This document shows, in pieces, positions 1-64,000 of a DNA stretch of 64,000 bases. The position numbers and the translations under genes were made by a program. This DNA is from Chryseobacterium cucumeris. GTDB lineage: Bacteria; Bacteroidota; Bacteroidia; Flavobacteriales; Weeksellaceae. Where the stretch lies: contig NZ_CP068760.1 in NCBI RefSeq assembly GCF_016775705.1, forward strand, positions 2,046,001-2,110,000. The letters are read 5' to 3'. The notes beneath the pieces are model-generated. The model had not been told where the DNA came from, did no database searches, and saw only the letters and a list, made by a program, of their open reading frames with translations. Numbering within the stretch: the first letter of the stretch is position 1; each line of letters begins with the position of its first letter.

Positions 1-2343
1 TTTTAAAAACCTGTCACACATATCATCCATTGTTCTTACTTTCAACAGGGCATGTTCCGGAAGATAATATTCTGATCCTCCAAATTCCGTATAGGTAGCC
101 AGCGAGAGAAATCCTCCCAATGTAGAAGGAATGAAGAATTCTTCAATACTCTTGTTACTGCTTCGGAAAGTCAGCATTCCCCGTGAATCGGTTATAACTT
201 CGCTTCCATCAGGAAATGTAAATTTATTTTTATTCTGCTCTGCAAAGATTCTTACATCATATTTATTCTTAGAAAAGTTCAGCGTATTTTCAGAAGCACT
301 GTATAATTCATTTCCGGAAACGACCAGATTTTCATGCTGATTAATTCCGATTTTATTGAAATTATTGATGATCTTCAATCCGCTTCCTTTAAGCTTGGCG
401 ACTTCGGCTTCGGCTTTTATATTATTTTTTTCAAATTCTTTCTCTTTTCCGGTAATAGGTTCTACGGAAATATTTCCATCAATATTAATTTTGTAATGGG
501 TAACATTATCAGGATGATGGAGATAAAAATTCCGTCCGAAATAAATCAGCTGAAAATATTCCGGAATATTCAGTCCTGTAAGGTTTTGGTCGGAATACTC
601 TCCTGTATTAAGATTTAGCTTTGAAATCAGTTTCTGATCAGACTGATACTGACATAAAATAAAGTGCTGCTGCCTGTTTTTTGACAAGGCAAACTGTCCT
701 TTGGGTTTTATGGAAATTTTATCAAACAACACTTCACAGCCATGATGGGTTTTATAATAATCATAGGAATGTCTGTCATAATAGTTATCGGAAAGATAAG
801 TCTTCAGCAATTGTTTTTTTGAACTCAGAATGAAAAACTCTCCATCATACAGAAACTTAGCAATTTTATTAACAGGTGTAGGGAACAAGATCGGATAGTT
901 TTGCGGAAGATCTGTTTTCTTTCCGTTAAAGTTTTGAACGGATTGTTTTTGCTGTGGCGGATTGGCCCACAGTTCCTGCAATGGAAGTTTTATTTTCTGG
1001 ATATGCTTTCTTGCTCCTTTGTGATGTTTGTAAAAATTGATTTCACCATCCGAGGCTGTCGTTACCAAAAACTTCAGCTGGTCCCTGTTCTGATGTACAA
1101 CCCGCTGAATCTTCTCATCAGCCATGTTATCCTGATGGGTAATGAAAAAAACTTCAATATCCTTTTCTGAGTGATTTTCATTAAAAAACTTCTCCAGTGC
1201 TTCTGAAACTTCCAGAACAGCACTTACCTGATTAAGATTTTCCACTACTTCTTCCACTTTGTTCAGCGCAATGGGAGTAGCAGCCTGTCCTAAAGCGAAG
1301 ATTTTACATTCAGAATGGGCTTTTGGGTGTTTGACAACCGCTATTGCTGAGGCATAGGCCAGTACTTTGGGAGTTCCCCAGTTTCTGAGAGAAGTGTCAA
1401 TCAGGATAATTCTTTCAAAAATATTTTGTTCAGGCGGAATTTCTCTTTGCATATACAATGCCTCGTTATTCGCAACACGATTCATAAAGACATCGTCTTC
1501 GTTGGCAAATTCGGAAAGAAGCATCTGGTGAAAATCACCTTTGTTGGTCATATCAGAAATTCCTCCGATAGGCTGTTCACCGGGAGAAAGATGGCGCATT
1601 GGAATTTTCAGCCCGCTCCATATTCTTTTGATCAGGCTTCCTATCTGAAAGGTCTTTGGCTCATCAGTCAATTCTTTGATAAAATCTTTATCCGTATCTG
1701 CTGTTGTCTCTTCTTGTACTACCTCATCATCCAGTTCCGGCTCATCAACCAGGCCTTTCATGGCGTCAATGACAGACTGTACTGTAGGAAATTTTTCATT
1801 CAGATTCAAAGCACTCAGATCTTTGTTTAAAGCTATTGAACCTTCGTCTTGTTTTTCTGCACTGATCTCTAGTTCCTGCGGTCGTTTATAATAGATCTTT
1901 AAATAAATATCCGCATGAAGAGAGGCCACCCTGTTATGGCTATTGCTGAACAAAGTCTGGAGCAATACAATTCTGTTCTGTTTCTCCTTATAAACTTTGG
2001 GTAGTGATTTTATTTTTTCAAGGAATTCAATTGGCTTTTCCGCGTTGAACTCAAAATCTTCACCGCTATAAAACTCAGCTGTACGTCTTAGCGGGCCTGC
2101 AAAGTCCGTATATCCATCCTGCATCGCATACAAAACCATAAGCAATGCCCCGAACGCAGGCCATCCCTGCGGCTGAAGCTCTTTCAGTATCTCCATTAGA
2201 TAAGGCCTGTAAGCTATGGCTCCTACTCCGGGAATGGAGAGGAGATTGTTTTCATGATAACCGGAATCACCGGGAACATCTTCATCAGTTTTCCATTCCC
2301 AAAAATAATTTTCATAGGACTGGAAATAAGCCTTTAATTCCAT
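1..2343 (-). CDS. vWA-domain protein with propeller-like C-terminal part, bpX-type ternary system (3' end outside window)
   Basis: An open frame runs from the ATG at 2343 through the window start, so 781 residues are visible and the C-terminus is missing. After an N-terminal helical region and an acidic stretch (about residues 210-235) comes a vWA-like core near residues 305-440. Its first motif reads IILIDTSLRNWG, so the MIDAS triad is degenerate (DTSLR instead of DxSxS). Downstream are repeated short beta-rich segments such as FLYDGEFFILSS and FALSKNRQQHFIL, which suggest a beta-propeller. It overlaps the upstream gene by 10 nt and ends the five-gene operon. vWA proteins paired with MoxR ATPases are typically the substrate or scaffold arm of a chaperone-like complex; in bpX ternary systems a propeller is fused. 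The fold assignment is inference from motif and context. Confidence 0.8.
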   Translation of the reverse strand, partial: MELKAYFQSYENYFWEWKTDEDVPGDSGYHENNLLSIPGVGAIAYRPYLMEILKELQPQGWPAFGALLMVLYAMQDGYTDFAGPLRRTAEFYSGEDFEFNAEKPIEFLEKIKSLPKVYKEKQNRIVLLQTLFSNSHNRVASLHADIYLKIYYKRPQELEISAEKQDEGSIALNKDLSALNLNEKFPTVQSVIDAMKGLVDEPELDDEVVQEETTADTDKDFIKELTDEPKTFQIGSLIKRIWSGLKIPMRHLSPGEQPIGGISDMTNKGDFHQMLLSEFANEDDVFMNRVANNEALYMQREIPPEQNIFERIILIDTSLRNWGTPKVLAYASAIAVVKHPKAHSECKIFALGQAATPIALNKVEEVVENLNQVSAVLEVSEALEKFFNENHSEKDIEVFFITHQDNMADEKIQRVVHQNRDQLKFLVTTASDGEINFYKHHKGARKHIQKIKLPLQELWANPPQQKQSVQNFNGKKTDLPQNYPILFPTPVNKIAKFLYDGEFFILSSKKQLLKTYLSDNYYDRHSYDYYKTHHGCEVLFDKISIKPKGQFALSKNRQQHFILCQYQSDQKLISKLNLNTGEYSDQNLTGLNIPEYFQLIYFGRNFYLHHPDNVTHYKINIDGNISVEPITGKEKEFEKNNIKAEAEVAKLKGSGLKIINNFNKIGINQHENLVVSGNELYSASENTLNFSKNKYDVRIFAEQNKNKFTFPDGSEVITDSRGMLTFRSSNKSIEEFFIPSTLGGFLSLATYTEFGGSEYYLPEHALLKVRTMDDMCDRFLK

Positions 2344-3074
2344 TCTCTTGATTTTTCAGTAAGGCGGAATGAGCTTACGGATAATGGACGGAAGTCTGTT
2401 TCTTTTATTGAAAGATAATTCCCATTTCCATCCCACAGCAGCCATCCTTCCTCTTGATTATATTTTTGCTGCAACAGTGTGCTCAAATTTTTAAATTCAA
2501 AATCCAGACCTGCAGGCAATAAATGTCTGTCCTTTGTCCAGTAGGTCTTTCCGGGAAAGCTCAATAATGGAGTTCCCATAAACAGGGCTTTATCGCCCAG
2601 AATTGTCCATTTTATTTTTTTAAGCTTAAACTTCGGTAATGCAGCGATACTGTTTCTAATATCGGCAATATTACTCAGCAGAGCGATAACCGACTGTTCT
2701 TCATTGCTTTCTTTTAAGTTCACCTTAACCTGTTCGTGAATTCCAAAATAGTTTTGGTTTGAAGGTGGAAAACTAAGCTGCAATGCTTTGTCTATGGGAA
2801 TCCAGAGCAAAGCTGTCCGCATTTTTTTGCTTGGAACCAAAGCATCTTTTCTGAATAAAAGCCCATCACGAAGTTCATACAGAATAAAGTCCGGCAATTG
2901 TTGTATTTCCGGAGCTGCCGCCTGTTCCTCGGTAAAGCCTTTCAGCCAGACCGTATCGTCATCGATGGCCATCTGAATATTTTTCCAGTCTCTGATCGAG
3001 CCCAGAAAATCTTCATCTGCCCGGGGAATTTCTGCCCGGAATTCTTTTAAACGCTTTGAAGAATCTTCTGCCAT
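2334..3074 (-). CDS. small partner protein of the MoxR-vWA operon (bpX-like, unknown function)
   Basis: This 246-residue soluble protein has no signal peptide or membrane segment. It is a mix of helices and beta-rich pieces, and its C-terminal third contains TILGDKALFMGTPLLSFPG and EGWLLWDGNGNYLSIKETDF. It starts inside the moxR-like gene (28-nt overlap) and overlaps the vWA gene by 10 nt, so the three products are probably made together. I recognise no catalytic motif. Position and size fit the poorly characterised bpX partner domains found between MoxR and vWA-propeller genes in Bacteroidota, but I cannot say which bpX family applies. Confidence 0.7.
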   Translation of the reverse strand: MAEDSSKRLKEFRAEIPRADEDFLGSIRDWKNIQMAIDDDTVWLKGFTEEQAAAPEIQQLPDFILYELRDGLLFRKDALVPSKKMRTALLWIPIDKALQLSFPPSNQNYFGIHEQVKVNLKESNEEQSVIALLSNIADIRNSIAALPKFKLKKIKWTILGDKALFMGTPLLSFPGKTYWTKDRHLLPAGLDFEFKNLSTLLQQKYNQEEGWLLWDGNGNYLSIKETDFRPLSVSSFRLTEKSREWN

Positions 3075-4180
3075 AAGCTTTCAATTTCCTGCTGAATATA
3101 TTGTTTCTGTTCCGCATTTCTGATCCAGTCGCAACGGGTCTGCAGATATCTCAGTTTATCTTTAATCACATTTTGCTCTTCAAAGCTCAGCATTCCGCCA
3201 TCCCATTTCTCCACCAGAATTTTTACGTCTTTCATGACTTCTTCAGGGTTGGGAGTTTTGTTCTGCATAGCCTGAGGATGAGAATCCGGATGATTATCTT
3301 TCTCAATCGTTCTGTTGATAATTCCTTCCAGAATTTCAATCTGTTCTTCTGTATCCCAGATATGTTTCAAAACCCACAGATCGGAAAGTACAGCTTCTTT
3401 TCTTCCGCAGATCAGTGCACTTGCAGCAATCAGATTCTGAAGCTTCACCGCTCTACGATCGGAAATGGCAATACCTGTATTTCTAAGGTTCATAATGGTA
3501 TTCAGATAGACTTCATAGATGGGTTTCAGATCTATTGTTTTGCACAGCTTCTGAAGTTGTCTGATCTCATCAGCATGAATTTCCGGAATTTCCGTTTCTT
3601 CTTCATTTTCCAGCTTTCTCCCTGCCAGAAGAACTTGCTGTAAAAGTTCAGGATTCACATAGTCTACATTGATTCTTACCAGAAAACGGTCAAATAATGC
3701 ATTCAATGCTTCATCTTCCGGAAGAACGTTACTTGCTCCCACAAACATCAGTGCAGGTAAGTGCTTTGTTTCTTTTCCTCTTTTAAAAATCTTCTCATTG
3801 AGCGCCATCAAAAGGGAGTTCAGAATAGCAGAATTGGCATTGAAAATCTCATCCAGAAAAACCATGGAAGCCTCAGGCATCATTCCTTCCGTATTGGTAA
3901 GAAGTTCCCCTTCTTTCAATTTTCTGATATCAAAAGGTCCGAAAATCTCGTTCGGTTCTGTAAAACGGGTTAGTAAATATTCAAAGTTTTTTCCGTCTTT
4001 CACGGTTTTTGCCAGGGTTCTGACAATGGCTGATTTTGCAGTACCCGGAGGACCATATAAAAAGGCATTTTCTCTTGCCAAAAGGCAGATCCCCAACAGA
4101 TCTACGACATCATTTTTGCCTACAAAAGTTTCTTTTACGTAGTTTAGAACTGTATTAAGCTGATTTATATTCTGGTTCAT
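3047..4180 (-). CDS. MoxR-family AAA+ ATPase
   Basis: The 377-residue protein has Walker A GPPGTAKS at residues 43-50 and Walker B VFLDEI at 107-112. These are followed by the helix NANSAILNSLLMALNE and a sensor-1 region (PALMFVGASN), which is the MoxR/RavA arrangement. MoxR ATPases act as hexameric chaperone-like remodelers together with vWA proteins. The C-terminal 100 residues are helical and charged. It overlaps the following gene by 28 nt and follows the 193-aa gene by 12 nt. The paired vWA-propeller gene and small partners point to a conflict or signalling complex rather than the classical cofactor-insertase role. The ATPase call is firm; its biological role is inferred from neighbours. 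Confidence 0.93.
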   Translation of the reverse strand: MNQNINQLNTVLNYVKETFVGKNDVVDLLGICLLARENAFLYGPPGTAKSAIVRTLAKTVKDGKNFEYLLTRFTEPNEIFGPFDIRKLKEGELLTNTEGMMPEASMVFLDEIFNANSAILNSLLMALNEKIFKRGKETKHLPALMFVGASNVLPEDEALNALFDRFLVRINVDYVNPELLQQVLLAGRKLENEEETEIPEIHADEIRQLQKLCKTIDLKPIYEVYLNTIMNLRNTGIAISDRRAVKLQNLIAASALICGRKEAVLSDLWVLKHIWDTEEQIEILEGIINRTIEKDNHPDSHPQAMQNKTPNPEEVMKDVKILVEKWDGGMLSFEEQNVIKDKLRYLQTRCDWIRNAEQKQYIQQEIESLWQKILQSV

Positions 4181-4192
4181 TGACTTAAAAAA

Positions 4193-4774
4193 TTAAAATT
4201 TCCACCATTTTTTCTTTTGGGGTTTCTGTTCTTCTTTACTTTCTGCCTGTTCATTTCTTTTGCTGAATGAAAAGGCCATTCTCTTATAAGGATCTTTGAT
4301 ATCAAAGTACAATTGAGATCCGTCATCAAGAGTAAGTGCATCCATGATCTTATTTCCATCCCTGACCAGACTTTGTGAAATATCCTGTTTATTGAAATGA
4401 TGTCTGATCAGATCTCTTTCGTCGGAAATTCTTGTAATAATATAGGGAGAATCCCTGGTTCCGTCTCCTGTTTTTTCAAGGCATTCAAAAATAAGCTGTG
4501 CTATTGTCATTTCAATACTTCGTCCTTTATCTTCGCCCAGTTCTTTGTACGCAAAATATTTATAAATATGGGCTCTCGGACTCAGCAAAATATTGACGTT
4601 TACATATTGTATAACCTCTTCAAACTTTCCTTCATTGAGTAGATCCTGCATGTTTTCAATATCTTCCGAATAGGGATCATATTCAGGATCATTGATTACT
4701 AACTCACGGCATTTCAGGAACGTTTCTTTGGTGGGGTCCGCTAAAAATTCAAATACTTTCTCATACGTTTTCAT
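4193..4774 (-). CDS. conserved hypothetical protein of the MoxR-vWA operon
   Basis: A 193-residue soluble protein, mostly helical at the N-terminus (residues 1-115) and beta-rich after residue 130 (ALTLDDGSQLYFDIKDPYKR). It ends in a lysine/tryptophan tail (KKKWWKF). No signal peptide, catalytic motif or membrane segment is seen. It overlaps the upstream 218-aa gene by 14 nt and precedes the ATPase gene by 12 nt, so it belongs to the same transcript. The function is not recognised. The N-terminal half has the look of a tetratricopeptide-like helical repeat, but no repeat register is clear. Confidence 0.75.
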   Translation of the reverse strand: MKTYEKVFEFLADPTKETFLKCRELVINDPEYDPYSEDIENMQDLLNEGKFEEVIQYVNVNILLSPRAHIYKYFAYKELGEDKGRSIEMTIAQLIFECLEKTGDGTRDSPYIITRISDERDLIRHHFNKQDISQSLVRDGNKIMDALTLDDGSQLYFDIKDPYKRMAFSFSKRNEQAESKEEQKPQKKKWWKF

Positions 4775-5417
4775 TATTATCTTCGGTTATAGTTTTTAAT
4801 TCTCGCCAGAATGCGTCTTTGTGCATTCCGAATTCGGCAATCAGTTGTTTATTGATAAACGGAATTTCTGCCAGTTTATCATCTTTTTTTTCAACAATTC
4901 TTTCCAGATATAGCTTTCTGTAGGTACTGTCTTTCAGTTCTTCAGGCCAATTTACGTTTTTCAGATCAAGATCATATCCTATTCCGGAATAGTGAAACTG
5001 TGTCAGAATATTTTCCAGCATGGGGATTAAAGCATCTTCGGGATCCACAGTATGTAAAGCAGTCATTACCTGTGGCAAAAATCTGAGTGACATATCTGCG
5101 GATAAGATGGAAGGAATATCCCGTGTTCCTTTGAATCCGGGAATAAGATTTTCAATATCCTTTTCTGTATTTTCTCTAATGAGATAAAGCTGTGCACTGT
5201 GATAGAGAATCTTGGCGGCCCATACGGCTGTCTGTTTGTTACAGATTAACCGGTCTGATAAAAATTCAAGTCTTTCTTTTTCGAATTCTGTTTCAAAATA
5301 ATCTCCTGCTTCCGCCTCTTCCTGAGGGGAGATTTGCTGTAAGCTTGAAAAAAGAGTGATACATTCTTCCTTACGAAGCAAAAAGATCGTGTCTAAAAAC
5401 GGTGACTTGGTTTCCAT
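4761..5417 (-). CDS. first gene of the MoxR-vWA operon, bpX-like helical protein
   Basis: This 218-residue soluble protein appears almost entirely alpha-helical. A conserved-looking core around residues 90-150 reads GFKGTRDIPSILSADMSLRF and later LENILTQFHYSGIGYDLDL. There is no signal peptide or recognisable catalytic site. The ATG at 5417 lies just after a good -7 element (TATTTTTG, 5425-5432 on this strand), so it is probably the first gene of the operon. I infer it is one of the bpX-type partner proteins of MoxR ternary systems from context and size; the exact family needs a profile search. Confidence 0.72.
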   Translation of the reverse strand: METKSPFLDTIFLLRKEECITLFSSLQQISPQEEAEAGDYFETEFEKERLEFLSDRLICNKQTAVWAAKILYHSAQLYLIRENTEKDIENLIPGFKGTRDIPSILSADMSLRFLPQVMTALHTVDPEDALIPMLENILTQFHYSGIGYDLDLKNVNWPEELKDSTYRKLYLERIVEKKDDKLAEIPFINKQLIAEFGMHKDAFWRELKTITEDNNENV

Positions 5418-5424
5418 GATCTAA

Positions 5425-5432
5425 CAAAAATA
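5425..5432 (-). promoter_or_regulatory. -7 promoter element of the MoxR-vWA operon
   Basis: On the minus strand the octamer is TATTTTTG, a perfect match to the Bacteroidota -7 consensus TAnnTTTG. It lies 7 nt before the ATG at 5417, so the leader would be very short. No clear TTTG -33 box is visible upstream. Confidence 0.45.
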
Positions 5433-5567
5433 AAATTATTTCGGTGAGAATAAAACTTTTGTGAGGAAGATTCTTCTTAAATATGGAATTAAAGTGTTGG
5501 AAAACGCAAAGATGCAAAGGTTATAAGCATTATGCCGTTTTTAAGGTGCAAGAAAATCTTACAATCT

Positions 5568-5600
5568 AAACCTTATAGGTTTTAAAAACCTATAAGGTTT
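5568..5600. repeat. perfect 15-nt-arm palindrome, AAACCT-type dispersed repeat
   Basis: The arms are AAACCTTATAGGTTT and AAACCTATAAGGTTT with a 3-nt loop (TAA). A second copy with the same architecture but a different core triplet lies at 49277-49309. It sits in the spacer between the convergent-side end of the VOC gene and the operon promoter. It has no poly-T tail on either side, so it is better described as a dispersed palindromic element than a terminator. Confidence 0.85.
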
Positions 5601-5659
5601 GAAATTACGTATTCATTACTACTAAAGATTGCTTCGGCGCTAAAGCTCCTCGCAATGAC

Positions 5660-6052
5660 TTACTGTGATACAATTTCGATAATATTATTTTCAGGATCAA
5701 GGATGACGCTTTCATAATAGCCGTCCCCGGTGGTACGCGGTTCTCCAGCCACTTTATATCCATCTTTTCTCAGTATTTCTGTAAGTTCGTCTACTTTTTG
5801 TTTATTGTCTACAGAAAATGCGAGATGGATAATCCCGTACTGTTGAGATTCGTAAGAGTTTTCAGTTTCTCTGATATCCGGTCTGGTCATAATTTCAAGG
5901 CGACAGCCGTTCTCAAAACTTAAAAAATAGGATTGAAAATTTTTAACAGGATTGTGATACTTTTCATTGGAAACGGCTCCGAAATATTTCTGATAAAATG
6001 CTCTGGATCTTTCAAGATCTTTCACCCAAATAGCGATATGTTCAATTGTCAT
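5660..6052 (-). CDS. VOC superfamily protein (glyoxalase/bleomycin-resistance fold)
   Basis: From the ATG at 6052 the protein is 130 residues. It has the VOC signature of two beta-alpha-beta-beta-beta modules: N-terminal TIEHIAIWVKDLERSRAFYQ, then YGIIHLAFSVDN, and a C-terminal VILDPENNIIEIV with the metal-binding Glu. The open frame extends to a GTG at 6118, but the extra 22 residues do not fit the fold, so I use 6052. VOC proteins of this size include lactoylglutathione lyase, fosfomycin-resistance and dioxygenase relatives. The substrate cannot be assigned, and the neighbours give no pathway hint. Confidence 0.85.
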   Translation of the reverse strand: MTIEHIAIWVKDLERSRAFYQKYFGAVSNEKYHNPVKNFQSYFLSFENGCRLEIMTRPDIRETENSYESQQYGIIHLAFSVDNKQKVDELTEILRKDGYKVAGEPRTTGDGYYESVILDPENNIIEIVSQ

Positions 6053-6287
6053 AGTTTCAATTTTTACGGTTTGACTGTTGCAAAAGTAGCCGCTGGCCTT
6101 TAACGATACCCGCTCCACATTATTCTTTTATTGTTCTGTATTTACCAGGTGACATTTTGAATTATACAAAAGACTTTAATTAAAATCTTATTTAAAGCAT
6201 TTATTGATAAGATCTTATACTGTCTGTAAATGAGAGAAGGCTTCATTGTTTCCATTTTCGTAATGGCTGAAACAAACTAAAAGTTAT

Positions 6288-6295
6288 TATCTTTG
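6288..6295 (+). promoter_or_regulatory. -7 promoter element of deoD
   Basis: TATCTTTG matches the Bacteroidota TAnnTTTG consensus exactly and lies 19 nt upstream of the deoD ATG. The spacing fits a transcription start near 6302. No convincing -33 TTTG box is seen at the usual distance. Confidence 0.45.
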
Positions 6296-6314
6296 TCCCA
6301 TTCAAAATAACATT

Positions 6315-7025
6315 ATGAGTATTCACATCAGTGCAAAAAAAGGAGAAATTGCTAAAGTAGTATTGCAGCCGGGGGATCCACTTCGTGCACAGTATATTGC
6401 TGAAAATTATTTAGAAAATGCTAAACTGGTAAGTAAAACCAGAGGAATTTTTTATTATACAGGTCTTTATAAAGGGAAGAAAATCACTGTAGGAGCAAGT
6501 GGAATGGGTTTTCCAAGTATCGGAATCTATTCTTTTGAACTGTTCACAGAGTATGAAGTAGACACGATCATCAGAATCGGGACTTGTGGTGCTTACAATA
6601 CTGATCTTCAACTTTTTGATATTTTAAATATTGATAAAGCGGCCAGCGAAAGTACGTACGCCAAATATGCATGGGGAATTGAAGAAGAAATCCTTTCTCA
6701 CCAGGGGAATATCTTTAATACCATCAACGAAACGGCTAAAGATTTATCATTGAATGCTAAAGCCATCAATATCCACAGTAGTGATATTTTCTACAGAAAA
6801 GATCCTGCTACTCCTGAAATTGCAACAAAATACAACTGTCCTGCGGTAGAAATGGAAGCTTTTGGTTTATTTGCCAATGCTCAGCATTTAGGAAAAAATG
6901 CAGCGACTATTCTTACGGTAACTGACATTATCCCAACCCACGAAAAAATCTCTGCTGATGAAAGAGAAACAGCTTTGAATCCAATGATGGAGCTGGCTTT
7001 GGAATCGGCGATAAAGAGTTTATAA
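6315..7025 (+). CDS. deoD: purine-nucleoside phosphorylase, DeoD type
   Basis: This 236-residue enzyme (the E. coli protein has a similar length) cleaves purine (deoxy)ribonucleosides with phosphate, giving free base and (deoxy)ribose-1-phosphate for salvage. The landmarks of the hexameric class are all present: His4, the phosphate-binding PGDPLRA segment (Gly20, Arg24), Arg43, IRIGTCGAY in the middle, the nucleoside-binding VEMEAFGLF, and an Asp in VTDI near residue 203. It is a single gene with its own -7 element and a terminator shared with the convergent tatD. Confidence 0.96.
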   Translation: MSIHISAKKGEIAKVVLQPGDPLRAQYIAENYLENAKLVSKTRGIFYYTGLYKGKKITVGASGMGFPSIGIYSFELFTEYEVDTIIRIGTCGAYNTDLQLFDILNIDKAASESTYAKYAWGIEEEILSHQGNIFNTINETAKDLSLNAKAINIHSSDIFYRKDPATPEIATKYNCPAVEMEAFGLFANAQHLGKNAATILTVTDIIPTHEKISADERETALNPMMELALESAIKSL

Positions 7026-7043
7026 GAGCCAATACATTATAAG

Positions 7044-7078
7044 AAAAGAGCTTTACTTCATCAGTAGAGCTCTTTTTT
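7044..7078. terminator. bidirectional terminator between deoD and tatD
   Basis: AAAAGAGCT pairs with AGCTCTTTT across a 15-nt loop, with a T run on the plus strand and the matching A run on the other side. It lies between convergent genes and touches the tatD stop codon. Confidence 0.75.
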
Positions 7079-7862
7079 ATAGTCTGAAAAAATTTCTGGC
7101 CGTTTCTGTGATCTCGTCTGCGACTTCGGAAATGCTGATCTTCTTCAGGTGGGCAATCGTTTGTGCTACATAAGGTAAAAACGAAGGTTCATTTCTTCTG
7201 TTCTGCATTCCGGGCATATTTTTCGGAAGCATAAAGGGAGCATCGGTTTCAATCATCATTCTATCAAGAGGTACATATTGTATGACGTCTTCCAGATGTT
7301 TAAATCTTTTGTCATCACTTATGGCTCCGGTAAATCCTAAATAAAATCCTTTATCCAGATATGTTTTTGCTTCCTCCAATGTTCCGGTAAAGCAATGTAC
7401 AACGGCTTCGGGTAATCGGGTAAGGTATTCATCCGTGATGTCATTAAACTTTTTAAATGCAGCTCTTTCATGAAGGAAAAGTGGTTTATTAACTTCTATC
7501 GCAAGCTCCAGCTGTGCTTTATAACATTTTTCCTGGATCGTTCTCGGAGAGAAATCACGGTCAAAATCCAGCCCGCATTCGCCTACTGAAACCACATGAT
7601 CCTGCTTTAATAGTTTTCTGAGCTCATCAATACTTTGTCCATTAAAAGATTTGGCATCATGGGGATGAATTCCGGCTGTTGAAAATAAAATTTCGGGATA
7701 TTCTTCGGCAATTTCAGAAGATTCTTTACTTCCTCTTACGCTGGTTCCGGTGAGAATCATATGCTCAACTCCGTGATCCAAGGCACGGTTGATAATTTCT
7801 TCGTGTTCATTATAGAACTGTTTATTGGTCAGATTAATGCCAATATCAATATAAGTGTTCAT
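7077..7862 (-). CDS. tatD: TatD-family metal-dependent hydrolase (DNase)
   Basis: The 261-residue TIM-barrel hydrolase carries the family signatures in order: TAGIHPHDAK, SVGECGLDFDR, LFLHERAAF, VVHCFTGTLEEA and MIETDAPFMLP. These supply the two-metal site. TatD proteins are cytoplasmic Mg-dependent 3'-5' DNases linked to DNA repair and turnover. The N-terminus YIDIGINLTN has the D-x-G-x-N form of the TatD subgroup instead of the DxHCH of YcfH, supporting the tatD label over ycfH. It is convergent with deoD and monocistronic. Confidence 0.92.
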   Translation of the reverse strand: MNTYIDIGINLTNKQFYNEHEEIINRALDHGVEHMILTGTSVRGSKESSEIAEEYPEILFSTAGIHPHDAKSFNGQSIDELRKLLKQDHVVSVGECGLDFDRDFSPRTIQEKCYKAQLELAIEVNKPLFLHERAAFKKFNDITDEYLTRLPEAVVHCFTGTLEEAKTYLDKGFYLGFTGAISDDKRFKHLEDVIQYVPLDRMMIETDAPFMLPKNMPGMQNRRNEPSFLPYVAQTIAHLKKISISEVADEITETARNFFRL

Positions 7863-8126
7863 ATATTTTTTACTTTTTATTCGATGTTAATTTCTAAATA
7901 TAAAATGGAAACTGGTAGAATTCTGTTAGAAAAACTTTTGTTCTCATTGATTCGTAGCTTATGTTTTATATCTACAAAACTAGAAGTATGGTACGCAATG
8001 TTTTTACGCAGTTAAAAAGAAGAAAAGTAAAAAGACAAAATACTTTACGATTAAAAAATCTTCTTGTCTGCGGGAGTTTTTATTTTCCCACCGATTTCAC
8101 AGATGGTGCAGATGTTTGTGGATACT

Positions 8127-8774
8127 CTATTCGTTGATAAATTTTTCGAGAAAGCCGATCAGTTTTATTCCGCCGTGGCTCCAGCGGATTCCGTGACCTT
8201 CTTTTTCCCGGACTTCAAAGACCAGCTCATGTTTATAATGAAAGAAGACATTCCACCAGGTTTTATTGTCAAGAATTTCATAGATTTTTGCCATGACCTT
8301 CTCCTGTTTCTGCTGATTGTTCCCTTTTATTTCGCCCCAGAAATCATCCATTCTTCCAATGTGTTTTTCCCAGGCTCTTTGTGCAATGGTAATTTCGTTA
8401 TTGAAAGGTTCCTGACAGGCATTGAGCAGCATGGTTTTCAACGGTGGAATGCCATTTTCATCGCGGATGCTTGCAGAGGTTAATCTTTGTCCTAAAATAT
8501 TCAGCCAGTGTTCAAAAGGAATTGCTTCCAGCGATGCTGCTTTTACCTCATCAGAATCGTTACTTTCCAGAATGGGAATGAATTTTCCAAAGCTTTCCTG
8601 CCTGTCAATAATTATTTCTTCATTAAAATAAGGCAGCTGCAATTCTAAAGTATTCTGCTTAAACCTATGAATATTTTCCTCCAGAGTTTCCAGGTGTTCT
8701 TCTGCTAAAAGGGCTTTGTATTTACCCTTCCATACTTCTGAAAACAGTGGAATATAAGGTTCAAACATATTCAT
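8127..8774 (-). CDS. conserved hypothetical protein paired with the DUF434 gene
   Basis: This 215-residue soluble, mostly helical protein has many Trp and aromatic residues (EHWLNILGQR, KHIGRMDDFWGEIKG, TWWNVFFHYKHELVF). I recognise no domain, signal peptide or catalytic motif. It starts 2 nt after the DUF434 gene stops, so the two are almost certainly co-transcribed and perhaps functionally linked. An alternative ATG lies two codons downstream. The function is unknown. Confidence 0.75.
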   Translation of the reverse strand: MNMFEPYIPLFSEVWKGKYKALLAEEHLETLEENIHRFKQNTLELQLPYFNEEIIIDRQESFGKFIPILESNDSDEVKAASLEAIPFEHWLNILGQRLTSASIRDENGIPPLKTMLLNACQEPFNNEITIAQRAWEKHIGRMDDFWGEIKGNNQQKQEKVMAKIYEILDNKTWWNVFFHYKHELVFEVREKEGHGIRWSHGGIKLIGFLEKFINE

Positions 8775-8776
8775 AC

Positions 8777-9490
8777 TTACTTTGTTTTGATAAGATTAAC
8801 AGAAAGATTTTCTTCACTGATCAGATAACCAATAAGATTGAACCATTCTTTGCAGTGATCGAGAATCCAGGCATCAGAAGAAATAATGATTCCCGAACTT
8901 TCTGCCAGAAATTTATCAGGATTAAACTGAAGATCAGCTTCCCAGTTGAGTCGATTCTGCTCAGCATATTCAAGAACAAGCTGTTTGATTCTTCCACTGT
9001 TGGAAACCGGTTGATCAAAAATCCATACAAGTTTCTGAATATGATTTTTCCGGTAAAAAGAAGCAATCAATTCAACTGCTCTTAAGGTTTGATTAACTCT
9101 TTTATAAGTTCCATGCACTCCTGAAAGGTCACGGATACAGCCATCCAATCCTTCAAAAACATAAGCTTCAGAAAGCAGACTTTCCAATAAAATAATAACA
9201 TTGAAACCATCAAGATATATTGTTTTCTCTTTTAAATCTGAAATATCAACATGCTTCAACTGTCTGTTATGAAGCTGTACATCGGATGCCGACATTCCTC
9301 TCAAAGCTTGTATCTGACGGGTTTTCAGACGGTACCTGTTACCAACGAGATCCGAAGTCGCTTTTTCCGGATAATCTCTGCTCAGCAGGTACTGCATGTC
9401 TTCAACGGCCAGTTTTAGCTTACTGACCTGTTTCTCTGAACCGAATAAAGTATCATCGCCGGTATTTTTTCCACGGTTTCTGTTATTCAT
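8777..9490 (-). CDS. DUF434/DUF5616 domain protein (PIN-like fold suspected)
   Basis: I start at the ATG at 9490, giving 237 residues. A TTG two codons upstream is the only extension. The N-terminal part (about 20-80) resembles DUF434, and the remainder carries the associated motif set IYLDGFNVIILLES, GVHGTYKRV, WIFDQPVSNSGRIK and GIIISSDAWILD. Acidic residues spaced this way recall PIN-like nuclease folds, but nuclease activity is inference. The family is found across archaea and bacteria without an assigned role. It is the first gene of a two-gene unit with the 215-aa protein. Confidence 0.85.
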   Translation of the reverse strand: MNNRNRGKNTGDDTLFGSEKQVSKLKLAVEDMQYLLSRDYPEKATSDLVGNRYRLKTRQIQALRGMSASDVQLHNRQLKHVDISDLKEKTIYLDGFNVIILLESLLSEAYVFEGLDGCIRDLSGVHGTYKRVNQTLRAVELIASFYRKNHIQKLVWIFDQPVSNSGRIKQLVLEYAEQNRLNWEADLQFNPDKFLAESSGIIISSDAWILDHCKEWFNLIGYLISEENLSVNLIKTK

Positions 9491-9531
9491 ATTCAAAAAT
9501 AAAGTTTTTGGTGGATGTTAGAAACCACCCC

Positions 9532-9556
9532 GTCAAAAATTCTTTGAATTTTTGAC
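9532..9556. repeat. 11-nt-arm palindrome in intergenic DNA
   Basis: GTCAAAAATTC and GAATTTTTGAC flank a 3-nt loop. It is embedded in CCACCCC...ACCCCTCC, which makes the whole element look like a mobile-type intergenic repeat. The 15-arm palindromes elsewhere in the window share the 3-nt loop. Confidence 0.7.
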
Positions 9557-9697
9557 ACCCCTCCAAAGGATGGGAATTTCACACCTTTGATTGTTAAATT
9601 TGTCAATGATATCATTTTTCTCATTCTGAATTGGGATCTGTTATGTTTTTTACAACAAAAGAGATATTTTGTACAACGCCGTGATATTTATTAGAAA

Positions 9698-9705
9698 TAA
9701 GTTTG
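9698..9705 (+). promoter_or_regulatory. -7 promoter element of the DUF4822 lipoprotein gene
   Basis: TAAGTTTG matches TAnnTTTG and lies 22 nt before the ATG. A TTTTG at 9667-9671 could be the -33 box, but the 26-nt spacing is longer than usual. Confidence 0.45.
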
Positions 9706-9727
9706 CAAAGACTTAAAAAATACTTTT

Positions 9728-10567
9728 ATGAATACACTGAAAAAATTATGTTATCTTTCTGCAGCGGTGCTGTTATCAGCGTCTTTCGTTTCATGCTCGA
9801 GTGATGACAATGAAATCATTATTGAACAGCAGACTCCCTCACAAGTACTGTCTTCTACGCCATGGGAAACTACCGGAGCTAAAGATAAAAACGGAAATAA
9901 TGTTGCCCTTACTGATGCCAGTGTAGCCGGATATGTAGGGTTTGCTTATTTCAAGGCAGACGGAAAGTTTGCGATCTACAACCTTACAGATGTATTGAGA
10001 TCTATGGGAACATGGTCTGTAGATGCTCAGGGTAAAACAAGAACTATTGCTGCATTAAACCCGGATGGAACCACTATTTTCACCCGTGATGTTGAAATTC
10101 TTGTGTTGAACAGAAATGAATTCACCTACAGAATCCGTCCTAATTCCAGTGATCCGTCTGTGTATTATGATATTATCCATACGAAAACTTCTCACGCTGA
10201 GCCAACGAACGGGCAGCTTACTTTAGCTTCTACTCCATGGGAAACAACAGGTGCCAGGGATAAAAGCGGAAATAATGTTGCTCTTACTGATACCAGTGTA
10301 GCCGGATATGTAGGATATTCTTACTTCAAAGCTAACGGAACTTTTAAAATTTTCGGTTTAAATGATATACTGCGATCTGAAGGAACATGGTCTATTTCTC
10401 CTGATGGAAAGAAGAGAACGCTTACGACTCCAACTTTTACGCGTGTTGTGGATATTCTGCTTCTGAACGAAACAACATTTACTTACAGAATTACTCCAGA
10501 TGCGGCTAACCCAGCTGTATTTTACGATATTATCCATACAAAAGTCAACCATAAGGAGCCTTTGTAA
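9728..10567 (+). CDS. lipoprotein with two tandem DUF4822 domains
   Basis: The 279-residue protein begins with a lipoprotein signal peptide whose lipobox ends FVSC (Cys about residue 23), followed by SSDDNE, a sequence suited to surface-exposed Bacteroidota lipoproteins. Two copies of a roughly 115-residue domain follow, beginning STPWETTGAKDKNGNNVAL and STPWETTGARDKSGNNVAL. Each copy ends with YDIIHTK. The domain matches DUF4822, which has no assigned function. The copies remain very similar at their starts, so the duplication is fairly recent or under constraint. The gene stands alone with its own promoter and terminator. Confidence 0.88.
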   Translation: MNTLKKLCYLSAAVLLSASFVSCSSDDNEIIIEQQTPSQVLSSTPWETTGAKDKNGNNVALTDASVAGYVGFAYFKADGKFAIYNLTDVLRSMGTWSVDAQGKTRTIAALNPDGTTIFTRDVEILVLNRNEFTYRIRPNSSDPSVYYDIIHTKTSHAEPTNGQLTLASTPWETTGARDKSGNNVALTDTSVAGYVGYSYFKANGTFKIFGLNDILRSEGTWSISPDGKKRTLTTPTFTRVVDILLLNETTFTYRITPDAANPAVFYDIIHTKVNHKEPL

Positions 10568-10593
10568 TGATTATTTTTTTTATAATAAGGAAG

Positions 10594-10620
10594 AACCTGC
10601 TCAGTAACGGGCAGGTTTTT
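10594..10620 (+). terminator. intrinsic terminator after the DUF4822 gene
   Basis: AACCTGC pairs with GCAGGTT around a 10-nt loop, followed by a T run. It lies 27 nt after the stop codon. Confidence 0.8.
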
Positions 10621-10658
10621 ATATGTTTTAATTAAAGGAATGTTCCGTTAGTAACTTA

Positions 10659-11708
10659 TCATTTGTATTCTTCCCACCATTTTTTCCAGTTTACTTTTCC
10701 CAGCTGATCCAGATTTACTTTTTCCCCGATCATCGGAAGGGTAACCGGGATATTGTTTTCTTCAGCATGTTTTGAAGCCAGCTCTAAAGGTTCGTACCAG
10801 ATATGCTGTGCAAGCTTGAATTTGGAATTGTGTACCGGGATAAAGTTTTGGGCTTTTAATTCTTTTATTTCTTTCATCAGCTGGTCCGGCAATGTATGGA
10901 TATAAGGCCACTTTTCGTTATACTGTCCATTTTCCATTACTGCCAGATCAAATGGCCCGAATTTCTCTCCGATTTCTGTAAAATGATTCCCATAACCGCT
11001 ATCTCCTCCTAAAAACAGATTTTTGGAAGGTGTTTTTAAAACGAAGGAGGTCCAGAGCGAGATATTACGGTTCAATAATCTTCCTGAAAAGTGTCTTGCC
11101 GGAGTAAGCGTGATTCTGAAGCCTTCTGCAATATCTATACTTTCCCACCAGTTCTTTTCAATAATTGTATCAAATGTCCAGCCCCAGTATTCAAAATGCT
11201 GTCCGGTCCCTAGCCCGCAAATAACTTTTCCTACTTTATCTTTTAATTGCTGAACGGTTTTATAATCCAGATGATCCCAATGGTCATGTGAAATAAGAAG
11301 GAAGTCAATCTCTGGCATATGTTCCGGTTTGTAATAATCGGATCCCTGAAAAGCTTTTATTGAACCCGGCATCGGAGAGGCATTTCCACTGAAAACTGGA
11401 TCTATTAAGAATGTCTTTCCATCAACTTGTATGAAATAAGAACTATGCCCAAACCATATCAGCACATTTTCATCCGGTTGAAGATTTTTAAGATCAGTCT
11501 CTACAAAAGGGAGCGTTGTTTTGGGTGATGTGTTTTCTATTTTGCATAGGCTTTGAAGGAGTAATTTAGTCATACTCTCTCCTTCTAACAGTGCCGGGGT
11601 TGTCAATATATTCTGAAACCGGCCGTTCAGATAATTGGGCAGTGTACTGAAATATTCTTTTCTTTTTTCATCGGGAAACTGTCCCAGCTGCTTTTTTAAA
11701 CTTTTCAT
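10659..11708 (-). CDS. MBL-fold metallo-hydrolase, NAPE-PLD/UlaG-like
   Basis: The 349-residue protein has the metallo-beta-lactamase signature LLISHDHWDHLDY near residues 140-150, preceded by VLIWFGHSSYFIQVDGKTFL. Later come LTPARHFSGR, FLGGDSGYG and FIPVHNSKF, the remaining metal ligands. The WFGHSS start and HxHxDH plus long N-terminal arm match the NAPE-PLD-like branch of the fold, which includes phospholipase D-type and L-ascorbate-6-phosphate lactonase (UlaG) enzymes. There is no signal peptide. The substrate cannot be told from sequence, and the gene appears monocistronic. Confidence 0.88.
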   Translation of the reverse strand: MKSLKKQLGQFPDEKRKEYFSTLPNYLNGRFQNILTTPALLEGESMTKLLLQSLCKIENTSPKTTLPFVETDLKNLQPDENVLIWFGHSSYFIQVDGKTFLIDPVFSGNASPMPGSIKAFQGSDYYKPEHMPEIDFLLISHDHWDHLDYKTVQQLKDKVGKVICGLGTGQHFEYWGWTFDTIIEKNWWESIDIAEGFRITLTPARHFSGRLLNRNISLWTSFVLKTPSKNLFLGGDSGYGNHFTEIGEKFGPFDLAVMENGQYNEKWPYIHTLPDQLMKEIKELKAQNFIPVHNSKFKLAQHIWYEPLELASKHAEENNIPVTLPMIGEKVNLDQLGKVNWKKWWEEYK

Positions 11709-11866
11709 TTATTTTATTTTAAATCCATCCCGGTTTCTAAAGAAATGCTCTTTATCTTATTGGGGTGTGAAACTTTACTATAAAATAAATATAAGCATAA
11801 GATTCTGAGATGTGAAAATAAAGGATGTTGAAATTTTAATTCTTTATGATTTAATGAAAACTATTC

Positions 11867-12562
11867 TTAAAAAATCCATTTAACCAGTCCAAGTACAAAG
11901 ATTCCTAACACTATGCAACCTATTATCATTAAAGCAAAAGTCTGCGCAAATTCTGTCCAATACTTTTTTTTATCGAAAGTAAAATCACTGTGGTTGATAT
12001 AATAGACGTCATATACCAAAGGATCTATGCGCAAATCCGGCCGAAAATGTACAATTCCCTGGATATATCTTCTTCGTAGAGCTTTTAAATTTCCGATATA
12101 GTAGCTGTAACCGGCATCAGTTCCGTCAAAATCTACATCTGCTGCCGAACCATTGTGCTTTACATTCAATACATAAATCTTGTTTCGTGGGCTGATACTT
12201 ACATCATATACATCCGGAAGGTTATATTTTTCCAGATCATGATAAAGAATTTGATCTATTGTTCCATCGGCTCTTTCGTAATGAATTCCTTTATCATCAA
12301 CCTGTATCTTTCGGACTACTCTTTTTCTGATTCTCTTCTGATACCTGAAGAAACGGTATAAACCAAAAGCAAGAGCCGGATAGTATAATATTGCCACAAT
12401 AATAAATATGAACAGTTTATCACTCACCACAACGGGTAATCCCAATACCAGCAGAAATGCCGTCAACAATAAAAGCACTCCAAAAGTCCTGGTTATCCAG
12501 GTCATGAAGCACCATGTTTCAGATGTTAATGGCAAAAAATCTTTTCTTGAATCCTCTTGCAT
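11867..12562 (-). CDS. integral membrane protein of unknown function
   Basis: I start at the ATG at 12562 (231 residues). The open frame continues to a TTG at 12631, but the terminator hairpin at 12594-12624 lies inside that extension. Two N-terminal membrane segments (TFGVLLLLTAFLLVLGL and LFIFIIVAILYYPALAFGLY) are followed by a basic stretch, a soluble beta-rich domain (about 80-200) and a third membrane segment at the C-terminus (MIIGCIVLGIFVLGL). The soluble part contains DDKGIHYERADG, similar in style to PH-like/YcxB membrane proteins, but I do not assign a family. It sits downstream of phoD beyond a terminator. Confidence 0.75.
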   Translation of the reverse strand: MQEDSRKDFLPLTSETWCFMTWITRTFGVLLLLTAFLLVLGLPVVVSDKLFIFIIVAILYYPALAFGLYRFFRYQKRIRKRVVRKIQVDDKGIHYERADGTIDQILYHDLEKYNLPDVYDVSISPRNKIYVLNVKHNGSAADVDFDGTDAGYSYYIGNLKALRRRYIQGIVHFRPDLRIDPLVYDVYYINHSDFTFDKKKYWTEFAQTFALMIIGCIVLGIFVLGLVKWIF

Positions 12563-12593
12563 CTGTTTAATATACGAAAAAAGTAAATAATAC

Positions 12594-12628
12594 AAAAGAG
12601 TCACAGCGGCACCATGACTCTTTTTTAT
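12594..12628. terminator. terminator downstream of phoD
   Basis: AAAAGAGTCA and TGACTCTTTT form a 10-bp stem with an 11-nt loop. A/T runs flank both sides, so it could act on either strand. It lies 37 nt past the phoD stop on the minus strand. Confidence 0.75.
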
Positions 12629-12660
12629 CAAATTGAAAATAAGATATAATTAAATTGAAA

Positions 12661-14412
12661 CTATGAAATCGTATAGGTCTTTTCTGTAGTGGTATTGTAG
12701 GTATCGGAAACCACATTGTCTACAAACCTCCACTCTGCAGTAGAACTTCCGGTGGTAAATTTCACATGCAGATATCCTCTTTTATAAAGATTGGCATATT
12801 CCAGGTCATCAATCAATAATGAAAATGCCTGAGCCAGTTCTATCGCTTTGGCAGGATCCGAAGTGATTCCCAGATATCCTTCAAGGCCGGGAGAAGAAAC
12901 GGAACTGCAGGCAAGTTCTGTCCCGATAAATTTACCCTGTGCATCAGTCAGTTTTCCTAACCATGCATTGTGGGTGTCTCCTGCCAGTACCACTACATTT
13001 TTTCCTGCAAGAACAGAATAAAGCTGTTCTCTTTCTATGAAATATCCATCCCATGCATCCAGATTGTATGGTAAAGTCGTTGTGATTCTTGCAATTTCCT
13101 GCGGTGTCAATGTAGGATCCTGTTGTTGATGTCTTGTTTTAAGAATAATCAACTGAGTGATGGTATTCTGAAACACCTGCATAGTAGCCGGCTGTGCACT
13201 TCCATACTGTTTAATTTCCGCAAGAATCTGATTCAGCAGCATCAAAAGCTCTGCAGGAACCATCATTTTCGTCATTAAAATCTGTTGTCCAAGCACTTTC
13301 CATTTGGCTGTATCACCATTGATCTGGGCATTCAGCCATGACATCTGCTCGTTTCCGATCAGTTTTCTGCTGGTGCTTAAGAAATCTGTTTTAAACTGTG
13401 TCTGATTAAAACTTCCTGTATTATCAAGATAATCCGAATATTCCATTTGTTTATCCCTTGCAATCACCCTTGTATCCATCATGTAAAGGGAAACGATATT
13501 CCCGAAGCTGAAACTTCTGTAAATTCTCATATCTTTCCCTGTTTTAAGAGGAATATATTCGCTGTATGCCTGAAATGCAGCCATTTTTCTTGCCTGAAAA
13601 TCTCCTTCGTTCGGCTGATGGTTTTCTGCTCCTGTTTTATAGGTATCATTGGCAAACTCATGATCATCCCAGACACAGATGAAAGGCTTTTTCTGGTGAA
13701 GAAGCTGAAGATTTTTATCTCCTCTGTACTGCCTGTATCGTTCCCTGTAATCATTGAGGGTAAGGATTTCCTTTGCCGGCTGATGCGCTCTTCCCAGCTG
13801 ATTGGTGTAGGGGTTTGTTCCATATTGTCCGGGAGCATATTCATAAATATAGTCTCCAAGGTGTACGACAACATCTGCTTCAGATTTTGCAATCGCACCA
13901 TACACATTGAAAAGTCCTGCAGGAAAGTTGGAACAAGATACGACAGCCATTTTTACTTCACTTACAGCATCAGATTTTGAAGGTAAAGTAAGGGTTTCTC
14001 CTGTTACGCTGACTTCCTTAGTTGTATTGTTATAGAATCTGTAATAATATTTTGTATTGGAAGAGATATTCTGTACATCTACCGCTATAGTAAAATCATT
14101 TACCAGTGCAGCATTTGCCTGACCTCTTCTTACTACTTCTGAAAAATTGCTGTTTTTACTGATTTCCCATGTAATCTCTGCATCTGTTCCTTTTGAATAC
14201 CGGGTCCAGATAATAATTCCTGTTGCGCTGGGATCAAAACTTGCTACCCCGGATTCAAAACCTCCGTTTTGGAGATTATCGGGGGCATTTCCATTTTCAG
14301 TAAAATCGTCGCTGCAGCTTTCAATTAAAGGAGCTAAGAAAATTCCTCCGGCAGCCAATAGTGAATTTTTAAGAAACCTTCTTCTGTTGAGTGGATTGTT
14401 GTTTTCCATCAT
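12661..14412 (-). CDS. phoD: PhoD-family alkaline phosphatase/phospholipase D, Tat-exported
   Basis: The 583-residue protein starts with a twin-arginine signal (NRRRFLKNSLLAAGG) followed by a lipobox-like IESC, so it is probably a Tat-exported lipoprotein. A PhoD N-terminal beta domain (GVASFDPSATGIIIWTRYS) precedes the catalytic domain with VVHLGDYIYEY, CVWDDHEFANDTY and VVLAGDTHNAW, which hold the Fe/Ca ligands of PhoD phosphatases. These enzymes release phosphate from mono- and diesters outside the cytoplasm. There is no visible Pho-box and no phosphate-transport neighbour. Confidence 0.94.
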   Translation of the reverse strand: MMENNNPLNRRRFLKNSLLAAGGIFLAPLIESCSDDFTENGNAPDNLQNGGFESGVASFDPSATGIIIWTRYSKGTDAEITWEISKNSNFSEVVRRGQANAALVNDFTIAVDVQNISSNTKYYYRFYNNTTKEVSVTGETLTLPSKSDAVSEVKMAVVSCSNFPAGLFNVYGAIAKSEADVVVHLGDYIYEYAPGQYGTNPYTNQLGRAHQPAKEILTLNDYRERYRQYRGDKNLQLLHQKKPFICVWDDHEFANDTYKTGAENHQPNEGDFQARKMAAFQAYSEYIPLKTGKDMRIYRSFSFGNIVSLYMMDTRVIARDKQMEYSDYLDNTGSFNQTQFKTDFLSTSRKLIGNEQMSWLNAQINGDTAKWKVLGQQILMTKMMVPAELLMLLNQILAEIKQYGSAQPATMQVFQNTITQLIILKTRHQQQDPTLTPQEIARITTTLPYNLDAWDGYFIEREQLYSVLAGKNVVVLAGDTHNAWLGKLTDAQGKFIGTELACSSVSSPGLEGYLGITSDPAKAIELAQAFSLLIDDLEYANLYKRGYLHVKFTTGSSTAEWRFVDNVVSDTYNTTTEKTYTIS

Positions 14413-14555
14413 TACTTTTTTTGCAAAGCAACGGTATCCGGAGAAGACGGCTGTTAACTGTGTTTTAAATATATTTTATGATTTTTTAAACAAATGTTTA
14501 ATGTTATGCATAAGAAATTAAATCATGACACATATTGCTGTAATGGGCAAACACA

Positions 14556-14586
14556 AAAGGAAACCTTTCCGGCTTCCTTTTTTAAC
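14556..14586 (-). terminator. terminator at the end of the radical-SAM RiPP operon
   Basis: AAAAGGAA and TTCCTTTT form the stem (extended by an imperfect ACC/GGC step) around TTTCC. On the minus strand the hairpin lies about 60 nt after the ABC transporter stop codon. The run of T is stronger on the plus strand, so the direction is uncertain. Confidence 0.55.
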
Positions 14587-14640
14587 AAGCTCCATAGAAG
14601 AAACTTTGTTTTCATCAAATATATTATTTAAGGTCTTCTT

Positions 14641-16827
14641 TTATTCTCCCAATTCCAGCTGGTTTCTGACCAAATTAAAATATTCTCCTTTTTTGGATAC
14701 TAATTCCTGGTGGTTACCCTGCTCTACAACTTCGCCCTTTTTCAAAACAATAATATTGTCTGCACTTTTTACTGTGGATAAACGGTGTGCAATGATAACA
14801 ACAGTTCTTCCCTTAAAAAACTCCTGTAAATTATCATGTATAATTTTTTCATTTTCTGCATCCAGTGCAGAAGTAGCTTCATCAAAGAAAATAAAATCCG
14901 GATTTTTATATACAGCCCTTGCAATAAGAATACGTTGTTTCTGTCCTCCGCTTAAATCATCTCCTGCGGCTCCTATTTTGGTATCAAATCCTAAAGGAAG
15001 ACTTTGAATCATTTCGTATATATTGGCTAATTTACAGGCACTGATCAATAATTTTTCATCTGCGTCTTCCTGCATGGCAATATTCTCCCTTATGGTTCCG
15101 CTGAATATGTATGAGTCCTGAAGAACAACTCCACAATTGCTTCTCCACCAATCATGATTGATCTGAAACAGCCCTTCCTGCCCGATGTTCAGATCTCCTT
15201 CTGAAGAGGGATAAAATCCCAGAAGAAGTTTGGATAATGTGGTTTTCCCACTTCCGCTTTCTCCAACTATGGCAAGAACTTTCCCGTTAGGAATTTTAAA
15301 ATTGATATTTTTTAAAACATAGGGCTGATGTCCCCCCGGATATTTGAACCATACATTATTTAAACTAATATCCTTACTCAGCAGAGCCTGATTTCCCTCT
15401 TTTAAATTAAGGTTTTCATCGGTTTGCTGTAGAATTTCCTGAACTCTTTTATACACTAAACTTGAATCCTGAAATGAGCGGAAAAACGCGACCAGATTTT
15501 CTATGGGTGCGGAAGCAATACCTATAATATATCCTATACTCAGCATCTCACCAACCGTCATTTTCCCAAGTGATACCCAATACACGCAAAAAAAGGTAGT
15601 TGAAAATATAAATAACTGTTTAATAATGCTGGTAACATTGGTTTGATAAATATCCAGGATAAGACTTTTTACTTTGGTCTTATATATTTTTTTCTGCAGC
15701 TCTTCCCACTTTGATATCCTTGAAATATGAGCATTACTAATTTTAACAGAAACCATCCCGGTAATCATCTCAACAAGATGATTTTTGCTTTCTGAATTTA
15801 ATTTAAAGGCATAATAATCTATAATCCTTCTTTTATTATGAAACAAGTAAATCCATACAGTGGAAAAAACGGCAATTCCCAGAAACCCCAATGCTATATA
15901 CTGGTTATATATTAAAAGCCTTATTATAAGTACAATCAGTAAAAAAACTGATAAAATATTCGATAACAATTGTCTGGTTAATAACTGTTCTATTTTTGAC
16001 TGTTCTTCTATTTTCTGTAATAGGTCTGTATATAATCTGTTTTCAAAAAAAGAGACGGGAAGTCTGACTGTTTTCTGCAGCAAGTCATTCAGCATTTTAA
16101 TGCTTACCTGTGAGCTAAAGTGTACTCCTACAAAATTCTGAAGGATATTGATGAGTATCTGCCCTCCATACAAAAGCATCTGAAATCCAAAAATTCCAAT
16201 GATCACTTTTCCTTCTTTCGACTTCATTCCTTCGTCAAACATTTTCTGAATCAGCTGAGGAAAGATATAGGAAATAACAGAACTTATGGTAATTAAAAAA
16301 ATCAGCAGTCCAATTTTGAAATTTTGTTTTTCTAAAACTGAACGAATATAGCTTTTGAAAATTTTTAAATCCTGCTGTTCAAAAGGAGGTTTAAACTCAA
16401 CAAACTCTTCTTTCGGGATTAATTGTAATCCAATCCCTTCGTTATCTGCGGACGAAATCCAAAGCTTTACAAACTGCTCTTTTTTAAGCTTTAGTCTGCC
16501 ATATTTGGGATCTGAGATATAATAAAAATTATTTTTGATTTTATAGAGTACAACAAAATGCTCCTGCTCCCAATGTAAAATGCAGGGTAAATGAACATCC
16601 TCGTTCAGTGTAGACAAAGGAACCTTAAAGGGAGTTGTATGAAAATACAGCTTTTTACCGGCATCATTAATATCTGCCAGAGTAACCCCGGAGCGGGTAA
16701 CTTCAGTAAGGTTTCTCAGATATACCAGGTCACAATCTTTACCGTAATATTTTAGAATAATCTTAAGGCAAACCGGACCGCAATCCATCTGTTCTATTTG
16801 GGAATAAAAGGGAAATTTGTTGAACAC
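14641..16827 (-). CDS. C39-peptidase-containing ABC exporter (PCAT) for GG-leader peptides
   Basis: The 728-residue protein combines an N-terminal C39 protease, a six-helix membrane domain (about 165-440) and an ATPase. Protease residues are Gln10, Cys16 (MDCGPVCL), His90 (EHFVVLY) and Asp106 (SDPKYG). The ATPase has GESGSGKTT, LSGGQKQR, FIFFDEATSALD and IAHRLST. PCATs cleave double-glycine leaders and export the core in one step. No in-frame ATG precedes the GTG at 16827, and the protease begins immediately, so GTG is the start. It is the last gene of the RiPP operon and is expected to process the five precursors encoded upstream. It is the only GG-protease in the window. Confidence 0.95.
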   Translation of the reverse strand: MFNKFPFYSQIEQMDCGPVCLKIILKYYGKDCDLVYLRNLTEVTRSGVTLADINDAGKKLYFHTTPFKVPLSTLNEDVHLPCILHWEQEHFVVLYKIKNNFYYISDPKYGRLKLKKEQFVKLWISSADNEGIGLQLIPKEEFVEFKPPFEQQDLKIFKSYIRSVLEKQNFKIGLLIFLITISSVISYIFPQLIQKMFDEGMKSKEGKVIIGIFGFQMLLYGGQILINILQNFVGVHFSSQVSIKMLNDLLQKTVRLPVSFFENRLYTDLLQKIEEQSKIEQLLTRQLLSNILSVFLLIVLIIRLLIYNQYIALGFLGIAVFSTVWIYLFHNKRRIIDYYAFKLNSESKNHLVEMITGMVSVKISNAHISRISKWEELQKKIYKTKVKSLILDIYQTNVTSIIKQLFIFSTTFFCVYWVSLGKMTVGEMLSIGYIIGIASAPIENLVAFFRSFQDSSLVYKRVQEILQQTDENLNLKEGNQALLSKDISLNNVWFKYPGGHQPYVLKNINFKIPNGKVLAIVGESGSGKTTLSKLLLGFYPSSEGDLNIGQEGLFQINHDWWRSNCGVVLQDSYIFSGTIRENIAMQEDADEKLLISACKLANIYEMIQSLPLGFDTKIGAAGDDLSGGQKQRILIARAVYKNPDFIFFDEATSALDAENEKIIHDNLQEFFKGRTVVIIAHRLSTVKSADNIIVLKKGEVVEQGNHQELVSKKGEYFNLVRNQLELGE

Positions 16828-16836
16828 AATAATAAG

Positions 16837-17754
16837 TTAAATTGTTATGCCTAGTGTTTTTAGCTTTTTAGTAAATTCTTCATCATTTACTAATTGCTGG
16901 TTATTGGATATTTTATCTAAATAATTTTCTATTATAATTTTCACTAATTTTTGCGGAGAACTTTTGATATGAGAAAAATTCTCGTTCAGATAATCTAAAA
17001 AATCTTCATCTTCAATTTTGTCGATACAACGCATGGTTATCAGTAAATTTTCCTGATCGCCTGAAAATTCATTTTGCTTTAGCAGAGCATTAAAGATCTG
17101 CTGAAATATCAGTCTTGTTTTTTTCTCATCCTGCGAAGATTTAAGAATGGCGATATAAGAGTTGTTTATAATATGTTTTATCATCCCCTGCTTATCAATA
17201 AGGGGAAGATCTTCAGCCAGGTTTTTGCAGCTCTCGTTTTCATGTTGGTTAAACATGAAAAAAGCCAATATCTTCATGACTTCTGTCTTATACCGCTCTT
17301 CATTTTGAGTACGTGCAAAAATTCTGATTTTATTAAGTGATTGTTCTCCAATAATTATGGCAAAATAAGGAAACGTGTTACTCTGAACTAAAGCACTTTC
17401 AATAGCCCTGTCAATATTTTCCTCTGCCAGTACAAAATCATTTTCCACATAATTTTTATACGCAAGCAAAGCATAGTCTAAGCTTATCATCCCCTGATGA
17501 ATAGGCTCAATGAAATAGGTATTCATACTTTGCATTTTTGAATAAAGGTAATTTCCTAAGGTGGTATTCCCTGTACGAAAAGCAGAAAGTGATTTTTCAG
17601 ACAGGTTCATATAGTAAAACAACCCTGCCTGGATATCTTCCGGAATATCTTTTCTAAATTCTTCAATCAGATTTTCGAAAATATGTCTTGGTTTTTTCAC
17701 CTCATATTCCCGGAATTCTACTGTTTTTATTTTGTCTAAAATTATTGTTTCCAT
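16837..17754 (-). CDS. unknown helical protein of the radical-SAM RiPP cluster
   Basis: This 305-residue soluble protein is predicted almost wholly helical (YALLAYKNYVENDFVLAEEN, then AIESALVQSNTFPYF), with TPR-like spacing around residues 90-150. No signal peptide, metal ligand set or nucleotide-binding motif is present. It lies 10 nt after the radical SAM gene and 9 nt before the exporter gene, so it belongs to the operon. A role as a peptide-binding partner or maturation chaperone is a reasonable guess, but I recognise no family. Confidence 0.75.
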   Translation of the reverse strand: METIILDKIKTVEFREYEVKKPRHIFENLIEEFRKDIPEDIQAGLFYYMNLSEKSLSAFRTGNTTLGNYLYSKMQSMNTYFIEPIHQGMISLDYALLAYKNYVENDFVLAEENIDRAIESALVQSNTFPYFAIIIGEQSLNKIRIFARTQNEERYKTEVMKILAFFMFNQHENESCKNLAEDLPLIDKQGMIKHIINNSYIAILKSSQDEKKTRLIFQQIFNALLKQNEFSGDQENLLITMRCIDKIEDEDFLDYLNENFSHIKSSPQKLVKIIIENYLDKISNNQQLVNDEEFTKKLKTLGITI

Positions 17755-17764
17755 ACATCATCTA

Positions 17765-19120
17765 TTAAGAAAGCACAGCTTGTTCATTAATATATCTCTG
17801 AAGAAGAATTCTGTCGTCAATATTAAATTTGAAGGAAGGACACGCCGGGATATTATCATACCAGTTTTTCGGACATGCTCCACCACACAGAGGAAGGAAT
17901 TTACAGCTTTTGCACCATGAGTTATTGTCCGGTATTTCATTAAACCAGTTTCTCATGACAACATTTTTGCTGTCTACATCTTTATCTTTCACAATGTTTC
18001 CGGCATAAAACTCAGAGTTATCATATTTTGGAGTGTATGGAATTTCCCAACATGTGGAGACATTTCCAAAAGCGTCAAATACTTCTGAGGTCTGGCTTAC
18101 TACCATACAAGGTTTAGTAACTCTTTCAGGAATAATCTGTGTTTTAAATTTTGCTTTTGATTGCAGAAGCTTCATATAAACTTCTATTTCAAGCTCAGCA
18201 AATTCTTCTTTTGACACGCCTTTAATAGTAGCTTTGTTATCACCCCAATCGTGGATAGGAGCAAGATAGAAACTTACATGCTGAAGGATTCCTTCTGCTT
18301 CCAGATAATCAATAAAATCTATCACATTGTAGCTGTTCTCTTTATCCACATTACATCTGATATTGAAACTTGCTTCTTTTTGATATAATTCGGAATTAAC
18401 AATTTCTTTGATATTTTTAATGATAATATCAAAACTGTTAGAACCATTTTTCAGATATCTTCTCTTATCATGGAATTCCTGAGTTCCGTCAATTGTGATC
18501 TGATATTCTGTAACCCTGTAATTTTTTACCAGTTTTTCAAAAAGAGAATATTTAAGACTTAAAGCATTTGTAATAATTCTTGAAGAATATTTTAAATTTT
18601 TCTCTTCACAAAGGCTGATTAAACGGGTAGATAAATTAGAGATAGCCGAAAGACCTGTTAACGGCTCTCCTCCATACCATGTAATACTCAAATGCTCCAG
18701 GTCGTTTGACAAACTTTCCATTTTAGTAATGATTCTGTCATAGGTAAGATCTAAAACTTCTTTTGACATACTTTTGTTAGTATGCAGCTGGCCGCAATAG
18801 TGACATCCCAGCTGGCAGTTTCCTGAAGGCTGAATCACATAAGAAAGTGTTTTCAGATCCTGATGATCTACAGACATAATGTTGTCTGAAAGGATTTCTC
18901 TTAACTCATCTTCAAACTCAGGTACATAAAATTCATTTTTTATCAGGTTGATAAAAATTTCTTCGGGAATCTGAGTGGTTTCAAGATTACATATTTTTTC
19001 ATATAACCCTTTTTTCACTTCAATGGAGGTTCCGGAACGGGTAGAAAAAAGAATGACATGATCATCTAAAATTTCTTCGTTTTCTATGGTATGGATATAT
19101 CTTGATAATTTGTATTTCAT
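17765..19120 (-). CDS. radical SAM/SPASM peptide maturase
   Basis: The 451-residue enzyme has an N-terminal region of about 90 residues that may hold the leader-binding (RRE-like) function. It is followed by the SAM-cluster motif NCQLGCHYCG (Cys102, Cys106, Cys109), the SAM-binding TWYGGEPLTG, and a C-terminal SPASM region with CWEIPY, CKSCKFLPLCGGACP and a last Cys in PACPSF for auxiliary clusters. Such enzymes install thioether or carbon-carbon crosslinks in ribosomal peptides. Five Cys/Trp-rich precursors lie immediately upstream, so they are the probable substrates. The crosslink type cannot be read from the sequence. Confidence 0.93.
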   Translation of the reverse strand: MKYKLSRYIHTIENEEILDDHVILFSTRSGTSIEVKKGLYEKICNLETTQIPEEIFINLIKNEFYVPEFEDELREILSDNIMSVDHQDLKTLSYVIQPSGNCQLGCHYCGQLHTNKSMSKEVLDLTYDRIITKMESLSNDLEHLSITWYGGEPLTGLSAISNLSTRLISLCEEKNLKYSSRIITNALSLKYSLFEKLVKNYRVTEYQITIDGTQEFHDKRRYLKNGSNSFDIIIKNIKEIVNSELYQKEASFNIRCNVDKENSYNVIDFIDYLEAEGILQHVSFYLAPIHDWGDNKATIKGVSKEEFAELEIEVYMKLLQSKAKFKTQIIPERVTKPCMVVSQTSEVFDAFGNVSTCWEIPYTPKYDNSEFYAGNIVKDKDVDSKNVVMRNWFNEIPDNNSWCKSCKFLPLCGGACPKNWYDNIPACPSFKFNIDDRILLQRYINEQAVLS

Positions 19121-19143
19121 AATTATTTTATTTTAATATTAAA

Positions 19144-19167
19144 TAGAGTAGCACGAATGCTACTCTA
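19144..19167 (-). terminator. hairpin between precursor array and radical SAM gene (possible attenuator)
   Basis: TAGAGTAGC and GCTACTCTA form a 9-bp perfect stem with a 6-nt loop. On the minus strand it is followed by a T/A-rich tract with only a three-T run, so it is a weak terminator or an RNA-stabilising hairpin for the precursor transcript. Confidence 0.6.
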
Positions 19168-19176
19168 CTTTTTACT

Positions 19177-19377
19177 TTAGTTGTAACTCCAACATTCGTT
19201 ACCACTGCAAGTTTGTGTACCTCCGAATCCCCAGCAGTCATTCTGACTTGTGCACGTTGCCGCTAGCTCTAAAGGTAACTTACCTCCTTTGATTGTCTTT
19301 ACTGAACTTTCGCTCATTCCCTGTAGCTTGTTTTCAGTGATTTTTTTAGACAATTCAAACAATTTTTTGTTTTTCAT
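19177..19377 (-). CDS. GG-leader RiPP precursor 1 (Cys/Trp-rich core)
   Basis: From the ATG at 19377 the peptide is 66 residues. The leader MKNKKLFELSKKITENK... ends in KTIKGG, and the core contains four Cys in TCTSQNDCW, TQTCSGNECW and a final WSYN. The leader is highly similar to precursor 2, and the core differs at a few positions. The upstream GTG one codon earlier is less likely. It is the last precursor before the maturase. Predicted fate: modified by the radical SAM enzyme, then cleaved after GG and exported by the C39 transporter. Confidence 0.9.
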   Translation of the reverse strand: MKNKKLFELSKKITENKLQGMSESSVKTIKGGKLPLELAATCTSQNDCWGFGGTQTCSGNECWSYN

Positions 19378-19412
19378 CACAATAAATCTTAGGTTAATTT
19401 TTTCTCTTGTAA

Positions 19413-19452
19413 AGTTTTAATTCCACACAAGACCCTGCAGAACATAAATTTG
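19413..19452 (-). repeat. duplicated leader/upstream segment of precursor genes 1 and 2 (copy 1)
   Basis: The segment AGTTTTAATTCCACACA and following bases recurs in near-identical form at 19706-19744. Each copy lies upstream of a precursor gene on the minus strand, marking a tandem gene duplication of about 290 bp that includes the upstream region. Confidence 0.7.
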
Positions 19453-19468
19453 TGGAATCAGAGTTCTA

Positions 19469-19669
19469 TTAGTTATAACTCCAGCAGCTGTTACCACTGC
19501 AAGTAGCTGTACCTCCGAATCCCCAGCAGCTGTTCTGACTTGTACAGTCTGCTGCTAATTCCAAAGGAAGTCTACCTCCTTTGATTGTCTTTACTGAATT
19601 CTCGCTCATTCCCTGTAGCTTGTTTTCAGTAATTTTTTTAGACAATTCAAACAATTTTTTGTTTTTCAT
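19469..19669 (-). CDS. GG-leader RiPP precursor 2 (Cys/Trp-rich core)
   Basis: This 66-residue peptide is nearly identical to precursor 1 in the leader (MKNKKLFELSKKITENK, ending KTIKGG). Its core has four Cys in DCTSQNSCW and TATCSGNSCW, ending WSYN. It and precursor 1 clearly arose by tandem duplication, and most differences fall after the GG (K/R, T/D, D/S, Q/A, E/S). ATG at 19669; the same maturase and exporter are expected to act. Confidence 0.9.
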   Translation of the reverse strand: MKNKKLFELSKKITENKLQGMSENSVKTIKGGRLPLELAADCTSQNSCWGFGGTATCSGNSCWSYN

Positions 19670-19705
19670 GACAATAAATTTTCATGGTTAATAATTCTCC
19701 TGAAC

Positions 19706-19744
19706 AGTTTTAATTCCACACAGGACTATACAGAATACAAATTT
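19706..19744 (-). repeat. duplicated leader/upstream segment of precursor genes (copy 2)
   Basis: Partner of the segment at 19413-19452, upstream of precursor 2 on the minus strand. Conserved bases may be a shared promoter or 5' UTR element, but no clear TAnnTTTG box is visible in it. Confidence 0.7.
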
Positions 19745-19746
19745 CT

Positions 19747-19929
19747 TTATGAAAAGCTCCAGCAATTAGGATCTACGTGCAGATCCGGCCTGCACCAACT
19801 ACAGGTACATTGGCTACAATGGTAAGCGAGTAAGCCACCGGTAATAAATACAAGGCCCTCTTTTTGCAGTTTTTTCATTTTGACATTTGTGATTTTCTGA
19901 GAAATCATTTTAAGCTTTTTGTTTTTCAT
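19747..19929 (-). CDS. GG-leader RiPP precursor 3 (Cys-dense core)
   Basis: The ATG at 19929 gives a 60-residue peptide. The frame runs further to a TTG at 19983, which I reject because MKNKKLKMISQKI matches the starts of the sibling leaders. The leader ends FITGG, and the core has five Cys in HCSQCTCSWC and the terminal DPNCWSFS. It shares only the leader start, GG and the C-terminal NCWS with the others, so it is a divergent paralogue. Confidence 0.88.
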   Translation of the reverse strand: MKNKKLKMISQKITNVKMKKLQKEGLVFITGGLLAYHCSQCTCSWCRPDLHVDPNCWSFS

Positions 19930-19998
19930 AGAAGTAAGTTTTTTATGTTTATTACGAATCTTAACTCTATAAAAATTAATCAAGCCTATGTGGGCGAA

Positions 19999-20205
19999 TT
20001 ATTGGTCAAAATAAGCCCAACAACTGTTTGATGCACATGGGCTGGTTCCATAACCCCAACATGCATTTGCACCGAAACATGCACAGTCTGATATAATCTC
20101 TTTTTGTATTCCTCCCTTAATAACTTCAACTGATTCTCTTTTCATTCCTGGGATTTTGTTCTCAGTAATTTTTTTAGACAATTCAAACAGCTTTTTGTTT
20201 TTCAT
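19999..20205 (-). CDS. GG-leader RiPP precursor 4 (Cys/Trp-rich core)
   Basis: This 68-residue peptide starts at the ATG at 20205. The leader MKNKKLFELSKKITENK is the same as in precursors 1 and 2 and ends VEVIKGG. The core carries five Cys in DCACFGANACW and SPCASNSCWAYFDQ. It extends three residues beyond the conserved CW-x-aromatic end of its siblings. It is upstream of the three other precursors in the array and downstream of precursor 5. Confidence 0.9.
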   Translation of the reverse strand: MKNKKLFELSKKITENKIPGMKRESVEVIKGGIQKEIISDCACFGANACWGYGTSPCASNSCWAYFDQ

Positions 20206-20274
20206 CACAATAAGTTTTCATGGTTAATAGTTTGCTGAAAAGTTCCGGCTTCAGAGAAGGTTCAGTAAAAATTT

Positions 20275-20466
20275 TTATGAAAAGCTCCAACAATCATTCG
20301 TCGAGCAGATAAACGGACCACAGTATGTATTACAATCAGGATGTCCATAGCAATCTCCAGTAATATTCTTTCCTGCGTAGATTGTTAAAACTTCTTGTTT
20401 TTCTAATTTTTTGATCTTACCGAGGGTTATCTTTTTGGATAACTCCACAAGTTTTTTGTTTTTCAT
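20275..20466 (-). CDS. RiPP precursor 5 with AG instead of GG at the leader junction
   Basis: The 63-residue peptide begins MKNKKLVELSKKITLGK and reaches the junction as VLTIYAG, so the first glycine of the usual double-glycine is Ala. The core has five Cys in GDCYGHPDCNTYC and FICSTNDCWSFS, ending with the same CW-S-aromatic motif. C39 proteases accept GG, GA and GS, and AG is less usual. It is the first precursor after the outer-membrane gene. Confidence 0.88.
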   Translation of the reverse strand: MKNKKLVELSKKITLGKIKKLEKQEVLTIYAGKNITGDCYGHPDCNTYCGPFICSTNDCWSFS

Positions 20467-20517
20467 GGTTATTAGTTTTATTCTTAGTGTATTAGTTTTG
20501 CAGTAAAAAAAACAGGA

Positions 20518-22644
20518 TTACAGCCGGGGGTTTTCATTTTGAGTTCTCCCCTTGTCTATATCTCCGGTATTCACCTTTTTTACTTTGTTGTTTCCAAATG
20601 TTTTGGATATGCTGAGTGATATGGATCTTAAATTTGATTGCGAAAGAGTTTCAATATATCCGTCATTATTATATAGTGTATTGCGGGAGTTTGAAAGATT
20701 CAGCAGATCTTTTACAGAAAGCTTGAACTTAAAATCTTTATAACTCTTTGAAACCTCAAGCTGATTATTGATAAAATAACCGTTTTTCTTATTAACTAAT
20801 GTATATGGAGAGGTGTAACCAAAGTTATAGCTTATGTTCCAGCCTTTATTCCAAAGATTATTTCCACTAATTGTAACGGAAGAGTTATTATACCAAGAAC
20901 TAGGATGAACATCATAGATATCTGCATTATTGATATAATACATTCCTGTTGAAAGATTAAACATCCATTTGTTTTCAAACAATGGTTTATTATAGTTCAA
21001 TCCCACATAAAGACGCTTTACATTACCTTCAAAGTTTTTGGGTCTTGTAATGGAAACATTATCTACAACCTCTGTATAAGGAAGAATAGGATTTTTTACA
21101 ATTCCGAAATTACTTACAAACACCCAGGTTCTTTTTATGCTGTAGCTCGCATTAAATAAATACATCTTTGCCACATTAAGGTCAGGATTTCCGGTTTCCC
21201 ACCAGGTTTCATTGTTTTTATAAATAAATGGGTTTAAATCATCTACATAAGGTCTCCATAATGCAGTTCTGTATCCTAGAGAAACTCTGTTGTTCTTATT
21301 GATCATATAAGAAAGGTTGATGCTGGGTACAATATTGTTGTAACTTCTGGAAAAGTTCTCACTAACCGTATTTTGTTTTGCGTTGATATTTGTGTTTTCA
21401 TAACGCACCCCTAAGTTGACGTCCAGCACAGAAAAGATTTTTTTCTTAATATTAGTATATAACGCGTTTATATTTTCATGATACGTGAAATTATTAGAAA
21501 ATAGGGTATTCAATGTACCGTCTGCGTTGTAATAAGCATAAGGGTTATCCGTAGAAAGCCAATTAAGTTTTCCTCCTGCTTCGAAACTAAGTTTTAATTT
21601 TTCGAAAGTCTTGGAATAATCTACTCTTACCGTATAATTGTCCTTCTTATAATCATTATATATTAAGTTTGAATATGGGCTGGTCAAATTGAAAAACTCT
21701 GTCGTATTATCTCTGTGATGGGTGTAATAATCAAAGTTGATATCCAATCGCTTGGATTTTTTATCATCATTAAAGCTGTAATAAACATTTCCTCCGAAAA
21801 GGTTCAGCTTATCATTTTGTGTATTTACCGTTCTGTTTTCAAAAATTCCTCCTGTAGTATCATAGTATATATTCCTGTTTTCAAGTGAAGATTCAGGTGT
21901 TTTGTGATAATATTCCAGAATACCTCCTATGCTGCTTCTTTCATTAAGCTCGTAATCAAAACCTGTATTTCCTCCAAAGTTGGTTTCTTTAATCAGCGTA
22001 CTTCCTATAATCTGATTTCTGCTGAATTTTGAGCTATAGTTATCAATACTGTTTCTTTGCAGGTCATTATTATTTTCAAAAAACAACATGGTATTATTTG
22101 AAAATCTGTTTTTATGATAATTTAAGGCAATATTTGCCTGCTGGCTGTTTTTTCTGTTTTGCTTATCTGTAATGGTAAAACTTCCTTTCAGTCCATCTGT
22201 TTCCAGTTTCTTCAGCTTCAGATTAATAATCATTGCATCCTCCAGATCATATTTTGAGGAAGGATTGGTAACCAGCTCTATCTTTACCAGATTAGAAGCC
22301 GGCATAGCATTAAGATATTGTATTAAATCTTTGCCTTTAAGAACTGATTTTCTGTCATTGATGTAAACAGAGGCGTTCGTTCCCAGAAGAGTTATTTTAT
22401 TATCATCTAATTTTAATAATGGTGTTTGAGAGAGAACTTCGGATATGTGATTTCCTACAACCAAATCGCTATTTTCAACATTAAAAACAAAACGGTCATC
22501 CTTTTGTTCAAAAAAAGGTTTTTTACCATTCACTTTTATTTCTGCAATTTGTTTTTCTATAACTGTTTTAATGGAATCTTTCTTCTCTTGAGAGAAACCC
22601 AACAAGGGAAGCACAACACTTACACATATTAATATTTTCCTCAT
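20518..22644 (-). CDS. outer-membrane beta-barrel protein (TonB-receptor-like) of the RiPP cluster
   Basis: The 708-residue protein has a Sec signal peptide (ILICVSVVLPLLGFSQ), a plug-like domain (NASVYINDRKSVLKGKDLIQ, then IELVTNPSSKYDLEDA) and a long C-terminal region of alternating aromatic strands ending in a TonB-receptor-style strand series. It fits the 'outer membrane beta-barrel family' of Bacteroidota receptors. It heads the operon, 51 nt before the first precursor. It could carry the mature peptide across the outer membrane, act as an immunity or sensing receptor, or import. The choice is inference. Confidence 0.88.
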   Translation of the reverse strand: MRKILICVSVVLPLLGFSQEKKDSIKTVIEKQIAEIKVNGKKPFFEQKDDRFVFNVENSDLVVGNHISEVLSQTPLLKLDDNKITLLGTNASVYINDRKSVLKGKDLIQYLNAMPASNLVKIELVTNPSSKYDLEDAMIINLKLKKLETDGLKGSFTITDKQNRKNSQQANIALNYHKNRFSNNTMLFFENNNDLQRNSIDNYSSKFSRNQIIGSTLIKETNFGGNTGFDYELNERSSIGGILEYYHKTPESSLENRNIYYDTTGGIFENRTVNTQNDKLNLFGGNVYYSFNDDKKSKRLDINFDYYTHHRDNTTEFFNLTSPYSNLIYNDYKKDNYTVRVDYSKTFEKLKLSFEAGGKLNWLSTDNPYAYYNADGTLNTLFSNNFTYHENINALYTNIKKKIFSVLDVNLGVRYENTNINAKQNTVSENFSRSYNNIVPSINLSYMINKNNRVSLGYRTALWRPYVDDLNPFIYKNNETWWETGNPDLNVAKMYLFNASYSIKRTWVFVSNFGIVKNPILPYTEVVDNVSITRPKNFEGNVKRLYVGLNYNKPLFENKWMFNLSTGMYYINNADIYDVHPSSWYNNSSVTISGNNLWNKGWNISYNFGYTSPYTLVNKKNGYFINNQLEVSKSYKDFKFKLSVKDLLNLSNSRNTLYNNDGYIETLSQSNLRSISLSISKTFGNNKVKKVNTGDIDKGRTQNENPRL

Positions 22645-22805
22645 TTACTTTCAATATTTCTGATGCAAACATCATGATTATACTCAAAGTCTACAAGATT
22701 AGTAATCCAAAATTGATCAATACCGGTATATCCTTTTCCAAAAATTTACAAATTCCCGACTCATAGAGATCAATATACAACTGATAAACAAATACTTATA
22801 TTTCA

Positions 22806-22838
22806 TTGATAAAAATTCGATGATAATTCATAAATTTG
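22806..22838 (+). promoter_or_regulatory. promoter of the TPR-AraC regulator gene
   Basis: TTG (22806-22808), 22 nt, then TAAATTTG (22831-22838) matches the Bacteroidota -33/-7 consensus. The ATG follows 16 nt downstream. It lies in the divergent spacer to the outer-membrane gene. Confidence 0.6.
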
Positions 22839-22854
22839 CAGTGTATTTAGAAAT

Positions 22855-24585
22855 ATGAAGAAGTTTCATTTAATTATTTTAACTGTTTTCCCTGTTTTTT
22901 TCTTTTCTCAAAGCATAAAGGGACTAAAAATTCCAGACTCGTTAAAGAATAAAAGTTATAAGTATATTAATGATGCTTACAATAAAGTATTCCAGGTTGA
23001 CAACGATAAAGCTGAGCTTTTAGCCAATTACATTCTATTAAAAGGAAAGAAAGAAAATAATAGGGACATCCTGTTTGATGGATATTATAATATAGCACGG
23101 GTAAAAAATCTGAAGAATGAAAACGGGCATCCCTTTGCAGATTCACTCATCTCTGCCTCAAAAAACGTTAATAACTACGATTACCCGGCAAAATCTTATA
23201 TATTAAAGGGTATTTTATTCAACAATGAAGGGAAATACAAAGAGGCTTTAGATGAATATACTATAGCTATTAATCACAACAAAGCTGAAAATAAAGAACA
23301 GTTTTTTTATATAAACAAGCTCATTGCTATCCTAAAAACAGCCACAGAAGAATATCAGGAAGCACTTCCTCTCTTTTTGAAATACTATAAGTATGAAAAA
23401 GATAAAATAAAAGACAACAATGTAGATGCTAAAAACTATATTGCTTCTATTTTTTCTTTAGCTAATATTTATACCAAATGTAAGGACTATAAAAAAGGTA
23501 TTGAATTTGCAGATCTGGGGCTTACAGAATGTAAGAAATACAATAATTATTCTTATTACAGCTATCTGCTTATGATAAAAGGGATTAGCCTCTTTTATGT
23601 AAAAGATTATTCGCTGTCTTATAAAATCCTGCTGGAAGTACAAAAAGGATTGATAACAAATAAAGATTATAGTAATCTAGGAGTTTTATATTACTATCTG
23701 GGAAAAATAAAATATGCAACCCGCAGTGAAAACGAAGCTATAGAATTTTTTAAAAAGGCAGATTCAATTTCTTTTACTTTCAACAGTTTTGAACCTATAA
23801 AAAGAGAGGGATATGAAATTCTGATAGACTTTTATAAAAAGAAAGGCGATTTAAAAAAACAACTAAAATACATTGACAACCTGATGTATAGTGACAGTAT
23901 AATAGCTGTGAACCGAAAAAATCTTTCAAAAGAAATTCTGAAAAAATATGACACCCCTTTGCTTATGAAAGAAAAGGTAAGTGTAATTGAAAGACTGAAC
24001 CATCAGAATGCCTGGCTGATAGCGTGTTTGCTTATGATTACTTTAGCTTTCATATTTGTAATCAGGAAAAACAGGAAGAAAATAAAAGAATACGAAAAGC
24101 AGGCAAAAGTATTATCAGAAAAACCTTTGAGCACCCCTGTGCTGGAAAAAGAGCAAAAGAATGAAACTCCCATTACAAATGATCCTTCCATTATCATTGA
24201 AAGAAAGGAAAAAGCTACGAAAAGTGACCTTTCTTCTAATCCAAAATTTAAAATACTCATTGATAAAATAGAACAGTTTGAAAAGACTAATAGTTTTCTC
24301 AATAAAAATATTACTTTAGATTCTCTGTCAAAAGAATTTGATACAAACAGAGATTATCTCTCAAAGCTAGTCAATGAATTAAAGGGTAAAAACTTTTCCC
24401 AATATCTGAACGAGCTTAGGATCAACTATATTGTTGAAGAATTAAAATCTAACGAAAAAATAAGAAAGCATACCATTGCTGCTATTGCTGATGATATTGG
24501 CTACAACAATGCTGAGTCTTTCACGAATGCCTTCAAAAAAATAACAGGAACACTTCCTTCTTATTATATAAAAGCACTCAATTAA
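22855..24585 (+). CDS. membrane-anchored TPR-AraC transcriptional regulator
   Basis: The 576-residue protein has a signal peptide (LIILTVFPVFFFSQS), a periplasmic TPR-type helical region (about 25-370), one membrane segment (WLIACLLMITLAFIFVI, near residues 385-402), a charged linker and a C-terminal AraC DNA-binding domain (about 465-576; ITLDSLSKEFDTNRDYLSKL and AAIADDIGYNNAESFTNAFK). This hybrid layout is common in Bacteroidota sensors that control nearby loci. It is divergent from the outer-membrane gene and upstream of the second precursor, so it probably regulates one or both RiPP clusters in response to an envelope signal. Confidence 0.9.
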   Translation: MKKFHLIILTVFPVFFFSQSIKGLKIPDSLKNKSYKYINDAYNKVFQVDNDKAELLANYILLKGKKENNRDILFDGYYNIARVKNLKNENGHPFADSLISASKNVNNYDYPAKSYILKGILFNNEGKYKEALDEYTIAINHNKAENKEQFFYINKLIAILKTATEEYQEALPLFLKYYKYEKDKIKDNNVDAKNYIASIFSLANIYTKCKDYKKGIEFADLGLTECKKYNNYSYYSYLLMIKGISLFYVKDYSLSYKILLEVQKGLITNKDYSNLGVLYYYLGKIKYATRSENEAIEFFKKADSISFTFNSFEPIKREGYEILIDFYKKKGDLKKQLKYIDNLMYSDSIIAVNRKNLSKEILKKYDTPLLMKEKVSVIERLNHQNAWLIACLLMITLAFIFVIRKNRKKIKEYEKQAKVLSEKPLSTPVLEKEQKNETPITNDPSIIIERKEKATKSDLSSNPKFKILIDKIEQFEKTNSFLNKNITLDSLSKEFDTNRDYLSKLVNELKGKNFSQYLNELRINYIVEELKSNEKIRKHTIAAIADDIGYNNAESFTNAFKKITGTLPSYYIKALN

Positions 24586-24733
24586 AACAAAATTATAAAC
24601 TGCTAAAAATTAATATTTTACATGTAAATCTCACCGAAATTTATCAATTTCGGTATATATAAATTCTTTATTTACAGGAATAGAATTTCCTTTGTACTTC
24701 AATTTATTTAAAAATCTTAAAATTACTTCAGCA

Positions 24734-24904
24734 GTGAAAAAAATTAAAAAAACAGAAAAAAGATTATCCCTAAACAAAGTTCAAATGTCTAAAATAAAAG
24801 GAGGGATTAGCTCCGGAGGAGGTGATCAAATGCTTTTGAATGGTGGTAATGATACGGTCTTAGACAAAACATTAGATACTCTAGATGTGACAGTAAAAAA
24901 TTAA
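24734..24904 (+). CDS. GG-leader RiPP precursor without cysteine
   Basis: I prefer the GTG at 24734 (56 residues; leader KKIKKTEKRLSLNKVQMSKIKGG-like, typical of Bacteroidota class I lanthipeptide leaders). A longer form from a TTG at 24692 gives 70 residues, and no ATG is available for either. After KIKGG the core is rich in Ser/Thr/Asp and Gly (ISSGGGDQMLLNGGNDTV, then LDKTLDTLDVTVKN) with no Cys at all. Six Ser/Thr could be dehydrated by the downstream LanB-type enzymes. A second GG occurs inside the core. It is followed by a strong terminator. The start choice is uncertain; the gene call is fairly safe. Confidence 0.75.
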   Translation: MKKIKKTEKRLSLNKVQMSKIKGGISSGGGDQMLLNGGNDTVLDKTLDTLDVTVKN

Positions 24905-24922
24905 TGACAATTTTAACATTTT

Positions 24923-24961
24923 ATCAGTAATTTTGAGAAAAATTACTGATTTTTTATTTTT
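24923..24961 (+). terminator. strong intrinsic terminator between precursor and S15 hydrolase gene
   Basis: ATCAGTAATTTT and AAAATTACTGAT form a perfect 12-bp stem with a GAGA loop, followed by a T-rich tract (one A interrupts it) running up to the next start codon. Transcripts reaching the enzyme genes would have to read through it or start elsewhere. Confidence 0.88.
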
Positions 24962-27187
24962 ATGAAGTACCTGTTAGCCCTATCTTTTTTCATTACATTC
25001 AATATTTCTTTTTCTCAGAAAATAAGTATTAAACATTTTAATGAATACAATATTGAAAAACTGCAGCCTTTAATTTCTTATTTAAATTCTGAAATACAAA
25101 AGAATTATAAAGAAAAAGACAAGGCGGTAAAGTATGATAATCTTTTCAGAGTAAGTATGGCAGCACAAAACTATGATACTGCTTTAAGTCAGCTAGATTC
25201 AGTACGCAGTGTTTACAGAAAAAGTAATCCCATTATTTCTTACGCCATGGGAACACAGTATGAAATTTACATAAATGCTCAAAAAAATAAAAATTCGCAC
25301 AAAAATTTTCAGGAAAAATATAAAGAAGAATTTCTCAAAAAATATGAAAGTCTGGCTATAAAAACACAGATCATACTTCCCCGCTATTTCAATGGTGATA
25401 CCGAGAAAACAAAAAAGGAAATTCTGGCTACTCTTAAAAATGATTTTGAGAACAAAGACAGCGTAGATCTGAAAAAAGCTTTACAACTATGCAGAAGTTA
25501 TAACTCATATATAACAGGACCTACATTTGATATTGCTAAAAATTATTTAAAAGAACTCGACTCCAGGAACTTTGAGGTAAAAGACAGTTTATTAATCAAT
25601 AATGAAATTAGTATAAGGGTTGTTTTAAATAAAAAAATAGCTAGTCCGGAATCTACCATCCTGGTCAATTCCATCTATCCTGATGCAGAAGATGCGAATG
25701 ATCAAAAAGTACAGGCAAGCTATGGTTATCATTCTGTTTACATATATCCCAGAGGAAAATATACGAGTAACGCTGCCATAGAACCTTTTGAGCATGAGCA
25801 GGAAGATATTAATAAGGTCATTGACTGGATTACAAAACAGCCCTGGAGCAATGGCAAAGTAGGAATGATCGGAGGCAGTTATCTGGGATTCAGCCAATGG
25901 GCAGCAGCTAAAAATGTTCATCCGGCTCTAAAAACTATTATTCCACAGGCCTCTGTAGGAATTGGCGTAGTAGATTTCCCCATGAATAATAACATCTTTG
26001 CCTCCTATTCTCTTCGTTGGATTAACTATGTTACCAATAATAAAATGCTTGATGCGGGATTCAAAGATGAGGATCATTGGAATTCTGTTTTTAAAAAATG
26101 GTATGAAGGTGGTGAGGCATTTAACAAGTTGGATTCTATTGCCGGTAAAAAAAATATCATATTTCAGCGCTGGTTAAAGCATCCGGCATTTGACAGCTAT
26201 TGGCAGAAAATGATTCCTTACAAAAAGGAATATTCTAATATCAACATCCCGGTTTTAACCATTACGGGATATTATGATTCTGATCAGCTGGGAGCGTTAT
26301 ACTATTTCAGAAATCACTATAAATACAACAAAAACGCTAATCATTATTTGATTATCGGGCCCTATGATCATTCGGGAGCTCAGGGTTATATCAAAAATAA
26401 TCTAAAAGGATATACTATTGATTCTGAAGCCAATATGGATATCGCAAATATAACAATGGAATGGTTTGATTATATTCTGAAGGGTAAATTAAAACCAGCT
26501 TTCTTAAAAGATAAAATTAATTATCAGGTAATGGGAACCAATGAATGGAAAAGTACCTCCGGCATTGATGATTTTGATAAAAATAAATTAAAATTCTATA
26601 TCACAAACCAACATCAGCTTTCTCTAGCAAAAGATAAAGATAAAGACTTCACACCACTTACGGTAGATTTAAAAGATCGTACCAATGCAGATGAGCTTTT
26701 TAAGCAAAAAGATAATGTGCTGGATAGTAAAATTTACAGTCCAGACGCCGTTGTATTTTCATCAGGGCCATTTGAAAAACCGGTGGAATTTACAGGAAAT
26801 TTTGTGGGTAATCTGAAATTATCTGTTAATAAAAAGGATGTTGATGTATATATGAAACTTTATGAAAAGACCAAAGAAGATAAATATTTTCTGTTATCCA
26901 CCTATTATGGAAGAGCAAGCTATGCTAAAAGCTCAGAGAAAAGAAAATTGCTGTGTGAGAACAAAGAAACAAGTATAACTGTTACCAACAATGAATTTGT
27001 AAGTAAAAAAATGGAAAAAGGAAGTAAACTGGTTTTAGTATTAGGAGCTATAAAAAATCCACTTATGCAGATAAATTATGGAACAGGAAAAGATGTAAGC
27101 GAAGAAACCATCAAGGATGCTGCAGTTCCTATGGAAATAAAATTTTACAATAACAGCTTTATAGAAATCCCTATTTCACTTAATTAA
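24962..27187 (+). CDS. secreted S15/CocE-type (X-Pro dipeptidyl-peptidase-like) hydrolase
   Basis: The 741-residue protein has a signal peptide (YLLALSFFITFNISFSQ), an N-terminal helical extension (to about 200), an alpha/beta-hydrolase catalytic part and a C-terminal beta domain typical of PepX_C. The nucleophile is in GGSYLGFSQW (Ser306), with Asp439/441 in GYYDSDQLG and His470 in GPYDHSG as the rest of the triad. Family members cleave after proline or hydrolyse acyl and ester bonds. It overlaps the dehydratase gene by 1 nt (TAATG). In this cluster it could trim, mature or destroy the modified peptide outside the cytoplasm. The substrate is unknown; note the core has no Pro. Confidence 0.88.
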   Translation: MKYLLALSFFITFNISFSQKISIKHFNEYNIEKLQPLISYLNSEIQKNYKEKDKAVKYDNLFRVSMAAQNYDTALSQLDSVRSVYRKSNPIISYAMGTQYEIYINAQKNKNSHKNFQEKYKEEFLKKYESLAIKTQIILPRYFNGDTEKTKKEILATLKNDFENKDSVDLKKALQLCRSYNSYITGPTFDIAKNYLKELDSRNFEVKDSLLINNEISIRVVLNKKIASPESTILVNSIYPDAEDANDQKVQASYGYHSVYIYPRGKYTSNAAIEPFEHEQEDINKVIDWITKQPWSNGKVGMIGGSYLGFSQWAAAKNVHPALKTIIPQASVGIGVVDFPMNNNIFASYSLRWINYVTNNKMLDAGFKDEDHWNSVFKKWYEGGEAFNKLDSIAGKKNIIFQRWLKHPAFDSYWQKMIPYKKEYSNINIPVLTITGYYDSDQLGALYYFRNHYKYNKNANHYLIIGPYDHSGAQGYIKNNLKGYTIDSEANMDIANITMEWFDYILKGKLKPAFLKDKINYQVMGTNEWKSTSGIDDFDKNKLKFYITNQHQLSLAKDKDKDFTPLTVDLKDRTNADELFKQKDNVLDSKIYSPDAVVFSSGPFEKPVEFTGNFVGNLKLSVNKKDVDVYMKLYEKTKEDKYFLLSTYYGRASYAKSSEKRKLLCENKETSITVTNNEFVSKKMEKGSKLVLVLGAIKNPLMQINYGTGKDVSEETIKDAAVPMEIKFYNNSFIEIPISLN

Positions 27188-29382
27188 TGCCACGTTTTCC
27201 ATTTCAGTTTTTTGATACATTTGTTGTCAGATCACCTATTTTTTCATACAAAGAATTTCAGGATAATTTCTCTGGTGAAAACTTCGCCAAGGGATCTTTA
27301 GAAAAATATTGCAACCATACAATTTTTAGAGAAGCTATTTATTTAGCTTCTCTTTCCTTATATGATGAGATAGAGAAATTGATGGATCGTGAACATACAA
27401 CGTCTAATTTGCCAAATGAAAAAACAAAGATTTCATTATTAAAATATTATAACCGCTCAAGTACCCGCTGTACCCCATTTGGTTTATTTTCAGGAGTAAG
27501 TACTGGAAAATTTGAAAAAGAGACTCTATTTCCGATATTCTCAGAGCCTACAAAAGTAAGAGATACAAAGCTGGATATGCATTTTTTAGTAGCGCTATCA
27601 GAGCAGCTTCTTTTAATTCCGTCCATTAAAAATAGTATCTCTTTTTTTCCTAACAACAGTATTCATAGGGTTGGAAATAAAATTCGCTTTGTAGAATATG
27701 AAAATACAGGAGGAAAAAGAGATTACATCATTTCTTCCGCTCCCATTTCCAAAGAGTTAGAACTTATACTACAGTTTTCAGAAACGGGTAAAACAATTGA
27801 CCAGCTTGCCACCTCTCTTGTTCATGAAGATATATCCTTTGAAGAAGCCCGGGAATTTATTGATGAGCTTATCGGAAATCAGGTTTTAATAAGTGAAATT
27901 AATCCAACAGTTTCGGGAGGAGATTTTCTGGAACGATTAATTTATATGCTAAACAAAATTGGCAGGCATCAGGAAAAAGATATTTTGGTGGCTATTAAAA
28001 ACAAGATCAGTGAACTTGATTTACATTTTGGAAATACGGCAGAAGCATATTCTGAAATTGAGGAACTCATCAAAAAGCTGAATGTACAATATGAAAAGAA
28101 ATATCTTTTTCAGACAGATCTTTATTTTGAAGATGAAACAAATTTATCCTATCAATGGAAAAAAGAACTGAAGAAAGGAATCTCTTTTCTGAATAAAATT
28201 GCTATTCCTTACAAAGAATCTGCCTTAGAAAAATTCAAAAAAGCCTTTTATGAAAGATTTGATAATGAAGAAGTTCCATTATCTTATGCTTTAGATCCGG
28301 AAATAGGAATTGGCTATTTACAAGATATTCCGGCCAAAGGAGTTCATCCTTATATTGAAGATTTAATCCTGCCCTATTCTAATCAGAAACAAGAAATTCA
28401 GGTAAATCTTAATCCAGTACAAATTATTCTCAATCGTAAATTACAAAAAGCTTATTGGAATAAAGATCATGTAATACATTTAACTGATGATGATTTTAAT
28501 GGTTTTGAGGAACAGTGGAATCAACTGCCAGATACATTGTCCGTTATGGCCGAAATCATTTCAGAAAATCAGCAGGAAAAATTATTTTTAAAATCTGCCG
28601 GTGGAAATGCCGGAAAATTATTGGGCAGATTCTGTTCAGAAAAATCATCTATAAAAGATTTGGTGAAAGCCATTGCTGAAAAAGAACAGGAACTTAATCC
28701 GGACAAAATTTTAGCAGAAATTGTACACTTACCCGAATCCAGAATTGGAAATGTGATCAGAAGACCTTCTATAAGAGAATATGAAATTCCTTATCTGGCG
28801 AGCTCTGCATTAGAAGAAGACAATCAAATTTTTGTGGAAGACTTATACCTGTCCATAAAGAATAACCAGTTATTCCTAAGGTCAAAGAAGCACAATAAAG
28901 AAATTATTCCTCATCTTACGAATGCCCATAATTATTTAAAGAACTCTTTACCTGTCTACCATTTTTTATGCGATTATAATAATCAGAATGTAAAACCTTA
29001 CTTATCATTTAACTGGGGGGGATTATCCCAAATTTATGACTTCCTTCCAAGAGTTGAATATCAAAATATAATTCTGTCTAAAGCACAGTGGAAAATTGAT
29101 CCTGAACAAATTCATTATTTTGATTCTATTCTTCAATCTGGTAAAAGAGATCTTCTGTTTCAAAATATTGAAGAGTGGAGAAAATTAAAACAAATTCCAC
29201 AATGGATACAGTGGGTAAAAGGAGATAATACACTGACGGTCAATCTGAAAAATTACGATTTAATTCAAATGTTTTTATTATCCGTAAAAAATGAGAAACT
29301 AATTTTTATTGAGGAGTTCCTGTATAATGATCAGTCAGATTATATTCATCAATTCGTTTTCTCTCTTTATAAAGATCTATAA
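27187..29382 (+). CDS. lantibiotic dehydratase, glutamylation (N-terminal) protein of split LanB
   Basis: The 731-residue protein matches the Lant_dehydr_N domain, which transfers glutamate from glutamyl-tRNA to Ser/Thr of a leader-bound peptide. The opening DTFVVRSPIFSYKEF and the motif YNRSSTRCTPFGLFSG near residue 90-105 are characteristic. Its length equals the N-terminal two-thirds of NisB, so it is the first half of a split enzyme; the elimination half is the next gene. The 1-nt overlap with the upstream gene suggests translational coupling. Confidence 0.92.
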   Translation: MPRFPFQFFDTFVVRSPIFSYKEFQDNFSGENFAKGSLEKYCNHTIFREAIYLASLSLYDEIEKLMDREHTTSNLPNEKTKISLLKYYNRSSTRCTPFGLFSGVSTGKFEKETLFPIFSEPTKVRDTKLDMHFLVALSEQLLLIPSIKNSISFFPNNSIHRVGNKIRFVEYENTGGKRDYIISSAPISKELELILQFSETGKTIDQLATSLVHEDISFEEAREFIDELIGNQVLISEINPTVSGGDFLERLIYMLNKIGRHQEKDILVAIKNKISELDLHFGNTAEAYSEIEELIKKLNVQYEKKYLFQTDLYFEDETNLSYQWKKELKKGISFLNKIAIPYKESALEKFKKAFYERFDNEEVPLSYALDPEIGIGYLQDIPAKGVHPYIEDLILPYSNQKQEIQVNLNPVQIILNRKLQKAYWNKDHVIHLTDDDFNGFEEQWNQLPDTLSVMAEIISENQQEKLFLKSAGGNAGKLLGRFCSEKSSIKDLVKAIAEKEQELNPDKILAEIVHLPESRIGNVIRRPSIREYEIPYLASSALEEDNQIFVEDLYLSIKNNQLFLRSKKHNKEIIPHLTNAHNYLKNSLPVYHFLCDYNNQNVKPYLSFNWGGLSQIYDFLPRVEYQNIILSKAQWKIDPEQIHYFDSILQSGKRDLLFQNIEEWRKLKQIPQWIQWVKGDNTLTVNLKNYDLIQMFLLSVKNEKLIFIEEFLYNDQSDYIHQFVFSLYKDL

Positions 29383-29387
29383 ATAAG

Positions 29388-30239
29388 ATGATAACCAGAA
29401 AATTTCATCCGGGAAGTGAATGGCTTTATTTCAAAGTTTACACCGGGATCAAAACTTCAGATACTATTTTACAGGAAGTTATAGAACCATTAGTTGAGCA
29501 ATTACAAATTCAAAACCTTATTGATCAATGGTTTTTTATACGATATAACGATCCTAAACCCCACCTGAGAATAAGATTAAACCTTAAAAATATAACTGCC
29601 TGTAGTATGATCCTGGGAATGATCAATTCCTTATTTAAGGACTATCTTGAATCGGGAGAAGTCGCTTCTATCATTATGGATACCTACTCAAGAGAACTTG
29701 AACGTTACGGTGAAAACACGATAGAATACGCGGAAGACTTCTTTTTTAAAAGCAGTCAATTGATTTTAAACTTTCTGGAATACAGTGATGAAGAAAAGAT
29801 CATTACTTCTTTATTTTATATAGATCAAATTTTATCAGCATTCAACCTACCTCCTGAAAAGAAAATAGAGTTTGCGAAGCGTTCTGAAAATGCTTTCAAA
29901 TCAGAATTCAATGCAGATAAGAACTTAAATAATCAGTTAAAGAAAAAGTATAATGAGTTTTATCCTCATTACTTTGAATTTATTACCTCTGAGGAATATG
30001 AAGAAATCAGAAATTTAATAAAAAGTAATATCACTGAAATTGCATTAAAGCCTGAAGAACTTTCAAAATTGGAAAATGACAATGTATTAAAAATAAAACC
30101 AAAAGATTTCTTCAAAAGTATTTTTCATATGCATATTAACCGATTGTTTATTTCCCATCAAAGATTATTCGAGATGGTGGTTTATGATCACTTATTCCGT
30201 CTTTATAAAACAAACAGAGCCTATTCTCTGAAAAAATAA
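29388..30239 (+). CDS. thiopeptide-type elimination protein (SpaB_C), second half of split LanB
   Basis: The 283-residue protein begins EWLYFKVYTGIKTSDTIL and contains WFFIRYNDPKPHLRIRL near residues 47-63, the signature of the SpaB_C/'thiopeptide-type bacteriocin biosynthesis' domain. This domain eliminates the glutamate added by the partner, leaving dehydroalanine or dehydrobutyrine. It follows the partner by 5 nt and ends the cluster. No cyclase (LanC) or other cyclising gene follows; the next feature is a tRNA. Confidence 0.92.
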   Translation: MITRKFHPGSEWLYFKVYTGIKTSDTILQEVIEPLVEQLQIQNLIDQWFFIRYNDPKPHLRIRLNLKNITACSMILGMINSLFKDYLESGEVASIIMDTYSRELERYGENTIEYAEDFFFKSSQLILNFLEYSDEEKIITSLFYIDQILSAFNLPPEKKIEFAKRSENAFKSEFNADKNLNNQLKKKYNEFYPHYFEFITSEEYEEIRNLIKSNITEIALKPEELSKLENDNVLKIKPKDFFKSIFHMHINRLFISHQRLFEMVVYDHLFRLYKTNRAYSLKK

Positions 30240-30260
30240 ATTTGAATTTTGTAAAAAATA

Positions 30261-30296
30261 AACAACCGCTCACATGATGTAAGCGGTTGTTTTTCT
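30261..30296. terminator. terminator after the dehydratase cluster
   Basis: AACAACCGCT and AGCGGTTGTT form a 10-bp stem, followed by TTTTCT on the plus strand. It lies between the last biosynthetic gene and the tRNA, whose 3' end points toward it from the other strand. Confidence 0.8.
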
Positions 30297-30297
30297 G

Positions 30298-30371
30298 TGG
30301 TCCCACCTGGGCTCGAACCAGGGACCACCTGATTATGAGTCAGGTGCTCTAACCAACTGAGCTATAGGACC
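30298..30371 (-). tRNA. tRNA with CAT anticodon (Met or Ile2)
   Basis: A complete cloverleaf is visible on the minus strand: acceptor GGTCCTA/TGGGACC, D-loop with AGTTGGTTAGA, anticodon stem CCTGA/TCAGG with loop CTCATAA, T-arm with GGTTCGAGCC, and discriminator A. The anticodon is CAT, so it is elongator Met or the lysidine-modified Ile2. C4-G69 and C5-G68 pairs favour Ile2, but I cannot be sure. The CCA end is not encoded. Confidence 0.9.
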
Positions 30372-30433
30372 TCAAAACTTGGTTAAATTTTGTGTTTGCA
30401 AAAATAGTAAAATTTCTTTCACTACAAAATTTT

Positions 30434-30832
30434 TTATTGCTTTTCTTGGCAAAGTTCTACCAGCACGCCGTTGGTAGACTTCGGATGAAGGAATACAACT
30501 AATTTGTTATCAGCACCTTCTTTCGGTTCTTCGGAGATAAACTGAAATCCTTCTTTTTTTAACCTTTTTACTTCCTCAAGAATATTTTCAACCCCAAATG
30601 CGAGATGATGGATGCCCTCTCCCTTTTTATCAATAAATTTAGAGATCGGGCTTTCAGGATTACTGGCTTCCAGAAGTTCAATTTTACTTTCTCCTGTTTC
30701 GTAAAAAGAAGTCACCACACCTTCTCTTTCAACCGTTTCTTTTTTATAGGATTCTTTTCCTAATAGTTTTGCAAAAAGTTCATCAGAAACGCCTAAAGAT
30801 TTTACGGCAATACCAATATGTTCTAGCTTCAT
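30434..30832 (-). CDS. mce: methylmalonyl-CoA epimerase
   Basis: The 132-residue VOC protein starts LEHIGIAVKSLGVSDELFAKL, with His5 as a cobalt/metal ligand. It carries GEGIHHLAFGVENI in the middle and VFLHPKSTNGVLVELCQ at the end, which supplies the second His and Glu. It converts (S)- to (R)-methylmalonyl-CoA between propionate or branched-chain breakdown and the mutase. It is divergent from rbfA and probably monocistronic. No mutase gene is nearby. Confidence 0.92.
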   Translation of the reverse strand: MKLEHIGIAVKSLGVSDELFAKLLGKESYKKETVEREGVVTSFYETGESKIELLEASNPESPISKFIDKKGEGIHHLAFGVENILEEVKRLKKEGFQFISEEPKEGADNKLVVFLHPKSTNGVLVELCQEKQ

Positions 30833-30909
30833 AAATAGTAATCAATATAATTAAATCGTAAATTTGATACTACAGTTGAATTTCAAAGTATCAATTCAAA
30901 CAAAAGTAC

Positions 30910-30917
30910 TAAATTTG
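30910..30917 (+). promoter_or_regulatory. -7 promoter element of rbfA
   Basis: TAAATTTG matches the TAnnTTTG consensus and lies 8 nt before the rbfA start codon. The leader would be very short, and no well-spaced -33 box is visible. Confidence 0.4.
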
Positions 30918-30925
30918 CAGAAATT

Positions 30926-31285
30926 ATGGAAAGTAACAGACAAAGAAAAGTAGCACAGATCATTCAGGAAGACTTCGCGGAGCTTTTCCGCAAACAGGCT
31001 GCAGAAAGCAAACAGAGCATATTGGTATCTGTTTCAGATGTAAAAGTAACTGCCGACTTAGGAATTGCCAAAATTTATTTAAGCATTTTTCCACAGGAAT
31101 TCCGTACCGCTGTGATGAAGGAAATTGAAGAAAACAAACCTCAATACAGAAATTTCATTGGCCAGAAAATGGCAAAGCAGGTGCGTATTATTCCACAACT
31201 TAACTTTTACCTGGATACCGCTCTTGATGATGTTGAAAGACTGGAAAGAGAATTAAGAGGCGAAGGCGACAATCCTGTTTTATAG
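30926..31285 (+). CDS. rbfA: 30S ribosome-binding factor A
   Basis: The 119-residue protein has the RbfA KH-like layout: an N-terminal helix ending with RKVAQIIQEDFAELF, the strand VSDVKVTADLGIAKIYLSIF and the C-terminal FYLDTALDDVERLERELRG. RbfA binds immature 16S rRNA during 30S maturation and is needed for cold adaptation. It is followed after 3 nt by the LolC/E-like permease gene, so the two are co-transcribed. Confidence 0.93.
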   Translation: MESNRQRKVAQIIQEDFAELFRKQAAESKQSILVSVSDVKVTADLGIAKIYLSIFPQEFRTAVMKEIEENKPQYRNFIGQKMAKQVRIIPQLNFYLDTALDDVERLERELRGEGDNPVL

Positions 31286-31288
31286 ATC

Positions 31289-32494
31289 TTGAAGAATATT
31301 GCATTTTACATAGCATCCAGATACCTTTTGGCTAAAAAAGGAAGTACTGCCGTTACGTTCATTACGTGGCTGGCCGTAGGTGCCATGACGGTTGCTGTGG
31401 CTGCAATGTTCGTCATTATTTCGGTATTTTCAGGACTTGAAGACCTGAATAAAGACCTCATTTCCAATCTTCATGCTGATCTTACTTTAAAAAGCACTTC
31501 CGGAAAAACAATTAAAAATCTGGATAATGTCACAAAAACTCTCATCAGCAACAAAGAAATCAGCAGTTTCTCCCGTGTTATTGAAGAAAAAGTTTACATC
31601 AGCTTCAATGGAAAGGGTGACATTGCCTATTTAAGGGGGGTAGATTCTGCCTATGTAAAGGTAAATCCTATCAATAAAGAGGTATTCTACGGAACCTATC
31701 CAAGTTTCAGATACTCCAATGAGGTATTGATGGAGAACAGTCTGGATAACAGACTTTCAATTCCTGTAGATTCTTCCAATCATTATGCAACAGTCTTCAT
31801 GCCCAAACCGGGAACAGGGATTATTACCAAAGAAGAAGACATCTATAATAAAAGAGATATTCTGGTAACGGGTGTTTTCCCCGGAAAAGATCAGCTGGAC
31901 AATTATATCGTTTCTCCAATTGAGCTTACGGAAGAATTACTTAGTCTTCCTAAAAATTCGGCTTACCAGATTGTTATTAAATTGAAAAATCCGGAAAATG
32001 CAGATGCAGTAAAACAAAGTCTGCTTTCTTCACTGGGAAAAAATATTGAGATCAAAACCAAGGAAGAAGAGAATGCTGCTTTCTGGAAAATGATCAACAC
32101 TGAAAAGCTTTTTATTTACCTGATCTTTGCATTGGTTATCTTTATTACCACCTTTAATCTTGCCGGAGCCATTATCATCCTTCAGCTTGATAAAAAAGAG
32201 CAGGCAAAATCATTGATATCACTCGGCTTTCCTTTAAGCCATTTAAGAATGACCTATTTCTACACCGGACTCCTGATTGTTATTTCCGGAGTAATTACCG
32301 GATTAATTTTTGGAACAGCACTTTGCTATTTCCAGCTTTACACAGAATTCTTCAGAGCCAATGAGGTTCTGCCATTCCCGGTAAAAATTGTAGGAAAGAA
32401 CTATCTTATTGTAGCCCTTACGGCTTCCTTATTTGGAATCACTATTTCTTGGTTCTTTTCAAAAATCAGCAAAGAATATATTACTAAAAACTAA
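31289..32494 (+). CDS. LolC/LolE-like ABC transporter permease (FtsX family)
   Basis: The 401-residue protein starts with TTG (3 nt after rbfA) and has an N-terminal membrane segment (FITWLAVGAMTVAVAAMFVIISVFSGL region), a large periplasmic domain (about 50-270) and three C-terminal membrane segments (LFIYLIFALVIFITTFNL, LLIVISGVITGLIFGTAL, YLIVALTASLFGITISW). This is the FtsX/MacB/LolC-E permease layout, used to extract lipoproteins or exert mechanical force across the envelope. The ATPase partner LolD is not in the window. Assignment to lipoprotein release is by family resemblance. Confidence 0.87.
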   Translation: MKNIAFYIASRYLLAKKGSTAVTFITWLAVGAMTVAVAAMFVIISVFSGLEDLNKDLISNLHADLTLKSTSGKTIKNLDNVTKTLISNKEISSFSRVIEEKVYISFNGKGDIAYLRGVDSAYVKVNPINKEVFYGTYPSFRYSNEVLMENSLDNRLSIPVDSSNHYATVFMPKPGTGIITKEEDIYNKRDILVTGVFPGKDQLDNYIVSPIELTEELLSLPKNSAYQIVIKLKNPENADAVKQSLLSSLGKNIEIKTKEEENAAFWKMINTEKLFIYLIFALVIFITTFNLAGAIIILQLDKKEQAKSLISLGFPLSHLRMTYFYTGLLIVISGVITGLIFGTALCYFQLYTEFFRANEVLPFPVKIVGKNYLIVALTASLFGITISWFFSKISKEYITKN

Positions 32495-32530
32495 TATTTT
32501 AAGTTTATATATTACACACAATTAATATAC

Positions 32531-32556
32531 TTGGGCTTCATTTTTTCGTACCTTTA
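32531..32556 (+). promoter_or_regulatory. possible promoter of the endonuclease gene
   Basis: TTG (32531-32533) and TACCTTTA (32549-32556, one mismatch to TAnnTTTG) are separated by 15 nt, slightly short. They lie 17 nt before the ATG. Confidence 0.35.
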
Positions 32557-32573
32557 CGCCCCAATTTTAAAAA

Positions 32574-34367
32574 ATGAAACAAATTTTATCTTTTTTTCTT
32601 TTAAGCGTTGCATTTATGAGCGCTTTGGCACAGGCTCCGGCTGGATATTATAACCAATCGCCAACCTTAACAGGTGCAGCTCTGAAAACAGCTCTGAAAA
32701 CTATTATCAGCAACGGACATATAGACAATGGCTATGGAGGTTTATGGACTGGCTATGCCACTACTGACCGTGATTATTTTTATGAAAATGACGGAACAAT
32801 TCTGGATATTTATTCTGAAAACCCCAATGGAACGGATCAGTATAATTTCACCCTGGGAACCAGTCAGTGCGGATCTGCCGGATATTCTAATGAAGGTGAC
32901 TGCTACAACAGAGAGCACGTTGTTCCTCAAAGTTTGTTCAACAATGCTTCCCCAATGGTCGCTGACATTCATTTTATTCGTGCTACAGACGGAAAAGTAA
33001 ACGGAATGAGATCCAACTATCCTTTCGGAATTGTAGGAACCCCTTCTTTTACTTCGAAAAACGGATCAAAATTAGGAAATTCTGTATCAGCAGGATATGC
33101 AGGTACCGTATTTGAACCCATTGATGCTTTCAAAGGAGACATCGCAAGAATGATTCTTTATTTTGTAACAAGATATGAGGATAAACTTCCTAACTTCACT
33201 TCCGGTGATATGCTTGGCAACACAGCATTTCCGGGATTACAGCCCTGGGCACTTAATCAGTATTTAGCGTGGAATGCAATGGATCCGGTATCGCCGGAAG
33301 AAATTGCCAGAAACAATGCTTCTTATACTTACCAGGGAAACAGAAACCCTTTCATTGATCACCCTGAATATGTTACCCAGATCTGGGGAGCTCCGGTTAT
33401 TGACAGCCAGGCTCCTACAGCAGCAACCAACCTTGTTGCCAGCAATCCAACTTCAAACTCTATTGCTTTAAGCTGGACAGCTGCAACAGATAACGTGGGA
33501 GTAACTTCTTACCAGATTTACGCCAACGGAACATTAAAAGCTACTGTTTCAGGGACAACTACATCTACTATTGTTTCAGGATTATCTCCGCTTACTCAAT
33601 ATACATTCTATATCATTGCTAAAGATGCTTTCTCAAACTCTTCTCCACAAAGCACAACCGCTACAGAAACTACTCTTGATACACCTGCCGGAGGAGGAAG
33701 CTGCGGAACTGAAAATTTTGAAATGATCACCGGCCCTGTAAATACATACATGACAGTAAACTGGACCAACAATGGAATTTCATGGACTGCTACAGACGCA
33801 AGAGTTGACCAGACCATCAATAATAAAGCTATTACCATAAAAAATGGAACTTTAACAAGTTCAACTTTCTCAGGTGGAGTTCAGAGTTTAACATTAACAA
33901 CTCAATTGAAATTCTCCGGAAGCGCAGGATACTTCAATGTTCTTGTAAACGACGTCAATGTAGGAACTATTCCTTACAGTAATGTTGTTACTACAACTAC
34001 CATTAATAATATAAATGTAAGCGGAAATGCTGTCATTAAACTGACAAATTCTTCTCTTACCAACAGAGTGGCTCTGGATGACCTAAGCTGGACATGTTTC
34101 GGAACTACTTTGGCTACTGCTGAAAACCAAAAGGACAAATCAGACTTCACTATCTACCCTAACCCGGTAAGAAATAATGAATTATTTGTAAAAGGAGAAA
34201 ACCTTAGCAAAATTTCAAAAGCTGATATCTATGATCTTTCCGGAAAATTAATTGAAACGATCGCCAACCCTTTCAGACATTCAAATAGGATCAGCCTTAA
34301 AGGTTTGCTTAAAGGAACTTACATTCTGAAAACAGATAATTTCTCTACTAAATTTATCGTAGATTAA
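32574..34367 (+). CDS. secreted endonuclease I with FN3 domain and T9SS C-terminal signal
   Basis: The 597-residue protein begins with a Sec signal peptide (ILSFFLLSVAFMSALAQ) and an EndoI nuclease domain (about 20-280) whose catalytic motif is NREHVVPQSLF, with ADIHFIRATDGKVNGMRSN downstream. A fibronectin-III domain follows (about 280-370: SIALSWTAATDNVG), then a beta-rich region (about 380-520) and a C-terminal type IX secretion tail (FTIYPNPVRNNELFVKGEN, ending GTYILKTDNFSTKFIVD). It should be exported to the cell surface or medium and act as a non-specific DNA/RNA nuclease. Its position is monocistronic with its own promoter and terminator. Confidence 0.93.
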   Translation: MKQILSFFLLSVAFMSALAQAPAGYYNQSPTLTGAALKTALKTIISNGHIDNGYGGLWTGYATTDRDYFYENDGTILDIYSENPNGTDQYNFTLGTSQCGSAGYSNEGDCYNREHVVPQSLFNNASPMVADIHFIRATDGKVNGMRSNYPFGIVGTPSFTSKNGSKLGNSVSAGYAGTVFEPIDAFKGDIARMILYFVTRYEDKLPNFTSGDMLGNTAFPGLQPWALNQYLAWNAMDPVSPEEIARNNASYTYQGNRNPFIDHPEYVTQIWGAPVIDSQAPTAATNLVASNPTSNSIALSWTAATDNVGVTSYQIYANGTLKATVSGTTTSTIVSGLSPLTQYTFYIIAKDAFSNSSPQSTTATETTLDTPAGGGSCGTENFEMITGPVNTYMTVNWTNNGISWTATDARVDQTINNKAITIKNGTLTSSTFSGGVQSLTLTTQLKFSGSAGYFNVLVNDVNVGTIPYSNVVTTTTINNINVSGNAVIKLTNSSLTNRVALDDLSWTCFGTTLATAENQKDKSDFTIYPNPVRNNELFVKGENLSKISKADIYDLSGKLIETIANPFRHSNRISLKGLLKGTYILKTDNFSTKFIVD

Positions 34368-34390
34368 TTATTAAAAAATATTTCAAATTA

Positions 34391-34420
34391 AAAGACTGGA
34401 TTTATCCGGTCTTTTTTTTA
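34391..34420 (+). terminator. terminator after the endonuclease gene
   Basis: AAAGACTGGA and TCCGGTCTTT form a stem with one G-T pair around TTTA, followed by a T run that ends 11 nt before the aroE ATG. Confidence 0.8.
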
Positions 34421-34430
34421 CTTTTGATAG

Positions 34431-35168
34431 ATGGATTCCAATAAAAAATTAGGATTGATAGGACGAAACATTTCCTATTCTTTTTCTAAAAAATTCTTCG
34501 AAAACAAGTTCCAAAAGCTCATGCTGAAGAACTTCTCCTACGATATTTTTGATCTGAACGAAATTAATGAAGTAGAAAACCTTTTTGCTTCTCCGGACCT
34601 TTTAGGTTTCAATGTAACGATTCCTTACAAAGAAAAAATAATAGATTATCTGGATGAATTAAGTGATGAAGCGGAGAAAATAGGCGCCGTAAACTGCGTT
34701 CTTATTCAGGATGGTAAGAAAACCGGCTATAATACAGATGCATTCGGTTTTGAAAAGACGCTTCTTTTGCACAGAAAACCTTCACAGGATAAAGCTTTGA
34801 TTTTAGGAAACGGAGGAGCTGCAAAAGCCGTAAAATATGCATTGGACAAACACAGTATTCCTTCAGTCACCATTTCCAGAAGTACGGAAATCAATTTTGA
34901 AAATCTTGATCAGGAAACTGTTGCTGAACATAAAATTATCATTCAGTGTACGCCGGTAGGTACTTTTCCCAATGTGAAAGACTGTCTTAATTTTCCTTTT
35001 GACGGGCTTTCTTCAGATCATCTGGTTATCGACCTGATTTACAATCCCAATTACACCCAATTCATTATCAATGCCTCTGAAAAAGGAGCAAAAACTGTGA
35101 ATGGCTATTATATGCTTGAACAGCAAGCAGAAAAAGCCTGGGAAATTTGGAATTTTCAAAAAAAATAA
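34431..35168 (+). CDS. aroE: shikimate dehydrogenase
   Basis: The 245-residue enzyme reduces 3-dehydroshikimate with NADPH in aromatic amino-acid synthesis. It has the substrate-binding NISYSFSKKFF, GFNVTIPYKEKI (catalytic Lys), GAVNCVLI and YNTDAFGF, then the nucleotide-binding LGNGGAAKAV and the Asp/Asn-containing region near CTPVGTFPN. It follows the endonuclease terminator, and the next gene is 74 nt downstream. It is slightly shorter than the E. coli enzyme, as in many Bacteroidota. Confidence 0.94.
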   Translation: MDSNKKLGLIGRNISYSFSKKFFENKFQKLMLKNFSYDIFDLNEINEVENLFASPDLLGFNVTIPYKEKIIDYLDELSDEAEKIGAVNCVLIQDGKKTGYNTDAFGFEKTLLLHRKPSQDKALILGNGGAAKAVKYALDKHSIPSVTISRSTEINFENLDQETVAEHKIIIQCTPVGTFPNVKDCLNFPFDGLSSDHLVIDLIYNPNYTQFIINASEKGAKTVNGYYMLEQQAEKAWEIWNFQKK

Positions 35169-35242
35169 CATAAATTAGTACTTTAATTGGCCTTACAGCT
35201 ATATTTAAAGGATATTAATGCCACTCACATAAAAGATTTGCT

Positions 35243-37042
35243 ATGACTACAGAAAACAATCTTTCTGAAAACGAAGAAAAGAAAAATCCTAACGAAGTAT
35301 CTCAGGACACATCAGAAAACACGGTTTCTCATGATGCAAACCACCATGACGATGATACAGAACATCTGGATGAACATGAAGAAGAAATTTCCCTTGCCGA
35401 TGCTTTAAAGGAAATGGAAAAAATCATCAACACTCCCAACGCCGGTGAGAATTTCAAAAGATTCAATCAGCTGAAGGAAAAAGCAAGTCATTATATCCAT
35501 GATGAAGTGGAAGATAAAAAGCATGAATATGTAGAAGCCGGAAATCCTGCTGAAAATTTCAGCTATGAACATCCATCTCAGGCAAAATATTCTGCATTGG
35601 TTAATATCTTCAAGGAAAAACATGATGACTTCCAGAAAGGACAGGAAGAAGAACAAAAGAAGAATCTGGACCACCGCCAAAGTATTATCGAAAGACTTAA
35701 AAATCTATACACAAGCTCTGAACCGGGAATCAATCTTTTCAAATCTATTCGCGAGATTAAAGAAGACTGGTCAAAAGCCGGACAGGTTGCCAAGTCTGAA
35801 TTCAAAATTCTTAATAATAATTATTTCCACCATCTGAATCAGTTTTATCAGATGCTGGATCTGAATAAAGAATTTCTGGAACAGGAATACAGCCACAACC
35901 TGGAAAAGAGAGAGCATATCATTGCCCGTGCCAAAGAGCTTGAAAATGAGCCTGTAATTCAGAAAGCGTTAAACGAGCTTCAATATCTTCATAAACTCTG
36001 GAAAGAAGAAGCAGAGCCTGTTGCTGAAGAGTTCCGCGAAAAAACATGGGAGGAATTCAAAGAAATTTCCAACAAAATTCACGAAAGGAAGTCTGAACTT
36101 TCCGCATCCATTGAAAAAGAACAGACTGTAAACCTTGAAAAGAAGAATGAGATCATCGCTGAGATCAAGAAACTGTCTGAACCTTCGGAAACGCCCAACC
36201 ACAACTACTGGCAGAATGCCATCAAAAGAGTGGAAGATCTGCGTTCTGAATTCTTAAAAACAGGAAGCGTTCCAAGAAAACTTTCCAATCAAAACTGGAA
36301 TGATTTCAAAACGACACTAAGAGGCTTTAATACAACGAAAAATAATTACTACAAATCGTTGAAAGGTTCTCAACAGGCGAATCTTGAAGAAAAATTAAAA
36401 CTGATCCAGACTGCACAGGACAATATGAATAACGAGGAATGGGATATCGCCGTTCCGTTATTCAAAAAACTTCAGGAAGACTGGAAAAAAATCGGCCACG
36501 TTCCAAAGAGCATGACAAATAAGATATGGGATGAATTCCGTGACGCCTGTAATGCATTCTTCAACAATTACAGAGAGAAGAGCAATACTTCTACCGACAA
36601 CTGGAAGGAAAACTATAAAAACAAGAAAGCACTTCTTGATGAACTGAAAGAAGTTTCCAATGAAGAAGGAAGCATCGAAAGAATTGAGCAGATCAAAACT
36701 TCATGGAATAACATCGGAAAAGTTCCGAGAGACAAAATTTCAATCAACTCTGAATTCAACAAAACATTAAGAGAGAAACTGAAAATAAATAAAATCAACG
36801 AGCTTGAACTGAAAGAAGAAGGTTTATCTGAAAATCAGCTTACCGATAAAGCAAGAAAGATCAAAAATCAAATCTCTGACCTTGAGGCAGAAATCGTTAA
36901 ACTGGAAAACAACCTTTCTTTCTTCAACAAACCTTCGAGAGAAAACCCTCTGTTGAAAGATACTTACAACACGATTGATGAGAAAAAGGCTCATCTTGAA
37001 ACATTAAAACAAAATCTCCACAGCATTATCAGCGGAGAATAA
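35243..37042 (+). CDS. DUF349 repeat protein
   Basis: The 599-residue soluble protein is highly charged. After an acidic low-complexity start (residues 1-50, His/Asp/Glu rich), it carries several copies of the DUF349 unit of about 70-75 residues. Examples are the recurring patterns WKEEAEPVAEEFREKTWEEF, RKLSNQNWNDFKTTLRGF and PKSMTNKIWDEFRDACNAFF. The C-terminus is a coiled coil (DLEAEIVKLENNLSFF). DUF349 proteins are widespread and structurally helical. Their function is not established, and neighbours (aroE, ribD) do not clarify it. Confidence 0.88.
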   Translation: MTTENNLSENEEKKNPNEVSQDTSENTVSHDANHHDDDTEHLDEHEEEISLADALKEMEKIINTPNAGENFKRFNQLKEKASHYIHDEVEDKKHEYVEAGNPAENFSYEHPSQAKYSALVNIFKEKHDDFQKGQEEEQKKNLDHRQSIIERLKNLYTSSEPGINLFKSIREIKEDWSKAGQVAKSEFKILNNNYFHHLNQFYQMLDLNKEFLEQEYSHNLEKREHIIARAKELENEPVIQKALNELQYLHKLWKEEAEPVAEEFREKTWEEFKEISNKIHERKSELSASIEKEQTVNLEKKNEIIAEIKKLSEPSETPNHNYWQNAIKRVEDLRSEFLKTGSVPRKLSNQNWNDFKTTLRGFNTTKNNYYKSLKGSQQANLEEKLKLIQTAQDNMNNEEWDIAVPLFKKLQEDWKKIGHVPKSMTNKIWDEFRDACNAFFNNYREKSNTSTDNWKENYKNKKALLDELKEVSNEEGSIERIEQIKTSWNNIGKVPRDKISINSEFNKTLREKLKINKINELELKEEGLSENQLTDKARKIKNQISDLEAEIVKLENNLSFFNKPSRENPLLKDTYNTIDEKKAHLETLKQNLHSIISGE

Positions 37043-37059
37043 TACATAACAAAATGAAT

Positions 37060-37099
37060 AAAGGCGGAGCAAAGCAATTTGTCTTCGCTTTTTCTTTTT
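37060..37099 (+). terminator. probable terminator after the DUF349 gene
   Basis: AAAGGCGGAG and CTTCGCTTTT form a 10-bp stem with two G-T pairs and a 13-nt loop, followed by a T-rich tract ending just before the ribD ATG. Confidence 0.55.
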
Positions 37100-37106
37100 A
37101 TAAAAC

Positions 37107-38132
37107 ATGAACAACGACGAATTTTATATTAAAAGATGTATCGAGCTGGCTCAAAAAGCTCTTGGCAACACGTATCCCAATCCTCTTGTAGGAAGCGTCA
37201 TAGTGTATAATGGGGAAATTATAGGTGAAGGATATCATCATAAGGCGGGAGAAAACCACGCAGAAATCAATGCCATCAATTCCGTTAAAAATAAAGATCT
37301 GATCCCGGAATCAACGATCTATGTATCTCTCGAACCGTGCGCCCATTATGGCAAGACACCGCCTTGTGCTTTAAAGATTAAAGAACTGGGCTTTAAAAAA
37401 GTGGTGATTGGTGCTATGGATTCCCATGACAAAGTGAACGGCAAGGGAAAAAAAATCATTCAGGATGCTGGAATTGAAGCCGTATCAGGAATTCTTGAAA
37501 AAGAATGCATTGAACTGAACAAAAGATTTTTCACCTACCACGAAAAGAAAAGACCCTATATCATTTTAAAATGGGCAGAATCCGGTGATGGTTTTCTTGA
37601 TAAAGATTTTAAACCGACTGCTGTTTCAAACTCGTTAGTGAATCAGTTTGTTCACCAGTTAAGAGCTGACGAGCATGCCATTTTAGTAGGAACTCAAACT
37701 GCATTAAATGACAATCCAAGCCTTACCGTAAGAAATGCAGAAGGAGTAAACCCTGTCCGGATTTTAATTGATTTTGATCTAAAAGTTCCTGCCAGCTTCA
37801 ATATTTATAACAATGAAGCAAGAACATTGGTTTTAAATTCTGTGAAAGAAGGTTCTGAAGGACATATTCAATTCATTAAAATCAACAAGGCTGATTTTCT
37901 GGCTGAACTCACCGAGGTATTGTATAAAGAACAGATACAGTCAGTTATTATCGAGGGCGGCCGTTTTACGCTGCAGGAATTTATTAATGCAGGTCTCTGG
38001 GATGAAGCAATAGTGATAAAAAATAAAAATCTTATCCTTGAAAATGGTACAAAAGCCCCCGAATTCAATTATACACCTACTAAAGTTGAAAACTTCAGAG
38101 ATAATACGATCTCATTTTTCAAACAAAAATAA
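37107..38132 (+). CDS. ribD: bifunctional riboflavin deaminase/reductase
   Basis: The 341-residue protein joins an N-terminal cytidine-deaminase-fold domain (zinc motif ENHAEINAI near residue 52, then CAHYGKTPPC) to a C-terminal DHFR-like reductase (LKWAESGDGFLDKD, DEHAILVGTQTALNDNPSLT, SVIIEGGRFTLQEF). Together they deaminate and reduce the pyrimidine intermediate early in riboflavin synthesis. No other rib genes are adjacent. A terminator hairpin follows the stop. Confidence 0.95.
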   Translation: MNNDEFYIKRCIELAQKALGNTYPNPLVGSVIVYNGEIIGEGYHHKAGENHAEINAINSVKNKDLIPESTIYVSLEPCAHYGKTPPCALKIKELGFKKVVIGAMDSHDKVNGKGKKIIQDAGIEAVSGILEKECIELNKRFFTYHEKKRPYIILKWAESGDGFLDKDFKPTAVSNSLVNQFVHQLRADEHAILVGTQTALNDNPSLTVRNAEGVNPVRILIDFDLKVPASFNIYNNEARTLVLNSVKEGSEGHIQFIKINKADFLAELTEVLYKEQIQSVIIEGGRFTLQEFINAGLWDEAIVIKNKNLILENGTKAPEFNYTPTKVENFRDNTISFFKQK

Positions 38133-38137
38133 AAGAA

Positions 38138-38159
38138 AAGCCGTCTAAACTGACGGCTT
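38138..38159 (+). terminator. terminator hairpin after ribD
   Basis: AAGCCGTC and GACGGCTT form a perfect 8-bp stem with a 6-nt loop. The T-tract is short, so termination may be partial. Confidence 0.6.
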
Positions 38160-38196
38160 AATTTATGATCATGGTGCAGAATCGTAAAGCATTTAA

Positions 38197-38204
38197 TATT
38201 TTTG
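38197..38204 (+). promoter_or_regulatory. -7 promoter element of the YigZ-family gene
   Basis: TATTTTTG matches TAnnTTTG exactly and lies 23 nt before the ATG at 38228. This placement supports 38228 over the longer start at 38165, which would put the promoter inside the reading frame. Confidence 0.5.
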
Positions 38205-38227
38205 CATCAACAAAGCAGGAACCTCCA

Positions 38228-38833
38228 ATGACGTTTGAATATAAAACCATAGAAAAACCCATAGAAAATACTCTTTTAAAAGAAAAAGGGAGCAAATTCA
38301 TCGGATTTGCTTTCCCGGTAACCAATGAAAAAGAATTAAAGAGTGCGCTGGAAAAGATCAGAGAAGAACATCCGAAAGCTACTCATCACTGCTATGCCTT
38401 CAGAATGGGATTAAATGGTGAAAATTACCGTGCCAATGATGATGGTGAGCCTTCCGGAAGTGCAGGTTTGCCAATTTACAACCAGCTTCTGGCTAATGAA
38501 ATCACGAATGTGCTTGTCATTGTTGTCCGTTATTACGGGGGAACCAAATTAGGGGTTTCAGGATTGGTAAAAACCTATAAAGAATCGGCAAAGATCACAT
38601 TGGAAGAAGCCAGCATCATTACCAGAGAACTGGAAATAGAAGTAGAGATCAGGTTCAACTTCAATCAGCAGAATACGATTTTCACCTTGCTTTCAAAATT
38701 TGATGCTAAAGTTTTGAACTTCGATGCGAATGAAAACTGTATTCTTACCGCTTCACTGAAACTGGCACAAAAAGAAAGCATCTCAGAAAAGCTTTCCGAG
38801 ATGCAATATGTTTCATTTGAATTTAATGATTAA
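38228..38833 (+). CDS. IMPACT/YigZ family protein
   Basis: I take the ATG at 38228 (201 residues); the frame opens at 38165 but the promoter lies in between. The protein has the UPF0029 signatures YKTIEKPIENTLLKEKGSKF, RANDDGEPSGSAGLPIYNQ and VVRYYGGTKLGVSGLVKTYK, followed by a DUF1949-like C-terminal domain. YigZ/IMPACT proteins are linked to translation control and co-translational regulation in eukaryotes, and their bacterial role is unclear. The stop codon overlaps the convergent peptidase gene by 4 nt. Confidence 0.9.
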   Translation: MTFEYKTIEKPIENTLLKEKGSKFIGFAFPVTNEKELKSALEKIREEHPKATHHCYAFRMGLNGENYRANDDGEPSGSAGLPIYNQLLANEITNVLVIVVRYYGGTKLGVSGLVKTYKESAKITLEEASIITRELEIEVEIRFNFNQQNTIFTLLSKFDAKVLNFDANENCILTASLKLAQKESISEKLSEMQYVSFEFND

Positions 38834-39540
38834 TCCCTTCTTCCTCCAAGAAGCAAAGATGCCCAGTAAAGAAGCTGTGCCAGAGAGCCTAAGGCTGCCA
38901 CCACGTAAGTTCTTGCTGCCCATTTCAAACTATCCTGTACTCCAACAAATTCTTCTGCAGTTACAGTTCCCGTGTCTTTAAGCCACTTCATTGCCCTGTT
39001 ACTCGCATCGTATTCTACAGGAAGCGTTACAAAAGCAAAAAGAGTGGTCATCGCAAACATTGCTACTCCGATGGCAAGAACAGTCGTATTTCCATTTGGG
39101 TTTTCAATTGTTCTTGATGCCGCCATTACTGCGATACCCGCAATAAGAACAAACTGCATCAGATTAGAACTAATATTTACAATCGGAACCAGTTTTGAAC
39201 GTAAATTCAGCATAGAATATCCTACCGCATGCTGCACTGCATGTCCGCACTCGTGAGCTGCTACTGCCGCTGCCGCTGCATTTCTCTGCATATAAACTCC
39301 TTCCGAAAGGTTCACTGTTTTATCTGCCGGATTATAGTGGTCCGTCAACTGCCCGGGTACTGATATTACCTGAACATCATTTATCCCGTTATCTCTCAAC
39401 ATCTTTTCCGCTACTTCTTTGCCTGAAAGGCCATTTCGAAGGTGTACATTGGAATAATATTCAAATTTCGATTTCAATCTGGACGAAACCCACCAGCTCA
39501 CCAACATTGAAATACCAATAATGATATAATAACCCACCAT
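38830..39540 (-). CDS. membrane zinc metallopeptidase (YugP-like)
   Basis: The 236-residue protein has an N-terminal membrane segment (YYIIIGISMLVSWWV), the zinc-binding motif AAHECGHAVQHAVGYSML, and three further membrane segments (FVLIAGIAVMAAS, VLAIGVAMFAMTTLFAFVTLPVEYDA, AALGSLAQLLYWASLLL). This is the neutral zinc metallopeptidase family typified by B. subtilis YugP. Substrates are unknown. It is convergent with the YigZ gene. Confidence 0.9.
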   Translation of the reverse strand: MVGYYIIIGISMLVSWWVSSRLKSKFEYYSNVHLRNGLSGKEVAEKMLRDNGINDVQVISVPGQLTDHYNPADKTVNLSEGVYMQRNAAAAAVAAHECGHAVQHAVGYSMLNLRSKLVPIVNISSNLMQFVLIAGIAVMAASRTIENPNGNTTVLAIGVAMFAMTTLFAFVTLPVEYDASNRAMKWLKDTGTVTAEEFVGVQDSLKWAARTYVVAALGSLAQLLYWASLLLGGRRD

Positions 39541-39613
39541 TTTATATAAATTTTGTGTTTAATTTTACCCATAATCATATAAAAACTGTGCCAAAGTATA
39601 CGATATTATTATT

Positions 39614-39621
39614 TATATTTG
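39614..39621 (+). promoter_or_regulatory. -7 promoter element of the GNAT-like gene
   Basis: TATATTTG matches TAnnTTTG and lies 23 nt before the ATG at 39645. Confidence 0.45.
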
Positions 39622-39644
39622 TCCTTTAATTCCTCTCAAAAAAC

Positions 39645-40772
39645 ATGTCTACAGTTTCAATTATTGAAGTAAAAACAGCGGGTCAGCTCAAGCAATTCGT
39701 AAAGTTTCCGATGGATTTGTATAAAAACAATCCCTACTATGTTCCGTCTTTTATCAATGACGAAATCAACATCTGGAATGCTGATGAAAATCCTGCGCTT
39801 CAATATTCTGAGGCAAAACAGTATCTTGCCTATAAGAATGACAGGATTGTAGGAAGAATTGCCGTTCTGATCAATCATAAGGAAGAGAGAGAATTAGGAA
39901 TTAAAAAAGTTCGTTTCGGATGGATTGACTTTATTGATGATGCTGAAGTTTCAAAGGCATTAATTCAAAAAGCAGTTGATTACGCTAAAGAAAAAAGTAT
40001 TGACAAAATTGAAGGGCCTATGGGCTTCACCAATCTTGATAAAGCTGGAATGCTGGTAAAAGGTTTCGACCAGCTTGCAACCATGATTGGAATTTACAAC
40101 CATGCTTATTATCCTCAGCATCTTGAAAACCTGGGGTTAATCAAAGAAAAAGAATGGGTGGAGTTTGAAATCATTTTCCCTGAAACCTTGCCTGAAAAAA
40201 TCCACAAGTTCAATCAGCTTATTTCTGAAAAGTACAAACTGAGAGTTTTAAAATTCAAAACGAAAGAAGAGATTATTCAGTATGTAGATCCTATGTTTGA
40301 TCTTCTGGATGAGACTTACAAACATCTTTCTACTTACACTCCGATTTCTGATGAACAGCGTAAAACCTATAAAGAGAAATATTTCAAACTTATTGATAAA
40401 GATTTCATTGTTTGTATTGCTGATGAACACAATAATCTGATCTCCTTTGCTATTACAATGCCTTCTTATTCCAAAGCTCTGCAGAAGTCCGGTGGAAAAC
40501 TACTTCCTTTTGGCTGGTGGCATTTCTTACAAGCAGGAAAGAAAAATGACAGAGCGAACTTCTACCTGATCGGAATTCATCCGGATTATCAGAGAAGAGG
40601 AGTAACTTCTATTATTTTTAAAGAAATCTGGGATATTTTCAGAAAAAAAGGAGTAAAGTACCTTGAAACCAACCCGGAACTCGAAGAAAACAAAAGTATT
40701 CAGCTGTTGTGGCAGGATTACAATCCGGTAAATCATAAAAGAAGAAGAACGTATTCAATGAAACTCAAGTAA
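39645..40772 (+). CDS. GNAT-superfamily N-acetyltransferase-like protein
   Basis: The 375-residue protein has a double GNAT look: an N-terminal half (SIIEVKTAGQLKQFVKFP, YLAYKNDRIVGRIAVLIN) and a C-terminal acetyl-CoA-binding-like motif LIGIHPDYQRRGVTSIIFKE near residue 305-325. The middle contains EGPMGFTNLDKAGMLV. The substrate is not recognised; similar Bacteroidota proteins are annotated only as hypothetical or GNAT. It is followed after 40 nt by a small membrane protein gene. Confidence 0.8.
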   Translation: MSTVSIIEVKTAGQLKQFVKFPMDLYKNNPYYVPSFINDEINIWNADENPALQYSEAKQYLAYKNDRIVGRIAVLINHKEERELGIKKVRFGWIDFIDDAEVSKALIQKAVDYAKEKSIDKIEGPMGFTNLDKAGMLVKGFDQLATMIGIYNHAYYPQHLENLGLIKEKEWVEFEIIFPETLPEKIHKFNQLISEKYKLRVLKFKTKEEIIQYVDPMFDLLDETYKHLSTYTPISDEQRKTYKEKYFKLIDKDFIVCIADEHNNLISFAITMPSYSKALQKSGGKLLPFGWWHFLQAGKKNDRANFYLIGIHPDYQRRGVTSIIFKEIWDIFRKKGVKYLETNPELEENKSIQLLWQDYNPVNHKRRRTYSMKLK

Positions 40773-40812
40773 GTGATAATCTATCTTATATAACACCTAA
40801 ACTTTGAATTTT

Positions 40813-40989
40813 ATGAAACCACAGCTCATTATATTTGCTATTTTAATTGCTGGATTTATCAGTTATAATATCTTTTTCCAGTCACCTGATGACAAAACAA
40901 ACACCGTAATCAATATTCTTTTTGCTAGTATTCTTTTTGGATATATTTCCTTTATGGCCTATACTCTTTTGAAAAAAATGAAAAAATAG
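40813..40989 (+). CDS. small two-TM membrane protein
   Basis: From the ATG at 40813 it encodes 58 residues. The frame can extend by three codons to a TTG. Two hydrophobic segments (LIIFAILIAGFISYNIFF and INILFASILFGYISFMAYTLL) flank a short polar loop (QSPDDKTNT), and the C-terminus is basic (KKMKK). No family is recognised. It may share a transcript with the GNAT-like gene. Confidence 0.65.
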   Translation: MKPQLIIFAILIAGFISYNIFFQSPDDKTNTVINILFASILFGYISFMAYTLLKKMKK

Positions 40990-41231
40990 ACGATAACCAT
41001 AGCCCAATAGGTCATTTAATCACTTGTTTTTATTCCTCAATAAATAAATTCAAAATATCCACGATATACATGATGGGATGCAATTTTTCCAGAGTTACTA
41101 CAAAAAAAGGGGAAAAACACCACAAAAAAATAATCATAAAAAGCTAATTTTTATTGATTCTAAATTACCGGTTTAGCTCATTTTAATCCGACTTTTAAGC
41201 TGATAAATTTCATGCTTTCTTGTTTATTCGC

Positions 41232-41239
41232 TAAATTTG
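41232..41239 (+). promoter_or_regulatory. -7 promoter element of the nuo operon
   Basis: TAAATTTG matches the consensus and lies 23 nt before the nuoA ATG. A TTTC at about 41208-41211, 20 nt upstream, may be a degenerate -33 box. The 273-base gap before nuoA contains no other feature I can recognise. Confidence 0.5.
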
Positions 41240-41262
41240 CAAATTGAGATAATAATGCAAAA

Positions 41263-41634
41263 ATGAATTTACCTGAAAGTTATATTCCAATCCTTATCCA
41301 GGCTGGTGTAGCAGTAGGATTTGTAGCGGTTTCTTTGCTTGGAGCACATTTCTTAGGTCCACAGCAGAAAAAAGGAAACTCTGTAAAAAACCAAAGCTGG
41401 GAATGTGGGGTTCCTGTAGAAGGAAACGCCAGAACACCGTTTTCTATCAAGTACTTCCTGACTGCGGTATTGTTCGTACTATTCGATATTGAAATCGTAT
41501 TCTTTTATCCTTACGCTGTAAACTTCAGAGAATTCGGTATGGAAGGTTTCCTTGCCGTGCTTACATTCGTTGCGATCTTCTTCGTAGCGTTTTTCTATGT
41601 CTGGAAACGAGGCGCACTGGATTGGGATAAATAA
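41263..41634 (+). CDS. nuoA: NADH-quinone oxidoreductase subunit A
   Basis: The 123-residue membrane subunit has three membrane segments (PILIQAGVAVGFVAVSLLG, FLTAVLFVLFDIEIVFFYPY, VLTFVAIFFVAFFYVWKRGAL) and the loop motif SWECGVPVEGNAR, typical of NuoA/ND3. It is the first gene of the operon and sits at the junction of the peripheral and membrane arms of complex I. Confidence 0.95.
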   Translation: MNLPESYIPILIQAGVAVGFVAVSLLGAHFLGPQQKKGNSVKNQSWECGVPVEGNARTPFSIKYFLTAVLFVLFDIEIVFFYPYAVNFREFGMEGFLAVLTFVAIFFVAFFYVWKRGALDWDK

Positions 41635-41728
41635 ATTTTAACATTAAAAGATTGAATAATTTAATCATTTAAAAACAGAGATGATTAAATTTATAAAAGT
41701 TTTAATCTTTAAATATCAACAAAAGAAA

Positions 41729-42289
41729 ATGTCAGATAAAAAACCAGTAATAAGAACAGATGCACCTGCTCCCGAAGGCTATGAAGGAGAAGGGTTTTTC
41801 GCAACAAAACTGAGCAGTGTAATCGGGATGGCAAGAAAGTTTTCACTTTGGCCGTTACCCTTTGCAACCTCTTGTTGTGGTATCGAGTTTATGGCTACCC
41901 TGAACCCGACATATGATGCTTCAAGATTTGGTATGGAAAGAAACTCTTTCTCTCCAAGACAGGCAGATATGCTGATGGTTTGCGGAACTATATCAAAGAA
42001 ATTAGGACCTGTCCTGAAAGAAGTGTACACTCAGATGGCTGAGCCGAAATGGGTGGTAGCAGTTGGAGCTTGTGCTTCCAGCGGTGGTATTTTTGATACG
42101 TATTCTGTACTTCAGGGAATTGACAAGATTATTCCGGTAGACGTTTACGTTCCCGGATGTCCTCCAAGACCTGAACAGATCATTGAAGGTGTAATGCAGG
42201 TACAGGCTCTTGCAGAAAGCGAAAGCATCAGAAGAAGAGACATGCCTGAATATCAGAAATTATTAGATTCTTACAACATAAGCAACTAA
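41729..42289 (+). CDS. nuoB: NADH-quinone oxidoreductase subunit B
   Basis: I use the ATG at 41729 (186 residues, MSDKKPVIRT start); the frame opens 48 nt earlier through an AT-rich spacer. The N2 cluster ligands are the tandem Cys of TSCCGIEF, the Cys in MVCGTISK, the Cys in GACASSGG and the Cys in GCPPRPEQ. NuoB passes electrons to the quinone site. The gene is followed after 6 nt by nuoC. Confidence 0.95.
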   Translation: MSDKKPVIRTDAPAPEGYEGEGFFATKLSSVIGMARKFSLWPLPFATSCCGIEFMATLNPTYDASRFGMERNSFSPRQADMLMVCGTISKKLGPVLKEVYTQMAEPKWVVAVGACASSGGIFDTYSVLQGIDKIIPVDVYVPGCPPRPEQIIEGVMQVQALAESESIRRRDMPEYQKLLDSYNISN

Positions 42290-42295
42290 ACGGAA

Positions 42296-42790
42296 ATGAC
42301 AAACGAATTTGTATTAGAAGCAATCACAAGAGAATTTCCGGAATCTGTTATTTCAAGTTCAGAACCTTATGGAATGTTGACTATTGAAGTGAAGAAAGAA
42401 GATATTAAGAAAATCATTCACTATCTGAAAGATTCATCACTGGAATTTAATTTCCTTACGGATATCTGCGGTATTCACTATCCTGAATTCCCTGAAAAGG
42501 AAATTGGTGTTGTATATCATTTGCATAATATGATGGCCAATTTCAGATTACGTCTGAAAATCTTTATGTCCAGAGAAAATATTGAAGTAGACTCTCTTGT
42601 AGATCTGTATGTAGGAGCTAACTGGATGGAAAGAGAAACGTTTGATTTTTATGGGATTAAATTTAAAGGACACCCGGATCTGAGACCTATCCTGAATATG
42701 GAAGACCTGGGATACCACCCAATGTTGAAGGAATATCGCCTTGAAGACGGTACAAGAACCGACAAGAACGATAGTATGTTCGGAAGATAA
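42296..42790 (+). CDS. nuoC: NADH-quinone oxidoreductase subunit C
   Basis: The 164-residue subunit matches the 30-kDa family; the C-terminal signature ERETFDFYGIKFKGHPDLRP is intact. It is a separate gene from nuoD, unlike the fused NuoCD of E. coli. A 62-nt repeat-like spacer separates it from nuoD. Confidence 0.94.
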   Translation: MTNEFVLEAITREFPESVISSSEPYGMLTIEVKKEDIKKIIHYLKDSSLEFNFLTDICGIHYPEFPEKEIGVVYHLHNMMANFRLRLKIFMSRENIEVDSLVDLYVGANWMERETFDFYGIKFKGHPDLRPILNMEDLGYHPMLKEYRLEDGTRTDKNDSMFGR

Positions 42791-42852
42791 AAAAGCGAAT
42801 GGCCAATGGCAGCTAGCCAATAGCCAGAAGCAAATAGCTAAAAGCAATCATT
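42791..42852. repeat. GCCAATAGC-type degenerate repeat in nuoC-nuoD spacer
   Basis: The spacer is made of overlapping variants of GCCAATGGC, GCCAATAGCC and GCAAATAGC. A related block lies at 44757-44790 before nuoF, and a weaker AAGCATAAAGC-like one at 47076-47113. Confidence 0.65.
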
Positions 42853-44076
42853 ATGAAAGATAACTCATTATCTAATATACTAAACCAGTACGAAAGTAAG
42901 GAACAGATTGACGGACAATTATACACCCTGAATCTGGGACCTACCCACCCTGCTACTCACGGGATTTTCCAGAATATCTTAACGATGGACGGAGAAAGAA
43001 TCCTTCACGCAGAGCAAACCGTAGGATATATCCACAGAGCATTTGAGAAAATTTCTGAAAGAAGAAACTATTCTCAGATCACTACCCTTACGGACCGTAT
43101 GAATTACTGTTCTGCACCCATCAATAACTTAGGCTGGCACATGACAGTAGAAAAACTGATTGGCGTAGAAGTTCCAAAACGCGTAGACTATATGCGCGTT
43201 ATCCTGATGGAGCTTGCCAGAATCGGTGACCACCTGATCTGTAACGGGGTAACCGGAATGGACTCAGGAGCTATTACAGGTCTTACTTATATGTTCATCG
43301 AAAGAGAACGTATTTATGATATGTATGAGCAAATCTGCGGAGCCAGAATGACAACCAATATGGGAAGAATCGGAGGTTTTGAAAGAGATTTCACTCCTAA
43401 ATTCCATGAGCTGATCAAGGATTTCTTAAAAACTTTCCCACCAAGATTCAAAGAATTCTGTACTTTATTAGAAAGAAACAGAATTTTCATGGACAGAACC
43501 ATCGGTACAGGAGCTATTTCTGCCGAAAGAGCTTTAAGCTACGGTTTCACAGGTCCTAACTTACGTGCAGCAGGGGTAGATTACGATGTACGAGTTGCGC
43601 AGCCTTATTCTTCATATCAGGATTTCGACTTCATTATTCCGGTAGGAACTTCAGGAGATACTTACGACCGTTTCATGGTTCGTCAGCAGGAAGTCTGGGA
43701 ATCAATCAAAATTATCAAACAAGCATACGAAAATCTTCCGGAAGGACCATTCCATGCGGATGTCCCTGATTTCTATCTTCCTGAAAAGGCAGATGTATAC
43801 CAGAAAATGGAAGCATTGATCTACCATTTCAAAATCGTAATGGGAGAAACCGATGTACCGAAAGGAGAAGTTTACCATGCTGTAGAAGGTGGAAACGGAG
43901 AATTAGGTTTCTATCTTGTGAGTGACGGAGGAAGAAGCCCTTACAGACTTCACTTCAGAAGACCATGCTTCATCTACTATCAAGCATACCCTGAAATGAT
44001 TACAGGTTCTGTAATTTCAGATGCCATTGTAACGATGTGTAGTATGAATATTATTGCAGGAGAATTAGACGCATAA
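42853..44076 (+). CDS. nuoD: NADH-quinone oxidoreductase subunit D
   Basis: The 407-residue subunit belongs to the 49-kDa family that lines the quinone pocket with NuoB. Recognisable segments include LGPTHPATHGIFQ, ERILHAEQTVGYIHR, TDRMNYCSAP and the C-terminal RLHFRRPCF. Nothing is unusual in its length. It is followed by a 104-nt spacer with inverted CAGACATCAGA-type repeats before nuoE. Confidence 0.95.
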   Translation: MKDNSLSNILNQYESKEQIDGQLYTLNLGPTHPATHGIFQNILTMDGERILHAEQTVGYIHRAFEKISERRNYSQITTLTDRMNYCSAPINNLGWHMTVEKLIGVEVPKRVDYMRVILMELARIGDHLICNGVTGMDSGAITGLTYMFIERERIYDMYEQICGARMTTNMGRIGGFERDFTPKFHELIKDFLKTFPPRFKEFCTLLERNRIFMDRTIGTGAISAERALSYGFTGPNLRAAGVDYDVRVAQPYSSYQDFDFIIPVGTSGDTYDRFMVRQQEVWESIKIIKQAYENLPEGPFHADVPDFYLPEKADVYQKMEALIYHFKIVMGETDVPKGEVYHAVEGGNGELGFYLVSDGGRSPYRLHFRRPCFIYYQAYPEMITGSVISDAIVTMCSMNIIAGELDA

Positions 44077-44082
44077 AAAGAA

Positions 44083-44171
44083 GATGTCAGACATCAGATT
44101 TCAGATGTTAGACTCTTCGCTTTATATATAAATTTAAAATCTGATGTCTGAAATCTGGCATCTGAAATCTT
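44083..44171. repeat. CAGACATCAGATTT inverted repeats in the nuoD-nuoE spacer
   Basis: TCAGACATCAGATTT at 44087-44101 pairs with AAATCTGATGTCTGA at 44137-44151, with a 35-nt loop. Further degenerate copies follow to 44171. Similar units recur at 48120-48190 and 49347-49390. Confidence 0.7.
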
Positions 44172-44180
44172 AGATAAAAA

Positions 44181-44690
44181 ATGAGCGAAACAATAGCTTT
44201 TAAACCGGAAAGTTTAGCACAGGTACACAAAATTATCGCAAGATATCCTGAAGGAAGACAAAAATCTGCTCTTCTTCCTGTACTTCACTTGGCACAGAAA
44301 GAATTCGGAGGATGGTTAGATGTTCCTGTGATGGATTATGTTGCCGGACTATTAAGTATCCAACCGATCGAAGTATATGAAGTGGCTACTTTCTATACGA
44401 TGTTCAATATGAAGCCGGTAGGTAAATATGTACTGGAAGTTTGCAGAACAGGACCTTGTATGGTTTGTGGAAGCGAAAAAATTCTGGATCATATCAGAAC
44501 CAAACTGAACATTAAGGATGGAGAAACTACTGAAGATGGTATGTTTACTTTAAAACCAGCTGAATGTCTTGGAGCATGCGGATACGCACCCATGATGCAG
44601 CTAGGGAAATTCTTTCATGAAAATTTAACGATAGAAAAAGTAGATGAAATCCTTGATCTTTGCAGACAGGGACAAGTTGCTTTAGACTAA
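44181..44690 (+). CDS. nuoE: NADH-quinone oxidoreductase subunit E
   Basis: The 169-residue thioredoxin-like protein holds the N1a 2Fe-2S cluster. The four Cys are in VCRTGPCMVCGSE and AECLGACGYAPM. It partners NuoF in the NADH-input module. Confidence 0.94.
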   Translation: MSETIAFKPESLAQVHKIIARYPEGRQKSALLPVLHLAQKEFGGWLDVPVMDYVAGLLSIQPIEVYEVATFYTMFNMKPVGKYVLEVCRTGPCMVCGSEKILDHIRTKLNIKDGETTEDGMFTLKPAECLGACGYAPMMQLGKFFHENLTIEKVDEILDLCRQGQVALD

Positions 44691-44756
44691 TAGAAATTTT
44701 AAATTCTACATTTTAGATTTTAAATTATTCAGTTATTTTCTTTAATAATTATAAAA

Positions 44757-44791
44757 AGCTAGAAGCCAATGGCCAATAGCGAAAAGCATAA
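44757..44791. repeat. GCCAATAGC-type repeat before nuoF
   Basis: AGCTAGAAGCCAATGGCCAATAGC resembles the nuoC-nuoD spacer units (core GCCAATGGC and CCAATAGC). It is part of a 107-nt spacer whose first half is an AT-rich inverted sequence (TTTTAAATTCTACATTTTAG). Confidence 0.6.
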
Positions 44792-44797
44792 TAAACA

Positions 44798-46156
44798 ATG
44801 AGTAAAAAACTTTTACTTAAAGACGCACATATAGAAGGTATCCGCTACTTTGAGACTTACCGTAAACAGGGAGGTTATACAGCAGCTGAAAAAGCCTTGA
44901 AGATGACTCCGGACGAAATTCTTGAAGAAGTAAAAGCTTCAGGACTGAGAGGTCGTGGTGGAGCTGGATTCCCAACAGGAATGAAATGGAGCTTTCTGGC
45001 CAAACCTGAAGGTGTTCCAAGACACCTTGTTGTGAATGCGGATGAATCTGAACCTGGAACATTCAAGGACAGATATCTGATGGAGTTCCTTCCTCATTTA
45101 TTGATTGAGGGAATGCTAATTTCTTCTTACTGTTTAGGATCCAATACTTCTTATATCTACATCCGTGGAGAATATTCGTGGATTCCGGATATCCTTGAAG
45201 AAGCTATTGAAGAAGCTAAAGCAGCAGGATTTTTAGGTAAAAATATTTTAGGAACCGGTTTCGATCTTGAAATCTATGTACAGAGAGGTGGTGGAGCATA
45301 CATCTGCGGTGAAGAAACGGCATTGCTTGAGTCCCTTGAAGGAAAAAGAGGTAACCCGAGATTAAAACCACCATTCCCGGCTGTAAAAGGTCTTTGGGAA
45401 AGACCAACAGTGGTAAACAACGTTGAATCCATTGCGGCAGTAGTTCCGATCATTGATATTACAGGTGCTGAGTATGCTAAAATCGGAGTGGGAAGATCTA
45501 CAGGTACGAAATTGATTTCTGCTTGTGGGAACATCAACAAACCGGGTGTATACGAAATCGATATGACGATCACTGTAGAGGAATTCATTTATTCTGATGA
45601 ATATTGCGGTGGTATTAAGGATGGTAAAAAATTAAAGGCTTGTATTCCTGGAGGAAGTTCTGTTCCGATTGTTCCAGCAAATCTATTGCTAAGAACCGTG
45701 AACGGAGAGCCAAGATATATGAATTATGAATCATTGGCAGATGGTGGTTTTGCTACCGGAACCATGATGGGTTCAGGAGGTTTCATCGTTTTGGATGAAG
45801 ACCAGTGTATTGTAGAACACACCATGACATTGGCGAGATTCTACAATCACGAAAGCTGCGGACAATGTACACCTTGCCGTGAAGGAACGGGATGGATGTA
45901 CAAGATTTTAAAGAAAATCGAGAAAGGAGAAGGAAAAATGGAAGATATCGATCTGCTTTGGGATATCCAGAGAAAAATCGAAGGAAATACGATTTGTCCG
46001 TTGGGTGATGCAGCAGCTTGGCCGGTTGCAGCAGCGATCCGTCACTTCAGAGATGAATTTGAGTGGCACGTAAAAAACCCAGAGTTGTCTCAGACACAAA
46101 ATTATGGATTGGCACATTATGCTGACCCTATCCCGGCTGTTGAAAAGAACGCATAA
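44798..46156 (+). CDS. nuoF: NADH-quinone oxidoreductase subunit F
   Basis: The 452-residue subunit binds NADH, FMN and the N3 cluster. It shows GLRGRGGAGFPTGMKWSF (NADH/FMN), YICGEETALLESLEG and the cluster motif ESCGQCTPCREGTGW. It is followed after 7 nt by an outer-membrane-type gene and not directly by nuoG. Confidence 0.96.
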   Translation: MSKKLLLKDAHIEGIRYFETYRKQGGYTAAEKALKMTPDEILEEVKASGLRGRGGAGFPTGMKWSFLAKPEGVPRHLVVNADESEPGTFKDRYLMEFLPHLLIEGMLISSYCLGSNTSYIYIRGEYSWIPDILEEAIEEAKAAGFLGKNILGTGFDLEIYVQRGGGAYICGEETALLESLEGKRGNPRLKPPFPAVKGLWERPTVVNNVESIAAVVPIIDITGAEYAKIGVGRSTGTKLISACGNINKPGVYEIDMTITVEEFIYSDEYCGGIKDGKKLKACIPGGSSVPIVPANLLLRTVNGEPRYMNYESLADGGFATGTMMGSGGFIVLDEDQCIVEHTMTLARFYNHESCGQCTPCREGTGWMYKILKKIEKGEGKMEDIDLLWDIQRKIEGNTICPLGDAAAWPVAAAIRHFRDEFEWHVKNPELSQTQNYGLAHYADPIPAVEKNA

Positions 46157-46163
46157 GTAAAAG

Positions 46164-47075
46164 ATGAAAAAATTATTGGTGGTCGGCTTAATGATGTCGA
46201 ATTTTGTATTTGCACAGAATAAAAAAACTGATACTGCAAATTATAACAGATCCATTGAAGAGGATTTATCATATTTAGTAAGTGAGAAAGAGCAGATTAA
46301 AGCTGAGAGAAAAGAAAAGCCTTTACCATTAAGCAAAAAAGGTCAGGTTTTCGTATTTTACGGTTGGAACAGAGCCGCTTACAGCAATTCTGACATCCAC
46401 TTTACTGGAAACGGATACGATTTTCAGCTGAATAATGTAAAGGCACAGGACAGACCTACAAAATTTGGAATTGTCTATTTTGATCCGAGCTGGTTTACTG
46501 TAACACAGTATAACTTCAGAATAGGATATTTTATTAAAGACAATTTAGCATTGGTACTTGGGATAGACCACATGAAATATGTAATGGATCAGAACCAGAC
46601 TGTAGGTTTCAAAGGTCATATTTCAGATCCTGAGTATGCAGCAATGGTTCAGAACGGGCAGGTTAATCTTGCAGATGAGAAGTTCCTTACTTTCGAACAT
46701 ACAGACGGGCTTAATTATGAAAACTTAGGTCTAGAGAAATACAAAAATCTTGTTCATAAGAAAAATATAGATTTAGTATGGTCTTATGGAGCCGGAATCG
46801 GATTTATGTTTCCGAAAAGTAATGTAAAACTTTTTGGTAACGAAAGAAGTGACCGTTTCCACGTTGCAGGTATGGGAACCGATATCAGATCCAGTCTTAA
46901 CCTTGTATTCTGGAAAAACTGGATGCTGAGATTAGAAGGAAAAGCCGGTTATATCAATATGTGGGATATTAAAACTACATTAAATAACAAACCGGACAAA
47001 GCACGTCAGGATTTTGTTTTCGGACAGGTTCTTGGAGGAATTGGATATACATTTAATACAAAGAAATATAAATAA
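46164..47075 (+). CDS. outer-membrane beta-barrel-type protein inserted in the nuo operon
   Basis: The 303-residue protein has a signal peptide (KLLVVGLMMSNFVFAQ), a short charged region, then beta-rich repeats with aromatic ends (GQVFVFYGWNRAAYSNSD, TQYNFRIGYFIKDNLALVLG, IDLVWSYGAGIGFMFPKSN), consistent with an 8-12-strand barrel. It lies 7 nt after nuoF and 41 nt before nuoG in the same direction, so it should be co-transcribed, yet it has no known role in complex I. Function unknown. Confidence 0.85.
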   Translation: MKKLLVVGLMMSNFVFAQNKKTDTANYNRSIEEDLSYLVSEKEQIKAERKEKPLPLSKKGQVFVFYGWNRAAYSNSDIHFTGNGYDFQLNNVKAQDRPTKFGIVYFDPSWFTVTQYNFRIGYFIKDNLALVLGIDHMKYVMDQNQTVGFKGHISDPEYAAMVQNGQVNLADEKFLTFEHTDGLNYENLGLEKYKNLVHKKNIDLVWSYGAGIGFMFPKSNVKLFGNERSDRFHVAGMGTDIRSSLNLVFWKNWMLRLEGKAGYINMWDIKTTLNNKPDKARQDFVFGQVLGGIGYTFNTKKYK

Positions 47076-47116
47076 CAAAGCCTATTGCTTAACGCATAAA
47101 GCTTAAAGCATATCAT

Positions 47117-48115
47117 ATGAGCGAAGAAGTTAAAAAATTCAAAATAACTATAGACGGACAGACTACCGAAGTTTTGCCTGGTACTTCTATTCTGGAAGCT
47201 GCAAGACAAATTGGTGGTAAATCTGTGCCTCCTGCAATGTGCTACTACAGCAAGTTGGAAACCAGTGGAGGGAGATGTAGAACTTGTCTGGTAGAAGTTT
47301 CTAAAGGATCTGAAGCAGATCCTCGTCCTATGCCAAAATTAGTAGCAAGCTGCAGAACTAATGTAATGGACGGTATGGAAGTAAAAAATCTTACTTCTGA
47401 GAAAGCTCAGGAAGGAAGAAAAGCCGTTACCGAATTCCTATTGGTAAACCACCCGCTTGACTGCCCTATCTGTGACCAGGCAGGAGAATGTCATCTTCAG
47501 GACTTAGGATATGAGCATGGTGTTGAAAATACAAGAACAGAATTCGAAAGAAATACTTACGAAGCTGATGATCTTGGACCGAACATCAAATTAAATATGA
47601 ACCGTTGTATTCTTTGCGCAAGATGTGTACTGACAGCCAACCAGCTTACAGAAACAAGAGAACACGGTATCCTTTTCAGAGGAGATCACGCTGAAATTTC
47701 AACGTATTTAAATAAAGCTTTAGACAATGACTTCATCGGAAACGTTATCGATGTTTGTCCTGTAGGAGCATTAACAGACAGAACAGCCCGTTTTGCCAGC
47801 AGAGTTTGGTTTACAAAACCAATGAACGCTTCTTGTAAATGTGATAAGTGTTCAGGAAAAGCTGTAGTATGGATGAAAGGTGACGAAATTGTAAGAGTTA
47901 CTGCCAGAAAAGACCAGTGGGGAGAAGTGGAAGAATTCATCTGCGATACATGCCGTTTCGAAAGAAAATCTTTATCAGACTGGAATATCGAAGGTCCTAG
48001 ACATATCGACAGACATTCTGTAATTTCATTGAACCACTACGAAAAGCCAAAAGACGAACTAAGAGTTTTAGACAATCCGATGGCTAAAGAAATCAGTGAA
48101 AAAGACGAAAAATAA
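47117..48115 (+). CDS. nuoG: NADH-quinone oxidoreductase subunit G, short form
   Basis: At 332 residues this is much shorter than E. coli NuoG (about 900). It keeps the 2Fe-2S motif near the N-terminus (SVPPAMCYYSKLETSGGRCR with TCLVEVS), the His-Cys3 and 4Fe-4S cluster ligands (HPLDCPICDQAGECHLQ, MNRCILCARC, DVCPVGAL) and a Cys set CKCDKC...CDTC that resembles the N7-type cluster. The molybdopterin-type domain is absent. Short NuoG is common in flavobacteria, so this is probably not truncation. Confidence 0.93.
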   Translation: MSEEVKKFKITIDGQTTEVLPGTSILEAARQIGGKSVPPAMCYYSKLETSGGRCRTCLVEVSKGSEADPRPMPKLVASCRTNVMDGMEVKNLTSEKAQEGRKAVTEFLLVNHPLDCPICDQAGECHLQDLGYEHGVENTRTEFERNTYEADDLGPNIKLNMNRCILCARCVLTANQLTETREHGILFRGDHAEISTYLNKALDNDFIGNVIDVCPVGALTDRTARFASRVWFTKPMNASCKCDKCSGKAVVWMKGDEIVRVTARKDQWGEVEEFICDTCRFERKSLSDWNIEGPRHIDRHSVISLNHYEKPKDELRVLDNPMAKEISEKDEK

Positions 48116-48119
48116 TTAA

Positions 48120-48192
48120 TAAGACATCAGATTTCAGATACCAGACTTCAGACAGCAAATTAAATCTGACATCTAGCATCTGACATCTTAAT
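48120..48192. repeat. CAGATTTCAGA-type repeat in the nuoG-nuoH spacer
   Basis: Units such as GACATCAGATTTCAGATACCAGA and the inverse AAATCTGACATCTAGCATCTGACATCT fill most of this spacer. They match the blocks after nuoD and before nuoI. Confidence 0.65.
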
Positions 48193-48204
48193 ATCTAAAT
48201 AAAA

Positions 48205-49269
48205 ATGGATTTACTTACATTTAAACTTATACTTGTACTAGCACTTTTTCTGCTGTCACTTACGATTGCAGCCTACTCTACCTGGGCAGAAAGAAAAGTT
48301 GCCTCTATTATGCAGGATAGAATTGGTCCCAACAGAGCCGGACCTTTCGGATTGCTGCAGCCTCTTGCTGACGGTGGAAAGTTTTTCTTCAAAGAAGACT
48401 TTACACCTGCCAATGCAGAAAAATTCCTTTTCGTATTAGGACCAGCGCTGGTAATGTTTATTTCATTGATTACAGGAGCTGTTATTCCTTGGGGTAAAAG
48501 TTTAAATATTGCAGGTACTTCTTTTGATCTTCAGGTAGCAAACATCGATGTTGGTGTACTTTTCATCATCGGTATGGCTTCCATCGGGGTTTACGGAATT
48601 ATGATCGGAGGTTGGGCTTCGAACAACAAATATTCATTACTAGGTGCTATCCGTGCTTCTTCTCAGATGATTTCTTATGAATTGGCGATGGGATTAGCAC
48701 TTCTTTCTATCATTATGATGTCTGGAAGTTTGGATTTAAAAGAAATCACTGAAAGTCAGACTACAGGAAAATTATGGGGAGTTATTCCATGGGTTTCAGG
48801 ATTGAACTGGAACATTTTCTACCAGCCGATTGCATTCCTTGTTTTCTTTGTAGCTGCTTTGGCAGAAACCAACAGACACCCGTTCGATTTACCTGAGTGT
48901 GAATCTGAATTGGTAACAGGATACTCTACAGAGTACTCTTCCATGAAGTTAGGTTTATATATGTTCGGAGAATATGTGAACATGTTTATTTCCAATGCGT
49001 TCATGGTAGTTCTTTTCTTCGGAGGATATAACTATCCTGGTATTGAATGGGTAACTCAGAACTGGGGTGAAAATGCTGCAGGAATCTTAAGTATCGTAGC
49101 ATTCCTTACGAAAACAGTAATCGGAATTCTGATCTTCATGTGGATCAGATGGACACTTCCAAGATTCAGATATGACCAGCTAATGCACTTAGGATGGAAA
49201 ACACTAATCCCTATGGCATTGGTAAACCTATTAATTACAGGAGCTGTAATTTTAGCGTTTGGAAATTAA
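48205..49269 (+). CDS. nuoH: NADH-quinone oxidoreductase subunit H
   Basis: The 354-residue membrane subunit (ND1) connects the quinone site to the membrane arm. Signatures are AERKVASIMQDRIGPNRAGP and PFDLPECESELVTGYSTEYS, with eight membrane segments. It is flanked by repeat-rich spacers on both sides. Confidence 0.95.
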   Translation: MDLLTFKLILVLALFLLSLTIAAYSTWAERKVASIMQDRIGPNRAGPFGLLQPLADGGKFFFKEDFTPANAEKFLFVLGPALVMFISLITGAVIPWGKSLNIAGTSFDLQVANIDVGVLFIIGMASIGVYGIMIGGWASNNKYSLLGAIRASSQMISYELAMGLALLSIIMMSGSLDLKEITESQTTGKLWGVIPWVSGLNWNIFYQPIAFLVFFVAALAETNRHPFDLPECESELVTGYSTEYSSMKLGLYMFGEYVNMFISNAFMVVLFFGGYNYPGIEWVTQNWGENAAGILSIVAFLTKTVIGILIFMWIRWTLPRFRYDQLMHLGWKTLIPMALVNLLITGAVILAFGN

Positions 49270-49276
49270 ATTATCT

Positions 49277-49309
49277 AAACCTAACAGGTTTTTGAAACCT
49301 GTTAGGTTT
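49277..49309. repeat. perfect 15-nt-arm palindrome, AAACCT-type dispersed repeat (second copy)
   Basis: AAACCTAACAGGTTT and AAACCTGTTAGGTTT flank TTG. It has exactly the architecture of 5568-5600, with a different central triplet (AAC/GTT instead of TAT/ATA) that changes in both arms to keep pairing. It lies just after the nuoH stop. Confidence 0.85.
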
Positions 49310-49346
49310 GTGTGAATATTGAATATTAAAAATTAAGATAACAGAC

Positions 49347-49391
49347 AAGATTAGTCTAAAATCTGGTGTCTAACATCTAATATCTATAATT
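49347..49391. repeat. CAGATTT-type repeat before nuoI
   Basis: Degenerate TCTAAAATCTGGTGTCTAACATCTAATATCT units related to those after nuoD and nuoG. Confidence 0.55.
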
Positions 49392-49393
49392 AA

Positions 49394-49951
49394 ATGAAAC
49401 TTACAAACAGATCAAAAGTTGTTTCCAATAAAGAAATGACCCTTGCTGAAAAAATCTACCTTCCTGCGATCTTTACAGGAATGGGGATTACATTTAAGCA
49501 TGCTGTAAGAACCGTGATAAAGGGTGCTCCCGCAGTATATTCGTATCCGGAAGTACAGAAGCCAAGAACCACCATCTGGAGAGGCCAGCACGTTTTGAAA
49601 AGAGACGAAGAAGGCAGAGAAAGATGTACAGCTTGCGGACTTTGTGCGGTAGCTTGTCCTGCAGAAGCCATTACAATGACTGCTGCTGAAAGAACTAAAG
49701 AGGAAAAACATCTTTACAGAGAAGAGAAATACGCTTCAGTATATGAAATCAATATGCTAAGATGTATTTTCTGCGGTATGTGTGAAGAAGCTTGTCCTAA
49801 ATCTGCCATCTATCTTACCGACAGGTTGGTAGACGTAGAAACCAACAGAGGTTCTTTCATTTACGGAAAAGATAAATTAGTTGAAAAAATAAATGAAAGG
49901 ATTGATATCACCACAAGACAATCCGAGAAACAAAAAAATGCGGTAAAATAA
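49394..49951 (+). CDS. nuoI: NADH-quinone oxidoreductase subunit I
   Basis: The 185-residue ferredoxin-like subunit carries two 4Fe-4S clusters (N6a, N6b) with CTACGLCAVACPAEAI and CIFCGMCEEACPKSAI. Its stop codon overlaps the nuoJ start by 1 nt (TAATG), implying coupled translation. Confidence 0.95.
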   Translation: MKLTNRSKVVSNKEMTLAEKIYLPAIFTGMGITFKHAVRTVIKGAPAVYSYPEVQKPRTTIWRGQHVLKRDEEGRERCTACGLCAVACPAEAITMTAAERTKEEKHLYREEKYASVYEINMLRCIFCGMCEEACPKSAIYLTDRLVDVETNRGSFIYGKDKLVEKINERIDITTRQSEKQKNAVK

Positions 49952-50448
49952 TGGATCAGTTTTTATTTTTCTTGGTGGCGTTTTTAGCTGTGGCAAGTGC
50001 AGTTTATTTTGTATTTGCAAGAAATCCTCTATATGCTATTTTGTCATTAATTGTTACGATGTTTTCAATTGCCGGAATGTACATTCTTCTCAATGCACAG
50101 TTCCTGGCAATCATCCAGATTATTGTTTACGCAGGTGCCATCATGGTACTTTTCCTTTACATCTTAATGATGCTTAACCTTAATAAACAAGACGAAAGTA
50201 AGAAGAACAATACTTTAAAATTTGTTGGAGTTTTTACTGCATGTCTTTTATTAATTGGAGTTTTAGGGGTATTCAGAGGAATTCAGGACCACCACATTGT
50301 TGTTGAAAATGTAGACAGAGGGGTAGGTCTTACGAAAAATCTGGGTAGACTTTTGTTTAATGAATATGTTTTACCGTTTGAGCTTGCTTCCATCCTAATT
50401 CTGGCAGGTATTGTAGGCGCGGTATTAATCGGTAAAAAAGATTTATAA
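49951..50448 (+). CDS. nuoJ: NADH-quinone oxidoreductase subunit J
   Basis: The 165-residue ND6-like membrane protein has five hydrophobic segments, including AIIQIIVYAGAIMVLFLYILMM, the region containing the pi-bulge helix. It overlaps nuoI and precedes nuoK by 4 nt. Confidence 0.92.
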   Translation: MDQFLFFLVAFLAVASAVYFVFARNPLYAILSLIVTMFSIAGMYILLNAQFLAIIQIIVYAGAIMVLFLYILMMLNLNKQDESKKNNTLKFVGVFTACLLLIGVLGVFRGIQDHHIVVENVDRGVGLTKNLGRLLFNEYVLPFELASILILAGIVGAVLIGKKDL

Positions 50449-50452
50449 AATT

Positions 50453-50782
50453 ATGGGAGAAGTAAATACATTTATACAAAGCATCCCTTTGGACTACTTC
50501 ATCATTCTTTCATCAGTATTATTCTGTTTGGGAGTAATGGGAGTATTGCTTAGAAAAAATGCTATTGTGATTCTGGGCTGTGTAGAGCTTATGCTGAATT
50601 CTGTAAACCTTTTATTGGCAGCTTTTTCAGCGTATAAAGGCAACGGCGACGGACAACTTTTAGTTTTCTTCATTATGGTGGTAGCAGCGGCTGAAGTAGC
50701 AGTAGGTCTGGCAATTATTGCTATGCTATATAGAAACACCCGTTCTGTAGATGTGAGTATATTTAATAAATTAAGAGGATAA
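50453..50782 (+). CDS. nuoK: NADH-quinone oxidoreductase subunit K
   Basis: The 109-residue ND4L-like subunit has three membrane segments and the conserved Glu in ILGCVELMLNSVNLLL. It is the small proton-channel element between NuoJ and NuoN. Confidence 0.93.
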   Translation: MGEVNTFIQSIPLDYFIILSSVLFCLGVMGVLLRKNAIVILGCVELMLNSVNLLLAAFSAYKGNGDGQLLVFFIMVVAAAEVAVGLAIIAMLYRNTRSVDVSIFNKLRG

Positions 50783-50784
50783 GA

Positions 50785-52698
50785 ATGGAGAATCTAGTAT
50801 ATGCAATAGTACTTTTACCACTTTTAGGGTTTCTTATTAACGGGCTGTTCGGGAAAAATCTTCCAAAAATATTGGTAGGATCTCTGGCTACTGCTGTAGT
50901 TTTCGGATCTTTCTGTATTGCAGTAAGCCTTTTCATGAATTTCAATTCTGAAAGCCAGCCTGTCATTGTAAAAGCTTTTGAATGGTTTAGAGTCAACGGA
51001 GTTCAGATTAATTTTGGATTCCAGATTGATCAGCTTTCTTTAATGATGGTAATGATCATTACGGGTATCGGTTCACTGATCCACTTATACTCTATCGGAT
51101 ATATGAGTCATGATAAAGGATTCTACAAGTTTTTTACTTACCTGAATCTTTTCATCTTCTCGATGTTACTTTTAGTAATGGGAAGCAACTACCTTATCCT
51201 GTTCATTGGATGGGAAGGTGTAGGTCTTTGTTCTTACCTGTTGATCGGATTCTGGTATACCAACGAAGAATATGGTAAAGCAGCAAGAAAAGCTTTCATC
51301 ATGAACAGAATTGGTGACCTTGCGTTATTGATCGGTATCTTCATGATCGCTTCTCAAACCAATGCTGTAGATTATCTTTCTGTAGCAGAAAACGCTTCAA
51401 AATTTGAATTAGACGGAACAGTGATTATCTTTATCACAGCGAGTTTATTCATCGGTGCTACCGGTAAATCTGCTCAGGTTCCATTATATACATGGTTACC
51501 GGATGCGATGGCGGGACCAACTCCTGTATCAGCGTTGATCCACGCGGCAACGATGGTAACAGCAGGTATCTATTTGGTAGTAAGATCCAATTTCTTATTT
51601 ACTTTAGCACCAACTGTACAGGGAGGAATTTTATTCATCGGCTTCTTAACCGCTGCTTTGGCAGGGTTCTATGCACTTCGTCAAAACGATATCAAAAAAG
51701 TGTTGGCTTATTCTACTGTTTCACAGCTTGGATTTATGTTCATCGCTTTAGGTCTTGGTGCCTATACAACAGCAATGTTCCACGTAATGACACACGCATT
51801 CTTTAAAGCGTTATTATTCTTAGGTGCAGGTTCTGTAATCCATGCTATGAGCAACGAACAGGATATGCGTTTCATGGGAGGCCTTAAAAAATATATTCCT
51901 CTTACCCACGCTACATTCCTTATCGGAACATTAGCCATCTCAGGTTTCCCTTTATTATCGGGTATGATCTCTAAAGACGAAATTTTAGTAGCAGCTTTCG
52001 CTAAAAACCCGATTTACTGGGTAATCTTATTTGTTTTAGCGGCAATGACTGCAACGTATATGTTCAGACTATACTACCTGACATTCCATGGAGAATTCAG
52101 AGGTACTGAAGAACAGAAACACCACTTACATGAAAGTCCGTCAAATATGACATTACCATTGATCGTATTGGCAATTCTTTCTGTAATCGGAGGTTTTATC
52201 AACCTGCCACACTTCATCGGTCACGGGCATTATGCCAAACTGATGGAATGGTTAAAGCCGGTTCTTACGGAACAAAGCTACAGCCAGATGGAAGCTACTC
52301 TTTCAGGAGTACCTTTCAATACTGAAATGATCTTATTAGCAGCTACAGTCTTGATGTTTTTCACTGTATGGTTCATCGTTAGAAATACTTATGTAAGTAA
52401 GAAAAAGATGGCTGTTGCAGAGGAAAACTATACCGGATGGGAAAAGCTTTCTGCTAAGAAATTATACGTTGACGAACTTTACAACGCATTGATTGTAAAA
52501 ACTGTTGAAGGATTAGGACGCGGAGGAAAAATGTTTGATAAGGGTATCTTAGACCGTTTTGTAAACTTTGTAGGTGATGGTGCTGAAGACAGCGGAAAAG
52601 CTATGAAGCGTTTACAGAACGGAAATGTAGAGACATATATCCTTATCATGTCTTTAGCGGTGGGAATTATATTAATTGTTAACTTTTTATTACAATAA
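50785..52698 (+). CDS. nuoL: NADH-quinone oxidoreductase subunit L
   Basis: The 637-residue antiporter-like subunit (ND5) has the canonical core MGSNYLILFIGWEGVGLCSYLL, TGKSAQVPLYTWLPDAMAGPTP and VLAYSTVSQLGFMF, with Lys/Glu residues in the channel. The C-terminal long lateral helix region appears present (residues 500-637). It is 2 nt after nuoK. Confidence 0.95.
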   Translation: MENLVYAIVLLPLLGFLINGLFGKNLPKILVGSLATAVVFGSFCIAVSLFMNFNSESQPVIVKAFEWFRVNGVQINFGFQIDQLSLMMVMIITGIGSLIHLYSIGYMSHDKGFYKFFTYLNLFIFSMLLLVMGSNYLILFIGWEGVGLCSYLLIGFWYTNEEYGKAARKAFIMNRIGDLALLIGIFMIASQTNAVDYLSVAENASKFELDGTVIIFITASLFIGATGKSAQVPLYTWLPDAMAGPTPVSALIHAATMVTAGIYLVVRSNFLFTLAPTVQGGILFIGFLTAALAGFYALRQNDIKKVLAYSTVSQLGFMFIALGLGAYTTAMFHVMTHAFFKALLFLGAGSVIHAMSNEQDMRFMGGLKKYIPLTHATFLIGTLAISGFPLLSGMISKDEILVAAFAKNPIYWVILFVLAAMTATYMFRLYYLTFHGEFRGTEEQKHHLHESPSNMTLPLIVLAILSVIGGFINLPHFIGHGHYAKLMEWLKPVLTEQSYSQMEATLSGVPFNTEMILLAATVLMFFTVWFIVRNTYVSKKKMAVAEENYTGWEKLSAKKLYVDELYNALIVKTVEGLGRGGKMFDKGILDRFVNFVGDGAEDSGKAMKRLQNGNVETYILIMSLAVGIILIVNFLLQ

Positions 52699-52700
52699 TA

Positions 52701-54194
52701 ATGTCTTGTTTGTTATTAACATTATTACTATTACCTCTAGTAGGTTCGGGATTAGTTTTTGCCTGGAAGAATAATTCCAGCAAATATTTGGCGCTTGGAA
52801 TTGCATTGGTACAAATGCTCCTTACGTTCTACGTACTTTCGGATTTTGATTTTACTCCGACAGTAGACAGCGTATTGCAGCATGAGATCAATTATCCATG
52901 GTCACAATTTATGAAGAGCTCTCTTCACTTCGGTATCGATGGAATGAGCATGCTTCTTTTATTACTGACCAATATTCTGGCTCCAATCATTATTTTATCA
53001 TCTTTCAACGAAAATCTAAACTATAGAAATACATTCTACGGACTGATTCTATTGATGCAGTTTGGTCTTGTAGGAGTATTCACTTCTTTAGACGGATTGT
53101 TATTCTACATTTTCTGGGAAGTAACTTTGATTCCAATTTGGTTCATTGCCGGACTTTGGGGACAAGAGAATAAAAGGTTTGAGTTCACTACGAAATTCTT
53201 CGTATATACATTCGTGGGATCATTATTTATGTTAGCCGGATTGATCTATGTGTACAACCACTCTGCATCATTCGCTTTAACTGATCTATACAATGCACAG
53301 CTTAACGAAGTACAGCAGACTGTGGTATTCTGGTTTATTTTCTTTGCTTTTGCAGTGAAATTACCGGTATTCCCTTTCCATACATGGCAGCCTGACACCT
53401 ATACCTACTCTCCTACTCAGGGATCCATGTTATTATCAGGGATCATGCTGAAGATGGCAGTATATGGTGTAATGCGTTATTTACTTCCAATCACTCCGCT
53501 TCCGATTGCCGGAATTTCCGGACAGATCGTAATTATTCTTGCTATTGTAGGAATTGTTCACGGAGCTTTGATCGCTATTATCCAGACGGATATGAAGAGA
53601 ATCATTGCATACTCTTCCTTCTCTCACGTAGGATTGATGGTAGCAGGGATCTTCGCTTCAGCAGTAGTTACTTTAAGAGGAACTTTCAATGTAGAAGGTG
53701 CTGAAGGAGCTTTGGTACAGACATTTGCTCACGGTATCAACGTGGTAGGATTATTCTACTGTTGTGATATTTTATATAAGAGATTTAAATCAAGAGACAT
53801 CAGACAAATGGGTGGTCTAGCTAAAGTAGCACCTAAGTTTGCGGTGTTGTTCCTGATCATTATATTAGGTTCAATGGGAGTTCCATTAACCAATGGATTC
53901 ATCGGGGAATTTATTTTGTTGAAATCGGTTTATGATTTTAACGGAACAGCAGCAGTAATTGCTGGTCTTACGGTAATTCTTTGTGCGGTATATTTATTAA
54001 GATTCTACGGAAAAGCAATGTTTGGAGAAGGAGATGAAGCCGTTTTAAGTACAGCAAAAGATTTATCAGGCGTAGAATTTTCTGTATTGGCAAGTTTAGC
54101 GGTTTTTGTGATTTTACTAGGTATTTTCCCACAACCGGTAATCGACATGGTGAGTAGTTCGGTGAAGTTTATCTACCAATCAATGGTAAGTTAA
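52701..54194 (+). CDS. nuoM: NADH-quinone oxidoreductase subunit M
   Basis: The 497-residue ND4-like antiporter subunit shows GIDGMSMLLLLLTNIL, FYIFWEVTLIPIWFIAG, VKLPVFPFHTWQPDTYTYSP and IIAYSSFSHVGLMVAGIFA. It is 2 nt after nuoL. Confidence 0.95.
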   Translation: MSCLLLTLLLLPLVGSGLVFAWKNNSSKYLALGIALVQMLLTFYVLSDFDFTPTVDSVLQHEINYPWSQFMKSSLHFGIDGMSMLLLLLTNILAPIIILSSFNENLNYRNTFYGLILLMQFGLVGVFTSLDGLLFYIFWEVTLIPIWFIAGLWGQENKRFEFTTKFFVYTFVGSLFMLAGLIYVYNHSASFALTDLYNAQLNEVQQTVVFWFIFFAFAVKLPVFPFHTWQPDTYTYSPTQGSMLLSGIMLKMAVYGVMRYLLPITPLPIAGISGQIVIILAIVGIVHGALIAIIQTDMKRIIAYSSFSHVGLMVAGIFASAVVTLRGTFNVEGAEGALVQTFAHGINVVGLFYCCDILYKRFKSRDIRQMGGLAKVAPKFAVLFLIIILGSMGVPLTNGFIGEFILLKSVYDFNGTAAVIAGLTVILCAVYLLRFYGKAMFGEGDEAVLSTAKDLSGVEFSVLASLAVFVILLGIFPQPVIDMVSSSVKFIYQSMVS

Positions 54195-54210
54195 TTTGAT
54201 ATTTTAAGAA

Positions 54211-55590
54211 ATGAGTGTTTTAATTATTGTTTTCCTAACGGCAGTTATTGCGTTATTTTCAGGAGTTTTTGAACAAGGAAAATTCGCAAGATACATTGGG
54301 ATTTTGGGATTAATCATCGCATTGTACGTAAGTTTTATGCCGGAATGTTCGTTTTTCGACCATTACAAGCATATGTATGAGTACAGTGACAATACCGCAT
54401 TATTCACTAAAATATCAATCGTAACAACATTATTGTTATTCTTCCTGGGCGGTTTTGCTTTCAGCAACCACAGAAGCCACCAGTCAGAATTATATGCATT
54501 GATGCTATTCGCATTATGTGGAGGGATCATCCTTTTCGGATACCAGAACCTGGTGACGATGTTCTTAGGAGTTGAGATCCTTTCTATTCCATTATATGTA
54601 ATGGCTGGAGCTAACAAAACGGATTTAAGATCCAACGAAGCTTCTATTAAATATTTCCTTATGGGTGCATTCGCAACAGGTTTCTTACTGTTCGGGATTG
54701 CGTTCATCTATGGAAGTGCAGGAAGTTTTGATCTGTACAAAATCCACGATTTCGGGGTAGCCAATTCAGGGAATGTAATGTTCATCTTAGGAGTATTACT
54801 AATTCTTTGCGCATTGGCATTCAAGGTAGCTTTAGCACCTTTCCATATGTGGAGCCCTGATGTATATGCAGGTTCTCCTTCATTAATCACAGCTTTCATG
54901 GCGAGTGTAGTAAAGATCTCAGGATTCTTTGCCCTGTTCAGATTGATGACGCTTGGTTTCGCTGGGGTAACTCACGAGTGGATTAATGTTTTAGGTGTAT
55001 TCTTAATCATTACATTACTTTTGGCAAACGTTATGGGTCTTGCTCAGACGAATGCAAAAAGAATGCTGGCATACTCTTCAGTATCTCACGCAGGATATAT
55101 CGGATTGGTATTCTTCGGAATGACAAGCCTTTCTACTTATAACCTTGCCTTCTATCTGTTTGCTTACTCTTTATCTACAGTAGGAGTTTTCATGTGTCTG
55201 ATCTGGGTAGAGAAATTAAAGAGAGAAACGTCTTTCGGAGCTTTCAAAGGATTGGCGAAAACTGAACCTTTATTAGCAACAGCTGCAACAATCTCTATGC
55301 TTTCAATGGCAGGAGTTCCGTTAACAGCTGGTTTCATGGGGAAATTTGCTTTATTCTCCCAGGCTATGAACGGTGCAGCTTTCTTAGTATTGGTAGCAGT
55401 ATTAGGTTCTGCCCTGTCTATTGCTTACTATTTAAGACTGATCATTGCGATGTTCTTCTTTAAAGAATCAACATTCAAATCATCAGAAAAAGTAACTCTT
55501 ACATACAATATCATTGCAGTAATTGTTATTGCTCTGATCATCATCCTAGGAATTTTCCCGGATTTATTTGCAAGAATGTTTGAATTGTAA
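54211..55590 (+). CDS. nuoN: NADH-quinone oxidoreductase subunit N
   Basis: The 459-residue ND2-like antiporter subunit shows FLGVEILSIPLYVMAGANKTD, ALAPFHMWSPDVYAGSPSLI and MLAYSSVSHAGYIG. It completes the set A-N and the operon, which ends at the terminator just downstream. Confidence 0.95.
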   Translation: MSVLIIVFLTAVIALFSGVFEQGKFARYIGILGLIIALYVSFMPECSFFDHYKHMYEYSDNTALFTKISIVTTLLLFFLGGFAFSNHRSHQSELYALMLFALCGGIILFGYQNLVTMFLGVEILSIPLYVMAGANKTDLRSNEASIKYFLMGAFATGFLLFGIAFIYGSAGSFDLYKIHDFGVANSGNVMFILGVLLILCALAFKVALAPFHMWSPDVYAGSPSLITAFMASVVKISGFFALFRLMTLGFAGVTHEWINVLGVFLIITLLLANVMGLAQTNAKRMLAYSSVSHAGYIGLVFFGMTSLSTYNLAFYLFAYSLSTVGVFMCLIWVEKLKRETSFGAFKGLAKTEPLLATAATISMLSMAGVPLTAGFMGKFALFSQAMNGAAFLVLVAVLGSALSIAYYLRLIIAMFFFKESTFKSSEKVTLTYNIIAVIVIALIIILGIFPDLFARMFEL

Positions 55591-55610
55591 AATCTGAATT
55601 TTAAAATATA

Positions 55611-55640
55611 AAAAGCACAACTCTTCGGTTGTGCTTTTTT
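55611..55640 (+). terminator. terminator of the nuo operon
   Basis: AAAAGCACAA and TTGTGCTTTT form a 10-bp stem around CTCTTCGG, continued by TTATT. It lies 20 nt after the nuoN stop. Confidence 0.88.
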
Positions 55641-55851
55641 ATTATCCTTCAAATAATGAACATCTCATCCCAAAAACTTTAATTTTTATTTATCAATAAA
55701 TCTATAATCTGTCTGTATAAAAAACAGTAAAGAATTATAAAATACCTTGCAGAGTTTCCCAAAGCACCTGCAAATTATGTACAATAAAATAAAAATTACA
55801 CACGATCAATATTCTGCTTTTTTCATAACTTTACTTTAAATTTTTCAGCTC

Positions 55852-58164
55852 TTGGCTAATCTCTATAAAAAAGACTCTCCCTTTCAGGTTTATATATCAT
55901 TCAAAAAATATTTGGATGTTCTGGAACATATCCGGTATAATGACAGACTGGAATACAGGGTCAATTATGCAGAGTCATTACTAGAGAGCACCAGAAATTT
56001 TAAAGACCTTAGAGAAGGCTTTCAGGATACAGCCCTTCTTGAAAAATACGAAGACCTCATCAGGCTGCTTCTTGCAGACCTTTTCCCGACAGGCCTCACC
56101 AGAAACGAAATAAAAGCGGCAAGTATTCCGCTTTCCAACATTACCTTTAACTATACCGAAAGATTTAAAGATATTCTGAAAGATGCAGGAAAAGATTTCG
56201 AAATAGAACTCAGGAATATTTCAGATAACGAATTCTATGTATTTTGCTGCTGTCTGATTCTTCAGAGCTATTTCAAAAAAGATATTAAAAGTACAATTCC
56301 GTTTTATTATGACATCCCGAATAAGCAGGGAATCATGAAGCATTATAAAATTACGGTCAATTCAGATTTTACGGAAATTACTCCTACAGAAGATGCCAAA
56401 ATTCCATCTGATGATATTCTGGATATGCTTTTGGAAAATCTTGATGATTTTAAACTCTGGAAAAAGTATTTCCCTTCACAATCGTGGATACTGAAAGGAT
56501 TTACCATCATTTCACTGGTAGACTGTACCTCTGAAGTGGCCCTTTCCGATCTGAAATCCAGCATGATTGAAATTGATCCGGAAAATATGAATCCCAATGA
56601 AAATCTGACTGAAATTTTCAAATCCTATTTTGATGTTCCGGAACTCAACTTCGGGTTGATGACGTTCAACAAAAAGGAACAGAAACTTGATAAACTTCCG
56701 ATTTACGAAAGTCTTCTCACAAATCACATCCTTGATTTCTGGATCAATGCATTTGATGAAGAAACCCGTAAGAGTACCTTCAATAATTTAAATCATAATT
56801 CAAAGCCTGTAGTTGTTTCCAATGTAAACAACCTGGAAGAGAATGTCAAGCTGCTTCCTTCCTTCAGTATTTTAAAAGACAATAATGTCAACAGTTTCAT
56901 GGTAATTCCTATCATGAAAGATGGAGAACTCCTTGCGATCATGGAATTCACCTCTCCGATTGCCGGAAGTTTCAATGGCTTAAAACTTAAAAAACTGGAG
57001 TTTTTCACTGATATGGTTCTCTTCTCTCTGAACAGGTTTTACTTTGAGAAAAACTATCAGATAGAAGCCATTATTCAGCGTGAGTATACAACCATCCACG
57101 ACAGTGTGGTCTGGAAGTTCAGAAATGAAGCTGAGAAATATTTTACGGCATCGCTCGGAAAAAAAATATATACTTTAAAACAGATTGCATTCAAAAATCT
57201 TACCCCGTTGTTTGGGGTTTCGGATATCCGTTCTTCTTCTGAAAAGCGTTTTAATCTGATGCTGCAGGATCTCAACCAGCAGATTGAATGGCTGAACGAA
57301 ATTCTGACACTCACCAACTCGGATTCCGAAAAATTTATACTTGCACTGGATGTTTTTGAAAATGAGATCAACAATGAGATCAAAGCGGATACGGAACAAC
57401 GTTTTCAGAGATTATTAAGGGAAGAAATTCATCCTTTTTTACAGGGAAAACTGGAAGTAAGAACCTCCAGAGAAATAAAAACAAAAATTAAAGACTACTT
57501 TTCACATATCTTTACTTCTACGGATCTGTTTTATCACCACAGAAAAAACCTTGATGATTCTATTACGCTTGTTAACCGGAAACTGGCAGATATGCTGGAT
57601 GAAAGCCAGGTAAAAGCACAGGAAATTTTTCCGCATTATTATGAAAGGTTTAAATCTGACGGTGTGGAACATAATCTGTATATTGGTTCTACCATCGCTC
57701 CTGAGCTGCACTATACTTCAAAAGTAGTCCACAAACTGAGATACTGGCAATTGAAAACCATCTGTAAAATGGAACTTGAATTTCAGTCGTTCAAAAAGTA
57801 TCTTCCGGTACCACTTGATATTGCTTCACTGATTTTCGTCTATAATGAAAAAATAGACATCCGTTTCAGAATGGATGAAAAACGTTTTGATGTAGACGGA
57901 GCCTACAATTCCTATTACGAGATTATTAAAAAACGTCTGGATAAAGCCCATGTGAAAGATTCTTCCGAGCGTATCACCGCTCCCGGAAAAATCACCATTG
58001 TCTATTTCGGAATGGAAAATCAGAAGGAATATTTAGATTATATTTCGAAACTCCAGAAAAAAGAGGTTTTGCAGCATGACGTAGAATTTTTAAGAGTAGA
58101 GGATCTTCAGGGAATCACTGGATTGCTGGCGTTAAGGGTTTCTTTTACACTTCCGCAGGAATAA
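55852..58164 (+). CDS. large GAF-domain-like soluble protein, unknown function
   Basis: The 770-residue protein starts with TTG at 55852; no ATG occurs in-frame for a long distance downstream, so TTG is likely real. A GAF-like segment spans about residues 300-400 (VVSNVNNLEENVKLLPSFS and NSFMVIPIMKDGELLAIMEF). The flanking regions are helical, with a C-terminal beta-alpha region (ITIVYFGMENQKEYLDYI). No signal peptide or kinase or cyclase motif is present. It may be a Bacteroidota-specific GAF regulatory protein, but no ligand is evident. It converges with the bestrophin gene (13 nt). Confidence 0.72.
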   Translation: MANLYKKDSPFQVYISFKKYLDVLEHIRYNDRLEYRVNYAESLLESTRNFKDLREGFQDTALLEKYEDLIRLLLADLFPTGLTRNEIKAASIPLSNITFNYTERFKDILKDAGKDFEIELRNISDNEFYVFCCCLILQSYFKKDIKSTIPFYYDIPNKQGIMKHYKITVNSDFTEITPTEDAKIPSDDILDMLLENLDDFKLWKKYFPSQSWILKGFTIISLVDCTSEVALSDLKSSMIEIDPENMNPNENLTEIFKSYFDVPELNFGLMTFNKKEQKLDKLPIYESLLTNHILDFWINAFDEETRKSTFNNLNHNSKPVVVSNVNNLEENVKLLPSFSILKDNNVNSFMVIPIMKDGELLAIMEFTSPIAGSFNGLKLKKLEFFTDMVLFSLNRFYFEKNYQIEAIIQREYTTIHDSVVWKFRNEAEKYFTASLGKKIYTLKQIAFKNLTPLFGVSDIRSSSEKRFNLMLQDLNQQIEWLNEILTLTNSDSEKFILALDVFENEINNEIKADTEQRFQRLLREEIHPFLQGKLEVRTSREIKTKIKDYFSHIFTSTDLFYHHRKNLDDSITLVNRKLADMLDESQVKAQEIFPHYYERFKSDGVEHNLYIGSTIAPELHYTSKVVHKLRYWQLKTICKMELEFQSFKKYLPVPLDIASLIFVYNEKIDIRFRMDEKRFDVDGAYNSYYEIIKKRLDKAHVKDSSERITAPGKITIVYFGMENQKEYLDYISKLQKKEVLQHDVEFLRVEDLQGITGLLALRVSFTLPQE

Positions 58165-58177
58165 AAATGATGCTTCT

Positions 58178-59101
58178 TTAATCCACAAAATAAGTATCCG
58201 GCTTCTTCAATTCCCCTTGAGGAATTCCTGCCTGCTCAAAAATAGAAAACTCAATCGTACGGCAGATGCTGTTCAGGGCAAGGTCATTTTCCTCTTCACC
58301 AAAAGGTTCACCAATCTCCTGAATAATGGCATCAAGAGCAATAAAGGTATAGCTGATCAGCAGAACGATCAATGGCATCATCCATCCCAACGTATCTACC
58401 AGCCCGAAAGGAAGCCAGAAACAATATAAATAAACGGTACGATGCAGCAAAACACTGTAAGCAAAGGGTAATGGTGTATTGTAAATCCTCTCACACCCAC
58501 CGGAAATATTGGAAAACTGGTTCAGCTGATGATCCATGGAAGTCATGACAATGGTATCTATATTTCCTTTTTTATTCTGTTCGCTAAGCCAGTCTGCAAT
58601 AAAACCAAGAATACTGTTGGGAATGAATTTTTTGTTCTTTACTTTTTCCAATTGTTCTGATGAAAGCAGTCTCTCAAGATGTTCTGTACCAGATTTATCT
58701 CTCAGCTGAAAGTTCAGTGACCATGCAAATGCAGAGATCAGCTTGATGATTTTCTCTTTTTCCTCTTTAGCTTCAGGCGAAGAATCCTTTACCAGCGATA
58801 GGATCTGTCTTGTAAGGGATCTGGTTTCAATGACCAGTAATCCCCAGAGTTTCCGCCCTTCCCAGAAACGGTCATAGCTTGCAGAATTACAGAATCCCAT
58901 AAAAATGGCAAGTGCCAGTCCTATCAATGTAAAAATGGTAGGATTAAGATGCACTTTATAGTCAAAGATTTTTCCTTTGAAAAAGTAAATAGCCAGGGAA
59001 AACAGCGTGATAATGGTAAGCTGAACAACAATTTTCTTTAATACGGATCCTCTCCATATAAATAACATTTTCAGCCAATTCGTACGCTCTCTGACGATCA
59101 T
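58178..59101 (-). CDS. bestrophin-family anion channel (YneE-like)
   Basis: The 307-residue membrane protein begins VRERTNWLKMLFIWRGSVL, carries the N-terminal channel helix (IITLFSLAIYFFKG then LTIVGLALAIFMGFCNSASY-like segment) and RFWEGRKLWGLLVIETRSLTR, then two further membrane helices around AYSVLLHRTVYLYCFWLPFG and MMPLIVLLISYTFIALDAII. This is the bacterial bestrophin/YneE arrangement, a pentameric chloride or cation channel. It lies 19 nt after the HD-PycTM gene in the same direction, so they form an operon. Confidence 0.9.
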   Translation of the reverse strand: MIVRERTNWLKMLFIWRGSVLKKIVVQLTIITLFSLAIYFFKGKIFDYKVHLNPTIFTLIGLALAIFMGFCNSASYDRFWEGRKLWGLLVIETRSLTRQILSLVKDSSPEAKEEKEKIIKLISAFAWSLNFQLRDKSGTEHLERLLSSEQLEKVKNKKFIPNSILGFIADWLSEQNKKGNIDTIVMTSMDHQLNQFSNISGGCERIYNTPLPFAYSVLLHRTVYLYCFWLPFGLVDTLGWMMPLIVLLISYTFIALDAIIQEIGEPFGEEENDLALNSICRTIEFSIFEQAGIPQGELKKPDTYFVD

Positions 59102-59120
59102 TTGTGTGGATGTTTATTAA

Positions 59121-60296
59121 TTAAAGACTAAGAAAAGCCACCCCGAAAGATAAAACGGAAATAATAATTCCAGCCATAAAAATCTTGTAGGTAATGGATA
59201 AAAGCCTGTACTTCCTGTTAAGAACTTTCCCGAGAAAATACAAATCCTTCACCATTGAGTCATAAATATAATCTCGGTCTTTAATAAGGTCTTTCATCGC
59301 ATTATTATAATCGTCAAACAACATCTGATGAAAGTTTCCAAAGAACAGCAGGTTTACTTTTCTGTTGGCAATATCCTGAGAAGTAAATGTTGATTTTGTT
59401 ACATTCGGTTTCGTAGACAAAATCGCAAATATGATCGTCAGTACACTTGACAGCAATAGTATGAAACTTGGAAGAATCAGATGTGAATTTTTAGGAGCAT
59501 CCAGCTTCGGCACAAGCACGGAAAGACACACTGAAATAATAATGGCATTTACCGATAAAAGAATATTGGCTTTGCTGTCTGCAATGTCACTTAGTCTCGT
59601 ATGATTGTTCAGTGTCACCCTGAATAAGGTATCTACACTTCTGTCCGATTTTTCTTTTTCTTTTTTACCTTCCGAAGCCTCCTTTTTGTTTTCTTTTTTC
59701 TCTTCTTCTTTTTCCAGCTTCTTTTCGATTTTTTTAATATTTTTCTTTTTCAGGGGTTCCCAGTTTTCTTTAGCATAATCCGTATAAAAAGTATGCTTAT
59801 TTTTTAACATATCCAGATTTCCAGCATTCCATTCTTCATTGGAAAAACATCTTACATTCGTTAGTTCCCATTCTTTTCTCAAAGCATCAGAAATATCACT
59901 ATAATCATGACCTGCAAAATGGCTGAAGTCAGCATCTTTTACAATTTTTTCCAGTAAATTCTGGGGTTCGTAATGAATTTTCGTAGCCAGAATCAGTTTT
60001 TCAACATCTGCAATATAGTTTTCAGGATAATTTTCCTGATGTAAAAAGGCTTTCATCACCTCCACACTTCTTTCTTCATGGTTCAGGGCACATTCTATAT
60101 ACCCTGTATCATGAAACCATAATGCAACAAGAACCTTTTCCTGATCCTCTTCAGAAACAGGAGTATTTTTCATGATTTCCTCAGCCTTATTAACGGTATA
60201 GGCAGTATGGATAAAATTATGATAAAAATATACTGAAGATAACTTATCTTTGAATAAGATTTCAACATAATTTTTAGCTTTTTGTAAAATGCTCAT
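59121..60296 (-). CDS. HD phosphohydrolase fused to a Pycsar-effector-type membrane domain (PycTM, DUF5706)
   Basis: The 391-residue protein has an N-terminal HD domain (YHNFIHTAY with His26/His30, WFHDTG with His62-Asp63, KDADFSHF), a Lys/Glu-rich linker (about 185-220) and a C-terminal membrane region with SDIADSKANILLSVNAIIIS and two more membrane segments (LILPSFILLLSSVLTIIFAI, KIFMAGIIISVLSFGVAFLSL). The membrane part matches the PycTM domain of Pycsar phage-defence effectors, where a cyclic-nucleotide signal opens a membrane effector. Here the N-terminus is an HD hydrolase and no cyclase gene is nearby. Function in defence or housekeeping is open. Confidence 0.88.
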   Translation of the reverse strand: MSILQKAKNYVEILFKDKLSSVYFYHNFIHTAYTVNKAEEIMKNTPVSEEDQEKVLVALWFHDTGYIECALNHEERSVEVMKAFLHQENYPENYIADVEKLILATKIHYEPQNLLEKIVKDADFSHFAGHDYSDISDALRKEWELTNVRCFSNEEWNAGNLDMLKNKHTFYTDYAKENWEPLKKKNIKKIEKKLEKEEEKKENKKEASEGKKEKEKSDRSVDTLFRVTLNNHTRLSDIADSKANILLSVNAIIISVCLSVLVPKLDAPKNSHLILPSFILLLSSVLTIIFAILSTKPNVTKSTFTSQDIANRKVNLLFFGNFHQMLFDDYNNAMKDLIKDRDYIYDSMVKDLYFLGKVLNRKYRLLSITYKIFMAGIIISVLSFGVAFLSL

Positions 60297-60322
60297 CCCT
60301 GAAATTTTGTTAATGTAAATTT

Positions 60323-63300
60323 ATGAATTTATCCTTTAAAACTCATCTAAAAAATACTTCTATTGTTCTTCGAACGGTAATGTCCGCAGGAGCTCTTTAT
60401 TCCTGTGCTACATATAACGTACAAAAGGGCAAAAACTTATTTGAAGTAAAAGATTCCGAAATAAAATCTGAAAGTGATTTTAAACTTTTTCTGATTGGAG
60501 ATGCAGGAAATGCAGATGAACCTCAGGCACAAAAAACACTGAATTTACTGAAAAGTAAGCTGGATTCTGCCGACAGCAATTCTATGCTGATCTTTTTGGG
60601 CGATAATATCTACCCTAATGGTATGCCCAAAGAAACAGATAAAGATTATGCCCTGGCAAAACAAAAACTGGAAAATCAGCTAGCTATCACCAAAAATTTC
60701 AAGGGAAAAACATTAGTAATTCCCGGGAATCATGACTGGTACAATGGACTGGAAGGATTGAATACCCAGGAAGGACTGGTTAAAAAATATCTTGATGATA
60801 AAAAAGCTTTCCTTCCGAAAAATGGCTGCCCTATTGATGATATCAATGTTTCTAAAGATATAAAGCTTATTGCCATTGATACAAAATGGGTGATAGCAAA
60901 CTGGGATAATTATCCTGGAATCAACAAAAACTGTAACATCAAAACCCGTGAAGATTTTTTCACCGAGTTTAAAGACCTGATCATTAAAAATCAGGGCAAA
61001 AAAATAATTGTTGCTTTACACCATCCTATCATCAGCAGCGGAACACATGCAGGTTTTAATTCTGCAAGATCTCATCTTTTTCCTTTAAAGAGTAAAATTC
61101 CTGTACCTGTAGTGGCCAGTGTCATCAATATATTAAGGAGTTCCTCAGGAGCCAGCCCCGAAGATATCAATAATCAACATTATTCAGATCTGGCCAACCG
61201 ACTGAAAAGTATTGTTCAGGATAAGGAAAACATTATTTTCGTATCCGGTCATGATCATAATCTGCAATATCACGAAGATGGAAATTTAAGACAGATTATT
61301 AGTGGCGCAGGCTCTAAAACAGACCCGTCTACCATTGTAGAAAAAACAGACTTTTCCTACGGAGGAAGTGGTTTTGCGGTTTTAAATTTCAGAAAAGATG
61401 AAAGTACAGATGTTGAGTATTTTTCAACCAAAGATGCCCAACTTCAAAAGCTCACTCATATTTCCGTGATTTCCAAACCGGATGTATTCGTCAATAATTT
61501 CCCTAATTCTTTTCCTGCCACATTTTCTTCCACCATTTACCCGGTACAGCTAACTGAAAAAAGAAAGTTTTACCGCTGGCTTTGGGGCGATCATTACAGA
61601 AGATTCTACGGAATTCCTATTGAAGCACCAACCGCCAATCTTTCGGAATTGAACGGAGGGTATATTCCTTTCAGGGAAGGTGGAGGAAATCAATCCAACA
61701 GTTTACGACTGAAGTCTGCAGATGGACAGGAGTTTGTAATGCGCGGTGTGAAAAAAAGTGCGATCCGCTTTCTTAACAATATGGCTTTTCAGAAAAGTAC
61801 ATTAGGAGAAGAACTTGCAGATACATTTCCTGAGAAATTCCTGCTGGATTTTTACACAACCAATCATCCGTTTACCCCTTTTACGATTGGAAACATGTCG
61901 GAAAAGCTGGGTATTTTCCATAGTAATCCAAAGCTGTATTATATTCCTAAGCAGCAAGCTTTGGGAAGGTATAATGAAAACTACGGGGACGAAATGTACA
62001 TGATTGAAGAGCGTTTTTCTTCAGATCCTAAAACATTGGCTTATCTGGATCATGCAAAAGATATCGTTTCTACAGATGATGTACTAAAAAATCTTAACAA
62101 AAGCGATAAATATTCTGTTGACAGAGAATCTTATATCAGAGCAAGGTTGTTTGATATGCTTATTGGTGACTGGGACAGACATTCGGACCAGTGGAAATGG
62201 GCAGAATATGAAGCGGGTGATAAAGTAATCTATAAACCTATTCCTAAAGACAGGGATCAGGCATTCAGTAAATATGATGGTGCAGCCTTCAAAATCATTA
62301 TGAATGTTCCTGCCATTCGTCACATGAAAACCTTTACAGAAGATATCAGCAGTGTAAAATGGCTCGCTATGGAACCTTATCCGATGGATCTTGTGTTCTT
62401 AAAAGGGGCAGACCAGAATGAATGGGAAACCCAGGCAAAATATATTCAGGAGCATCTGACTGATGCGGATATTGATGAAGCTTTCCACAATCTTCCGAAA
62501 GAAGTGCAGGATGAAACCATCGATGAAATTCAGAGAAAACTGAAAATAAGAAAGACAAAACTACAGAGCTATGCCGCTCAGTATTATGATGTACTGCAGA
62601 AAAAAGTTCCTTTGGCAGGAACGGTAAATCCTGATAAGTTTGTCATCACCAAAAACGGACATTCCGTCCTTGTGCAGCAATATAAGCTGGGTAAGAATAA
62701 AGATCAGAATGAACTTGTTTTTGAAAAAACCTATCATGATTCAAAAACAAAGGAATTATGGATTTACGGACTGGAAGATGATGATACCTATGTAGTAACC
62801 GGAAGCGGAAATCCTAAAATGACGATCCGGCTGATTGGTGGATATAATCATGATACCTATAACGTTGCTGATGGAAGAAAAGTGAAGATTTATGATTTTA
62901 AATCTCAGAAAAACACCTATAATGCCGGTAATGCAACCAAGAATATTACAGATGATTATGACATTAACAGCTATAATTATAAGCATCCTAAATATAATTC
63001 CGTTGCAGGATATCCAAACCTGGATTACAACCCGGATGACGGTGTGATCGTAGGCGTCCTGGCCAATTACACAGTAAATAATTTTATCCGCGACCCATTT
63101 ACTCAGAGGCACAGTTTAAAAGCTAATTTTTATACAGCTACAGCAGGATTTAGCCTTACCTACAAAGGAGTATTTAAAAAAGCCATCTCAGGCTGGGATA
63201 TTAACCTTGATGCATTTTATACGACTCCAAGGTTCTCTCAAAACTTCTTTGGACTTTCCAATGAAAGTGAGTATGATAAGGAAGAAACAGAAAGAGAATA

Positions 63301-64000
63301 TAACAGAGCCAGAATTTCCAAGTTCAACTTTGCTCCATCCATCTCTCAAAAGAGCTGGATGAATCTCAGCCACCAGTTTCAATTGACTTTTGAAGATAAT
63401 AAAGTACAAAGAAAAGCTGGCCGTTTCATCAACCAGTCTCCGGACGTGAGACCCGGAGTATTCAACAGCCAGCAGTTTGTTGGAGCCAATTATACTTTTG
63501 GTTATAAAAATGCTGATAATACGGCCTTCCCTACTCTGGGACTGGAATTTATGCTGAATGCAGACTGGAAAGCAACTCTTTCTGATTTTAATAAGAATTT
63601 CGTAACGGTAAAAGGAAAACTGGCCATTGACCACAGGATTGATAAAAAAGGAAAATTTGTATTCGCCAATTCCAGCAATGTAATGTGGATCAATAACAAT
63701 AATTTTGAATTTTATCAGGCTGCGGCTATCGGAGGTAATAATGGAATGAGAGCCTTCAGAAACGAAAGATTCTCAGGAAGATCCTATTTTACCAATAACT
63801 CAGAAATCCGATGGGATTTTGGAAGGGTAAGAAATAATATTGCTCCTGCCAACATGGGTATTCTTATCGGATATGATATCGGCCGTGTATGGAATGACCA
63901 TGAAAATTCCAGAAAATGGCATCAGTCTGCCGGAGCTGGAGTATGGCTGAGTATTGTAGAAATGATGTCTGCAAGATTAAATTATTTCTATGGTTCAGAT
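60323..64000 (+). CDS. metallophosphoesterase with kinase-like middle domain and outer-membrane barrel (3' end outside window)
   Basis: An uninterrupted frame of 1226 codons runs off the right edge. It begins with a hydrophobic stretch and a possible lipobox (ALYSC, Cys28). A calcineurin-type metallophosphoesterase follows (FLIGDAGN, FLGDNIYPNG, IPGNHDWYNG, ALHHPIISSG, SGHDHNLQ; about residues 55-330). A middle domain (about 440-720) has FVMRGVKK (residues 471-478), IGDWDRHSDQW (Asp616/Asp618/Arg619/His620) and PKDRDQAF (Asp643), similar in order to Fam20/HipA-type kinases. The last visible part (after about 880) is beta-strand rich with aromatic alternation, ending within an Omp85/surface-antigen-like barrel. 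The kinase reading is inference from motifs. Confidence 0.85.
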   Translation, partial: MNLSFKTHLKNTSIVLRTVMSAGALYSCATYNVQKGKNLFEVKDSEIKSESDFKLFLIGDAGNADEPQAQKTLNLLKSKLDSADSNSMLIFLGDNIYPNGMPKETDKDYALAKQKLENQLAITKNFKGKTLVIPGNHDWYNGLEGLNTQEGLVKKYLDDKKAFLPKNGCPIDDINVSKDIKLIAIDTKWVIANWDNYPGINKNCNIKTREDFFTEFKDLIIKNQGKKIIVALHHPIISSGTHAGFNSARSHLFPLKSKIPVPVVASVINILRSSSGASPEDINNQHYSDLANRLKSIVQDKENIIFVSGHDHNLQYHEDGNLRQIISGAGSKTDPSTIVEKTDFSYGGSGFAVLNFRKDESTDVEYFSTKDAQLQKLTHISVISKPDVFVNNFPNSFPATFSSTIYPVQLTEKRKFYRWLWGDHYRRFYGIPIEAPTANLSELNGGYIPFREGGGNQSNSLRLKSADGQEFVMRGVKKSAIRFLNNMAFQKSTLGEELADTFPEKFLLDFYTTNHPFTPFTIGNMSEKLGIFHSNPKLYYIPKQQALGRYNENYGDEMYMIEERFSSDPKTLAYLDHAKDIVSTDDVLKNLNKSDKYSVDRESYIRARLFDMLIGDWDRHSDQWKWAEYEAGDKVIYKPIPKDRDQAFSKYDGAAFKIIMNVPAIRHMKTFTEDISSVKWLAMEPYPMDLVFLKGADQNEWETQAKYIQEHLTDADIDEAFHNLPKEVQDETIDEIQRKLKIRKTKLQSYAAQYYDVLQKKVPLAGTVNPDKFVITKNGHSVLVQQYKLGKNKDQNELVFEKTYHDSKTKELWIYGLEDDDTYVVTGSGNPKMTIRLIGGYNHDTYNVADGRKVKIYDFKSQKNTYNAGNATKNITDDYDINSYNYKHPKYNSVAGYPNLDYNPDDGVIVGVLANYTVNNFIRDPFTQRHSLKANFYTATAGFSLTYKGVFKKAISGWDINLDAFYTTPRFSQNFFGLSNESEYDKEETEREYNRARISKFNFAPSISQKSWMNLSHQFQLTFEDNKVQRKAGRFINQSPDVRPGVFNSQQFVGANYTFGYKNADNTAFPTLGLEFMLNADWKATLSDFNKNFVTVKGKLAIDHRIDKKGKFVFANSSNVMWINNNNFEFYQAAAIGGNNGMRAFRNERFSGRSYFTNNSEIRWDFGRVRNNIAPANMGILIGYDIGRVWNDHENSRKWHQSAGAGVWLSIVEMMSARLNYFYGSD

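Follow-up and report, generated by a model that had tools for sequence, protein, structure and literature searches.

Several described systems come close to the locus analysed here. Among ranthipeptide maturases, PapB links CX3D motifs and, in the available part of its description, tolerates spacings from CX0D to CX6D; CteB is represented by the structure 5wgg (PMC10352776). In NxxcA, a thioether joins Cys to Asn, and Asn is a known acceptor according to the available part of PMC8326336. Chryseoviridin-type graspetide loci of Chryseobacterium carry several precursors, with precursor duplication and exchange (PMC8939145, in part), and PF14905 barrels and TPR proteins have been found near graspetide loci. 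For the Bacteroidales radical-SAM clusters BGC6–9, the available part of the source describes an outer-membrane protein and no membrane fusion protein (PMC10352776). Bacteroidetes class I lanthipeptides, such as pinensin, are described with a GG-terminated leader of the LxLxKx5L type and a LanB in two halves (PMC7268733, in part).

Gene content and the five precursors

The window, a stretch of 64,000 nucleotides of the Chryseobacterium cucumeris genome, contains a RiPP locus at positions 14641–22644 on the minus strand, with a barrel gene, five precursor genes and the genes for a maturase, a helical protein and a C39 exporter. ORF calls and profile matches confirmed the genes named in the original prediction (C39-ABC exporter, radical-SAM enzyme, barrel protein, five precursors) and support its reading as a radical-SAM RiPP locus that has a single maturase for five cores. 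A graspetide reading was rejected, since none of the large genes scanned at 14641–30239 matched an ATP-grasp model in Pfam or NCBIfam.

The precursors were read from minus-strand ORFs at 19177–19377 (precursor 1, core KLPLELAATCTSQNDCWGFGGTQTCSGNECWSYN), 19469–19669 (precursor 2, RLPLELAADCTSQNSCWGFGGTATCSGNSCWSYN), 19747–19929 (precursor 3, LLAYHCSQCTCSWCRPDLHVDPNCWSFS), 19999–20205 (precursor 4, IQKEIISDCACFGANACWGYGTSPCASNSCWAYFDQ) and 20275–20466 (precursor 5, KNITGDCYGHPDCNTYCGPFICSTNDCWSFS). The ATG start of precursor 3 was placed at 19929, at the shared MKNKK leader. Leaders end in GG in precursors 1–4 and in AG in precursor 5; with the C39 exporter, these double-glycine-type ends place the peptides among C39-exported GG-leader peptides. 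The precursors carry 4, 4, 5, 5 and 5 Cys and end as originally quoted (CSGNECWSY, CSGNSCWSY, PNCWSFS, CASNSCWAY, and CSTNDCWSFS). There are indeed five cores; they are not five unrelated ones, as precursors 1 and 2 are near-duplicates. Three cores contain the motif two times, in the form C-x(4-5)-C-W-x-[FY]; its first copy, a CW-G-[FY] that precursors 1, 2, and 4 carry, had previously been overlooked. Profile searches with the precursors (NCBIfam, Pfam) returned no meaningful match to any family, and a plasmid tblastn search with precursor 2 gave no match.

Slots 1 and 2 were nearly constant across six strains. The types in slots 4 and 5 varied, differing between close strains as if swapped. 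This pattern fits peptides used in competition, and the cores would then act as a cocktail with two kept and two exchanged members.

Core motifs were counted in 57 cores from related loci (18 of the CW group and 39 distant ones), which were selected manually and trimmed manually behind the GG or AG. Close orthologues (all five of L036, slots 1–2 of other strains and slot 3 of L003, among others), slot 3 of L004 (a decayed copy without CW), a glycine-rich L055 peptide, short or overlapping spurious-looking ORFs, and L044, L047, and L053, which are copies of L043, L046, and L051, were omitted; the near-copies L040/L041, L042a/b, and L076/L077 were kept. CW[GSAIMY][FY] occurred 27 times, in 18/18 CW cores, against a shuffled mean of 0.1, and Cx(4,5)C..[FYWN] was repeated in 15/18 CW and 31/39 distant cores, compared with about 3 after shuffling; these chance values are too low because the counted sequences are related. 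With the same reservation on the expected values, Phe or Tyr at Cys+3 was enriched in both sets (37 of 83 Cys in CW cores, 7 expected; 39 of 144 in distant cores, 9 expected). In the CW set, most Asn residues occupied position –2 relative to the second Cys or +3/+4 relative to the first.

Among loci with readable precursors, Trp after Cys was the mark of a single clade, with maturases 63–100% identical to that of the window, in which this Trp is strictly conserved. Cores of the other maturases had Phe/Tyr, Asn, or Leu recurring three residues past Cys, and the distant cores of L069 and L076–L079 had no aromatic residue at Cys+3. The earlier proposal of Cys-Trp as a general cross-link site found no support in that form, and Trp as a family-wide link site was set aside because it is missing from the cores of related maturases.

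The maturase and its predicted chemistry

The maturase (17765–19120, minus strand, 451 aa) is a radical-SAM/SPASM enzyme according to PF04055, TIGR04085 and its Cys motifs. Its CxxxCxxC motif lies at residue 102, it has a SPASM pattern of seven Cys, and both SPASM cluster motifs are present. Among the 25 of 37 NCBIfam matches listed, the generic SPASM domain model was the only one to reach its cut-off. The best match was TIGR04463 (residues 39–441, 231.4 bits vs. a cut-off of 525), which four relatives of the maturase likewise failed to reach. The PapB model NF047865 gave 98.2 bits (cut-off 340), and the SCIFF maturase model TIGR03974, of the CteB type, 53.5 bits (cut-off 425). Further scores below cut-off were 153 bits for Clo7bot, 152 for CefB, 146 for FlmE/OhkG, and 130 for the geopeptide model. 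Membership in an existing NCBIfam maturase family was set aside because these cut-offs were missed. Within the matches listed, and with the precursors equally lacking a meaningful match, the original statement that no named family fits has stood. A literature search on OhkG, FlmE, TIGR04463, CefB, and Clo7bot found no relevant paper. In class- and phylum-sample searches at E<=1e-100, only the window's own genome was recovered, plus one more in the phylum sample.

The closest models among the matches listed, all below cut-off, are those of enzymes acting on Cys-rich peptides, and of two relatives with solved structures, 5wgg gave the stronger sequence match (E 7.4e-9). A radical-SAM/SPASM maturase beside a Cys-rich precursor is the gene arrangement of ranthipeptides; the thioether itself is predicted. 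The most likely reading is ranthipeptide-like thioether cross-linking of Cys in an exported peptide cocktail: with a probability of about 0.5, one radical-SAM/SPASM enzyme cross-links all five peptides and the C39 exporter trims and exports them. The maturase would recognise the shared leader (MKNKKL..., ending in GG or AG) through its N-terminal region. Each Cys would be joined to a residue a few positions on, most probably Phe/Tyr or Asn at about Cys+3, and small rings would be repeated along the core in the ranthipeptide fashion. For Phe/Tyr as the putative thioether acceptor, no precedent was found in the literature consulted. Several observations speak against the thioether reading: a Cys-to-Phe/Tyr ring leaves the conserved Trp of the CW clade unexplained, the distant cores without an aromatic residue at Cys+3 do not fit it, and among the matches listed the maturase reached the cut-off of no thioether-forming maturase model.

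The conserved Trp could instead belong to a carbon–carbon cyclophane between Trp and Phe/Tyr (W-x-[FY]), with Cys forming only disulfides after export. All 27 of the 27 counted CW sites have an aromatic residue at Trp+2, as the pattern used dictates, and cyclophane-forming maturases are SPASM enzymes as well. Their models score weakly on the window maturase (56 bits for GrrM/OscB, 53 for AmcB) and are outscored by the models for Cys-rich substrates. Three-residue cyclophanes are known mostly with a polar third residue, which also counts against this chemistry, as do the cores of related maturases, where Cys is kept and Trp is missing. We regard cyclophane formation as unlikely and retain thioether cross-linking as the favoured chemistry.

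Transport, regulation and the divergent LanB operon

Neighbouring genes were counted for 37 of the 46 maturase genomes (G034, G098, G132, G090, G250, G147, G065, G142, and G819 omitted); L002–L006 appear to be the same genomes as G152, G130, G183, G177, and G1042. The C39-peptidase ABC exporter (14641–16827, minus strand, 728 aa, GTG start) scored over the cut-offs of PF03412 (Peptidase_C39, E 1.1e-34), PF00664, and PF00005, and such an exporter lay near the maturase in 35/37 loci. It would trim the leader and export the peptide.

Between exporter and maturase lies a 305-aa gene overlooked in the original prediction (16837–17754, minus strand), here termed U305. Its product is family-less, with no match in Pfam or NCBIfam, and is predicted to be all-helical and TPR-like: the model had a pLDDT of 80.5, and the top PDB folds were TPR proteins, none at E<=0.001. 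A protein search found three close copies, and distant homologues were found in the maturase–exporter gap. In total, 24/37 loci had a homologue (the profile was built from 14 of these 24) and 13 had none. U305 is possibly a helper of the maturase, perhaps in leader recognition, or of the exporter.

The barrel protein (20518–22644, minus strand, 708 aa) matched PF14905 (E 6.2e-58) and PF00593 over cut-off. PF07715 (Plug) was matched in 6 of 16 aligned relatives, but not in the window's own row; the barrel profile matched Cir residues 35–144 (E 4.4e-6). The structural model (pLDDT 78.2) had Cir/microcin V as its best fold match (E 8.9e-22). With regard to a TonB box, the segment EIKVNG follows the signal-peptide-like start. 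The protein is predicted to be a TonB-dependent transporter with an N-terminal plug rather than an open pore. A simple pore was therefore set aside and a role as exit pore is doubtful; together with the membrane-spanning regulator described below, the transporter would serve uptake or sensing of the peptides, not their release. The model also resembles siderophore, haem, and copper transporters, and the cores are Cys-rich, so that exported peptides might bind metal and be regained through the transporter. Such folds would match nearly every TonB-dependent transporter, among the scanned genes none was recognised as metal-linked, and the barrel is missing in 10/37 loci within the stretch examined; metal acquisition is highly improbable.

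Overlooked in the original prediction were also a divergent regulator gene (22855–24585, plus strand) and a LanB operon reaching 30239. The regulator has a signal-peptide-like start, a TPR-like region (TPR matches below cut-off), one transmembrane segment, and an AraC-type HTH (HTH_18 over cut-off), with hydrophobic segments at 6–24 and 385–403. A literature search found no paper combining AraC, TPR, and Flavobacteria terms. This layout, and homologues in 15/37 loci against about 1.1 expected (one further case was weak), would suit self-sensing. The plugged transporter would then bring the peptides back in after export, the regulator would detect them with its periplasmic part and switch both operons, and killing would not be their purpose. 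The near-constancy of slots 1 and 2 across the six strains agrees with this, as does a title cited in PMC8326336 that ties SCIFF-derived ranthipeptides to quorum sensing. The regulator has no known ligand, is missing in 21/37 loci, and sits in the LanB operon, where it may serve that arm alone; self-sensing is accordingly judged improbable. Barrel, U305, and regulator are missing in 10, 13, and 21 of 37 loci, and none of them is therefore obligatory.

In the LanB operon, on the plus strand, the regulator gene is followed by a LanA-like peptide with a GG leader (24692–24904, RLSLNKVQMSKIKGG), whose start is uncertain, which has no Cys and which scored 10.7 bits with NF038153, below the cut-off of 22; it occupies the same position in L080, L085, L089, and L091. 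It is followed by a secreted-type CocE/NonD (S15) hydrolase (24962–27187; PF02129 and TIGR00976 over cut-off) and the glutamylation (27187–29382; PF04738, E 1.1e-135) and elimination (29388–30239; PF14028, E 1.2e-63; TIGR03891 over cut-off) halves of LanB, the domain pair of class I lanthipeptide synthesis. The sole LanC-type match (PF05147) of the genome is at 0.80 Mb, beside another LanB. L070 has a fused LanB and a Cys-repeat peptide.

Counting one row per LanB gene, with second fragments of the same gene dropped, 16/46 genomes had a LanB gene no more than 15 kb away from the maturase vs. 0.48 expected. The expected value assumes 4.9 Mb per genome, and draft contigs may hide neighbours. Pure coincidence was set aside on this count. 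That the operon is an unrelated neighbour is possible, if somewhat doubtful: in 30/46 maturase genomes LanB is missing from this 15-kb range, with 10 of the 30 giving no LanB match at all, many LanB genes lie far from the maturase, and a single lineage accounts for six of the 16 near cases. Against it, the 16 also cover six genomes of Sphingobacteriaceae and another four of Flavobacteriales, and G108, G143, and G090 have a similar divergent layout. The LanC-free operon would probably be a second arm with common regulator and exporter. No separate LanB peptide was seen in the Sphingobacteriaceae loci. A full two-arm Bacteroidota RiPP system, with a radical-SAM arm knotting swappable Cys-repeat peptides, a LanC-free LanB arm dehydrating a Cys-free partner, a common C39 exporter, and a TPR/AraC membrane sensor reading the cell's own peptides via the TonB-dependent receptor, and with both enzymes acting on one Cys-repeat peptide in Sphingobacteriaceae, is a tentative and rather unlikely construction.

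Comparison with described systems

For an unnamed SPASM maturase group, observed here in Weeksellaceae, another Flavobacteriales family, and Sphingobacteriaceae, these data yield a core rule open to testing: a repeated Cys-x-x-aromatic. The helical U305 and the plugged transporter come in addition as untyped parts, and LanC-less LanB genes stand beside these maturases far above chance. Loci of this kind are also present in other Bacteroidota, some with a second peptide-modifying operon, and are thus a likely source of uncharacterised peptides.

TIGR04463, whose family name implies Cys-rich targets, is the best NCBIfam match of the window maturase, yet this enzyme, at 231 bits vs. 525, and the four relatives tested stay below its cut-off. 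With the PapB and CteB ranthipeptide maturases the locus shares a SPASM maturase, a Cys-rich repeated core, and a short Cys-x(n)-acceptor spacing; it differs in scoring below both cut-offs, in cores without a CX3[DE] repeat, and in a linkage that is predicted here. Asn lies close to Cys in many cores, as in NxxcA, but in the CW set it stands mostly at positions other than that of N-x-x-C. Chryseoviridin-type graspetide loci likewise have several precursors per locus, duplicated and exchanged, but employ an ATP-grasp enzyme where a radical-SAM enzyme is found here, and their core differs. The Bacteroidales radical-SAM/C39 clusters also have GG leaders, a C39 exporter, and an outer-membrane protein; most of the nine have YcaO, LanC-like, or LanM enzymes, and the available part of the source notes no CW core (PMC10352776). 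Compared with pinensin-type class I lanthipeptides, as far as these are described in the available source, the second arm has no LanC nearby, a Cys-free core, a secreted hydrolase in the operon, and Ile for the last Leu of the leader motif; it shares with them the split LanB and an LxLxKx5L-like leader ending in GG.

Cluster organisation and maturase relatives

The host genome consists of one 4.81 Mb contig, and the peptide cluster is encoded on its minus strand. Transcription starts with the barrel, a predicted TonB-dependent transporter (20518–22644), and proceeds through precursors 5, 4, 3, 2 and 1, the radical-SAM/SPASM maturase (17765–19120), the 305-aa protein U305 (16837–17754), and finally the C39-ABC exporter (14641–16827). 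All five C-terminal core ends given in the original prediction were correct on re-reading, and its claim of 4–5 Cys per precursor agrees with the counts of 4, 4, 5, 5 and 5. Precursors 1, 2 and 4 each carry two repeats, the C-terminal motif being the later one (CTSQNDCWGF...CSGNECWSY, CTSQNSCWGF...CSGNSCWSY and CFGANACWGY...CASNSCWAY, respectively).

The CxxxCxxC motif and the seven-Cys SPASM pattern of the maturase are both intact. Among the 25 listed of 37 matched NCBIfam families, all except the generic SPASM domain model were under the cut-off; the ranking was TIGR04463, Clo7bot, CefB, FlmE/OhkG, geopeptide, and PapB. TIGR04463 was likewise the top match, and likewise under the cut-off, for four maturase relatives. 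Two solved chains were matched by sequence: 5wgg (E 7.4e-9), which is CteB (PMC10352776), and ChlB (E 0.0052). These family matches and solved relatives point to Cys chemistry, short of proof.

The maturase was detected in 33 of 320 genomes of the window's family (E<=1e-40) and in 12 of 399 genomes of the family of Pedobacter sp. AJM (E<=1e-80). In the class and phylum samples (395 genomes, E<=1e-100), it was found in the window's genome, the phylum sample adding genome G819. Among the 37 loci read, cores with the Cys-Trp (CW) motif accompany eight maturases 63–100% identical to that of the window (Chryseobacterium and one Pedobacter), which form one clade (support 100/99, tree of 37). Further database proteins, 63–69% identical to it, are known as sequences without genomic context. 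Examples of cores outside the CW clade are CPNLSTCVTYTGDC, CGTWGGACTTWGGSCGTWG, CTVNNSCTVNNSC, and CTSGNCQSTNCGWN. Three loci carry a second, weaker maturase-like radical-SAM ORF (62–105 bits) about 6 kb or less from the first (L076 3924–5219, L077 4220–5518, L045 3338–4639).

Conserved neighbours and precursor variation

Neighbours were counted in 37 loci on stretches of ~9–20 kb (8.7 kb for L041). The exporter was present in 35 loci and U305 in 24, 14 of which built its profile. With relatedness ignored, the barrel occurred in 27 loci vs. ~3.6 by chance, and the AraC-type regulator (22855–24585) in 15 plus one weak case vs. ~1.1; the window's genome has 26 PF14905 matches and eight long matches resembling the regulator, from which the chance values derive. 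The regulator begins with a signal-peptide-like stretch and contains one transmembrane segment, HTH_18 over the cut-off, and TPR matches under it.

For the barrel, a complete transporter with a plug is predicted; the fold that best matches its model is Cir in complex with microcin V (TM-score 0.55/0.61, E 8.9e-22). The barrel gene of L072 (4899–7297) reads as two overlapping ORFs, perhaps through a frameshift or an assembly error. Searches of Pfam and NCBIfam assigned no family to U305. Its model is all-helical (pLDDT 80.5, first 23 residues poor), and the solved structures closest to it in fold are TPR proteins, all of them short of E<=0.001. In more distant loci, homologues 14–42% identical when aligned lie between the maturase and the exporter. 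A conserved secreted-looking protein of 183–187 aa is encoded between U305 and the exporter in L046 (10747–11298), L047 (11013–11564), and L049 (7221–7784).

Compared with locus L036 (genome G058), the precursor region is 87–100% identical per 60-column block except around slot 4 (80, 53, 50, 38, and 68%). Compared with L037, slot 4 is kept (84–98%) and the slot-5 core drops to 43–56%. All four combinations of slot-4 and slot-5 types occur in six strains (the window; L036 and L003; L037 and L002; L004). Such combinations fit recombination between slots, repeated change being the alternative; precursor exchange in Chryseobacterium is known from chryseoviridin loci (PMC8939145). In L004 (Chryseobacterium viscerum), slot 3 (7257–7379) looks decayed, with a short ORF and an end without the CW Cys; a tandem pair of slot-5-type precursors (6383–6835) brings this strain to six precursor ORFs, one decayed. 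A phosphodiesterase-like gene there (12730–14480) likewise reads as two overlapping ORFs, again possibly by frameshift or assembly error.

The best-supported account, to which we give about an even chance, is a cocktail of Cys-thioether peptides probably exported by the C39 protein, in which the transporter and regulator would act in uptake or sensing. We are more confident of the class of chemistry than of the role of the peptides.

The divergent LanB operon

Beyond the regulator lies a likely second arm (24692–30239), in which a LanA-like peptide without Cys is followed by a secreted-type CocE/NonD (S15) hydrolase and then by LanB in two halves; LanC is absent. Genomes G108 (L080/L042) and G143 (L085/L050) have the same order, with an S9 peptidase in place of the hydrolase and the arm divergent from the barrel or maturase. 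G090 (L089) has a similar arm, with a 722-aa protein and a one-Cys small peptide; other genes precede the maturase. In G819 (L088), the LanB halves precede the regulator and peptide, and no peptidase was found among complete ORFs up to the stretch end. The maturases of these four genomes are 35–42% identical to the window's. Six Sphingobacteriaceae loci (L070, L081–L084, L090) have a fused LanB, beside which no LanA-like peptide passed the filter; response-regulator-like genes lie nearby (domain scan of L081).

PF04738 occurred within 15 kb of the maturase in 16 of 46 genomes vs. 0.48 expected. Six of these 16 belong to the CW lineage, two of whose eight members (L005, L006) have no LanB on the maturase's contig. 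Against a coupling of the arms, no LanB was found within 15 kb in 30 of the 46 genomes, 10 of which have none at all. LanC (PF05147) was near the maturase-side LanB in 0 of 16 genomes; nine had no match anywhere, and the 11 matches found all lie beside other LanB genes. The other LanB of the window's genome (G000:C1 798534–801727, a 1047-aa open frame) is beside its sole LanC match. Radical-SAM genes in lanthipeptide clusters are mentioned in general terms in the literature (PMC7268733).

Candidate ring positions in the cores

Residue enrichment was assessed with Cys positions held and the remaining residues shuffled, in hand-picked sets of 18 CW cores and 39 distant cores from other loci; shared descent inflates all the counts. 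Phe/Tyr at Cys+3 was found for 37 of 83 Cys in the CW set (7 expected) and 39 of 144 in the distant set (9 expected). Trp at Cys+1 was enriched in the CW set only (27/83), as was Asn at Cys-2, +3, and +4 (25, 15, and 12 of ~83). Leu was enriched in the distant set at Cys+3 (44/144) and Cys-3 (52/138), and Asp at Cys-1 in both (22/83 CW, 27/142 distant). The pattern Cx(4,5)C..[FYWN] is present in 15/18 CW and 31/39 distant cores (shuffles ~3). Shared descent notwithstanding, CW cores and CGTY-type cores (L039, L072–L075) belong to separate supported clades.

Since Phe/Tyr at +3 is enriched in both sets and Trp at +1 in the CW set alone, a ring between Cys and a residue near +3 appears likelier than the common Cys-Trp crosslink originally proposed, which these counts do not favour. 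Phe/Tyr as the thioether acceptor is our inference from the cores. Against such a rule, the cores of L069 and L076–L079 have no aromatic residue at Cys+3, and the ring would leave unaccounted for the Trp that is strictly conserved in the CW clade.

No description of the core rule or the two-arm layout was found in the literature searched, which mostly excludes subscription papers. PapB forms a Cys-Asp link in CX3D and also tolerates spacings from CX0D to CX6D (PMC9413430), and in NxxcA, Cys23 is linked to Asn20 (PMC8326336).
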